From positions 22,892,501 to 22,956,500 of the forward strand of contig CP142457.1 in NCBI GenBank assembly GCA_038049695.1: DNA of 64,000 nucleotides, read 5' to 3'. The DNA comes from Cinnamomum chago (taxonomy: Eukaryota; Streptophyta; Magnoliopsida; Laurales; Lauraceae). Positions 1-64,000 of this stretch are shown piece by piece. The notes below the pieces were generated by a model. That model did not search any database. It was not told where the DNA came from and saw only the letters and a list, made by a program, of their open reading frames with translations. The translations under genes were made by a program, and so were the position numbers. Each line of letters opens with the position of its first letter. Position 1 is the stretch's first letter.

Positions 1-80
1 GCTCGGAACATCCTAAAAATCGCATCTCATCCCAAAATCCCTTCATATGGATTTAGAGGCGTACGACAAGACAGGGACAT
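1..80. repeat. Tail of an incomplete HOR unit (end of monomer 3)
   Basis: These 80 bases match the last 80 bases of unit 1 (973-1052), so the window starts inside monomer 3 of a unit that began upstream. The array therefore continues to the left of the window. Confidence 0.95.
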
Positions 81-403
81 CCGAAACCCCTTTTAGTTTA
101 AAACTTGATCCCGGATATTTCTAGAGGTTGACTTTGTACACAGAGTCGCAACAAACAAGGTGTGGAGTCAACAATTTCCTAGTGCCGCAAAGATTCTGCT
201 TTACTACATAAGTATCGTACGTCCCGCGCGAAGTTCGGGTTTTCTCCTTTACAACCAGAGAACTCCCCGAAAGTGTTTACCATACCCAAGGTTCGCCCGA
301 AACCCGTTTTAAACCGAGAAGTAGCTCGAAATATCCTAAAATGTGCATCTCAACCCAGAATACCTTCAAATGGATTTCGAGGCGTGAGACAAGAGAAGGA
401 CAC
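81..403. repeat. Satellite monomer type 1 (323 bp), reference copy
   Basis: First third of the unit. It opens with CCGAAACCCC and contains the conserved motif TCGCCCGAAACCCG at 293-306. Its 5' half differs clearly from the other two monomers (for example around 130-230), while its 3' half from about 292 is almost the same as monomer 2: 26 identical bases at 292-317, one mismatch, then 17 more. The marker GTTCGTG, found in only four units, lies in this monomer. The type recurs once per unit throughout the array. Confidence 0.9.
293..306. other. 14-bp motif kept in all three monomer types (reference site)
   Basis: TCGCCCGAAACCCG occurs here and, unchanged, at 617-630 and 942-955, giving spacings of 324, 325 and 323 bp around the unit. 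It sits in a longer well-kept stretch that starts with GAACTCCCCGAA about 45 bp upstream. Such islands within diverged monomers are where a sequence-specific satellite-binding protein could bind, as CENP-B does on its box in mammalian alpha satellite. The motif does not resemble the CENP-B box, and binding here is only a possibility. Confidence 0.5.
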
Positions 404-727
404 CCGAAACCCCTTCTAGAGTAAAACGTGATCCTGGAATTCTCTAGAGGGAGTCTTTGGACCAAGAGTCGCATTAAAACACAGTGTAGAGTCAACCATA
501 TGCTCGAGCCGCATAGATTGTGTTTTCGTACTAAAGGACCGTACGACCCGCACGAAGTTCGGGTTTCCGCCTTTACAAGCACTGAACTCCCCGAATGTGT
601 CTTCCCTACCCAAGATTCGCCCGAAACCCGTTTTAAACCGAAAAGTAGCTCGAAATATCTTAAAGAGCGCATCTCAACCCAGAATCCCTTCAAATGGATT
701 TGGAGCCGTAAGGAAAGATAGAGACAC
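404..727. repeat. Satellite monomer type 2 (324 bp), reference copy
   Basis: Middle third of the unit. Counted by hand it has 84 C and 68 G (46.9% GC) and 20 CpG dinucleotides against about 17.6 expected, so CpG is not depleted. It shares 24 identical bases with monomer 3 in its 5' half (451-474 against 775-798) and 26 identical bases with monomer 1 in its 3' half (616-641 against 292-317), so it looks like a chimera of the two. It carries the unit's single EcoRI site (437-442) and most of the haplotype markers, including the two recurrent 1-bp deletions. The conserved motif is at 617-630. Confidence 0.9.
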
Positions 728-1052
728 CCGAAACCCCATTTAGAGTAAAACGCAATCCCGGAGTATTCCAAACGGAGTCTTTGGACCAAGAGTCGCATGA
801 AACACAGTGTTGAGTCAACAACTTTCTAGAGCCGCACAGATTATGTTTTCGTTCAAAAGTACCGTACGACCCTCGCACGAAGTTCCGGTTCTCGCCCTGG
901 CAAACACTGAACTCCCCGAAAGTGATTTCCACACCCAAGACTCGCCCGAAACCCGTAGTAAGCCGAAGTGTAGCTCGGAACATCCTAAAAATCGCATCTC
1001 ATCCCAAAATCCCTTCATATGGATTTAGAGGCGTACGACAAGACAGGGACAT
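728..1052. repeat. Satellite monomer type 3 (325 bp), reference copy
   Basis: Last third of the unit. The 5' half resembles monomer 2; the 3' half has its own differences, such as GTAGTAAGCC where the other two have GTTTTAAACC. The conserved motif is at 942-955. The 791 A/C marker that separates R units from S units lies here. By eye, pairs of monomers are roughly three quarters to four fifths identical, far more diverged than whole units are from each other. This is the defining mark of an HOR. Confidence 0.9.
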
Positions 1053-4000
1053 CCGAAACCCCTTTTAGTTTAAAACTTGATCCCGGATATTTCTAGAGGT
1101 TGACTTTGTACACAGAGTCGCAACAAACAAGGTGTGGAGTCAACAATTTCCTAGTGCCGCAAAGATTCTGCTTTACTACATAAGTATCGTACGTCCCGCG
1201 CGAAGTTCGGGTTTTCTCCTTTACAACCAGAGAACTCTCCGAAAGTGTTTACCATACCCAAGGTTCGCCCGAAACCCGTTTTAAACCGAGAAGTAGCTCG
1301 AAATATCCTAAAATGTGCATCTCAACCCAGAATACCTTCAAATGGATTTCGAGGCGTGAGACAAGAGAAGGACACCCGAAACCCCTTCTAGAGTAAAACG
1401 TCATCCTGGAATTCTCTAGAGGGAGTCTTTGGACCAAGAGTCGCATTAAAACACAGTGTAGAGTCAACCTTATGCTCGAGCCGCATAGATTGTGTTTTCG
1501 TACTAAAGGACCGTACGACCCGCACGAAGTTCGGGTTTCCGCCTTTACAAACACTGAACTCCCCGAATGTGTCTTCCCTACCCAAGATTCGCCCGAAACC
1601 CGTTTTAAACCGAAAAGTAGCTCGAAATATCTTAAAGAGCGCATCTCAACCCAGAATCCCTTCAAATGGATTTGGAGCCGTAAGGAAAGATAGAGACACC
1701 CGAAACCCCATTTAGAGTAAAACGCAATCCCGGAGTATTCCAAACGGAGTCTTTGGACCAAGCGTCGCATGAAACACAGTGTTGAGTCAACAACTTTCTA
1801 GAGCCGCACAGATTATGTTTTCGTTCAAAAGTACCGTACGACCCTCGCACGAAGTTCCGGTTCTCGCCCTGGCAAACACTGAACTCCCCGAAAGTGATTT
1901 CCACACCCAAGACTCGCCCGAAACCCGTAGTAAGCCGAAGTGTAGCTCGGAACATCCTAAAAATCGCATCTCATCCCAAAATCCCTTCATATGGATTTAG
2001 AGGCGTACGACAAGACAGGGACATCCGAAACCCCTTTTAGTTTAAAACTTGATCCCGGATATTTCTAGAGGTTGACTTTGTACACAGAGTCGCAACAAAC
2101 AAGGTGTGGAGTCAACAATTTCCTAGTGCCGCAAAGATTCTGCTTTACTACATAAGTATCGTACGTCCCGCGCGAAGTTCGGGTTTTCTCCTTTACAACC
2201 AGAGAACTCCCCGAAAGTGTTTACCATACCCAAGGTTCGCCCGAAACCCGTTTTAAACCGAGAAGTAGCTCGAAATATCCTAAAATGTGCATCTCAACCC
2301 AGAATACCTTCAAATGGATTTCGAGGCGTGAGACAAGAGAAGGACACCCGAAACCCCTTCTAGAGTAAAACGTCATCCTGGAATTCTCTAGAGGGAGTCT
2401 TTGGACCAAGAGTCGCATTAAAACACAGTGTAGAGTCAACCATATGCTCGAGCCGCATAGATTGTGTTTTCGTACTAAAGGACCGTACGACCCGCACGAA
2501 GTTCGGGTTTCCGCCTTTACAAACACTGAACTCCCCGAATGTGTCTTCCCTACCCAAGATTCGCCCGAAACCCGTTTTAAACCGAAAAGTAGCTCGAAAT
2601 ATCTTAAAGAGCGCATCTCAACCCAGAATCCCTTCAAATGGATTTGGAGCCGTAAGGAAAGATAGAGACACCCGAAACCCCATTTAGAGTAAAACGCAAT
2701 CCCGGAGTATTCCAAACGGAGTCTTTGGACCAAGAGTCGCATGAAACACAGTGTTGAGTCAACAACTTTCTAGAGCCGCACAGATTATGTTTTCGTTCAA
2801 AAGTACCGTACGACCCTCGCACGAAGTTCCGGTTCTCGCCCTGGCAAACACTGAACTCCCCGAAAGTGATTTCCACACCCAAGACTCGCCCGAAACCCGT
2901 AGTAAGCCGAAGTGTAGCTCGGAACATCCTAAAAATCGCATCTCATCCCAAAATCCCTTCATATGGATTTAGAGGCGTACGACAAGACAGGGACATCCGA
3001 AACCCCTTTTAGTTTAAAACTTGATCCCGGATATTTCTAGAGGTTGACTTTGTACACAGAGTCGCAACAAACAAGGTGTGGAGTCAACAATTTCCTAGTG
3101 CCGCAAAGATTCTGCTTTACTACATAAGTATCGTACGTCCCGCGCGAAGTTCGGGTTTTCTCCTTTACAACCAGAGAACTCCCCGAAAGTGTTTACCATA
3201 CCCAAGGTTCGCCCGAAACCCGTTTTAAACCGAGAAGTAGCTCGAAATATCCTAAAATGTGCATCTCAACCCAGAATACCTTCAAATGGATTTCGAGGCG
3301 TGAGACAAGAGAAGGACACCCGAAACCCCTTCTAGAGTAAAACGTCATCCTGGAATTCTCTAGAGGGAGTCTTTGGACCAAGAGTCGCATTAAAACACAG
3401 TGTAGAGTCAACCTTATGCTCGAGCCGCATAGATTGTGTTTTCGTACTAAAGGACCGTACGACCCGCACGAAGTTCGGGTTTCCGCCTTTACAAACACTG
3501 AACTCCCCGAATGTGTCTTCCCTACCCAAGATTCGCCCGAAACCCGTTTTAAACCGAAAAGTAGCTCGAAATATCTTAAAGAGCGCATCTCAACCCAGAA
3601 TCCCTTCAAATGGATTTGGAGCCGTAAGGAAAGATAGAGACACCCGAAACCCCATTTAGAGTAAAACGCAATCCCGGAGTATTCCAAACGGAGTCTTTGG
3701 ACCAAGAGTCGCATGAAACACAGTGTTGAGTCAACAACTTTCTAGAGCCGCACAGATTATGTTTTCGTTCAAAAGTACCGTACGACCCTCGCACGAAGTT
3801 CCGGTTCTCGCCCTGGCAAACACTGAACTCCCCGAAAGTGATTTCCACACCCAAGACTCGCCCGAAACCCGTAGTAAGCCGAAGTGTAGCTCGGAACATC
3901 CTAAAAATCGCATCTCATCCCAAAATCCCTTCATATGGATTTAGAGGCGTACGACAAGACAGGGACATCCGAAACCCCTTTTAGTTTAAAACTTGATCCC

Positions 4001-7000
4001 GGATATTTCTAGAGGTTGACTTTGTACACAGAGTCGCAACAAACAAGGTGTGGAGTCAACAATTTCCTAGTGCCGCAAAGATTCTGCTTTACTACATAAG
4101 TATCGTACGTCCCGCGCGAAGTTCGGGTTTTCTCCTTTACAACCAGAGAACTCCCCGAAAGTGTTTACCATACCCAAGGTTCGCCCGAAACCCGTTTTAA
4201 ACCGAGAAGTAGCTCGAAATATCCTAAAATGTGCATCTCAACCCAGAATACCTTCAAATGGATTTCGAGGCGTGAGACAAGAGAAAGACACCCGAAACCC
4301 CTTCTAGAGTAAAACGTGATCCTGGAATTCTCTAGAGGGAGTCTTTGGACCAAGAGTCGCATTAAAACACAGTGTAGAGTCAACCATATGCTCGAGCCGC
4401 ATAGATTGTGTTTTCGTACTAAAGGACCGTACGACCCGCACGAAGTTCGGGTTTCCGCCTTTACAAGCACTGAACTCCCCGAATGTGTCTTCCCTACCCA
4501 AGATTCGCCCGAAACCCGTTTTAAACCGAAAAGTAGCTCGAAATATCTTAAAGAGCGCATCTCAACCCAGAATCCCTTCAAATGGATTTGGAGCCGTAAG
4601 GAAAGATAGAGACACCCGAAACCCCATTTAGAGTAAAACGCAATCCCGGAGTATTCCAAACGGAGTCTTTGGACCAAGAGTCGCATGAAACACAGTGTTG
4701 AGTCAACAACTTTCTAGAGCCGCACAGATTATGTTTTCGTTCAAAAGTACCGTACGACCCTCGCACGAAGTTCCGGTTCTCGCCCTGGCAAACACTGAAC
4801 TCCCCGAAAGTGATTTCCACACCCAAGACTCGCCCGAAACCCGTAGTAAGCCGAAGTGTAGCTCGGAACATCCTAAAAATCGCATCTCATCCCAAAATCC
4901 CTTCATATGGATTTAGAGGCGTACGACAAGACAGGGACATCCGAAACCCCTTTTAGTTTAAAACTTGATCCCGGATATTTCTAGAGGTTGACTTTGTACA
5001 CAGAGTCGCAACAAACAAGGTGTGGAGTCAACAATTTCCTAGTGCCGCAAAGATTCTGCTTTACTACATAAGTATCGTACGTCCCGCGCGAAGTTCGGGT
5101 TTTCTCCTTTACAACCAGAGAACTCCCCGAAAGTGTTTACCATACCCAAGGTTCGCCCGAAACCCGTTTTAAACCGAGAAGTAGCTCGAAATATCCTAAA
5201 ATGTGCATCTCAACCCAGAATACCTTCAAATGGATTTCGAGGCGTGAGACAAGAGAAAGACACCCGAAACCCCTTCTAGAGTAAAACGTGATCCTGGAAT
5301 TCTCTAGAGGGAGTCTTTGGACCAAGAGTCGCATTAAAACACAGTGTAGAGTCAACCATATGCTCGAGCCGCATAGATTGTGTTTTCGTACTAAAGGACC
5401 GTACGACCCGCACGAAGTTCGGGTTTCCGCCTTTACAAGCACTGAACTCCCCGAATGTGTCTTCCCTACCCAAGATTCGCCCGAAACCCGTTTTAAACCG
5501 AAAAGTAGCTCGAAATATCTTAAAGAGCGCATCTCAACCCAGAATCCCTTCAAATGGATTTGGAGCCGTAAGGAAAGATAGAGACACCCGAAACCCCATT
5601 TAGAGTAAAACGCAATCCCGGAGTATTCCAAACGGAGTCTTTGGACCAAGAGTCGCATGAAACACAGTGTTGAGTCAACAACTTTCTAGAGCCGCACAGA
5701 TTATGTTTTCGTTCAAAAGTACCGTACGACCCTCGCACGAAGTTCCGGTTCTCGCCCTGGCAAACACTGAACTCCCCGAAAGTGATTTCCACACCCAAGA
5801 CTCGCCCGAAACCCGTAGTAAGCCGAAGTGTAGCTCGGAACATCCTAAAAATCGCATCTCATCCCAAAATCCCTTCATATGGATTTAGAGGCGTACGACA
5901 AGACAGGGACATCCGAAACCCCTTTTAGTTTAAAACTTGATCCCGGATATTTCTAGAGGTTGACTTTGTACACAGAGTCGCAACAAACAAGGTGTGGAGT
6001 CAACAATTTCCTAGTGCCGCAAAGATTCTGCTTTACTACATAAGTATCGTACGTCCCGCGCGAAGTTCGGGTTTTCTCCTTTACAACCAGAGAACTCCCC
6101 GAAAGTGTTTACCATACCCAAGGTTCGCCCGAAACCCGTTTTAAACCGAGAAGTAGCTCGAAATATCCTAAAATGTGCATCTCAACCCAGAATACCTTCA
6201 AATGGATTTCGAGGCGTGAGACAAGAGAAGGACACCCGAAACCCCTTCTAGAGTAAAACGTCATCCTGGAATTCTCTAGAGGGAGTCTTTGGACCAAGAG
6301 TCGCATTAAAACACAGTGTAGAGTCAACCTTATGCTCGAGCCGCATAGATTGTGTTTTCGTACTAAAGGACCGTACGACCCGCACGAAGTTCGGGTTTCC
6401 GCCTTTACAAACACTGAACTCCCCGAATGTGTCTTCCCTACCCAAGATTCGCCCGAAACCCGTTTTAAACCGAAAAGTAGCTCGAAATATCTTAAAGAGC
6501 GCATCTCAACCCAGAATCCCTTCAAATGGATTTGGAGCCGTAAGGAAAGATAGAGACACCCGAAACCCCATTTAGAGTAAAACGCAATCCCGGAGTATTC
6601 CAAACGGAGTCTTTGGACCAAGCGTCGCATGAAACACAGTGTTGAGTCAACAACTTTCTAGAGCCGCACAGATTATGTTTTCGTTCAAAAGTACCGTACG
6701 ACCCTCGCACGAAGTTCCGGTTCTCGCCCTGGCAAACACTGAACTCCCCGAAAGTGATTTCCACACCCAAGACTCGCCCGAAACCCGTAGTAAGCCGAAG
6801 TGTAGCTCGGAACATCCTAAAAATCGCATCTCATCCCAAAATCCCTTCATATGGATTTAGAGGCGTACGACAAGACAGGGACATCCGAAACCCCTTTTAG
6901 TTTAAAACTTGATCCCGGATATTTCTAGAGGTTGACTTTGTACACAGAGTCGCAACAAACAAGGTGTGGAGTCAACAATTTCCTAGTGCCGCAAAGATTC

Positions 7001-10000
7001 TGCTTTACTACATAAGTATCGTACGTCCCGCGCGAAGTTCGGGTTTTCTCCTTTACAACCAGAGAACTCCCCGAAAGTGTTTACCATACCCAAGGTTCGC
7101 CCGAAACCCGTTTTAAACCGAGAAGTAGCTCGAAATATCCTAAAATGTGCATCTCAACCCAGAATACCTTCAAATGGATTTCGAGGCGTGAGACAAGAGA
7201 AGGACACCCGAAACCCCTTCTAGAGTAAAACGTCATCCTGGAATTCTCTAGAGGGAGTCTTTGGACCAAGAGTCGCATTAAAACACAGTGTAGAGTCAAC
7301 CATACGCTCGAGCCGCATAGATTGTGTTTTCGTACTAAAGGACCGTACGACCCGCACGAAGTTCGGGTTTCCGCCTTTACAAACACTGAACTCCCCGAAT
7401 GTGTCTTCCCTACCCAAGATTCGCCCGAAACCCGTTTTAAACCGAAAAGTAGCTCGAAATATCTTAAAGAGCGCATCTCAACCCAGAATCCCTTCAAATG
7501 GATTTGGAGCCGTAAGGAAAGATAGAGACACCCGAAACCCCATTTAGAGTAAAACGCAATCCCGGAGTATTCCAAACGGAGTCTTTGGACCAAGAGTCGC
7601 ATGAAACACAGTGTTGAGTCAACAACTTTCTAGAGCCGCACAGATTATGTTTTCGTTCAAAAGTACCGTACGACCCTCGCACGAAGTTCCGGTTCTCGCC
7701 CTGGCAAACACTGAACTCCCCGAAAGTGATTTCCACACCCAAGACTCGCCCGAAACCCGTAGTAAGCCGAAGTGTAGCTCGGAACATCCTAAAAATCGCA
7801 TCTCATCCCAAAATCCCTTCATATGGATTTAGAGGCGTACGACAAGACAGGGACATCCGAAACCCCTTTTAGTTTAAAACTTGATCCCGGATATTTCTAG
7901 AGGTTGACTTTGTACACAGAGTCGCAACAAACAAGGTGTGGAGTCAACAATTTCCTAGTGCCGCAAAGATTCTGCTTTACTACATAAGTATCGTACGTCC
8001 CGCGCGAAGTTCGGGTTTTCTCCTTTACAACCAGAGAACTCCCCGAAAGTGTTTACCATACCCAAGGTTCGCCCGAAACCCGTTTTAAACCGAGAAGTAG
8101 CTCGAAATATCCTAAAATGTGCATCTCAACCCAGAATACCTTCAAATGGATTTCGAGGCGTGAGACAAGAGAAGGACACCCGAAACCCCTTCTAGAGTAA
8201 AACGTCATCCTGGAATTCTCTAGAGGGAGTCTTTGGACCAAGAGTCGCATTAAAACACAGTGTAGAGTCAACCTTATGCTCGAGCCGCATAGATTGTGTT
8301 TTCGTACTAAAGGACCGTACGACCCGCACGAAGTTCGGGTTTCCGCCTTTACAAACACTGAACTCCCCGAATGTGTCTTCCCTACCCAAGATTCGCCCGA
8401 AACCCGTTTTAAACCGAAAAGTAGCTCGAAATATCTTAAAGAGCGCATCTCAACCCAGAATCCCTTCAAATGGATTTGGAGCCGTAAAGAAAGATAGAGA
8501 CACCCGAAACCCCATTTAGAGTAAAACGCAATCCCGGAGTATTCCAAACGGAGTCTTTGGACCAAGCGTCGCATGAAACACAGTGTTGAGTCAACAACTT
8601 TCTAGAGCCGCACAGATTATGTTTTCGTTCAAAAGTACCGTACGACCCTCGCACGAAGTTCCGGTTCTCGCCCTGGCAAACACTGAACTCCCCGAAAGTG
8701 ATTTCCACACCCAAGACTCGCCCGAAACCCGTAGTAAGCCGAAGTGTAGCTCGGAACATCCTAAAAATCGCATCTCATCCCAAAATCCCTTCATATGGAT
8801 TTAGAGGCGTACGACAAGACAGGGACATCCGAAACCCCTTTTAGTTTAAAACTTGATCCCGGATATTTCTAGAGGTTGACTTTGTACACAGAGTCGCAAC
8901 AAACAAGGTGTGGAGTCAACAATTTCCTAGTGCCGCAAAGATTCTGCTTTACTACATAAGTATCGTACGTCCCGCGCGAAGTTCGTGTTTTCTCCTTTAC
9001 AACCAGAGAACTCCCCGAAAGTGTTTACCATACCCAAGGTTCGCCCGAAACCCGTTTTAAACCGAGAAGTAGCTCGAAATATCCTAAAATGTGCATCTCA
9101 ACCCAGAATACCTTCAAATGGATTTCGAGGCGTGAGACAAGAGAAGGACACCCGAAACCCCTTCTAGAGTAAAACGACATCCTGGAATTCTCTAGAGGGA
9201 GTCTTTGGACCAAGAGTCGCATTAAAACACAGTGTAGAGTCAACCTTATGCTCGAGCCGCATAGATTGTGTTTTCGTACTAAAGGACCGTACGACCCGCA
9301 CGAAGTTCGGGTTTCCGCCTTTACAAACACTGAACTCCCCGAATGTGTCTTCCCTACCCAAGATTCGCCCGAAACCCGTTTTAAACCGAAAAGTAGCTCG
9401 AAATATCTTAAAGAGCGCATCTCAACCCAGAATCCCTTCAAATGGATTTGGAGCCGTAAGGAAAGATAGAGACACCCGAAACCCCATTTAGAGTAAAACG
9501 CAATCCCGGAGTATTCCAAACGGAGTCTTTGGACCAAGCGTCGCATGAAACACAGTGTTGAGTCAACAACTTTCTAGAGCCGCACAGATTATGTTTTCGT
9601 TCAAAAGTACCGTACGACCCTCGCACGAAGTTCCGGTTCTCGCCCTGGCAAACACTGAACTCCCCGAAAGTGATTTCCACACCCAAGACTCGCCCGAAAC
9701 CCGTAGTAAGCCGAAGTGTAGCTCGGAACATCCTAAAAATCGCATCTCATCCCAAAATCCCTTCATATGGATTTAGAGGCGTACGACAAGACAGGGACAT
9801 CCGAAACCCCTTTTAGTTTAAAACTTGATCCCGGATATTTCTAGAGGTTGACTTTGTACACAGAGTCGCAACAAACAAGGTGTGGAGTCAACAATTTCCT
9901 AGTGCCGCAAAGATTCTGCTTTACTACATAAGTATCGTACGTCCCGCGCGAAGTTCGGGTTTTCTCCTTTACAACCAGAGAACTCCCCGAAAGTGTTTAC

Positions 10001-13000
10001 CATACCCAAGGTTCGCCCGAAACCCGTTTTAAACCGAGAAGTAGCTCGAAATATCCTAAAATGTGCATCTCAACCCAGAATACCTTCAAATGGATTTCGA
10101 GGCGTGAGACAAGAGAAGGACACCCGAAACCCCTTCTAGAGTAAAACGTCATCCTGGAATTCTCTAGAGGGAGTCTTTGGACCAAGAGTCGCATTAAAAC
10201 ACAGTGTAGAGTCAACCATATGCTCGAGCCGCATAGATTGTGTTTTCGTACTAAAGGACCGTACGACCCGCACGAAGTTCGGGTTTCCGCCTTTACAAGC
10301 ACTGAACTCCCCGAATGTGTCTTCCCTACCCAAGATTCGCCCGAAACCCGTTTTAAACCGAAAAGTAGCTCGAAATATCTTAAAGAGCGCATCTCAACCC
10401 AGAATCCCTTCAAATGGATTTGGAGCCGTAAGGAAAGATAGAGACACCCGAAACCCCATTTAGAGTAAAACGCAATCCCGGAGTATTCCAAACGGAGTCT
10501 TTGGACCAAGAGTCGCATGAAACACAGTGTTGAGTCAACAACTTTCTAGAGCCGCACAGATTATGTTTTCGTTCAAAAGTACCGTACGACCCTCGCACGA
10601 AGTTCCGGTTCTCGCCCTGGCAAACACTGAACTCCCCGAAAGTGATTTCCACACCCAAGACTCGCCCGAAACCCGTAGTAAGCCGAAGTGTAGCTCGGAA
10701 CATCCTAAAAATCGCATCTCATCCCAAAATCCCTTCATATGGATTTAGAGGCGTACGACAAGACAGGGACATCCGAAACCCCTTTTAGTTTAAAACTTGA
10801 TCCCGGATATTTCTAGAGGTTGACTTTGTACACAGAGTCGCAACAAACAAGGTGTGGAGTCAACAATTTCCTAGTGCCGCAAAGATTCTGCTTTACTACA
10901 TAAGTATCGTACGTCCCGCGCGAAGTTCGGGTTTTCTCCTTTACAACCAGAGAACTCCCCGAAAGTGTTTACCATACCCAAGGTTCGCCCGAAACCCGTT
11001 TTAAACCGAGAAGTAGCTCGAAATATCCTAAAATGTGCATCTCAACCCAGAATACCTTCAAATGGATTTCGAGGCGTGAGACAAGAGAAGGACACCCGAA
11101 ACCCCTTCTAGAGTAAAACGTCATCCTGGAATTCTCTAGAGGGAGTCTTTGGACCAAGAGTCGCATTAAAACACAGTGTAGAGTCAACCTTATGCTCGAG
11201 CCGCATAGATTGTGTTTTCGTACTAAAGGACCGTACGACCCGCACGAAGTTCGGGTTTCCGCCTTTACAAACACTGAACTCCCCGAATGTGTCTTCCCTA
11301 CCCAAGATTCGCCCGAAACCCGTTTTAAACCGAAAAGTAGCTCGAAATATCTTAAAGAGCGCATCTCAACCCAGAATCCCTTCAAATGGATTTGGAGCCG
11401 TAAGGAAAGATAGAGACACCCGAAACCCCATTTAGAGTAAAACGCAATCCCGGAGTATTCCAAACGGAGTCTTTGGACCAAGAGTCGCATGAAACACAGT
11501 GTTGAGTCAACAACTTTCTAGAGCCGCACACATTATGTTTTCGTTCAAAAGTACCGTACGACCCTCGCACGAAGTTCCGGTTCTCGCCCTGGCAAACACT
11601 GAACTCCCCGAAAGTGATTTCCACACCCAAGACTCGCCCGAAACCCGTAGTAAGCCGAAGTGTAGCTCGGAACATCCTAAAAATCGCATCTCATCCCAAA
11701 ATCCCTTCATATGGATTTAGAGGCGTACGACAAGACAGGGACATCCGAAACCCCTTTTAGTTTAAAACTTGATCCCGGATATTTCTAGAGGTTGACTTTG
11801 TACACAGAGTCGCAACAAACAAGGTGTGGAGTCAACAATTTCCTAGTGCCGCAAAGATTCTGCTTTACTACATAAGTATCGTACGTCCCGCGCGAAGTTC
11901 GGGTTTTCTCCTTTACAACCAGAGAACTCCCCGAAAGTGTTTACCATACCCAAGGTTCGCCCGAAACCCGTTTTAAACCGAGAAGTAGCTCGAAATATCC
12001 TAAAATGTGCATCTCAACCCAGAATACCTTCAAATGGATTTCGAGGCGTGAGACAAGAGAAGGACACCCGAAACCCCTTCTAGAGTAAAACGTGATCCTG
12101 GAATTCTCTAGAGGGAGTCTTTGGACCAAGAGTCGCATTAAAACACAGTGTAGAGTCAACCATATGCTCGAGCCGCATAGATTGTGTTTTCGTACTAAAG
12201 GACCGTACGACCCGCACGAAGTTCGGGTTTCCGCCTTTACAAACACTGAACTCCCCGAATGTGTCTTCCCTACCCAAGATTCGCCCGAAACCCGTTTTAA
12301 ACCGAAAAGTAGCTCGAAATATCTTAAAGAGCGCATCTCAACCCAGAATCCCTTCAAATGGATTTGGAGCCGTAAGGAAAGATAGAGACACCCGAAACCC
12401 CATTTAGAGTAAAACGCAATCCCGGAGTATTCCAAACGGAGTCTTTGGACCAAGAGTCGCATGAAACACAGTGTTGAGTCAACAACTTTCTAGAGCCGCA
12501 CAGATTATGTTTTCGTTCAAAAGTACCGTACGACCCTCGCACGAAGTTCCGGTTCTCGCCCTGGCAAACACTGAACTCCCCGAAAGTGATTTCCACACCC
12601 AAGACTCGCCCGAAACCCGTAGTAAGCCGAAGTGTAGCTCGGAACATCCTAAAAATCGCATCTCATCCCAAAATCCCTTCATATGGATTTAGAGGCGTAC
12701 GACAAGACAGGGACATCCGAAACCCCTTTTAGTTTAAAACTTGATCCCGGATATTTCTAGAGGTTGACTTTGTACACAGAGTCGCAACAAACAAGGTGTG
12801 GAGTCAACAATTTCCTAGTGCCGCAAAGATTCTGCTTTACTACATAAGTATCGTACGTCCCGCGCGAAGTTCGGGTTTTCTCCTTTACAACCAGAGAACT
12901 CCCCGAAAGTGTTTACCATACCCAAGGTTCGCCCGAAACCCGTTTTAAACCGAGAAGTAGCTCGAAATATCCTAAAATGTGCATCTCAACCCAGAATACC

Positions 13001-14660
13001 TTCAAATGGATTTCGAGGCGTGAGACAAGAGAAGGACACCCGAAACCCCTTCTAGAGTAAAACGTCATCCTGGAATTCTCTAGAGGGAGTCTTTGGACCA
13101 AGAGTCGCATTAAAACACAGTGTAGAGTCAACCTTATGCTCGAGCCGCATAGATTGTGTTTTCGTACTAAAGGACCGTACGACCCGCACGAAGTTCGGGT
13201 TTCCGCCTTTACAAACACTGAACTCCCCGAATGTGTCTTCCCTACCCAAGATTCGCCCGAAACCCGTTTTAAACCGAAAAGTAGCTCGAAATATCTTAAA
13301 GAGCGCATCTCAACCCAGAATCCCTTCAAATGGATTTGGAGCCGTAAGGAAAGATAGAGACACCCGAAACCCCATTTAGAGTAAAACGCAATCCCGGAGT
13401 ATTCCAAACGGAGTCTTTGGACCAAGCGTCGCATGAAACACAGTGTTGAGTCAACAACTTTCTAGAGCCGCACAGATTATGTTTTCGTTCAAAAGTACCG
13501 TACGACCCTCGCACGAAGTTCCGGTTCTCGCCCTGGCAAACACTGAACTCCCCGAAAGTGATTTCCACACCCAAGACTCGCCCGAAACCCGTAGTAAGCC
13601 GAAGTGTAGCTCGGAACATCCTAAAAATCGCATCTCATCCCAAAATCCCTTCATATGGATTTAGAGGCGTACGACAAGACAGGGACATCCGAAACCCCTT
13701 TTAGTTTAAAACTTGATCCCGGATATTTCTAGAGGTTGACTTTGTACACAGAGTCGCAACAAACAAGGTGTGGAGTCAACAATTTCCTAGTGCCGCAAAG
13801 ATTCTGCTTTACTACATAAGTATCGTACGTCCCGCGCGAAGTTCGGGTTTTCTCCTTTACAACCAGAGAACTCCCCGAAAGTGTTTACCATACCCAAGGT
13901 TCGCCCGAAACCCGTTTTAAACCGAGAAGTAGCTCGAAATATCCTAAAATGTGCATCTCAACCCAGAATACCTTCAAATGGATTTCGAGGCGTGAGACAA
14001 GAGAAGGACACCCGAAACCCCTTCTAGAGTAAAACGTCATCCTGGAATTCTCTAGAGGGAGTCTTTGGACCAAGAGTCGCATTAAAACACAGTGTAGAGT
14101 CAACCTTATGCTCGAGCCGCATAGATTGTGTTTTCGTACTAAAGGACCGTACGACCCGCACGAAGTTCGGGTTTCCGCCTTTACAAACACTGAACTCCCC
14201 GAATGTGTCTTCCCTACCCAAGATTCGCCCGAAACCCGTTTTAAACCGAAAAGTAGCTCGAAATATCTTAAAGAGCGCATCTCAACCCAGAATCCCTTCA
14301 AATGGATTTGGAGCCGTAAGGAAAGATAGAGACACCCGAAACCCCATTTAGAGTAAAACGCAATCCCGGAGTATTCCAAACGGAGTCTTTGGACCAAGAG
14401 TCGCATGAAACACAGTGTTGAGTCAACAACTTTCTAGAGCCGCACACATTATGTTTTCGTTCAAAAGTACCGTACGACCCTCGCACGAAGTTCCGGTTCT
14501 CGCCCTGGCAAACACTGAACTCCCCGAAAGTGATTTCCACACCCAAGACTCGCCCGAAACCCGTAGTAAGCCGAAGTGTAGCTCGGAACATCCTAAAAAT
14601 CGCATCTCATCCCAAAATCCCTTCATATGGATTTAGAGGCGTACGACAAGACAGGGACAT
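1053..14660. repeat. HOR units 2-15, mixed haplotype order
   Basis: Fourteen units of exactly 972 bp. The order is R, W, S, L, L, R, W-like with C at 7305, R, R, mosaic, S, mosaic, R, S. Private changes relative to the common base are T at 1238 (unit 2), A at 8488 (unit 9), T at 8986 and A at 9177 (unit 10). C at 11531 (unit 12) and C at 14447 (unit 15) are the same change 2916 bp apart, marking a three-unit duplication. Units 11 (9801-10772) and 13 (11745-12716) are recombinants of L-type and other alleles. Confidence 0.88.
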
Positions 14661-15632
14661 CCGAAACCCCTTTTAGTTTAAAACTTGATCCCGGATATTT
14701 CTAGAGGTTGACTTTGTACACAGAGTCGCAACAAACAAGGTGTGGAGTCAACAATTTCCTAGTGCCGCAAAGATTCTGCTTTACTACATAAGTATCGTAC
14801 GTCCCGCGCGAAGTTCGGGTTTTCTCCTTTACAACCAGAGAACTCCCCGAAAGTGTTTACCATACCCAAGGTTCGCCCGAAACCCGTTTTAAACCGAGAA
14901 GTAGCTCGAAATATCCTAAAATGTGCATCTCAACCCAGAATACCTTCAAATGGATTTCGAGGCGTGAGACAAGAGAAAGACACCCGAAACCCCTTCTAGA
15001 GTAAAACGTGATCCTGGAATTCTCTAGAGGGAGTCTTTGGACCAAGAGTCGCATTAAAACACAGTGTAGAGTCAACCATATGCTCGAGCCGCATAGATTG
15101 TGTTTTCGTACTAAAGGACCGTACGACCCGCACGAAGTTCGGGTTTCCGCCTTTACAAGCACTGAACTCCCCGAATGTGTCTTCCCTACCCAAGATTCGC
15201 CCGAAACCCGTTTTAAACCGAAAAGTAGCTCGAAATATCTTAAAGAGCGCATCTCAACCCAGAATCCCTTCAAATGGATTTGGAGCCGTAAGGAAAGATA
15301 GAGACACCCGAAACCCCATTTAGAGTAAAACGCAATCCCGGAGTATTCCAAACGGAGTCTTTGGACCAAGAGTCGCATGAAACACAGTGTTGAGTCAACA
15401 ACTTTCTAGAGCCGCACAGATTATGTTTTCGTTCAAAAGTACCGTACGACCCTCGCACGAAGTTCCGGTTCTCGCCCTGGCAAACACTGAACTCCCCGAA
15501 AGTGATTTCCACACCCAAGACTCGCCCGAAACCCGTAGTAAGCCGAAGTGTAGCTCGGAACATCCTAAAAATCGCATCTCATCCCAAAATCCCTTCATAT
15601 GGATTTAGAGGCGTACGACAAGACAGGGACAT
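14661..15632. repeat. HOR unit 16, haplotype L
   Basis: A plain L unit (A,G,A,G,A) with no private change seen. It stands between S unit 15 and the regular R-W-S-L block. Confidence 0.88.
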
Positions 15633-18600
15633 CCGAAACCCCTTTTAGTTTAAAACTTGATCCCGGATATTTCTAGAGGTTGACTTTGTACACAGAGTCG
15701 CAACAAACAAGGTGTGGAGTCAACAATTTCCTAGTGCCGCAAAGATTCTGCTTTACTACATAAGTATCGTACGTCCCGCGCGAAGTTCGGGTTTTCTCCT
15801 TTACAACCAGAGAACTCCCCGAAAGTGTTTACCATACCCAAGGTTCGCCCGAAACCCGTTTTAAACCGAGAAGTAGCTCGAAATATCCTAAAATGTGCAT
15901 CTCAACCCAGAATACCTTCAAATGGATTTCGAGGCGTGAGACAAGAGAAGGACACCCGAAACCCCTTCTAGAGTAAAACGTCATCCTGGAATTCTCTAGA
16001 GGGAGTCTTTGGACCAAGAGTCGCATTAAAACACAGTGTAGAGTCAACCTTATGCTCGAGCCGCATAGATTGTGTTTTCGTACTAAAGGACCGTACGACC
16101 CGCACGAAGTTCGGGTTTCCGCCTTTACAAACACTGAACTCCCCGAATGTGTCTTCCCTACCCAAGATTCGCCCGAAACCCGTTTTAAACCGAAAAGTAG
16201 CTCGAAATATCTTAAAGAGCGCATCTCAACCCAGAATCCCTTCAAATGGATTTGGAGCCGTAAGGAAAGATAGAGACACCCGAAACCCCATTTAGAGTAA
16301 AACGCAATCCCGGAGTATTCCAAACGGAGTCTTTGGACCAAGCGTCGCATGAAACACAGTGTTGAGTCAACAACTTTCTAGAGCCGCACAGATTATGTTT
16401 TCGTTCAAAAGTACCGTACGACCCTCGCACGAAGTTCCGGTTCTCGCCCTGGCAAACACTGAACTCCCCGAAAGTGATTTCCACACCCAAGACTCGCCCG
16501 AAACCCGTAGTAAGCCGAATTGTAGCTCGGAACATCCTAAAAATCGCATCTCATCCCAAAATCCCTTCATATGGATTTAGAGGCGTACGACAAGACAGGG
16601 ACATCCGAAACCCCTTTTAGTTTAAAACTTGATCCCGGATATTTCTAGAGGTTGACTTTGTACACAGAGTCGCAACAAACAAGGTGTGGAGTCAACAATT
16701 TCCTAGTGCCGCAAAGATTCTGCTTTACTACATAAGTATCGTACGTCCCGCGCGAAGTTCGGGTTTTCTCCTTTACAACCAGAGAACTCCCCGAAAGTGT
16801 TTACCATACCCAAGGTTCGCCCGAAACCCGTTTTAAACCGAGAAGTAGCTCGAAATATCCTAAAATGTGCATCTCAACCCAGAATACCTTCAAATGGATT
16901 TCGAGGCGTGAGACAAGAGAAGGACACCCGAAACCCCTTCTAGAGTAAAACGTCATCCTGGAATTCTCTAGAGGGAGTCTTTGGACCAAGAGTCGCATTA
17001 AAACACAGTGTAGAGTCAACCATATGCTCGAGCCGCATAGATTGTGTTTTCGTACTAAAGGACCGTACGACCCGCACGAAGTTCGGGTTTCCGCCTTTAC
17101 AAACACTGAACTCCCCGAATGTGTCTTCCCTACCCAAGATTCGCCCGAAACCCGTTTTAAACCGAAAAGTAGCTCGAAATATCTTAAAGAGCGCATCTCA
17201 ACCCAGAATCCCTTCAAATGGATTTGGAGCCGTAAGGAAAGATAGAGACACCCGAAACCCCATTTAGAGTAAAACGCAATCCCGGAGTATTCCAAACGGA
17301 GTCTTTGGACCAAGAGTCGCATGAAACACAGTGTTGAGTCAACAACTTTCTAGAGCCGCACAGATTATGTTTTCGTTCAAAAGTACCGTACGACCCTCGC
17401 ACGAAGTTCCGGTTCTCGCCCTGGCAAACACTGAACTCCCCGAAAGTGATTTCCACACCCAAGACTCGCCCGAAACCCGTAGTAAGCCGAAGTGTAGCTC
17501 GGAACATCCTAAAAATCGCATCTCATCCCAAAATCCCTTCATATGGATTTAGAGGCGTACGACAAGACAGGGACATCCGAAACCCCTTTTAGTTTAAAAC
17601 TTGATCCCGGATATTTCTAGAGGTTGACTTTGTACACAGAGTCGCAACAAACAAGGTGTGGAGTCAACAATTTCCTAGTGCCGCAAAGATTCTGCTTTAC
17701 TACATAAGTATCGTACGTCCCGCGCGAAGTTCGGGTTTTCTCCTTTACAACCAGAGAACTCCCCGAAAGTGTTTACCATACCCAAGGTTCGCCCGAAACC
17801 CGTTTTAAACCGAGAAGTAGCTCGAAATATCCTAAAATGTGCATCTCAACCCAGAATACCTTCAAATGGATTTCGAGGCGTGAGACAAGAGAAGGACACC
17901 CGAAACCCCTTCTAGAGTAAAACGTCATCCTGGAATTCTCTAGAGGGAGTCTTTGGACCAAGAGTCGCATTAAAACACAGTGTAGAGTCAACCTTATGCT
18001 CGAGCCGCATAGATTGTGTTTTCGTACTAAAGGACCGTACGACCCGCACGAAGTTCGGGTTTCCGCCTTTACAAACACTGAACTCCCCGAATGTGTCTTC
18101 CCTACCCAAGATTCGCCCGAAACCCGTTTTAAACCGAAAAGTAGCTCGAAATATCTTAAAGAGCGCATCTCAACCCAGAATCCCTTCAAATGGATTTGGA
18201 GCCGTAAGGAAAGATAGAGACACCCGAAACCCCATTTAGAGTAAAACGCAATCCCGGAGTATTCCAAACGGAGTCTTTGGACCAAGAGTCGCATGAAACA
18301 CAGTGTTGAGTCAACAACTTTCTAGAGCCGCACAGATTATGTTTTCGTTCAAAAGTACCGTACGACCCTCGCACGAAGTTCCGGTTCTCGCCCTGGCAAA
18401 CACTGAACTCCCCGAAAGTGATTTCCACACCCAAGACTCGCCCGAAACCCGTAGTAAGCCGAAGTGTAGCTCGGAACATCCTAAAAATCGCATCTCATCC
18501 CAAAATCCCTTCATATGGATTTAGAGGCGTACGACAAGACAGGGACATCCGAAACCCCTTTTAGTTTAAAACTTGATCCCGGATATTTCTAGAGGTTGAC

Positions 18601-21600
18601 TTTGTACACAGAGTCGCAACAAACAAGGTGTGGAGTCAACAATTTCCTAGTGCCGCAAAGATTCTGCTTTACTACATAAGTATCGTACGTCCCGCGCGAA
18701 GTTCGGGTTTTCTCCTTTACAACCAGAGAACTCCCCGAAAGTGTTTACCATACCCAAGGTTCGCCCGAAACCCGTTTTAAACCGAGAAGTAGCTCGAAAT
18801 ATCCTAAAATGTGCATCTCAACCCAGAATACCTTCAAATGGATTTCGAGGCGTGAGACAAGAGAAAGACACCCGAAACCCCTTCTAGAGTAAAACGTGAT
18901 CCTGGAATTCTCTAGAGGGAGTCTTTGGACCAAGAGTCGCATTAAAACACAGTGTAGAGTCAACCATATGCTCGAGCCGCATAGATTGTGTTTTCGTACT
19001 AAAGGACCGTACGACCCGCACGAAGTTCGGGTTTCCGCCTTTACAAGCACTGAACTCCCCGAATGTGTCTTCCCTACCCAAGATTCGCCCGAAACCCGTT
19101 TTAAACCGAAAAGTAGCTCGAAATATCTTAAAGAGCGCATCTCAACCCAGAATCCCTTCAAATGGATTTGGAGCCGTAAGGAAAGATAGAGACACCCGAA
19201 ACCCCATTTAGAGTAAAACGCAATCCCGGAGTATTCCAAACGGAGTCTTTGGACCAAGAGTCGCATGAAACACAGTGTTGAGTCAACAACTTTCTAGAGC
19301 CGCACAGATTATGTTTTCGTTCAAAAGTACCGTACGACCCTCGCACGAAGTTCCGGTTCTCGCCCTGGCAAACACTGAACTCCCCGAAAGTGATTTCCAC
19401 ACCCAAGACTCGCCCGAAACCCGTAGTAAGCCGAAGTGTAGCTCGGAACATCCTAAAAATCGCATCTCATCCCAAAATCCCTTCATATGGATTTAGAGGC
19501 GTACGACAAGACAGGGACATCCGAAACCCCTTTTAGTTTAAAACTTGATCCCGGATATTTCTAGAGGTTGACTTTGTACACAGAGTCGCAACAAACAAGG
19601 TGTGGAGTCAACAATTTCCTAGTGCCGCAAAGATTCTGCTTTACTACATAAGTATCGTACGTCCCGCGCGAAGTTCGGGTTTTCTCCTTTACAACCAGAG
19701 AACTCCCCGAAAGTGTTTACCATACCCAAGGTTCGCCCGAAACCCGTTTTAAACCGAGAAGTAGCTCGAAATATCCTAAAATGTGCATCTCAACCCAGAA
19801 TACCTTCAAATGGATTTCGAGGCGTGAGACAAGAGAAGGACACCCGAAACCCCTTCTAGAGTAAAACGTCATCCTGGAATTCTCTAGAGGGAGTCTTTGG
19901 ACCAAGAGTCGCATTAAAACACAGTGTAGAGTCAACCATATGCTCGAGCCGCATAGATTGTGTTTTCGTACTAAAGGACCGTACGACCCGCACGAAGTTC
20001 GGGTTTCCGCCTTTACAAACACTGAACTCCCCGAATGTGTCTTCCCTACCCAAGATTCGCCCGAAACCCGTTTTAAACCGAAAAGTAGCTCGAAATATCT
20101 TAAAGAGCGCATCTCAACCCAGAATCCCTTCAAATGGATTTGGAGCCGTAAGGAAAGATAGAGACACCCGAAACCCCATTTAGAGTAAAACGCAATCCCG
20201 GAGTATTCCAAACGGAGTCTTTGGACCAAGAGTCGCATGAAACACAGTGTTGAGTCAACAACTTTCTAGAGCCGCACAGATTATGTTTTCGTTCAAAAGT
20301 ACCGTACGACCCTCGCACGAAGTTCCGGTTCTCGCCCTGGCAAACACTGAACTCCCCGAAAGTGATTTCCACACCCAAGACTCGCCCGAAACCCGTAGTA
20401 AGCCGAAGTGTAGCTCGGAACATCCTAAAAATCGCATCTCATCCCAAAATCCCTTCATATGGATTTAGAGGCGTACGACAAGACAGGGACATCCGAAACC
20501 CCTTTTAGTTTAAAACTTGATCCCGGATATTTCTAGAGGTTGACTTTGTACACAGAGTCGCAACAAACAAGGTGTGGAGTCAACAATTTCCTAGTGCCGC
20601 AAAGATTCTGCTTTACTACATAAGTATCGTACGTCCCGCGCGAAGTTCGGGTTTTCTCCTTTACAACCAGAGAACTCCCCGAAAGTGTTTACCATACCCA
20701 AGGTTCGCCCGAAACCCGTTTTAAACCGAGAAGTAGCTCGAAATATCCTAAAATGTGCATCTCAACCCAGAATACCTTCAAATGGATTTCGAGGCGTGAG
20801 ACAAGAGAAGGACACCCGAAACCCCTTCTAGAGTAAAACGTCATCCTGGAATTCTCTAGAGGGAGTCTTTGGACCAAGAGTCGCATTAAAACACAGTGTA
20901 GAGTCAACCTTATGCTCGAGCCGCATAGATTGTGTTTTCGTACTAAAGGACCGTACGACCCGCACGAAGTTCGGGTTTCCGCCTTTACAAACACTGAACT
21001 CCCCGAATGTGTCTTCCCTACCCAAGATTCGCCCGAAACCCGTTTTAAACCGAAAAGTAGCTCGAAATATCTTAAAGAGCGCATCTCAACCCAGAATCCC
21101 TTCAAATGGATTTGGAGCCGTAAGGAAAGATAGAGACACCCGAAACCCCATTTAGAGTAAAACGCAATCCCGGAGTATTCCAAACGGAGTCTTTGGACCA
21201 AGAGTCGCATGAAACACAGTGTTGAGTCAACAACTTTCTAGAGCCGCACAGATTATGTTTTCGTTCAAAAGTACCGTACGACCCTCGTACGAAGTTCCGG
21301 TTCTCGCCCTGGCAAACACTGAACTCCCCGAAAGTGATTTCCACACCCAAGACTCGCCCGAAACCCGTAGTAAGCCGAAGTGTAGCTCGGAACATCCTAA
21401 AAATCGCATCTCATCCCAAAATCCCTTCATATGGATTTAGAGGCGTACGACAAGACAGGGACATCCGAAACCCCTTTTAGTTTAAAACTTGATCCCGGAT
21501 ATTTCTAGAGGTTGACTTTGTACACAGAGTCGCAACAAACAAGGTGTGGAGTCAACAATTTCCTAGTGCCGCAAAGATTCTGCTTTACTACATAAGTATC

Positions 21601-24600
21601 GTACGTCCCGCGCGAAGTTCGGGTTTTCTCCTTTACAACCAGAGAACTCCCCGAAAGTGTTTACCATACCCAAGGTTCGCCCGAAACCCGTTTTAAACCG
21701 AGAAGTAGCTCGAAATATCCTAAAATGTGCATCTCAACCCAGAATACCTTCAAATGGATTTCGAGGCGTGAGACAAGAGAAAGACACCCGAAACCCCTTC
21801 TAGAGTAAAACGTGATCCTGGAATTCTCTAGAGGGAGTCTTTGGACCAAGAGTCGCATTAAAACACAGTGTAGAGTCAACCATATGCTCGAGCCGCATAG
21901 ATTGTGTTTTCGTACTAAAGGACCGTACGACCCGCACGAAGTTCGGGTTTCCGCCTTTACAAGCACTGAACTCCCCGAATGTGTCTTCCCTACCCAAGAT
22001 TCGCCCGAAACCCGTTTTAAACCGAAAAGTAGCTCGAAATATCTTAAAGAGCGCATCTCAACCCAGAATCCCTTCAAATGGATTTGGAGCCGTAAGGAAA
22101 GATAGAGACACCCGAAACCCCATTTAGAGTAAAACGCAATCCCGGAGTATTCCAAACGGAGTCTTTGGACCAAGAGTCGCATGAAACACAGTGTTGAGTC
22201 AACAACTTTCTAGAGCCGCACAGATTATGTTTTCGTTCAAAAGTACCGTACGACCCTCGCACGAAGTTCCGGTTCTCGCCCTGGCAAACACTGAACTCCC
22301 CGAAAGTGATTTCCACACCCAAGACTCGCCCGAAACCCGTAGTAAGCCGAAGTGTAGCTCGGAACATCCTAAAAATCGCATCTCATCCCAAAATCCCTTC
22401 ATATGGATTTAGAGGCGTACGACAAGACAGGGACATCCGAAACCCCTTTTAGTTTAAAACTTGATCCCGGATATTTCTAGAGGTTGACTTTGTACACAGA
22501 GTCGCAACAAACAAGGTGTGGAGTCAACAATTTCCTAGTGCCGCAAAGATTCTGCTTTACTACATAAGTATCGTACGTCCCGCGCGAAGTTCGGGTTTTC
22601 TCCTTTACAACCAGAGAACTCCCCGAAAGTGTTTACCATACCCAAGGTTCGCCCGAAACCCGTTTTAAACCGAGAAGTAGCTCGAAATATCCTAAAATGT
22701 GCATCTCAACCCAGAATACCTTCAAATGGATTTCGAGGCGTGAGACAAGAGAAGGACACCCGAAACCCCTTCTAGAGTAAAACGTCATCCTGGAATTCTC
22801 TAGAGGGAGTCTTTGGACCAAGAGTCGCATTAAAACACAGTGTAGAGTCAACCTTATGCTCGAGCCGCATAGATTGTGTTTTCGTACTAAAGGACCGTAC
22901 GACCCGCACGAAGTTCGGGTTTCCGCCTTTACAAACACTGAACTCCCCGAATGTGTCTTCCCTACCCAAGATTCGCCCGAAACCCGTTTTAAACCGAAAA
23001 GTAGCTCGAAATATCTTAAAGAGCGCATCTCAACCCAGAATCCCTTCAAATGGATTTGGAGCCGTAAGGAAAGATAGAGACACCCGAAACCCCATTTAGA
23101 GTAAAACGCAATCCCGGAGTATTCCAAACGGAGTCTTTGGACCAAGCGTCGCATGAAACACAGTGTTGAGTCAACAACTTTCTAGAGCCGCACAGATTAT
23201 GTTTTCGTTCAAAAGTACCGTACGACCCTCGCACGAAGTTCCGGTTCTCGCCCTGGCAAACACTGAACTCCCCGAAAGTGATTTCCACACCCAAGACTCG
23301 CCCGAAACCCGTAGTAAGCCGAAGTGTAGCTCGGAACATCCTAAAAATCGCATCTCATCCCAAAATCCCTTCATATGGATTTAGAGGCGTACGACAAGAC
23401 AGGGACATCCGAAACCCCTTTTAGTTTAAAACTTGATCCCGGATATTTCTAGAGGTTGACTTTGTACACAGAGTCGCAACAAACAAGGTGTGGAGTCAAC
23501 AATTTCCTAGTGCCGCAAAGATTCTGCTTTACTACATAAGTATCGTACGTCCCGCGCGAAGTTCGGGTTTTCTCCTTTACAACCAGAGAACTCCCCGAAA
23601 GTGTTTACCATACCCAAGGTTCGCCCGAAACCCGTTTTAAACCGAGAAGTAGCTCGAAATATCCTAAAATGTGCATCTCAACCCAGAATACCTTCAAATG
23701 GATTTCGAGGCGTGAGACAAGAGAAGGACACCCGAAACCCCTTCTAGAGTAAAACGTCATCCTGGAATTCTCTAGAGGGAGTCTTTGGACCAAGAGTCGC
23801 ATTAAAACACAGTGTAGAGTCAACCATATGCTCGAGCCGCATAGATTGTGTTTTCGTACTAAAGGACCGTACGACCCGCACGAAGTTCGGGTTTCCGCCT
23901 TTACAAACACTGAACTCCCCGAATGTGTCTTCCCTACCCAAGATTCGCCCGAAACCCGTTTTAAACTGAAAAGTAGCTCGAAATATCTTAAAGAGCGCAT
24001 CTCAACCCAGAATCCCTTCAAATGGATTTGGAGCCGTAAGGAAAGATAGAGACACCCGAAACCCCATTTAGAGTAAAACGCAATCCCGGAGTATTCCAAA
24101 CGGAGTCTTTGGACCAAGAGTCGCATGAAACACAGTGTTGAGTCAACAACTTTCTAGAGCCGCACAGATTATGTTTTCGTTCAAAAGTACCGTACGACCC
24201 TCGCACGAAGTTCCGGTTCTCGCCCTGGCAAACACTGAACTCCCCGAAAGTGATTTCCACACCCAAGACTCGCCCGAAACCCGTAGTAAGCCGAAGTGTA
24301 GCTCGGAACATCCTAAAAATCGCATCTCATCCCAAAATCCCTTCATATGGATTTAGAGGCGTACGACAAGACAGGGACATCCGAAACCCCTTTTAGTTTA
24401 AAACTTGATCCCGGATATTTCTAGAGGTTGACTTTGTACACAGAGTCGCAACAAACAAGGTGTGGAGTCAACAATTTCCTAGTGCCGCAAAGATTCTGCT
24501 TTACTACATAAGTATCGTACGTCCCGCGCGAAGTTCGGGTTTTCTCCTTTACAACCAGAGAACTCCCCGAAAGTGTTTACCATACCCAAGGTTCGCCCGA

Positions 24601-27600
24601 AACCCGTTTTAAACCGAGAAGTAGCTCGAAATATCCTAAAATGTGCATCTCAACCCAGAATACCTTCAAATGGATTTCGAGGCGTGAGACAAGAGAAGGA
24701 CACCCGAAACCCCTTCTAGAGTAAAACGTCATCCTGGAATTCTCTAGAGGGAGTCTTTGGACCAAGAGTCGCATTAAAACACAGTGTAGAGTCAACCTTA
24801 TGCTCGAGCCGCATAGATTGTGTTTTCGTACTAAAGGACCGTACGACCCGCACGAAGTTCGGGTTTCCGCCTTTACAAACACTGAACTCCCCGAATGTGT
24901 CTTCCCTACCCAAGATTCGCCCGAAACCCGTTTTAAACCGAAAAGTAGCTCGAAATATCTTAAAGAGCGCATCTCAACCCAGAATCCCTTCAAATGGATT
25001 TGGAGCCGTAAGGAAAGATAGAGACACCCGAAACCCCATTTAGAGTAAAACGCAATCCCGGAGTATTCCAAACGGAGTCTTTGGACCAAGAGTCGCATGA
25101 AACACAGTGTTGAGTCAACAACTTTCTAGAGCCGCACAGATTATGTTTTCGTTCAAAAGTACCGTACGACCCTCGCACGAAGTTCCGGTTCTCGCCCTGG
25201 CAAACACTGAACTCCCCGAAAGTGATTTCCACACCCAAGACTCGCCCGAAACCCGTAGTAAGCCGAAGTGTAGCTCGGAACATCCTAAAAATCGCATCTC
25301 ATCCCAAAATCCCTTCATATGGATTTAGAGGCGTACGACAAGACAGGGACATCCGAAACCCCTTTTAGTTTAAAACTTGATCCCGGATATTTCTAGAGGT
25401 TGACTTTGTACACAGAGTCGCAACAAACAAGGTGTGGAGTCAACAATTTCCTAGTGCCGCAAAGATTCTGCTTTACTACATAAGTATCGTACGTCCCGCG
25501 CGAAGTTCGGGTTTTCTCCTTTACAACCAGAGAACTCCCCGAAAGTGTTTACCATACCCAAGGTTCGCCCGAAACCCGTTTTAAACCGAGAAGTAGCTCG
25601 AAATATCCTAAAATGTGCATCTCAACCCAGAATACCTTCAAATGGATTTCGAGGCGTGAGACAAGAGAAAGACACCCGAAACCCCTTCTAGAGTAAAACG
25701 TGATCCTGGAATTCTCTAGAGGGAGTCTTTGGACCAAGAGTCGCATTAAAACACAGTTTAGAGTCAACCATATGCTCGAGCCGCATAGATTGTGTTTTCG
25801 TACTAAAGGACCGTACGACCCGCACGAAGTTCGGGTTTCCGCCTTTACAAGCACTGAACTCCCCGAATGTGTCTTCCCTACCCAAGATTCGCCCGAAACC
25901 CGTTTTAAACCGAAAAGTAGCTCGAAATATCTTAAAGAGCGCATCTCAACCCAGAATCCCTTCAAATGGATTTGGAGCCGTAAGGAAAGATAGAGACACC
26001 CGAAACCCCATTTAGAGTAAAACGCAATCCCGGAGTATTCCAAACGGAGTCTTTGGACCAAGAGTCGCATGAAACACAGTGTTGAGTCAACAACTTTCTA
26101 GAGCCGCACAGATTATGTTTTCGTTCAAAAGTACCGTACGACCCTCGCACGAAGTTCCGGTTCTCGCCCTGGCAAACACTGAACTCCCCGAAAGTGATTT
26201 CCACACCCAAGACTCGCCCGAAACCCGTAGTAAGCCGAAGTGTAGCTCGGAACATCCTAAAAATCGCATCTCATCCCAAAATCCCTTCATATGGATTTAG
26301 AGGCGTACGACAAGACAGGGACATCCGAAACCCCTTTTAGTTTAAAACTTGATCCCGGATATTTCTAGAGGTTGACTTTGTACACAGAGTCGCAACAAAC
26401 AAGGTGTGGAGTCAACAATTTCCTAGTGCCGCAAAGATTCTGCTTTACTACATAAGTATCGTACGTCCCGCGCGAAGTTCGGGTTTTCTCCTTTACAACC
26501 AGAGAACTCCCCGAAAGTGTTTACCATACCCAAGGTTCGCCCGAAACCCGTTTTAAACCGAGAAGTAGCTCGAAATATCCTAAAATGTGCATCTCAACCC
26601 AGAATACCTTCAAATGGATTTCGAGGCGTGAGACAAGAGAAGGACACCCGAAACCCCTTCTAGAGTAAAACGTCATCCTGGAATTCTCTAGAGGGAGTCT
26701 TTGGACCAAGAGTCGCATTAAAACACAGTGTAGAGTCAACCATACGCTCGAGCCGCATAGATTGTGTTTTCGTACTAAAGGACCGTACGACCCGCACGAA
26801 GTTCGGGTTTCCGCCTTTACAAACACTGAACTCCCCGAATGTGTCTTCCCTACCCAAGATTCGCCCGAAACCCGTTTTAAACCGAAAAGTAGCTCGAAAT
26901 ATCTTAAAGAGCGCATCTCAACCCAGAATCCCTTCAAATGGATTTGGAGCCGTAAGGAAAGATAGAGACACCCGAAACCCCATTTAGAGTAAAACGCAAT
27001 CCCGGAGTATTCCAAACGGAGTCTTTGGACCAAGCGTCGCATGAAACACAGTGTTGAGTCAACAACTTTCTAGAGCCGCACAGATTATGTTTTCGTTCAA
27101 AAGTACCGTACGACCCTCGCACGAAGTTCCGGTTCTCGCCCTGGCAAACACTGAACTCCCCGAAAGTGATTTCCACACCCAAGACTCGCCCGAAACCCGT
27201 AGTAAGCCGAAGTGTAGCTCGGAACATCCTAAAAATCGCATCTCATCCCAAAATCCCTTCATATGGATTTAGAGGCGTACGACAAGACAGGGACATCCGA
27301 AACCCCTTTTAGTTTAAAACTTGATCCCGGATATTTCTAGAGGTTGACTTTGTACACAGAGTCGCAACAAACAAGGTGTGGAGTCAACAATTTCCTAGTG
27401 CCGCAAAGATTCTGCTTTACTACATAAGTATCGTACGTCCCGCGCGAAGTTCGGGTTTTCTCCTTTACAACCAGAGAACTCCCCGAAAGTGTTTACCATA
27501 CCCAAGGTTCGCCCGAAACCCGTTTTAAACCGAGAAGTAGCTCGAAATATCCTAAAATGTGCATCTCAACCCAGAATACCTTCAAATGGATTTCGAGGCG

Positions 27601-30212
27601 TGAGACAAGAGAAGGACACCCGAAACCCCTTCTAGAGTAAAACGTCATCCTGGAATTCTCTAGAGGGAGTCTTTGGACCAAGAGTCGCATTAAAACACAG
27701 TGTAGAGTCAACCATATGCTCGAGCCGCATAGATTGTGTTTTCGTACTAAAGGACCGTACGACCCGCACGAAGTTCGGGTTTCCGCCTTTACAAACACTG
27801 AACTCCCCGAATGTGTCTTCCCTACCCAAGATTCGCCCGAAACCCGTTTTAAACCGAAAAGTAGCTCGAAATATCTTAAAGAGCGCATCTCAACCCAGAA
27901 TCCCTTCAAATGGATTTGGAGCCGTAAGGAAAGATAGAGACACCCGAAACCCCATTTAGAGTAAAACGCAATCCCGGAGTATTCCAAACGGAGTCTTTGG
28001 ACCAAGAGTCGCATGAAACACAGTGTTGAGTCAACAACTTTCTAGAGCCGCACAGATTATGTTTTCGTTCAAAAGTACCGTACGACCCTCGCACGAAGTT
28101 CCGGTTCTCGCCCTGGCAAACACTGAACTCCCCGAAAGTGATTTCCACACCCAAGACTCGCCCGAAACCCGTAGTAAGCCGAAGTGTAGCTGGGAACATC
28201 CTAAAAATCGCATCTCATCCCAAAATCCCTTCATATGGATTTAGAGGCGTACGACAAGACAGGGACATCCGAAACCCCTTTTAGTTTAAAACTTGATCCC
28301 GGATATTTCTAGAGGTTGACTTTGTACACAGAGTCGCAACAAACAAGGTGTGGAGTCAACAATTTCCTAGTGCCGCAAAGATTCTGCTTTACTACATAAG
28401 TATCGTACGTCCCGCGCGAAGTTCGGGTTTTCTCCTTTACAACCAGAGAACTCCCCGAAAGTGTTTACCATACCCAAGGTTCGCCCGAAACCCGTTTTAA
28501 ACCGAGAAGTAGCTCGAAATATCCTAAAATGTGCATCTCAACCCAGAATACCTTCAAATGGATTTCGAGGCGTGAGACAAGAGAAGGACACCCGAAACCC
28601 CTTCTAGAGTAAAACGTCATCCTGGAATTCTCTAGAGGGAGTCTTTGGACCAAGAGTCGCATTAAAACACAGTGTAGAGTCAACCTTATGCTCGAGCCGC
28701 ATAGATTGTGTTTTCGTACTAAAGGACCGTACGACCCGCACGAAGTTCGGGTTTCCGCCTTTACAAACACTGAACTCCCCGAATGTGTCTTCCCTACCCA
28801 AGATTCGCCCGAAACCCGTTTTAAACCGAAAAGTAGCTCGAAATATCTTAAAGAGCGCATCTCAACCCAGAATCCCTTCAAATGGATTTGGAGCCGTAAG
28901 GAAAGATAGAGACACCCGAAACCCCATTTAGAGTAAAACGCAATCCCGGAGTATTCCAAACGGAGTCTTTGGACCAAGAGTCGCATGAAACACAGTGTTG
29001 AGTCAACAACTTTCTAGAGCCGCACAGATTATGTTTTCGTTCAAAAGTACCGTACGACCCTCGCACGAAGTTCCGGTTCTCGCCCTGGCAAACACTGAAC
29101 TCCCCGAAAGTGATTTCCACACCCAAGACTCGCCCGAAACCCGTAGTAAGCCGAAGTGTAGCTCGGAACATCCTAAAAATCGCATCTCATCCCAAAATCC
29201 CTTCATATGGATTTAGAGGCGTACGACAAGACAGGGACATCCGAAACCCCTTTTAGTTTAAAACTTGATCCCGGATATTTCTAGAGGTTGACTTTGTACA
29301 CAGAGTCGCAACAAACAAGGTGTGGAGTCAACAATTTCCTAGTGCCGCAAAGATTCTGCTTTACTACATAAGTATCGTACGTCCCGCGCGAAGTTCGGGT
29401 TTTCTCCTTTACAACCAGAGAACTCCCCGAAAGTGTTTACCATACCCAAGGTTCGCCCGAAACCCGTTTTAAACCGAGAAGTAGCTCGAAATATCCTAAA
29501 ATGTGCATCTCAACCCAGAATACCTTCAAATGGATTTCGAGGCGTGAGACAAGAGAAAGACACCCGAAACCCCTTCTAGAGTAAAACGTGATCCTGGAAT
29601 TCTCTAGAGGGAGTCTTTGGACCAAGAGTCGCATTAAAACACAGTGTAGAGTCAACCATATGCTCGAGCCGCATAGATTGTGTTTTCGTACTAAAGGACC
29701 GTACGACCCGCACGAAGTTCGGGTTTCCGCCTTTACAAGCACTGAACTCCCCGAATGTGTCTTCCCTACCCAAGATTCGCCCGAAACCCGTTTTAAACCG
29801 AAAAGTAGCTCGAAATATCTTAAAGAGCGCATCTCAACCCAGAATCCCTTCAAATGGATTTGGAGCCGTAAGGAAAGATAGAGACACCCGAAACCCCATT
29901 TAGAGTAAAACGCAATCCCGGAGTATTCCAAACGGAGTCTTTGGACCAAGAGTCGCATGAAACACAGTGTTGAGTCAACAACTTTCTAGAGCCGCACAGA
30001 TTATGTTTTCGTTCAAAAGTACCGTACGACCCTCGCACGAAGTTCCGGTTCTCGCCCTGGCAAACACTGAACTCCCCGAAAGTGATTTCCACACCCAAGA
30101 CTCGCCCGAAACCCGTAGTAAGCCGAAGTGTAGCTCGGAACATCCTAAAAATCGCATCTCATCCCAAAATCCCTTCATATGGATTTAGAGGCGTACGACA
30201 AGACAGGGACAT
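15633..30212. repeat. HOR units 17-31: second-tier R-W-S-L repeat (about 3.9 kb)
   Basis: Fifteen units run R-W-S-L, W-S-L, R-W-S-L, R*-W-S-L, i.e. a four-unit (3888-bp) super-repeat with one R missing in the second round. R* (unit 28, 26325-27296) has the R base at the 791-equivalent site but CATACG instead of CTTATG at 26741-26746. The same order occurs once earlier, in units 2-5 (1053-4940). Private single-base changes mark individual units: T at 16520, T at 21288, T at 23967, T at 25758, G at 28192. All units here are exactly 972 bp. Confidence 0.85.
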
Positions 30213-33200
30213 CCGAAACCCCTTTTAGTTTAAAACTTGATCCCGGATATTTCTAGAGGTTGACTTTGTACACAGAGTCGCAACAAACAAGGTGTGGAGT
30301 CAACAATTTCCTAGTGCCGCAAAGATTCTGCTTTACTACATAAGTATCGTACGTCCCGCGCGAAGTTCGGGTTTTCTCCTTTACAACCAGAGAACTCCCC
30401 GAAAGTGTTTACCATACCCAAGGTTCGCCCGAAACCCGTTTTAAACCGAGAAGTAGCTCGAAATATCCTAAAATGTGCATCTCAACCCAGAATACCTTCA
30501 AATGGATTTCGAGGCGTGAGACAAGAGAAGGACACCCGAAACCCCTTCTAGAGTAAAACGTCATCCTGGAATTCTCTAGAGGGAGTCTTTGGACCAAGAG
30601 TCGCATTAAAACACAGTGTAGAGTCAACCTTATGCTCGAGCCGCATAGATTGTGTTTTCGTACTAAAGGACCGTACGACCCGCACGAAGTTCGGGTTTCC
30701 GCCTTTACAAACACTGAACTCCCCGAATGTGTCTTCCCTACCCAAGATTCGCCCGAAACCCGTTTTAAACCGAAAAGTAGCTCGAAATATCTTAAAGAGC
30801 GCATCTCAACCCAGAATCCCTTCAAATGGATTTGGAGCCGTAAGGAAAGATAGAGACACCCGAAACCCCATTTAGAGTAAAACGCAATCCCGGAGTATTC
30901 CAAACGGAGTCTTTGGACCAAGCGTCGCATGAAACACAGTGTTGAGTCAACAACTTTCTAGAGCCGCACAGATTATGTTTTCGTTCAAAAGTACCGTACG
31001 ACCCTCGCACGAAGTTCCGGTTCTCGCCCTGGCAAACACTGAACTCCCCGAAAGTGATTTCCACACCCAAGACTCGCCCGAAACCCGTAGTAAGCCGAAG
31101 TGTAGCTCGGAACATCCTAAAAATCGCATCTCATCCCAAAATCCCTTCATATGGATTTAGAGGCGTACGACAAGACAGGGACATCCGAAACCCCTTTTAG
31201 TTTAAAACTTGATCCCGGATATTTCTAGAGGTTGACTTTGTACACAGAGTCGCAACAAACAAGGTGTGGAGTCAACAATTTCCTAGTGCCGCAAAGATTC
31301 TGCTTTACTACATAAGTATCGTACGTCCCGCGCGAAGTTCGGGTTTTCTCCTTTACAACCAGAGAACTCCCCGAAAGTGTTTACCATACCCAAGGTTCGC
31401 CCGAAACCCGTTTTAAACCGAGAAGTAGCTCGAAATATCCTAAAATGTGCATCTCAACCCAGAATACCTTCAAATGGATTTCGAGGCGTGAGACAAGAGA
31501 AGGACACCCGAAACCCCTTCTAGAGTAAAACGTCATCCTGGAATTCTCTAGAGGGAGTCTTTGGACCAAGAGTCGCATTAAAACACAGTGTAGAGTCAAC
31601 CATATGCTCGAGCCGCATAGATTGTGTTTTCGTACTAAAGGACCGTACGACCCGCACGAAGTTCGGGTTTCCGCCTTTACAAACACTGAACTCCCCGAAT
31701 GTGTCTTCCCTACCCAAGATTCGCCCGAAACCCGTTTTAAACCGAAAAGTAGCTCGAAATATCTTAAAGAGCGCATCTCAACCCAGAATCCCTTCAAATG
31801 GATTTGGAGCCGTAAGGAAAGATAGAGACACCCGAAACCCCATTTAGAGTAAAACGCAATCCCGGAGTATTCCAAACGGAGTCTTTGGACCAAGAGTCGC
31901 ATGAAACACAGTGTTGAGTCAACAACTTTCTAGAGCCGCACAGATTATGTTTTCGTTCAAAAGTACCGTACGACCCTCGCACGAAGTTCCGGTTCTCGCC
32001 CTGGCAAACACTGAACTCCCCGAAAGTGATTTCCACACCCAAGACTCGCCCGAAACCCGTAGTAAGCCGAAGTGTAGCTCGGAACATCCTAAAAATCGCA
32101 TCTCATCCCAAAATCCCTTCATATGGATTTAGAGGCGTACGACAAGACAGGGACATCCGAAACCCCTTTTAGTTTAAAACTTGATCCCGGATATTTCTAG
32201 AGGTTGACTTTGTACACAGAGTCGCAACAAACAAGGTGTGGAGTCAACAATTTCCTAGTGCCGCAAAGATTCTGCTTTACTACATAAGTATCGTACGTCC
32301 CGCGCGAAGTTCGGGTTTTCTCCTTTACAACCAGAGAACTCCCCGAAAGTGTTTACCATACCCAAGGTTCGCCCGAAACCCGTTTTAAACCGAGAAGTAG
32401 CTCGAAATATCCTAAAATGTGCATCTCAACCCAGAATACCTTCAAATGGATTTCGAGGCGTGAGACAAGAGAAGGACACCCGAAACCCCTTCTAGAGTAA
32501 AACGTCATCCTGGAATTCTCTAGAGGGAGTCTTTGGACCAAGAGTCGCATTAAAACACAGTGTAGAGTCAACCATATGCTCGAGCCGCATAGATTGTGTT
32601 TTCGTACTAAAGGACCGTACGACCCGCACGAAGTTCGGGTTTCCGCCTTTACAAGCACTGAACTCCCCGAATGTGTCTTCCCTACCCAAGATTCGCCCGA
32701 AACCCGTTTTAAACCGAAAAGTAGCTCGAAATATCTTAAAGAGCGCATCTCAACCCAGAATCCCTTCAAATGGATTTGGAGCCGTAAGGAAAGATAGAGA
32801 CACCCGAAACCCCATTTAGAGTAAAACGCAATCCCGGAGTATTCCAAACGGAGTCTTTGGACCAAGAGTCGCATGAAACACAGTGTTGAGTCAACAACTT
32901 TCTAGAGCCGCACAGATTATGTTTTCGTTCAAAAGTACCGTACGACCCTCGCACGAAGTTCCGGTTCTCGCCCTGGCAAACACTGAACTCCCCGAAAGTG
33001 ATTTCCACACCCAAGACTCGCCCGAAACCCGTAGTAAGCCGAAGTGTAGCTCGGAACATCCTAAAAATCTCATCTCATCCCAAAATCCCTTCATATGGAT
33101 TTAGAGGCGTACGACAAGACAGGGACATCCGAAACCCCTTTTAGTTTAAAACTTGATCCCGGATATTTCTAGAGGTTGACTTTGTACACAGAGTCGCAAC

Positions 33201-36200
33201 AAACAAGGTGTGGAGTCAACAATTTCCTAGTGCCGCAAAGATTCTGCTTTACTACATAAGTATCGTACGTCCCGCGCGAAGTTCGGGTTTTCTCCTTTAC
33301 AACCAGAGAACTCCCCGAAAGTGTTTACCATACCCAAGGTTCGCCCGAAACCCGTTTTAAACCGAGAAGTAGCTCGAAATATCCTAAAATGTGCATCTCA
33401 ACCCAGAATACCTTCAAATGGATTTCGAGGCGTGAGACAAGAGAAAGACACCCGAAACCCCTTCTAGAGTAAAACGTGATCCTGGAATTCTCTAGAGGGA
33501 GTCTTTGGACCAAGAGTCGCATTAAAACACAGTGTAGAGTCAACCATATGCTCGAGCCGCATAGATTGTGTTTTCGTACTAAAGGACCGTACGACCCGCA
33601 CGAAGTTCGGGTTTCCGCCTTTACAAGCACTGAACTCCCCGAATGTGTCTTCCCTACCCAAGATTCGCCCGAAACCCGTTTTAAACCGAAAAGTAGCTCG
33701 AAATATCTTAAAGAGCGCATCTCAACCCAGAATCCCTTCAAATGGATTTGGAGCCGTAAGGAAAGATAGAGACACCCGAAACCCCATTTAGAGTAAAACG
33801 CAATCCCGGAGTATTCCAAACGGAGTCTTTGGACCAAGAGTCGCATGAAACACAGTGTTGAGTCAACAACTTTCTAGAGCCGCACAGATTATGTTTTCGT
33901 TCAAAAGTACCGTACGACCCTCGCACGAAGTTCCGGTTCTCGCCCTGGCAAACACTGAACTCCCCGAAAGTGATTTCCACACCCAAGACTCGCCCGAAAC
34001 CCGTAGTAAGCCGAAGTGTAGCTCGGAACATCCTAAAAATCGCATCTCATCCCAAAATCCCTTCATATGGATTTAGAGGCGTACGACAAGACAGGGACAT
34101 CCGAAACCCCTTTTAGTTTAAAACTTGATCCCGGATATTTCTAGAGGTTGACTTTGTACACAGAGTCGCAACAAACAAGGTGTGGAGTCAACAATTTCCT
34201 AGTGCCGCAAAGATTCTGCTTTACAACATAAGTATCGTACGTCCCGCGCGAAGTTCGGGTTTTCTCCTTTACAACCAGAGAACTCCCCGAAAGTGTTTAC
34301 CATACCCAAGGTTCGCCCGAAACCCGTTTTAAACCGAGAAGTAGCTCGAAATATCCTAAAATGTGCATCTCAACCCAGAATACCTTCAAATGGATTTCGA
34401 GGCGTGAGACAAGAGAAGGACACCCGAAACCCCTTCTAGAGTAAAACGTCATCCTGGAATTCTCTAGAGGGAGTCTTTGGACCAAGAGTCGCATTAAAAC
34501 ACAGTGTAGAGTCAACCTTATGCTCGAGCCGCATAGATTGTGTTTTCGTACTAAAGGACCGTACGACCCGCACGAAGTTCGGGTTTCCGCCTTTACAAAC
34601 ACTGAACTCCCCGAATGTGTCTTCCCTACCCAAGATTCGCCCGAAACCCGTTTTAAACCGAAAAGTAGCTCGAAATATCTTAAAGAGCGCATCTCAACCC
34701 AGAATCCCTTCAAATGGATTTGGAGCCGTAAGGAAAGATAGAGACACCCGAAACCCCATTTAGAGTAAAACGCAATCCCGGAGTATTCCAAACGGAGTCT
34801 TTGGACCAAGCGTCGCATGAAACACAGTGTTGAGTCAACAACTTTCTAGAGCCGCACAGATTATGTTTTCGTTCAAAAGTACCGTACGACCCTCGCACGA
34901 AGTTCCGGTTCTCGCCCTGGCAAACACTGAACTCCCCGAAAGTGATTTCCACACCCAAGACTCGCCCGAAACCCGTAGTAAGCCGAAGTGTAGCTCGGAA
35001 CATCCTAAAAATCGCATCTCATCCCAAAATCCCTTCATATGGATTTAGAGGCGTACGACAAGACAGGGACATCCGAAACCCCTTTTAGTTTAAAACTTGA
35101 TCCCGGATATTTCTAGAGGTTGACTTTGTACACAGAGTCGCAACAAACAAGGTGTGGAGTCAACAATTTCCTAGTGCCGCAAAGATTCTGCTTTACTACA
35201 TAAGTATCGTACGTCCCGCGCGAAGTTCGGGTTTTCTCCTTTACAACCAGAGAACTCCCCGAAAGTGTTTACCATACCCAAGGTTCGCCCGAAACCCGTT
35301 TTAAACCGAGAAGTAGCTCGAAATATCCTAAAATGTGCATCTCAACCCAGAATACCTTCAAATGGATTTCGAGGCGTGAGACAAGAGAAGGACACCCGAA
35401 ACCCCTTCTAGAGTAAAACGTCATCCTGGAATTCTCTAGAGGGAGTCTTTGGACCAAGAGTCGCATTAAAACACAGTGTAGAGTCAACCATATGCTCGAG
35501 CCGCATAGATTGTGTTTTCGTACTAAAGGACCGTACGACCCGCACGAAGTTCGGGTTTCCGCCTTTACAAACACTGAACTCCCCGAATGTGTCTTCCCTA
35601 CCCAAGATTCGCCCGAAACCCGTTTTAAACCGAAAAGTAGCTCGAAATATCTTAAAGAGCGCATCTCAACCCAGAATCCCTTCAAATGGATTTGGAGCCG
35701 TAAGGAAAGATAGAGACACCCGAAACCCCATTTAGAGTAAAACGCAATCCCGGAGTATTCCAAACGGAGTCTTTGGACCAAGAGTCGCATGAAACACAGT
35801 GTTGAGTCAACAACTTTCTAGAGCCGCACAGATTATGTTTTCGTTCAAAAGTACCGTACGACCCTCGCACGAAGTTCCGGTTCTCGCCCTGGCAAACACT
35901 GAACTCCCCGAAAGTGATTTCCACACCCAAGACTCGCCCGAAACCCGTAGTAAGCCGAAGTGTAGCTCGGAACATCCTAAAAATCGCATCTCATCCCAAA
36001 ATCCCTTCATATGGATTTAGAGGCGTACGACAAGACAGGGACATCCGAAACCCCTTTTAGTTTAAAACTTGATCCCGGATATTTCTAGAGGTTGACTTTG
36101 TACACAGAGTCGCAACAAACAAGGTGTGGAGTCAACAATTTCCTAGTGCCGCAAAGATTCTGCTTTACTACATAAGTATCGTACGTCCCGCGCGAAGTTC

Positions 36201-38960
36201 GGGTTTTCTCCTTTACAACCAGAGAACTCCCCGAAAGTGTTTACCATACCCAAGGTTCGCCCGAAACCCGTTTTAAACCGAGAAGTAGCTCGAAATATCC
36301 TAAAATGTGCATCTCAACCCAGAATACCTTCAAATGGATTTCGAGGCGTGAGACAAGAGAAAGACACCCGAAACCCCTTCTAGAGTAAAACGTGATCCTG
36401 GAATTCTCTAGAGGGAGTCTTTGGACCAAGAGTCGCATTAAAACACAGTGTAGAGTCAACCATATGCTCGAGCCGCATAGATTGTGTTTTCGTACTAAAG
36501 GACCGTACGACCCGCACGAAGTTCGGGTTTCCGCCTTTACAAGCACTGAACTCCCCGAATGTGTCTTCCCTACCCAAGATTCGCCCGAAACCCGTTTTAA
36601 ACCGAAAAGTAGCTCGAAATATCTTAAAGAGCGCATCTCAACCCAGAATCCCTTCAAATGGATTTGGAGCCGTAAGGAAAGATAGAGACACCCGAAACCC
36701 CATTTAGAGTAAAACGCAATCCCGGAGTATTCCAAACGGAGTCTTTGGACCAAGAGTCGCATGAAACACAGTGTTGAGTCAACAACTTTCTAGAGCCGCA
36801 CAGATTATGTTTTCGTTCAAAAGTACCGTACGACCCTCGCACGAAGTTCCGGTTCTCGCCCTGGCAAACACTGAACTCCCCGAAAGTGATTTCCACACCC
36901 AAGACTCGCCCGAAACCCGTAGTAAGCCGAAGTGTAGCTCGGAACATCCTAAAAATCGCATCTCATCCCAAAATCCCTTCATATGGATTTAGAGGCGTAC
37001 GACAAGACAGGGACATCCGAAACCCCTTTTAGTTTAAAACTTGATCCCGGATATTTCTAGAGGTTGACTTTGTACACAGAGTCGCAACAAACAAGGTGTG
37101 GAGTCAACAATTTCCTAGTGCCGCAAAGATTCTGCTTTACTACATAAGTATCGTACGTCCCGCGCGAAGTTCGGGTTTTCTCCTTTACAACCAGAGAACT
37201 CCCCGAAAGTGTTTACCATACCCAAGGTTCGCCCGAAACCCGTTTTAAACCGAGAAGTAGCTCGAAATATCCTAAAATGTGCATCTCAACCCAGAATACC
37301 TTCAAATGGATTTCGAGGCGTGAGACAAGAGAAGGACACCCGAAACCCCTTCTAGAGTAAAACGTCATCCTGGAATTCTCTAGAGGGAGTCTTTGGACCA
37401 AGAGTCGCATTAAAACACAGTGTAGAGTCAACCTTATGCTCGAGCCGCATAGATTGTGTTTTCGTACTAAAGGACCGTACGACCCGCACGAAGTTCGGGT
37501 TTCCGCCTTTACAAACACTGAACTCCCCGAATGTGTCTTCCCTACCCAAGATTCGCCCGAAACCCGTTTTAAACCGAAAAGTAGCTCGAAATATCTTAAA
37601 GAGCGCATCTCAACCCAGAATCCCTTCAAATGGATTTGGAGCCGTAAGGAAAGATAGAGACACCCGAAACCCCATTTAGAGTAAAACGCAATCCCGGAGT
37701 ATTCCAAACGGAGTCTTTGGACCAAGAGTCGCATGAAACACAGTGTTGAGTCAACAACTTTCTAGAGCCGCACAGATTATGTTTTCGTTCAAAAGTACCG
37801 TACGACCCTCGCACGAAGTTCCGGTTCTCGCCCTGGCAAACACTGAACTCCCCGAAAGTGATTTCCACACCCAAGACTCGCCCGAAACCCGTAGTAAGCC
37901 GAAGTGTAGCTCGGAACATCCTAAAAATCGCATCTCATCCCAAAATCCCTTCATATGGATTTAGAGGCGTACGACAAGACAGGGACATCCGAAACCCCTT
38001 TTAGTTTAAAACTTGATCCCGGATATTTCTAGAGGTTGACTTTGTACACAGAGTCGCAACAAACAAGGTGTGGAGTCAACAATTTCCTAGTGCCGCAAAG
38101 ATTCTGCTTTACTACATAAGTATCGTACGTCCCGCGCGAAGTTCGGGTTTTCTCCTTTACAACCAGAGAACTCCCCGAAAGTGTTTACCATACCCAAGGT
38201 TCGCCCGAAACCCGTTTTAAACCGAGAAGTAGCTCGAAATATCCTAAAATGTGCATCTCAACCCAGAATACCTTCAAATGGATTTCGAGGCGTGAGACAA
38301 GAGAAAGACACCCGAAACCCCTTCTAGAGTAAAACGTGATCCTGGAATTCTCTAGAGGGAGTCTTTGGACCAAGAGTCGCATTAAAACACAGTGTAGAGT
38401 CAACCATATGCTCGAGCCGCATAGATTGTGTTTTCGTACTAAAGGACCGTACGACCCGCACGAAGTTCGGGTTTCCGCCTTTACAAGCACTGAACTCCCC
38501 GAATGTGTCTTCCCTACCCAAGATTCGCCCGAAACCCGTTTTAAACCGAAAAGTAGCTCGAAATATCTTAAAGAGCGCATCTCAACCCAGAATCCCTTCA
38601 AATGGATTTGGAGCCGTAAGGAAAGATAGAGACACCCGAAACCCCATTTAGAGTAAAACGCAATCCCGGAGTATTCCAAACGGAGTCTTTGGACCAAGAG
38701 TCGCATGAAACACAGTGTTGAGTCAACAACTTTCTAGAGCCGCACAGATTATGTTTTCGTTCAAAAGTACCGTACGACCCTCGCACGAAGTTCCGGTTCT
38801 CGCCCTGGCAAACACTGAACTCCCCGAAAGTGATTTCCACACCCAAGACTCGCCCGAAACCCGTAGTAAGCCGAAGTGTAGCTCGGAACATCCTAAAAAT
38901 CGCATCTCATCCCAAAATCCCTTCATATGGATTTAGAGGCGTACGACAAGACAGGGACAT
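30213..38960. repeat. HOR units 32-40: decayed super-repeat
   Basis: The order is R, W, mosaic, L, R, W, L, S, L. It reads as two further R-W-x-L rounds in which the S position is replaced or lost. Unit 34 (32157-33128) is a mosaic with G,C,A,G,A and a private T at 33070. Unit 36 (34101-35072) is an R unit with a private A at 34225. Unit length remains 972 bp throughout. Confidence 0.85.
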
Positions 38961-41900
38961 CCGAAACCCCTTTTAGTTTAAAACTTGATCCCGGATATTT
39001 CTAGAGGTTGACTTTGTACACAGAGTCGCAACAAACAAGGTGTGGAGTCAACAATTTCCTAGTGCCGCAAAGATTCTGCTTTACTACATAAGTATCGTAC
39101 GTCCCGCGCGAAGTTCGGGTTTTCTCCTTTACAACCAGAGAACTCCCCGAAAGTGTTTACCATACCCAAGGTTCGCCCGAAACCCGTTTTAAACCGAGAA
39201 GTAGCTCGAAATATCCTAAAATGTGCATCTCAACCCAGAATACCTTCAAATGGATTTCGAGGCGTGAGACAAGAGAAGGACACCCGAAACCCCTTCTAGA
39301 GTAAAACGTCATCCTGGAATTCTCTAGAGGGAGTCTTTGGACCAAGAGTCGCATTAAAACACAGTGTAGAGTCAACCTTATGCTCGAGCCGCATAGATTG
39401 TGTTTTCGTACTAAAGGACCGTACGACCCGCACGAAGTTCGGGTTTCCGCCTTTACAAACACTGAACTCCCCGAATGTGTCTTCCCTACCCAAGATTCGC
39501 CCGAAACCCGTTTTAAACCGAAAAGTAGCTCGAAATATCTTAAAGAGCGCATCTCAACCCAGAATCCCTTCAAATGGATTTGGAGCCGTAAGGAAAGATA
39601 GAGACACCCGAAACCCCATTTAGAGTAAAACGCAATCCCGGAGTATTCCAAACGGAGTCTTTGGACCAAGCGTCGCATGAAACACAGTGTTGAGTCAACA
39701 ACTTTCTAGAGCCGCACAGATTATGTTTTCGTTCAAAAGTACCGTACGACCCTCGCACGAAGTTCCGGTTCTCGCCCTGGCAAACACTGAACTCCCCGAA
39801 AGTGATTTCCACACCCAAGACTCGCCCGAAACCCGTAGTAAGCCGAAGTGTAGCTCGGAACATCCTAAAAATCGCATCTCATCCCAAAATCCCTTCATAT
39901 GGATTTAGAGGCGTACGACAAGACAGGGACATCCGAAACCCCTTTTAGTTTAAAACTTGATCCCGGATATTTCTAGAGGTTGACTTTGTACACAGAGTCG
40001 CAACAAACAAGGTGTGGAGTCAACAATTTCCTAGTGCCGCAAAGATTCTGCTTTACTACATAAGTATCGTACGTCCCGCGCGAAGTTCGGGTTTTCTCCT
40101 TTACAACCAGAGAACTCCCCGAAAGTGTTTACCATACCCAAGGTTCGCCCGAAACCCGTTTTAAACCGAGAAGTAGCTCGAAATATCCTAAAATGTGCAT
40201 CTCAACCCAGAATACCTTCAAATGGATTTCGAGGCGTGAGACAAGAGAAGGACACCCGAAACCCCTTCTAGAGTAAAACGTCATCCTGGAATTCTCTAGA
40301 GGGAGTCTTTGGACCAAGAGTCGCATTAAAACACAGTGTAGAGTCAACCTTATGCTCGAGCCGCATAGATTGTGTTTTCGTACTAAAGGACCGTACGACC
40401 CGCACGAAGTTCGGGTTTCCGCCTTTACAAACACTGAACTCCCCGAATGTGTCTTCCCTACCCAAGATTCGCCCGAAACCCGTTTTAAACCGAAAAGTAG
40501 CTCGAAATATCTTAAAGAGCGCATCTCAACCCAGAATCCCTTCAAATGGATTTGGAGCCGTAAGGAAAGATAGAGACACCCGAAACCCCATTTAGAGTAA
40601 AACGCAATCCCGGAGTATTCCAAACGGAGTCTTTGGACCAAGAGTCGCATGAAACACAGTGTTGAGTCAACAACTTTCTAGAGCCGCACAGATTATGTTT
40701 TCGTTCAAAAGTACCGTACGACCCTCGCACGAAGTTCCGGTTCTCGCCCTGGCAAACACTGAACTCCCCGAAAGTGATTTCCACACCCAAGACTCGCCCG
40801 AAACCCGTAGTAAGCCGAAGTGTAGCTCGGAACATCCTAAAAATCGCATCTCATCCCAAAATCCCTTCATATGGATTTAGAGGCGTACGACAAGACAGGG
40901 ACATCCGAAACCCCTTTTAGTTTAAAACTTGATCCCGGATATTTCTAGAGGTTGACTTTGTACACAGAGTCGCAACAAACAAGGTGTGGAGTCAACAATT
41001 TCCTAGTGCCGCAAAGATTCTGCTTTACTACATAAGTATCGTACGTCCCGCGCGAAGTTCGGGTTTTCTCCTTTACAACCAGAGAACTCCCCGAAAGTGT
41101 TTACCATACCCAAGGTTCGCCCGAAACCCGTTTTAAACCGAGAAGTAGCTCGAAATATCCTAAAATGTGCATCTCAACCCAGAATACCTTCAAATGGATT
41201 TCGAGGCGTGAGACAAGAGAAGGACACCCGAAACCCCTTCTAGAGTAAAACGTCATCCTGGAATTCTCTAGAGGGAGTCTTTGGACCAAGAGTCGCATTA
41301 AAACACAGTGTAGAGTCAACCTTATGCTCGAGCCGCATAGATTGTGTTTTCGTACTAAAGGACCGTACGACCCGCACGAAGTTCGGGTTTCCGCCTTTAC
41401 AAACACTGAACTCCCCGAATGTGTCTTCCCTACCCAAGATTCGCCCGAAACCCGTTTTAAACCGAAAAGTAGCTCGAAATATCTTAAAGAGCGCATCTCA
41501 ACCCAGAATCCCTTCAAATGGATTTGGAGCCGTAAGGAAAGATAGAGACACCCGAAACCCCATTTAGAGTAAAACGCAATCCCGGAGTATTCCAAACGGA
41601 GTCTTTGGACCAAGCGTCGCATGAAACACAGTGTTGAGTCAACAACTTTCTAGAGCCGCACAGATTATGTTTTCGTTCAAAAGTACCGTACGACCCTCGC
41701 ACGAAGTTCCGGTTCTCGCCCTGGCAAACACTGAACTCCCCGAAAGTGATTTCCACACCCAAGACTCGCCCGAAACCCGTAGTAAGCCGAAGTGTAGCTC
41801 GGAACATCCTAAAAATCGCATCTCATCCCAAAATCCCTTCATATGGATTTAGAGGCGTACGACAAGACAGGGACATCCGAAACCCCTTTTAGTTTAAAAC

Positions 41901-44900
41901 TTGATCCCGGATATTTCTAGAGGTTGACTTTGTACACAGAGTCGCAACAAACAAGGTGTGGAGTCAACAATTTCCTAGTGCCGCAAAGATTCTGCTTTAC
42001 TACATAAGTATCGTACGTCCCGCGCGAAGTTCGGGTTTTCTCCTTTACAACCAGAGAACTCCCCGAAAGTGTTTACCATACCCAAGGTTCGCCCGAAACC
42101 CGTTTTAAACCGAGAAGTAGCTCGAAATATCCTAAAATGTGCATCTCAACCCAGAATACCTTCAAATGGATTTCGAGGCGTGAGACAAGAGAAGGACACC
42201 CGAAACCCCTTCTAGAGTAAAACGTCATCCTGGAATTCTCTAGAGGGAGTCTTTGGACCAAGAGTCGCATTAAAACACAGTGTAGAGTCAACCTTATGCT
42301 CGAGCCGCATAGATTGTGTTTTCGTACTAAAGGACCGTACGACCCGCACGAAGTTCGGGTTTCCGCCTTTACAAACACTGAACTCCCCGAATGTGTCTTC
42401 CCTACCCAAGATTCGCCCGAAACCCGTTTTAAACCGAAAAGTAGCTCGAAATATCTTAAAGAGCGCATCTCAACCCAGAATCCCTTCAAATGGATTTGGA
42501 GCCGTAAGGAAAGATAGAGACACCCGAAACCCCATTTAGAGTAAAACGCAATCCCGGAGTATTCCAAACGGAGTCTTTGGACCAAGAGTCGCATGAAACA
42601 CAGTGTTGAGTCAACAACTTTCTAGAGCCGCACAGATTATGTTTTCGTTCAAAAGTACCGTACGACCCTCGCACGAAGTTCCGGTTCTCGCCCTGGCAAA
42701 CACTGAACTCCCCGAAAGTGATTTCCACACCCAAGACTCGCCCGAAACCCGTAGTAAGCCGAAGTGTAGCTCGGAACATCCTAAAAATCGCATCTCATCC
42801 CAAAATCCCTTCATATGGATTTAGAGGCGTACGACAAGACAGGGACATCCGAAACCCCTTTTAGTTTAAAACTTGATCCCGGATATTTCTAGAGGTTGAC
42901 TTTGTACACAGAGTCGCAACAAACAAGGTGTGGAGTCAACAATTTCCTAGTGCCGCAAAGATTCTGCTTTACTACATAAGTATCGTACGTCCCGCGCGAA
43001 GTTCGTGTTTTCTCCTTTACAACCAGAGAACTCCCCGAAAGTGTTTACCATACCCAAGGTTCGCCCGAAACCCGTTTTAAACCGAGAAGTAGCTCGAAAT
43101 ATCCTAAAATGTGCATCTCAACCCAGAATACCTTCAAATGGATTTCGAGGCGTGAGACAAGAGAAAGACACCCGAAACCCCTTCTAGAGTAAAACGTGAT
43201 CCTGGAATTCTCTAGAGGGAGTCTTTGGACCAAGAGTCGCATTAAAACACAGTGTAGAGTCAACCATATGCTCGAGCCGCATAGATTGTGTTTTCGTACT
43301 AAAGGACCGTACGACCCGCACGAAGTTCGGGTTTCCGCCTTTACAAGCACTGAACTCCCCGAATGTGTCTTCCCTACCCAAGATTCGCCCGAAACCCGTT
43401 TTAAACCGAAAAGTAGCTCGAAATATCTTAAAGAGCGCTCTCAACCCAGAATCCCTTCAAATGGATTTGGAGCCGTAAGGAAAGATAGAGACACCCGAAA
43501 CCCCATTTAGAGTAAAACGCAATCCCGGAGTATTCCAAACGGAGTCTTTGGACCAAGAGTCGCATGAAACACAGTGTTGAGTCAACAACTTTCTAGAGCC
43601 GCACAGATTATGTTTTCGTTCAAAAGTACCGTACGACCCTCGCACGAAGTTCCGGTTCTCGCCCTGGCAAACACTGAACTCCCCGAAAGTGATTTCCACA
43701 CCCAAGACTCGCCCGAAACCCGTAGTAAGCCGAAGTGTAGCTCGGAACATCCTAAAAATCGCATCTCATCCCAAAATCCCTTCATATGGATTTAGAGGCG
43801 TACGACAAGACAGGGACATCCGAAACCCCTTTTAGTTTAAAACTTGATCCCGGATATTTCTAGAGGTTGACTTTGTACACAGAGTCGCAACAAACAAGGT
43901 GTGGAGTCAACAATTTCCTAGTGCCGCAAAGATTCTGCTTTACTACATAAGTATCGTACGTCCCGCGCGAAGTTCGGGTTTTCTCCTTTACAACCAGAGA
44001 ACTCCCCGAAAGTGTTTACCATACCCAAGGTTCGCCCGAAACCCGTTTTAAACCGAGAAGTAGCTCGAAATATCCTAAAATGTGCATCTCAACCCAGAAT
44101 ACCTTCAAATGGATTTCGAGGCGTGAGACAAGAGAAGGACACCCGAAACCCCTTCTAGAGTAAAACGTCATCCTGGAATTCTCTAGAGGGAGTCTTTGGA
44201 CCAAGAGTCGCATTAAAACACAGTGTAGAGTCAACCTTATGCTCGAGCCGCATAGATTGTGTTTTCGTACTAAAGGACCGTACGACCCGCACGAAGTTCG
44301 GGTTTCCGCCTTTACAAACACTGAACTCCCCGAATGTGTCTTCCCTACCCAAGATTCGCCCGAAACCCGTTTTAAACCGAAAAGTAGCTCGAAATATCTT
44401 AAAGAGCGCATCTCAACCCAGAATCCCTTCAAATGGATTTGGAGCCGTAAGGAAAGATAGAGACACCCGAAACCCCATTTAGAGTAAAACGCAATCCCGG
44501 AGTATTCCAAACGGAGTCTTTGGACCAAGAGTCGCATGAAACACAGTGTTGAGTCAACAACTTTCTAGAGCCGCACAGATTATGTTTTCGTTCAAAAGTA
44601 CCGTACGACCCTCGCACGAAGTTCCGGTTCTCGCCCTGGCAAACACTGAACTCCCCGAAAGTGATTTCCACACCCAAGACTCGCCCGAAACCCGTAGTAA
44701 GCCGAAGTGTAGCTCGGAACATCCTAAAAATCGCATCTCATCCCAAAATCCCTTCATATGGATTTAGAGGCGTACGACAAGACAGGGACATCCGAAACCC
44801 CTTTTAGTTTAAAACTTGATCCCGGATATTTCTAGAGGTTGACTTTGTACACAGAGTCGCAACAAACAAGGTGTGGAGTCAACAATTTCCTAGTGCCGCA

Positions 44901-47900
44901 AAGATTCTGCTTTACTACATAAGTATCGTACGTCCCGCGCGAAGTTCGGGTTTTCTCCTTTACAACCAGAGAACTCCCCGAAAGTGTTTACCATACCCAA
45001 GGTTCGCCCGAAACCCGTTTTAAACCGAGAAGTAGCTCGAAATATCCTAAAATGTGCATCTCAACCCAGAATACCTTCAAATGGATTTCGAGGCGTGAGA
45101 CAAGAGAAAGACACCCGAAACCCCTTCTAGAGTAAAACGTGATCCTGGAATTCTCTAGAGGGAGTCTTTGGACCAAGAGTCGCATTAAAACACAGTGTAG
45201 AGTCAACCATATGCTCGAGCCGCATAGATTGTGTTTTCGTACTAAAGGACCGTACGACCCGCACGAAGTTCGGGTTTCCGCCTTTACAAGCACTGAACTC
45301 CCCGAATGTGTCTTCCCTACCCAAGATTCGCCCGAAACCCGTTTTAAACCGAAAAGTAGCTCGAAATATCTTAAAGAGCGCATCTCAACCCAGAATCCCT
45401 TCAAATGGATTTGGAGCCGTAAGGAAAGATAGAGACACCCGAAACCCCATTTAGAGTAAAACGCAATCCCGGAGTATTCCAAACGGAGTCTTTGGACCAA
45501 GAGTCGCATGAAACACAGTGTTGAGTCAACAACTTTCTAGAGCCGCACAGATTATGTTTTCGTTCAAAAGTACCGTACGACCCTCGCACGAAGTTCCGGT
45601 TCTCGCCCTGGCAAACACTGAACTCCCCGAAAGTGATTTCCACACCCAAGACTCGCCCGAAACCCGTAGTAAGCCGAAGTGTAGCTCGGAACATCCTAAA
45701 AATCGCATCTCATCCCAAAATCCCTTCATATGGATTTAGAGGCGTACGACAAGACAGGGACATCCGAAACCCCTTTTAGTTTAAAACTTGATCCCGGATA
45801 TTTCTAGAGGTTGACTTTGTACACAGAGTCGCAACAAACAAGGTGTGGAGTCAACAATTTCCTAGTGCCGCAAAGATTCTGCTTTACTACATAAGTATCG
45901 TACGTCCCGCGCGAAGTTCGGGTTTTCTCCTTTACAACCAGAGAACTCCCCGAAAGTGTTTACCATACCCAAGGTTCGCCCGAAACCCGTTTTAAACCGA
46001 GAAGTAGCTCGAAATATCCTAAAATGTGCATCTCAACCCAGAATACCTTCAAATGGATTTCGAGGCGTGAGACAAGAGAAGGACACCCGAAACCCCTTCT
46101 AGAGTAAAACGTCATCCTGGAATTCTCTAGAGGGAGTCTTTGGACCAAGAGTCGCATTAAAACACAGTGTAGAGTCAACCTTATGCTCGAGCCGCATAGA
46201 TTGTGTTTTCGTACTAAAGGACCGTACGACCCGCACGAAGTTCGGGTTTCCGCCTTTACAAACACTGAACTCCCCGAATGTGTCTTCCCTACCCAAGATT
46301 CGCCCGAAACCCGTTTTAAACCGAAAAGTAGCTCGAAATATCTTAAAGAGCGCATCTCAACCCAGAATCCCTTCAAATGGATTTGGAGCCGTAAGGAAAG
46401 ATAGAGACACCCGAAACCCCATTTAGAGTAAAACGCAATCCCGGAGTATTCCAAACGGAGTCTTTGGACCAAGAGTCGCATGAAACACAGTGTTGAGTCA
46501 ACAACTTTCTAGAGCCGCACAGATTATGTTTTCGTTCAAAAGTACCGTACGACCCTCGCACGAAGTTCCGGTTCTCGCCCTGGCAAACACTGAACTCCCC
46601 GAAAGTGATTTCCACACCCAAGACTCGCCCGAAACCCGTAGTAAGCCGAAGTGTAGCTCGGAACATCCTAAAAATCGCATCTCATCCCAAAATCCCTTCA
46701 TATGGATTTAGAGGCGTACGACAAGACAGGGACATCCGAAACCCCTTTTAGTTTAAAACTTGATCCCGGATATTTCTAGAGGTTGACTTTGTACACAGAG
46801 TCGCAACAAACAAGGTGTGGAGTCAACAATTTCCTAGTGCCGCAAAGATTCTGCTTTACTACATAAGTATCGTACGTCCCGCGCGAAGTTCGTGTTTTCT
46901 CCTTTACAACCAGAGAACTCCCCGAAAGTGTTTACCATACCCAAGGTTCGCCCGAAACCCGTTTTAAACCGAGAAGTAGCTCGAAATATCCTAAAATGTG
47001 CATCTCAACCCAGAATACCTTCAAATGGATTTCGAGGCGTGAGACAAGAGAAAGACACCCGAAACCCCTTCTAGAGTAAAACGTGATCCTGGAATTCTCT
47101 AGAGGGAGTCTTTGGACCAAGAGTCGCATTAAAACACAGTGTAGAGTCAACCATATGCTCGAGCCGCATAGATTGTGTTTTCGTACTAAAGGACCGTACG
47201 ACCCGCACGAAGTTCGGGTTTCCGCCTTTACAAGCACTGAACTCCCCGAATGTGTCTTCCCTACCCAAGATTCGCCCGAAACCCGTTTTAAACCGAAAAG
47301 TAGCTCGAAATATCTTAAAGAGCGCTCTCAACCCAGAATCCCTTCAAATGGATTTGGAGCCGTAAGGAAAGATAGAGACACCCGAAACCCCATTTAGAGT
47401 AAAACGCAATCCCGGAGTATTCCAAACGGAGTCTTTGGACCAAGAGTCGCATGAAACACAGTGTTGAGTCAACAACTTTCTAGAGCCGCACAGATTATGT
47501 TTTCGTTCAAAAGTACCGTACGACCCTCGCACGAAGTTCCGGTTCTCGCCCTGGCAAACACTGAACTCCCCGAAAGTGATTTCCACACCCAAGACTCGCC
47601 CGAAACCCGTAGTAAGCCGAAGTGTAGCTCGGAACATCCTAAAAATCGCATCTCATCCCAAAATCCCTTCATATGGATTTAGAGGCGTACGACAAGACAG
47701 GGACATCCGAAACCCCTTTTAGTTTAAAACTTGATCCCGGATATTTCTAGAGGTTGACTTTGTACACAGAGTCGCAACAAACAAGGTGTGGAGTCAACAA
47801 TTTCCTAGTGCCGCAAAGATTCTGCTTTACTACATAAGTATCGTACGTCCCGCGCGAAGTTCGGGTTTTCTCCTTTACAACCAGAGAACTCCCCGAAAGT

Positions 47901-48678
47901 GTTTACCATACCCAAGGTTCGCCCGAAACCCGTTTTAAACCGAGAAGTAGCTCGAAATATCCTAAAATGTGCATCTCAACCCAGAATACCTTCAAATGGA
48001 TTTCGAGGCGTGAGACAAGAGAAGGACACCCGAAACCCCTTCTAGAGTAAAACGTCATCCTGGAATTCTCTAGAGGGAGTCTTTGGACCAAGAGTCGCAT
48101 TAAAACACAGTGTAGAGTCAACCTTATGCTCGAGCCGCATAGATTGTGTTTTCGTACTAAAGGACCGTACGACCCGCACGAAGTTCGGGTTTCCGCCTTT
48201 ACAAACACTGAACTCCCCGAATGTGTCTTCCCTACCCAAGATTCGCCCGAAACCCGTTTTAAACCGAAAAGTAGCTCGAAATATCTTAAAGAGCGCATCT
48301 CAACCCAGAATCCCTTCAAATGGATTTGGAGCCGTAAGGAAAGATAGAGACACCCGAAACCCCATTTAGAGTAAAACGCAATCCCGGAGTATTCCAAACG
48401 GAGTCTTTGGACCAAGAGTCGCATGAAACACAGTGTTGAGTCAACAACTTTCTAGAGCCGCACAGATTATGTTTTCGTTCAAAAGTACCGTACGACCCTC
48501 GCACGAAGTTCCGGTTCTCGCCCTGGCAAACACTGAACTCCCCGAAAGTGATTTCCACACCCAAGACTCGCCCGAAACCCGTAGTAAGCCGAAGTGTAGC
48601 TCGGAACATCCTAAAAATCGCATCTCATCCCAAAATCCCTTCATATGGATTTAGAGGCGTACGACAAGACAGGGACAT
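38961..48678. repeat. HOR units 41-50: two-unit alternation with S
   Basis: The order is R, S, R, S, L-, S, L, S, L-, S, where L- is an L unit lacking one base in GCGCATCTC. Every second unit is S, so the effective repeat is about 1944 bp, half the length of the super-repeat further left. Units 45 (42849-43819) and 49 (46736-47706) share both the deletion and T in GTTCGTG (43006 and 46893), both spaced 3887 bp. They are therefore copies of one another, separated by four units. Confidence 0.85.
43438..43439. other. First 1-bp deletion of the array (GCGCATCTC to GCGCTCTC)
   Basis: One A is missing between these two bases compared with the 44 preceding units; this is the first length change in the window. 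The same loss recurs after 47325, 55100, 57043, 60928 and 62871, always on units with G at the 579-equivalent site and CATATG at the 498-equivalent site. That linkage suggests a single origin followed by copying. It breaks the longest reverse frame in those units. Confidence 0.9.
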
Positions 48679-51600
48679 CCGAAACCCCTTTTAGTTTAAA
48701 ACTTGATCCCGGATATTTCTAGAGGTTGACTTTGTACACAGAGTCGCAACAAACAAGGTGTGGAGTCAACAATTTCCTAGTGCCGCAAAGATTCTGCTTT
48801 ACTACATAAGTATCGTACGTCCCGCGCGAAGTTCGGGTTTTCTCCTTTACAACCAGAGAACTCCCCGAAAGTGTTTACCATACCCAAGGTTCGCCCGAAA
48901 CCCGTTTTAAACCGAGAAGTAGCTCGAAATATCCTAAAATGTGCATCTCAACCCAGAATACCTTCAAATGGATTTCGAGGCGTGAGACAAGAGAAGGACA
49001 CCCGAAACCCCTTCTAGAGTAAAACGTCATCCTGGAATTCTCTAGAGGGAGTCTTTGGACCAAGAGTCGCATTAAAACACAGTGTAGAGTCAACCTTATG
49101 CTCGAGCCGCATAGATTGTGTTTTCGTACTAAAGGACCGTACGACCCGCACGAAGTTCGGGTTTCCGCCTTTACAAACACTGAACTCCCCGAATGTGTCT
49201 TCCCTACCCAAGATTCGCCCGAAACCCGTTTTAAACCGAAAAGTAGCTCGAAATATCTTAAAGAGCGCATCTCAACCCAGAATCCCTTCAAATGGATTTG
49301 GAGCCGTAAGGAAAGATAGAGACACCCGAAACCCCATTTAGAGTAAAACGCAATCCCGGAGTATTCCAAACGGAGTCTTTGGACCAAGAGTCGCATGAAA
49401 CACAGTGTTGAGTCAACAACTTTCTAGAGCCGCACAGATTATGTTTTCGTTCAAAAGTACCGTACGACCCTCGCACGAAGTTCCGGTTCTCGCCCTGGCA
49501 AACACTGAACTCCCCGAAAGTGATTTCCACACCCAAGACTCGCCCGAAACCCGTAGTAAGCCGAAGTGTAGCTCGGAACATCCTAAAAATCGCATCTCAT
49601 CCCAAAATCCCTTCATATGGATTTAGAGGCGTACGACAAGACAGGGACATCCGAAACCCCTTTTAGTTTAAAACTTGATCCCGGATATTTCTAGAGGTTG
49701 ACTTTGTACACAGAGTCGCAACAAACAAGGTGTGGAGTCAACAATTTCCTAGTGCCGCAAAGATTCTGCTTTACTACATAAGTATCGTACGTCCCGCGCG
49801 AAGTTCGGGTTTTCTCCTTTACAACCAGAGAACTCCCCGAAAGTGTTTACCATACCCAAGGTTCGCCCGAAACCCGTTTTAAACCGAGAAGTAGCTCGAA
49901 ATATCCTAAAATGTGCATCTCAACCCAGAATACCTTCAAATGGATTTCGAGGCGTGAGACAAGAGAAGGACACCCGAAACCCCTTCTAGAGTAAAACGTC
50001 ATCCTGGAATTCTCTAGAGGGAGTCTTTGGACCAAGAGTCGCATTAAAACACAGTGTAGAGTCAACCTTATGCTCGAGCCGCATAGATTGTGTTTTCGTA
50101 CTAAAGGACCGTACGACCCGCACGAAGTTCGGGTTTCCGCCTTTACAAACACTGAACTCCCCGAATGTGTCTTCCCTACCCAAGATTCGCCCGAAACCCG
50201 TTTTAAACCGAAAAGTAGCTCGAAATATCTTAAAGAGCGCATCTCAACCCAGAATCCCTTCAAATGGATTTGGAGCCGTAAGGAAAGATAGAGACACCCG
50301 AAACCCCATTTAGAGTAAAACGCAATCCCGGAGTATTCCAAACGGAGTCTTTGGACCAAGAGTCGCATGAAACACAGTGTTGAGTCAACAACTTTCTAGA
50401 GCCGCACAGATTATGTTTTCGTTCAAAAGTACCGTACGACCCTCGCACGAAGTTCCGGTTCTCGCCCTGGCAAACACTGAACTCCCCGAAAGTGATTTCC
50501 ACACCCAAGACTCGCCCGAAACCCGTAGTAAGCCGAAGTGTAGCTCGGAACATCCTAAAAATCGCATCTCATCCCAAAATCCCTTCATATGGATTTAGAG
50601 GCGTACGACAAGACAGGGACATCCGAAACCCCTTTTAGTTTAAAACTTGATCCCGGATATTTCTAGAGGTTGACTTTGTACACAGAGTCGCAACAAACAA
50701 GGTGTGGAGTCAACAATTTCCTAGTGCCGCAAAGATTCTGCTTTACTACATAAGTATCGTACGTCCCGCGCGAAGTTCGGGTTTTCTCCTTTACAACCAG
50801 AGAACTCCCCGAAAGTGTTTACCATACCCAAGGTTCGCCCGAAACCCGTTTTAAACCGAGAAGTAGCTCGAAATATCCTAAAATGTGCATCTCAACCCAG
50901 AATACCTTCAAATGGATTTCGAGGCGTGAGACAAGAGAAGGACACCCGAAACCCCTTCTAGAGTAAAACGTCATCCTGGAATTCTCTAGAGGGAGTCTTT
51001 GGACCAAGAGTCGCATTAAAACACAGTGTAGAGTCAACCTTATGCTCGAGCCGCATAGATTGTGTTTTCGTACTAAAGGACCGTACGACCCGCACGAAGT
51101 TCGGGTTTCCGCCTTTACAAACACTGAACTCCCCGAATGTGTCTTCCCTACCCAAGATTCGCCCGAAACCCGTTTTAAACCGAAAAGTAGCTCGAAATAT
51201 CTTAAAGAGCGCATCTCAACCCAGAATCCCTTCAAATGGATTTGGAGCCGTAAGGAAAGATAGAGACACCCGAAACCCCATTTAGAGTAAAACGCAATCC
51301 CGGAGTATTCCAAACGGAGTCTTTGGACCAAGCGTCGCATGAAACACAGTGTTGAGTCAACAACTTTCTAGAGCCGCACAGATTATGTTTTCGTTCAAAA
51401 GTACCGTACGACCCTCGCACGAAGTTCCGGTTCTCGCCCTGGCAAACACTGAACTCCCCGAAAGTGATTTCCACACCCAAGACTCGCCCGAAACCCGTAG
51501 TAAGCCGAAGTGTAGCTCGGAACATCCTAAAAATCGCATCTCATCCCAAAATCCCTTCATATGGATTTAGAGGCGTACGACAAGACAGGGACATCCGAAA

Positions 51601-54510
51601 CCCCTTTTAGTTTAAAACTTGATCCCGGATATTTCTAGAGGTTGACTTTGTACACAGAGTCGCAACAAACAAGGTGTGGAGTCAACAATTTCCTAGTGCC
51701 GCAAAGATTCTGCTTTACTACATAAGTATCGTACGTCCCGCGCGAAGTTCGGGTTTTCTCCTTTACAACCAGAGAACTCCCCGAAAGTGTTTACCATACC
51801 CAAGGTTCGCCCGAAACCCGTTTTAAACCGAGAAGTAGCTCGAAATATCCTAAAATGTGCATCTCAACCCAGAATACCTTCAAATGGATTTCGAGGCGTG
51901 AGACAAGAGAAGGACACCCGAAACCCCTTCTAGAGTAAAACGTCATCCTGGAATTCTCTAGAGGGAGTCTTTGGACCAAGAGTCGCATTAAAACACAGTG
52001 TAGAGTCAACCTTATGCTCGAGCCGCATAGATTGTGTTTTCGTACTAAAGGACCGTACGACCCGCACGAAGTTCGGGTTTCCGCCTTTACAAACACTGAA
52101 CTCCCCGAATGTGTCTTCCCTACCCAAGATTCGCCCGAAACCCGTTTTAAACCGAAAAGTAGCTCGAAATATCTTAAAGAGCGCATCTCAACCCAGAATC
52201 CCTTCAAATGGATTTGGAGCCGTAAGGAAAGATAGAGACACCCGAAACCCCATTTAGAGTAAAACGCAATCCCGGAGTATTCCAAACGGAGTCTTTGGAC
52301 CAAGAGTCGCATGAAACACAGTGTTGAGTCAACAACTTTCTAGAGCCGCACAGATTATGTTTTCGTTCAAAAGTACCGTACGACCCTCGCACGAAGTTCC
52401 GGTTCTCGCCCTGGCAAACACTGAACTCCCCGAAAGTGATTTCCACACCCAAGACTCGCCCGAAACCCGTAGTAAGCCGAAGTGTAGCTCGGAACATCCT
52501 AAAAATCGCATCTCATCCCAAAATCCCTTCATATGGATTTAGAGGCGTACGACAAGACAGGGACATCCGAAACCCCTTTTAGTTTAAAACTTGATCCCGG
52601 ATATTTCTAGAGGTTGACTTTGTACACAGAGTCGCAACAAACAAGGTGTGGAGTCAACAATTTCCTAGTGCCGCATAGATTCTGCTTTACTACATAAGTA
52701 TCGTACGTCCCGCGCGAACTTCGGGTTTTCTCCTTTACAACCAGAGAACTCCCCGAAAGTGTTTACCATACCCAAGGTTCGCCCGAAACCCGTTTTAAAC
52801 CGAGAAGTAGCTCGAAATATCCTAAAATGTGCATCTCAACCCAGAATACCTTCAAATGGATTTCGAGGCGTGAGACAAGAGAAGGACACCCGAAACCCCT
52901 TCTAGAGTAAAACGTCATCCTGGAATTCTCTAGAGGGAGTCTTTGGACCAAGAGTCGCATTAAAACACAGTGTAGAGTCAACCATATGCTCGAGCCGCAT
53001 AGATTGTGTTTTCGTACTAAAGGACCGTACGACCCGCACGAAGTTCGGATTTCCGCCTTTACAAACACTGAACTCCCCGAATGTGTCTTCCCTACCCAAG
53101 ATTCGCCCGAAACCCGTTTTAAACCGAAAAGTAGCTCGAAATATCTTAAAGAGCGCATCTCAACCCAGAATCCCTTCAAATGGATTTGGAGCCGTAAGGA
53201 AAGATAGAGACACCCGAAACCCCATTTAGAGTAAAACGCAATCCCGGAGTATTCCAAACGGAGTCTTTGGACCAAGAGTCGCATGAAACACAGTGTTGAG
53301 TCAACAACTTTCTAGAGCCGCACAGATTATGTTTTCGTTCAAAAGTACCGTACGACCCTCGCACGAAGTTCCGGTTCTCGCCCTGGCAAACACTGAACTC
53401 CCCGAAAGTGATTTCCACACCCAAGACTCGCCCGAAACCCGTAGTAAGCCGAAGTGTAGCTCGGAACATCCTAAAAATCGCATCTCATCCCAAAATCCCT
53501 TCATATGGATTTAGAGGCGTACGACAAGACAGGGACATCCGAAACCCCTTTTAGTTTAAAACTTGATCCCGGATATTTCTACAGGTTGACTTTGTACACA
53601 GAGTCGCAACAAACAAGGTGTGGAGTCAACAATTTCCTAGTGCCGCAAAGATTCTGCTTTACTACATAAGTATCGTACGTCCCGCGCGAAGTTCGGGTTT
53701 TCTCCTTTACAACCAGAGAACTCCCCGAAAGTGTTTACCATACCCAAGGTTCGCCCGAAACCCGTTTTAAACCGAGAAGTAGCTCGAAATATCCTAAAAT
53801 GTGCATCTCAACCCAGAATACCTTCAAATGGATTTCGAGGCGTGAGACAAGAGAAGGACACCCGAAACCCCTTCTAGAGTAAAACGTCATCCTGGAATTC
53901 TCTAGAGGGAGTCTTTGGACCAAGAGTCGCATTAAAACACAGTGTAGAGTCAACCTTATGCTCGAGCCGCATAGATTGTGTTTTCGTACTAAAGGACCGT
54001 ACGACCCGCACGAAGTTCGGGTTTCCGCCTTTACAAACACTGAACTCCCCGAATGTGTCTTCCCTACCCAAGATTCGCCCGAAACCCGTTTTAAACCGAA
54101 AAGTAGCTCGAAATATCTTAAAGAGCGCATCTCAACCCAGAATCCCTTCAAATGGATTTGGAGCCGTAAGGAAAGATAGAGACACCCGAAACCCCATTTA
54201 GAGTAAAACGCAATCCCGGAGTATTCCAAACGGAGTCTTTGGACCAAGCGTCGCATGAAACACAGTGTTGAGTCAACAACTTTCTAGAGCCGCACAGATT
54301 ATGTTTTCGTTCAAAAGTACCGTACGACCCTCGCACGAAGTTCCGGTTCTCGCCCTGGCAAACACTGAACTCCCCGAAAGTGATTTCCACACCCAAGACT
54401 CGCCCGAAACCCGTAGTAAGCCGAAGTGTAGCTCGGAACATCCTAAAAATCGCATCTCATCCCAAAATCCCTTCATATGGATTTAGAGGCGTACGACAAG
54501 ACAGGGACAT
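48679..54510. repeat. HOR units 51-56, S-rich stretch ending in diverged units
   Basis: The order is S, S, R, S, W*, R. With unit 50 before it, three S units stand in a row, indistinguishable at the sites checked, which suggests recent local amplification. Unit 55 (52567-53538) is the most altered W unit, with T at 52676, C at 52719 and A at 53049. Unit 56 (53539-54510) is an R unit with C at 53582, which destroys the first TCTAGA site of the unit and starts the 1943-bp marker series. Confidence 0.85.
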
Positions 54511-57500
54511 CCGAAACCCCTTTTAGTTTAAAACTTGATCCCGGATATTTCTAGAGGTTGACTTTGTACACAGAGTCGCAACAAACAAGGTGTGGAGTCA
54601 ACAATTTCCTAGTGCCGCAAAGATTCTGCTTTACTACATAAGTATCGTACGTCCCGCGCGAAGTTCGGGTTTTCTCCTTTACAACCAGAGAACTCCCCGA
54701 AAGTGTTTACCATACCCAAGGTTCGCCCGAAACCCGTTTTAAACCGAGAAGTAGCTCGAAATATCCTAAAATGTGCATCTCAACCCAGAATACCTTCAAA
54801 TGGATTTCGAGGCGTGAGACAAGAGAACGACACCCGAAACCCCTTCTAGAGTAAAACGTCATCCTGGAATTCTCTAGAGGGAGTCTTTGGACCAAGAGTC
54901 GCATTAAAACACAGTGTAGAGTCAACCATATGCTCGAGCCGCATAGATTGTGTTTTCGTACTAAAGGACCGTACGACCCGCACGAAGTTCGGGTTTCCGC
55001 CTTTACAAGCACTGAACTCCCCGAATGTGTCTTCCCTACCCAAGATTCGCCCGAAACCCGTTTTAAACCGAAAAGTAGCTCGAAAAATCTTAAAGAGCGC
55101 TCTCAACCCAGAATCCCTTCAAATGGATTTGGAGCCGTAAGGAAAGATAGAGACACCCGAAACCCCATTTAGAGTAAAACGCAATCCCGGAGTATTCCAA
55201 ACGGAGTCTTTGGACCAAGAGTCGCATGAAACACAGTGTTGAGTCAACAACTTTCTAGAGCCGCACAGATTATGTTTTCGTTCAAAAGTACCGTACGACC
55301 CTCGCACGAAGTTCCGGTTCTCGCCCTGGCAAACACTGAACTCCCCGAAAGTGATTTCCACACCCAAGACTCGCCCGAAACCCGTAGTAAGCCGAAGTGT
55401 AGCTCGGAACATCCTAAAAATCGCATCTCATCCCAAAATCCCTTCATATGGATTTAGAGGCGTACGACAAGACAGGGACATCCGAAACCCCTTTTAGTTT
55501 AAAACTTGATCCCGGATATTTCTACAGGTTGACTTTGTACACAGAGTCGCAACAAACAAGGTGTGGAGTCAACAATTTCCTAGTGCCGCAAAGATTCTGC
55601 TTTACTACATAAGTATCGTACGTCCCGCGCGAAGTTCGGGTTTTCTCCTTTACAACCAGAGAACTCCCCGAAAGTGTTTACCATACCCAAGGTTCGCCCG
55701 AAACCCGTTTTAAACCGAGAAGTAGCTCGAAATATCCTAAAATGTGCATCTCAACCCAGAATACCTTCAAATGGATTTCGAGGCGTGAGACAAGAGAAAG
55801 ACACCCGAAACCCCTTCTAGAGTAAAACGTCATCCTGGAATTCTCTAGAGGGAGTCTTTGGACCAAGAGTCGCATTAAAACACAGTGTAGAGTCAACCAT
55901 ATGCTCGAGCCGCATAGATTGTGTTTTCGTACTAAAGGACCGTACGACCCGCACGAAGTTCGGGTTTCCGCCTTTACAAGCACTGAACTCCCCGAATGTG
56001 TCTTCCCTACCCAAGATTCGCCCGAAACCCGTTTTAAACCGAAAAGTAGCTCGAAATATCTTAAAGAGCGCATCTCAACCCAGAATCCCTTCAAATGGAT
56101 TTGGAGCCGTAAGGAAAGATAGAGACACCCGAAACCCCATTTAGAGTAAAACGCAATCCCGGAGTATTCCAAACGGAGTCTTTGGACCAAGCGTCGCATG
56201 AAACACAGTGTTGAGTCAACAACTTTCTAGAGCCGCACAGATTATGTTTTCGTTCAAAAGTACCGTACGACCCTCGCACGAAGTTCCGGTTCTCGCCCTG
56301 GCAAACACTGAACTCCCCGAAAGTGATTTCCACACCCAAGACTCGCCCGAAACCCGTAGTAAGCCGAAGTGTAGCTCGGAACATCCTAAAAATCGCATCT
56401 CATCCCAAAATCCCTTCATATGGATTTAGAGGCGTACGACAAGACAGGGACATCCGAAACCCCTTTTAGTTTAAAACTTGATCCCGGATATTTCTAGAGG
56501 TTGACTTTGTACACAGAGTCGCAACAAACAAGGTGTGGAGTCAACAATTTCCTAGTGCCGCAAAGATTCTGCTTCACTACATAAGTATCGTACGTCCCGC
56601 GCGAAGTTCGGGTTTTCTCCTTTACAACCAGAGAACTCCCCGAAAGTGTTTACCATACCCAAGGTTCGCCCGAAACCCGTTTTAAACCGAGAAGTAGCTC
56701 GAAATATCCTAAAATGTGCATCTCAACCCAGAATACCTTCAAATGGATTTCGAGGCGTGAGACAAGAGAACGACACCCGAAACCCCTTCTAGAGTAAAAC
56801 GTCATCCTGGAATTCTCTAGAGGGAGTCTTTGGACCAAGAGTCGCATTAAAACACAGTGTAGAGTCAACCATATGCTCGAGCCGCATAGATTGTGTTTTC
56901 GTACTAAAGGACCGTACGACCCGCACGAAGTTCGGGTTTCCGCCTTTACAAGCACTGAACTCCCCGAATGTGTCTTCCCTACCCAAGATTCGCCCGAAAC
57001 CCGTTTTAAACCGAAAAGTAGCTCGAAAAATCTTAAAGAGCGCTCTCAACCCAGAATCCCTTCAAATGGATTTGGAGCCGTAAGGAAAGATAGAGACACC
57101 CGAAACCCCATTTAGAGTAAAACGCAATCCCGGAGTATTCCAAACGGAGTCTTTGGACCAAGAGTCGCATGAAACACAGTGTTGAGTCAACAACTTTCTA
57201 GAGCCGCACAGATTATGTTTTCGTTCAAAAGTACCGTACGACCCTCGCACGAAGTTCCGGTTCTCGCCCTGGCAAACACTGAACTCCCCGAAAGTGATTT
57301 CCACACCCAAGACTCGCCCGAAACCCGTAGTAAGCCGAAGTGTAGCTCGGAACATCCTAAAAATCGCATCTCATCCCAAAATCCCTTCATATGGATTTAG
57401 AGGCGTACGACAAGACAGGGACATCCGAAACCCCTTTTAGTTTAAAACTTGATCCCGGATATTTCTACAGGTTGACTTTGTACACAGAGTCGCAACAAAC

Positions 57501-58396
57501 AAGGTGTGGAGTCAACAATTTCCTAGTGCCGCAAAGATTCTGCTTTACTACATAAGTATCGTACGTCCCGCGCGAAGTTCGGGTTTTCTCCTTTACAACC
57601 AGAGAACTCCCCGAAAGTGTTTACCATACCCAAGGTTCGCCCGAAACCCGTTTTAAACCGAGAAGTAGCTCGAAATATCCTAAAATGTGCATCTCAACCC
57701 AGAATACCTTCAAATGGATTTCGAGGCGTGAGACAAGAGAAAGACACCCGAAACCCCTTCTAGAGTAAAACGTCATCCTGGAATTCTCTAGAGGGAGTCT
57801 TTGGACCAAGAGTCGCATTAAAACACAGTGTAGAGTCAACCATATGCTCGAGCCGCATAGATTGTGTTTTCGTACTAAAGGACCGTACGACCCGCACGAA
57901 GTTCGGGTTTCCGCCTTTACAAGCACTGAACTCCCCGAATGTGTCTTCCCTACCCAAGATTCGCCCGAAACCCGTTTTAAACCGAAAAGTAGCTCGAAAT
58001 ATCTTAAAGAGCGCATCTCAACCCAGAATCCCTTCAAATGGATTTGGAGCCGTAAGGAAAGATAGAGACACCCGAAACCCCATTTAGAGTAAAACGCAAT
58101 CCCGGAGTATTCCAAACGGAGTCTTTGGACCAAGAGTCGCATGAAACACAGTGTTGAGTCAACAACTTTCTAGAGCCGCACAGATTATGTTTTCGTTCAA
58201 AAGTACCGTACGACCCTCGCACGAAGTTCCGGTTCTCGCCCTGGCAAACACTGAACTCCCCGAAAGTGATTTCCACACCCAAGACTCGCCCGAAACCCGT
58301 AGTAAGCCGAAGTGTAGCTCGGAACATCCTAAAAATCGCATCTCATCCCAAAATCCCTTCATATGGATTTAGAGGCGTACGACAAGACAGGGACAT
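54511..58396. repeat. HOR units 57-60: duplicated 1943-bp dimer
   Basis: Units 57 and 59 share three markers found together nowhere else: C at 54828/56771, A at 55086/57029 and the GCGCTCTC deletion after 55100/57043, all 1943 bp apart. Units 58 and 60 share TCTACA (C at 55525/57468), AAAGAC, and the C base at the 430-equivalent site combined with G at the 579-equivalent site. The pair 57-58 was therefore duplicated as 59-60. Unit 58 keeps C at the 791-equivalent site like R units, whereas unit 60 has A; unit 59 has a private C at 56575. These differences arose after, or by exchange during, the duplication. Confidence 0.88.
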
Positions 58397-60338
58397 CCGA
58401 AACCCCTTTTAGTTTAAAACTTGATCCCGGATATTTCTAGAGGTTGACTTTGTACACAGAGTCGCAACAAACAAGGTGTGGAGTCAACAATTTCCTAGTG
58501 CCGCAAAGATTCTGCTTTACTACATAAGTATCGTACGTCCCGCGCGAAGTTCGGGTTTTCTCCTTTACAACCAGAGAACTCCCCGAAAGTGTTTACCATA
58601 CCCAAGGTTCGCCCGAAACCCGTTTTAAACCGAGAAGTAGCTCGAAATATCCTAAAATGTGCATCTCAACCCAGAATACCTTCAAATGGATTTCGAGGCG
58701 TGAGACAAGAGAAGGACACCCGAAACCCCTTCTAGAGTAAAACGTCATCCTGGATTCTCTAGAGGGAGTCTTTGGACCAAGAGTCGCATTAAAACACAGT
58801 GTAGAGTCAACCTTATGCTCGAGCCGCATAGATTGTGTTTTCGTACTAAAGGACCGTACGACCCGCACGAAGTTCGGGTTTCCGCCTTTACAAACACTGA
58901 ACTCCCCGAATGTGTCTTCCCTACCCAAGATTCGCCCGAAACCCGTTTTAAACCGAAAAGTAGCTCGAAATATCTTAAAGAGCGCATCTCAACCCAGAAT
59001 CCCTTCAAATGGATTTGGAGCCGTAAGGAAAGATAGAGACACCCGAAACCCCATTTAGAGTAAAACGCAATCCCGGAGTATTCCAAACGGAGTCTTTGGA
59101 CCAAGAGTCGCATGAAACACAGTGTTGAGTCAACAACTTTCTAGAGCCGCACAGATTATGTTTTCGTTCAAAAGTACCGTACGACCCTCGCACGAAGTTC
59201 CGGTTCTCGCCCTGGCAAACACTGAACTCCCCGAAAGTGATTTCCACACCCAAGACTCGCCCGAAACCCGTAGTAAGCCGAAGTGTAGCTCGGAACATCC
59301 TAAAAATCGCATCTCATCCCAAAATCCCTTCATATGGATTTAGAGGCGTACGACAAGACAGGGACATCCGAAACCCCTTTTAGTTTAAAACTTGATCCCG
59401 GATATTTCTAGAGGTTGACTTTGTACACAGAGTCGCAACAAACAAGGTGTGGAGTCAACAATTTCCTAGTGCCGCAAAGATTCTGCTTTACTACATAAGT
59501 ATCGTACGTCCCGCGCGAAGTTCGGGTTTTCTCCTTTACAACCAGAGAACTCCCCGAAAGTGTTTACCATACCCAAGGTTCGCCCGAAACCCGTTTTAAA
59601 CCGAGAAGTAGCTCGAAATATCCTAAAATGTGCATCTCAACCCAGAATACCTTCAAATGGATTTCGAGGCGTGAGACAAGAGAAGGACACCCGAAACCCC
59701 TTCTAGAGTAAAACGTCATCCTGGATTCTCTAGAGGGAGTCTTTGGACCAAGAGTCGCATTAAAACACAGTGTAGAGTCAACCTTATGCTCGAGCCGCAT
59801 AGATTGTGTTTTCGTACTAAAGGACCGTACGACCCGCACGAAGTTCGGGTTTCCGCCTTTACAAACACTGAACTCCCCGAATGTGTCTTCCCTACCCAAG
59901 ATTCGCCCGAAACCCGTTTTAAACCGAAAAGTAGCTCGAAATATCTTAAAGAGCGCATCTCAACCCAGAATCCCTTCAAATGGATTTGGAGCCGTAAGGA
60001 AAGATAGAGACACCCGAAACCCCATTTAGAGTAAAACGCAATCCCGGAGTATTCCAAACGGAGTCTTTGGACCAAGAGTCGCATGAAACACAGTGTTGAG
60101 TCAACAACTTTCTAGAGCCGCACAGATTATGTTTTCGTTCAAAAGTACCGTACGACCCTCGCACGAAGTTCCGGTTCTCGCCCTGGCAAACACTGAACTC
60201 CCCGAAAGTGATTTCCACACCCAAGACTCGCCCGAAACCCGTAGTAAGCCGAAGTGTAGCTCGGAACATCCTAAAAATCGCATCTCATCCCAAAATCCCT
60301 TCATATGGATTTAGAGGCGTACGACAAGACAGGGACAT
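58397..60338. repeat. HOR units 61-62: tandem pair of 971-bp S units lacking the EcoRI site
   Basis: Both units are S type and read TGGATTC instead of TGGAATTC (one A lost at about 58754 and 59725, 971 bp apart). No other unit has this loss. They are adjacent and otherwise indistinguishable at the marker sites, so one is a direct tandem copy of the other. The deletion removes the only GAATTC of the unit and shifts the longest reverse frame. Confidence 0.9.
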
Positions 60339-63300
60339 CCGAAACCCCTTTTAGTTTAAAACTTGATCCCGGATATTTCTAGAGGTTGACTTTGTACACA
60401 GAGTCGCAACAAACAAGGTGTGGAGTCAACAATTTCCTAGTGCCGCAAAGATTCTGCTTTACTACATAAGTATCGTACGTCCCGCGCGAAGTTCGTGTTT
60501 TCTCCTTTACAACCAGAGAACTCCCCGAAAGTGTTTACCATACCCAAGGTTCGCCCGAAACCCGTTTTAAACCGAGAAGTAGCTCGAAATATCCTAAAAT
60601 GTGCATCTCAACCCAGAATACCTTCAAATGGATTTCGAGGCGTGAGACAAGAGAAAGACACCCGAAACCCCTTCTAGAGTAAAACGTGATCCTGGAATTC
60701 TCTAGAGGGAGTCTTTGGACCAAGAGTCGCATTAAAACACAGTGTAGAGTCAACCATATGCTCGAGCCGCATAGATTGTGTTTTCGTACTAAAGGACCGT
60801 ACGACCCGCACGAAGTTCGGGTTTCCGCCTTTACAAGCACTGAACTCCCCGAATGTGTCTTCCCTACCCAAGATTCGCCCGAAACCCGTTTTAAACCGAA
60901 AAGTAGCTCGAAATATCTTAAAGAGCGCTCTCAACCCAGAATCCCTTCAAATGGATTTGGAGCCGTAAGGAAAGATAGAGACACCCGAAACCCCATTTAG
61001 AGTAAAACGCAATCCCGGAGTATTCCAAACGGAGTCTTTGGACCAAGAGTCGCATGAAACACAGTGTTGAGTCAACAACTTTCTAGAGCCGCACAGATTA
61101 TGTTTTCGTTCAAAAGTACCGTACGACCCTCGCACGAAGTTCCGGTTCTCGCCCTGGCAAACACTGAACTCCCCGAAAGTGATTTCCACACCCAAGACTC
61201 GCCCGAAACCCGTAGTAAGCCGAAGTGTAGCTCGGAACATCCTAAAAATCGCATCTCATCCCAAAATCCCTTCATATGGATTTAGAGGCGTACGACAAGA
61301 CAGGGACATCCGAAACCCCTTTTAGTTTAAAACTTGATCCCGGATATTTCTAGAGGTTGACTTTGTACACAGAGTCGCAACAAACAAGGTGTGGAGTCAA
61401 CAATTTCCTAGTGCCGCAAAGATTCTGCTTTACTACATAAGTATCGTACGTCCCGCGCGAAGTTCGGGTTTTCTCCTTTACAACCAGAGAACTCCCCGAA
61501 AGTGTTTACCATACCCAAGGTTCGCCCGAAACCCGTTTTAAACCGAGAAGTAGCTCGAAATATCCTAAAATGTGCATCTCAACCCAGAATACCTTCAAAT
61601 GGATTTCGAGGCGTGAGACAAGAGAAGGACACCCGAAACCCCTTCTAGAGTAAAACGTCATCCTGGAATTCTCTAGAGGGAGTCTTTGGACCAAGAGTCG
61701 CATTAAAACACAGTGTAGAGTCAACCTTATGCTCGAGCCGCATAGATTGTGTTTTCGTACTAAAGGACCGTACGACCCGCACGAAGTTCGGGTTTCCGCC
61801 TTTACAAACACTGAACTCCCCGAATGTGTCTTCCCTACCCAAGATTCGCCCGAAACCCGTTTTAAACCGAAAAGTAGCTCGAAATATCTTAAAGAGCGCA
61901 TCTCAACCCAGAATCCCTTCAAATGGATTTGGAGCCGTAAGGAAAGATAGAGACACCCGAAACCCCATTTAGAGTAAAACGCAATCCCGGAGTATTCCAA
62001 ACGGAGTCTTTGGACCAAGAGTCGCATGAAACACAGTGTTGAGTCAACAACTTTCTAGAGCCGCACAGATTATGTTTTCGTTCAAAAGTACCGTACGACC
62101 CTCGCACGAAGTTCCGGTTCTCGCCCTGGCAAACACTGAACTCCCCGAAAGTGATTTCCACACCCAAGACTCGCCCGAAACCCGTAGTAAGCCGAAGTGT
62201 AGCTCGGAACATCCTAAAAATCGCATCTCATCCCAAAATCCCTTCATATGGATTTAGAGGCGTACGACAAGACAGGGACATCCGAAACCCCTTTTAGTTT
62301 AAAACTTGATCCCGGATATTTCTAGAGGTTGACTTTGTACACAGAGTCGCAACAAACAAGGTGTGGAGTCAACAATTTCCTAGTGCCGCAAAGATTCTGC
62401 TTTACTACATAAGTATCGTACGTCCCGCGCGAAGTTCGGGTTTTCTCCTTTACAACCAGAGAACTCCCCGAAAGTGTTTACCATACCCAAGGTTCGCCCG
62501 AAACCCGTTTTAAACCGAGAAGTAGCTCGAAATATCCTAAAATGTGCATCTCAACCCAGAATACCTTCAAATGGATTTCGAGGCGTGAGACAAGAGAACG
62601 ACACCCGAAACCCCTTCTAGAGTAAAACGTGATCCTGGAATTCTCTAGAGGGAGTCTTTGGACCAAGAGTCGCATTAAAACACAGTGTAGAGTCAACCAT
62701 ATGCTCGAGCCGCATAGATTGTGTTTTCGTACTAAAGGACCGTACGACCCGCACGAAGTTCGGGTTTCCGCCTTTACAAGCACTGAACTCCCCGAATGTG
62801 TCTTCCCTACCCAAGATTCGCCCGAAACCCGTTTTAAACCGAAAAGTAGCTCGAAATATCTTAAAGAGCGCTCTCAACCCAGAATCCCTTCAAATGGATT
62901 TGGAGCCGTAAGGAAAGATAGAGACACCCGAAACCCCATTTAGAGTAAAACGCAATCCCGGAGTATTCCAAACGGAGTCTTTGGACCAAGAGTCGCATGA
63001 AACACAGTGTTGAGTCAACAACTTTCTAGAGCCGCACAGATTATGTTTTCGTTCAAAAGTACCGTACGACCCTCGCACGAAGTTCCGGTTCTCGCCCTGG
63101 CAAACACTGAACTCCCCGAAAGTGATTTCCACACCCAAGACTCGCCCGAAACCCGTAGTAAGCCGAAGTGTAGCTCGGAACATCCTAAAAATCGCATCTC
63201 ATCCCAAAATCCCTTCATATGGATTTAGAGGCGTACGACAAGACAGGGACATCCGAAACCCCTTTTAGTTTAAAACTTGATCCCGGATATTTCTAGAGGT

Positions 63301-64000
63301 TGACTTTGTACACAGAGTCGCAACAAACAAGGTGTGGAGTCAACAATTTCCTAGTGCCGCAAAGATTCTGCTTTACTACATAAGTATCGTACGTCCCGCG
63401 CGAAGTTCGGGTTTTCTCCTTTACAACCAGAGAACTCCCCGAAAGTGTTTACCATACCCAAGGTTCGCCCGAAACCCGTTTTAAACCGAGAAGTAGCTCG
63501 AAATATCCTAAAATGTGCATCTCAACCCAGAATACCTTCAAATGGATTTCGAGGCGTGAGACAAGAGAAGGACACCCGAAACCCCTTCTAGAGTAAAACG
63601 TCATCCTGGAATTCTCTAGAGGGAGTCTTTGGACCAAGAGTCGCATTAAAACACAGTGTAGAGTCAACCTTATGCTCGAGCCGCATAGATTGTGTTTTCG
63701 TACTAAAGGACCGTACGACCCGCACGAAGTTCGGGTTTCCGCCTTTACAAACACTGAACTCCCCGAATGTGTCTTCCCTACCCAAGATTCGCCCGAAACC
63801 CGTTTTAAACCGAAAAGTAGCTCGAAATATCTTAAAGAGCGCATCTCAACCCAGAATCCCTTCAAATGGATTTGGAGCCGTAAGGAAAGATAGAGACACC
63901 CGAAACCCCATTTAGAGTAAAACGCAATCCCGGAGTATTCCAAACGGAGTCTTTGGACCAAGAGTCGCATGAAACACAGTGTTGAGTCAACAACTTTCTA
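60339..64000. repeat. HOR units 63-66, alternating L- and S, last unit cut by the window end
   Basis: The order is L-, S, L-, S. Unit 63 (60339-61309) has the GCGCTCTC deletion plus T at 60496, the same pair as units 45 and 49. Unit 65 (62282-63252) has the deletion together with C at 62599, the base otherwise seen only in units 57 and 59, and the L-type G at its 430-equivalent site, so it is a recombinant. Unit 66 starts at 63253 and runs off the window after 748 bp in monomer 3; the array continues to the right. Confidence 0.88.

Follow-up and report, generated by a model that had tools for sequence, protein, structure and literature searches.

The Cinnamomum chago genome paper includes a 323-bp tandem repeat motif as the putative centromere repeat (PMC11068913). 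It gives one consensus monomer, and its passages on the repeat mention neither a three-monomer unit nor an order of haplotypes. In avocado, a member of the same plant family, PaCEN1016 is described as a centromeric unit of ∼1 kb arranged head-to-tail (PMC11220182), and our comparison with it is by description only. Salicaceae centromeres are given as an example of plant higher-order repeats (HORs) (PMC12046899). In human alpha satellite, copies of one HOR are grouped by their shared variants into HOR-haps (PMC9811134), and in the CentromereArchitect description of human centromeres a superHOR is a repeat whose letters are HORs (PMC8336445). Our literature search for a 324-bp satellite returned no match, and neither the matches listed nor the passages cited here describe a 972-bp HOR or any higher ordering of such units for Lauraceae, which is no proof of its absence in print. 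Here we describe a stretch of C. chago DNA of 64,000 nucleotides (the window), in which the units of a 972-bp HOR carry four haplotypes that follow one another in a recurring order, and we weigh how this order may have arisen.

The whole window (1..64000, strand arbitrary) is a single satellite array, as judged from TRF, from unit anchors and from 26 variable columns in 65 units. Anchors placed in the three monomers repeat at 971-972 bp, apart from three double gaps where a variant disrupts the anchor, and by these anchors 65 full units of 972 bp (971-972) and one partial unit fill the window without interruption. Each unit consists of three ∼324-bp monomers in the order A-B-C, with consensus lengths of 323, 324 and 325 bp. 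In the first unit (U1, 1-972; the phase used in the preliminary description sits 80 bases later), monomer A occupies 1..323, monomer B 324..647 and monomer C 648..972, all on the + strand. The consensus monomers are 77-83% alike, while the mean identity between units is 99.67% and the A-B-C register is fixed in all 65 full units; the 972-bp unit is thus a HOR of three diverged monomers. The aligned full units (n = 65) vary at 26 columns, 14 of which are altered in one unit only, and each unit differs from the consensus at 0-5 sites. It had been predicted that a plain period finder would miss any four-unit tier above this unit, and TRF, run here with a period limit of 500 bp, gave a period of 323/324 only, across 1-64000.

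The published C. chago monomer aligns over its full length to each of the three consensus monomers, with identities of 86.4% for A, 92.9% for B and 88.3% for C (PMC11068913). Two sets of short stretches of the satellite, compared with the text of papers, both matched this paper; the one other match was an unrelated RIF1 paper that contains a single 12-letter stretch. In length (323/324/325 bp) and similarity (86-93%) the array belongs to the Cinnamomum-type 323/324-bp putative centromeric satellite, and the window is probably a stretch of centromere repeat, the putative label being that of one paper for a related monomer (PMC11068913). The differences from the published monomer are mostly private (36 columns in A, 17 in B and 29 in C, with 11 columns differing in two or three), so the three branch from the published monomer in a star, and it can be used as an outgroup. 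No plasmid DNA similar to the first unit was found, an exact 26-base satellite pattern had no match in viral contigs, and a 25-base pattern had none in prokaryote genomes. Rfam gave no match in 1-2000, and no tRNA was found in the 64-kb window. The core motif of the CENP-B box is TTCGNNNNANNCGGG; at one mismatch or fewer it has 0 matches, compared with 24.65 expected in shuffles. Twelve ORFs of at least 60 aa overlap the first two units and were not taken as genes.

Common variants among the units sit at five columns: 398, 430, 498 and 579, all in monomer B, and 791 in monomer C. At these columns 56 of the 66 units carry one of four haplotypes, namely R (GCTAC), W (GCAAA), S (GCTAA) and L (AGAGA). 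The preliminary description had read the units as an R-W-S-L series and listed no markers, and the letters were therefore assigned to haplotypes via the order itself. With this assignment, the order given for U17-31 (R-W-S-L, W-S-L, R-W-S-L, R*-W-S-L) and for U2-5 (R-W-S-L) is recovered in 19 of 19 units. As an observation on the markers, the R-W-S-L order depends on five sites.

The marker haplotypes place the cassettes as follows, all on the + strand. A complete R-W-S-L lies at 973..4860 (U2-5), and further ones at 15553..19440 (U17-20) and 22357..26244 (U24-27), the latter two separated by a W-S-L cassette without R at 19441..22356 (U21-23). The R*-W-S-L cassette follows at 26245..30132 (U28-31), where R* is U28, a recombinant-like haplotype (GCAAC) with 501C, a variant also present in U8. 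Past the end of the region described earlier there is an R-W-x-L cassette at 30133..34020 (U32-35), in which x is U34 (GCAGA), W-like on its left side and L-like on its right, and then a partial R-W-L cassette at 34021..36936 (U36-38). U17-38 are therefore six cassettes or partial cassettes in succession, and the four-unit order extends, with gaps, to about U38 (about 36936). The intact tetramer RWSL occurs three times in the 66 units. The remaining zone at 36937..64000 (U39-66, + strand), delimited by haplotypes and by lag-2 differences, is without four-unit order. It shows a lag-2 order with S-L and R-S pairs; one pair of units is duplicated (U57-58/U59-60), and the single units U61/U62 form a further pair, both carrying 438-.

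The R-W-S-L cyclic order is confirmed as non-random. When the steps R>W, W>S, S>L and L>R are counted and compared with 20,000 shuffles, all 66 units together contain 28 steps against 11.5 expected, and none of the shuffles reaches 28; this holds also when the best of the six cyclic orders is allowed, which covers the letter matching. U1-36 contain 21 steps against 6.7 expected, again reached by no shuffle, and leaving out U17-31 still gives 15 against 7.8 (p 0.0034). U1-16 have 6 steps where 2.5 are expected (p 0.022; allowing the best of six orders, 0.14), and in U37-66 no excess is seen (6 against 4.5, p 0.28). The four-unit order is thus real but fades along the window. The occurrence of any tetramer of four different classes as often as RWSL (three times) has a p of 0.0115. 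Of 65 adjacent pairs, 5 match in haplotype, fewer than the 12.1 expected by chance.

The lag-4 excess of class matches that would go with such an order is also present: 20 of 62 comparisons match, against 11.4 expected (p 0.0042; family-wise 0.051 over 20 lags). Within U17-31 the count is 6 of 11 against 2.0 (p 0.007, family-wise 0.033), and within U16-36, a stretch picked after inspection of the data, it is 10 of 17 against 3.0. No significant excess is found in U1-16 (1 of 12, 1.7 expected), in U32-66 (9 of 31, 6.1 expected, p 0.12) or in the two pooled (11 of 47, 8.6 expected, p 0.22). Lags 7, 15 and 18 are mildly raised too (p 0.02-0.03 each), and in a local scan the lag-4 signal has p 0.0006, rising to 0.015 over lags 1-24. 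Base differences between whole units at lag 4 are not significantly reduced in all units (3.00 against 3.21, p 0.16), nor, after correction, in U1-36 (2.50 against 2.95, p 0.049, family-wise 0.68). When neighbour pairs are preserved in the shuffles, lag 4 has p 0.035 over all units; in U1-36 p is 0.27, so that the period there is what the neighbour order implies. A 2-unit period is found in U37-65, with lag-2 differences of 2.41 against 3.49 expected (family-wise p 0.024). The lag-4 test was weaker than the cyclic-step test.

Rooting with the published monomer gives GGAAA as the ancestral five-column state, which is retained in U13 only. The rooted steps are nested: W is marked by 430C, S by the addition of 498T and R by the further addition of 791C, while L is a side branch with 398A and 579G that keeps the ancestral 430G. 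Among the 12 sites shared by at least two units, 17 of 66 site pairs are incompatible, showing all four consensus/non-consensus combinations in a test that pooled the three alleles of column 398; this implies recurrent change, or else transfer between units by exchange or gene conversion. Seven rarer variants are each present in 2-6 units, with nearest spacings (in units) of 2 and 2 for 124C, 35, 4 and 14 for 238T, 1 for 438-, 20 for 501C, 2 for 656A, 4, 8, 2, 4 and 2 for 671-, and 3 for 839C. Spacings of 1, 2, 3, 4 and more units indicate that copying was not limited to four-unit blocks. No rare shared variant recurs within U17-31, where 501C (in U28) is the only one of the seven present.

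Human HOR-haps, together with their layered expansion, are described with reference to Altemose et al. 2022 (PMC9811134). The C. chago satellite is a HOR with an order of haplotypes, similar to HOR-haps and to superHORs as these are described in the passages cited here. As in HOR-haps, units of one HOR fall into classes that share variants and have local spatial structure; the human classes are sets of different age and expansion layer, whereas here the four classes alternate by unit (PMC9811134). The likeness to superHORs lies in an ordered repeat with HORs as its letters (PMC8336445). The HORs of a superHOR are, however, monomer strings of differing composition, whereas the letters here are a single A-B-C string with single-base differences. 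Since 65 of 65 full units have this same string, the array works like a superHOR and is not one under the definition by different monomer strings (PMC8336445).

In a plant satellite, the order of markers from unit to unit offers a way to estimate the number of repeat units copied per event. Arrays of 200 units were simulated under mutation and the tandem duplication and deletion of blocks, and 66-unit windows with matched diversity were retained; gene conversion is left out of these simulations, and every haplotype counts as a new allele without order. In the first main set, 3,264 of 50,163 runs were retained as diversity-matched. The 65 nearest runs comprised 63 with geometric block means of 6-24 units, one with mean 4 and one 8-unit mixture, and the 163 nearest comprised 151 with means of 6-24, five with mean 4, four with a four-unit mixture and three with an 8-unit mixture. 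Block means of 3 or less were absent from both groups (0 of 65 and 0 of 163), and fixed sizes of 2-6 mixed with short blocks were absent from the 65 nearest. Fixed-size blocks combined with short random blocks gave a local periodicity that was too strong (medians 12.5-15 against 7 observed). Under these models, broad block duplication and deletion with a mean of about 6-24 units fits best, and single-unit or short-block exchange is disfavoured. Copying seems to have taken several 972-bp units at a time, because neighbours share a haplotype less often than by chance; expansion by single units was rejected on this ground and on the lack of short block means among the nearest runs.

Of the matched runs of broad-block models (mean 6-24), nevertheless, just 1-9% gave at least 28 cyclic steps and 4-11% reached the lag-4 value observed, so the order is rather strong for those models. 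In a second set, in which six models were compared on a background of broad blocks with mean 12, 4,939 of 57,903 runs were retained. Best among the six was the model with a 4-unit tier, which supplied 29 of the 98 nearest runs (844 retained) compared with 20 of 98 without a tier (867 retained), a ratio of ∼1.5 that becomes ∼1.3 among the 246 nearest. The observed lag-4 value was reached in 63.6% of the retained tier runs and in 4.3% of those without it. Given the small overall advantage, a 4-unit tier is possible and not required. In a smaller pilot simulation, a pure 4-unit model gave at least 28 cyclic steps in a proportion of 0.697 of 66 accepted runs, with a local periodicity far too strong (median 43 against 7 observed).

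We consider it probable that the window belongs to a putative centromeric array of 972-bp HORs in which block copying and deletion spread R-W-S-L over about U1-U38, and that the order has since frayed. Three diverged ∼324-bp monomers would have become fixed as the 972-bp HOR, and the four unit haplotypes would derive from one ancestor by few mutations. Copying and deletion of the unit may now proceed in register, several units at a time; such copying would have spread the R-W-S-L order, and later indels and exchanges would have frayed it. Unequal sister-chromatid exchange, gene conversion or break-induced replication are candidate pathways, and the block sizes, like the pathway, are what we infer. 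On this account the four-unit order is most probably an ordinary footprint of block copying and deletion. A dedicated R-W-S-L super-repeat of 3,888 bp, copied several times in tandem with later loss of single units, is the less likely account, to which we give perhaps a minor chance. It would explain the excess of cyclic steps (28 against 11.5), the six successive cassettes or partial cassettes of U17-38 and the local lag-4 scan (p 0.0006), and it is in keeping with the second simulation set, where a 4-unit tier on broad blocks was best. The longest exact repeat detected also falls at lag 4: it measures 3,493 bp and starts at 41616, outside the region described earlier. The total gain over no tier is, however, just about 1.3-1.5 fold, whole-unit differences at lag 4 are not significant after correction, U1-36 show no lag-4 signal beyond neighbour pairs, and rare variants never repeat within U17-31; the right half of the window has a 2-unit period instead. 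The preliminary reading of a four-unit cassette being amplified is thus partly supported: ordered classes and the copying of multi-unit blocks stand, and amplification of the cassette as a unit was overstated, with RWSL intact just three times and the tier so slightly favoured. That a tier of 3,888 bp (4 x 3 x 324 bp), marked by few single-base sites in an array that passes from a 4-unit to a 2-unit zone, is a true amplification unit in a magnoliid centromere we regard as improbable; if true, the succession of zones would be a direct record of successive changes in the copied block.

Two further accounts would make the order an illusion, rather than the trace of block copying preferred here. 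With classes defined by five sites only, and a lag-4 result that is borderline over 20 lags (family-wise p 0.051), a chance run picked by eye might be suspected. This was rejected by the cyclic-order test, in which 0 of 20,000 shuffles reached the observed count even for the best of six orders, and the excess outside U17-31 (p 0.0034) tells against it as well; we hold a chance origin to be extremely unlikely. An assembly artefact, in which a wrong or duplicated path was taken through near-identical units, is very unlikely, if slightly less so. Units only 0-5 sites from the consensus invite such errors, and consensus errors could be among the 14 variants, over about 63 kb, that occur in one unit only. 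A scan of offsets near multiples of 972 found, however, exact repeats of at most 3,493 bp. This is well below the usual lengths of accurate long reads, with which the order should therefore be resolvable. Moreover, the five markers are common to many units, are partly linked and, by eye, lie outside long homopolymers.

Among the first 36 successive 972-bp units of the array (U1-U36; 1-34992), whole-unit differences reach their minimum between units 15 apart (1.90 versus 2.95 expected; family-wise p 0.014), and an exact repeat of 3,317 bp, starting at 1941, occurs at this same lag. A larger block copy of 15 units is possible in this part of the array. U13 (11665-12636), which lies within this part, reads GGAAA across the five markers (unit columns 398, 430, 498, 579 and 791); this is the combination inferred to be ancestral, and no other of the 66 units has kept it in full.

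In the right part of the array (36937-64000), the period is two units, not four. Additional linked variants in this part (named by unit column and base, with "-" for a deletion) are 671-, 124C, 656A and 238T, the last of which is also present in U10. Here, U57-58 and U59-60 form a duplicated pair, and 438- is common to U61 and U62, a pair of single units. Three variants, 190T, 233C and 563A, are private to U55 (52487-53458), which is directly followed by a run of unusual haplotypes (U56-60).

Each unit comprises three ∼324-bp monomers (A, B and C; 1-323, 324-647 and 648-972 in U1), within which a weak self-match appears at an offset of 108 bp, a third of the monomer length (37.5% in A and in the published 323-bp putative centromere repeat of C. 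chago (PMC11068913), 36.4% in B and 32.0% in C). Since self-match is also raised at offset 69 in all three monomers, at 30 and 39 in C, at 78 in both B and the published monomer, and at 147 in the published monomer (38.4%), the monomer may contain an older sub-repeat of either ∼39 or 108 bp. When thirds of the published monomer were aligned and compared with 500 shuffles, the second and third did not match beyond chance (p 0.40), the first and second gave p 0.028, and the alignment of the first and third beat all 500.
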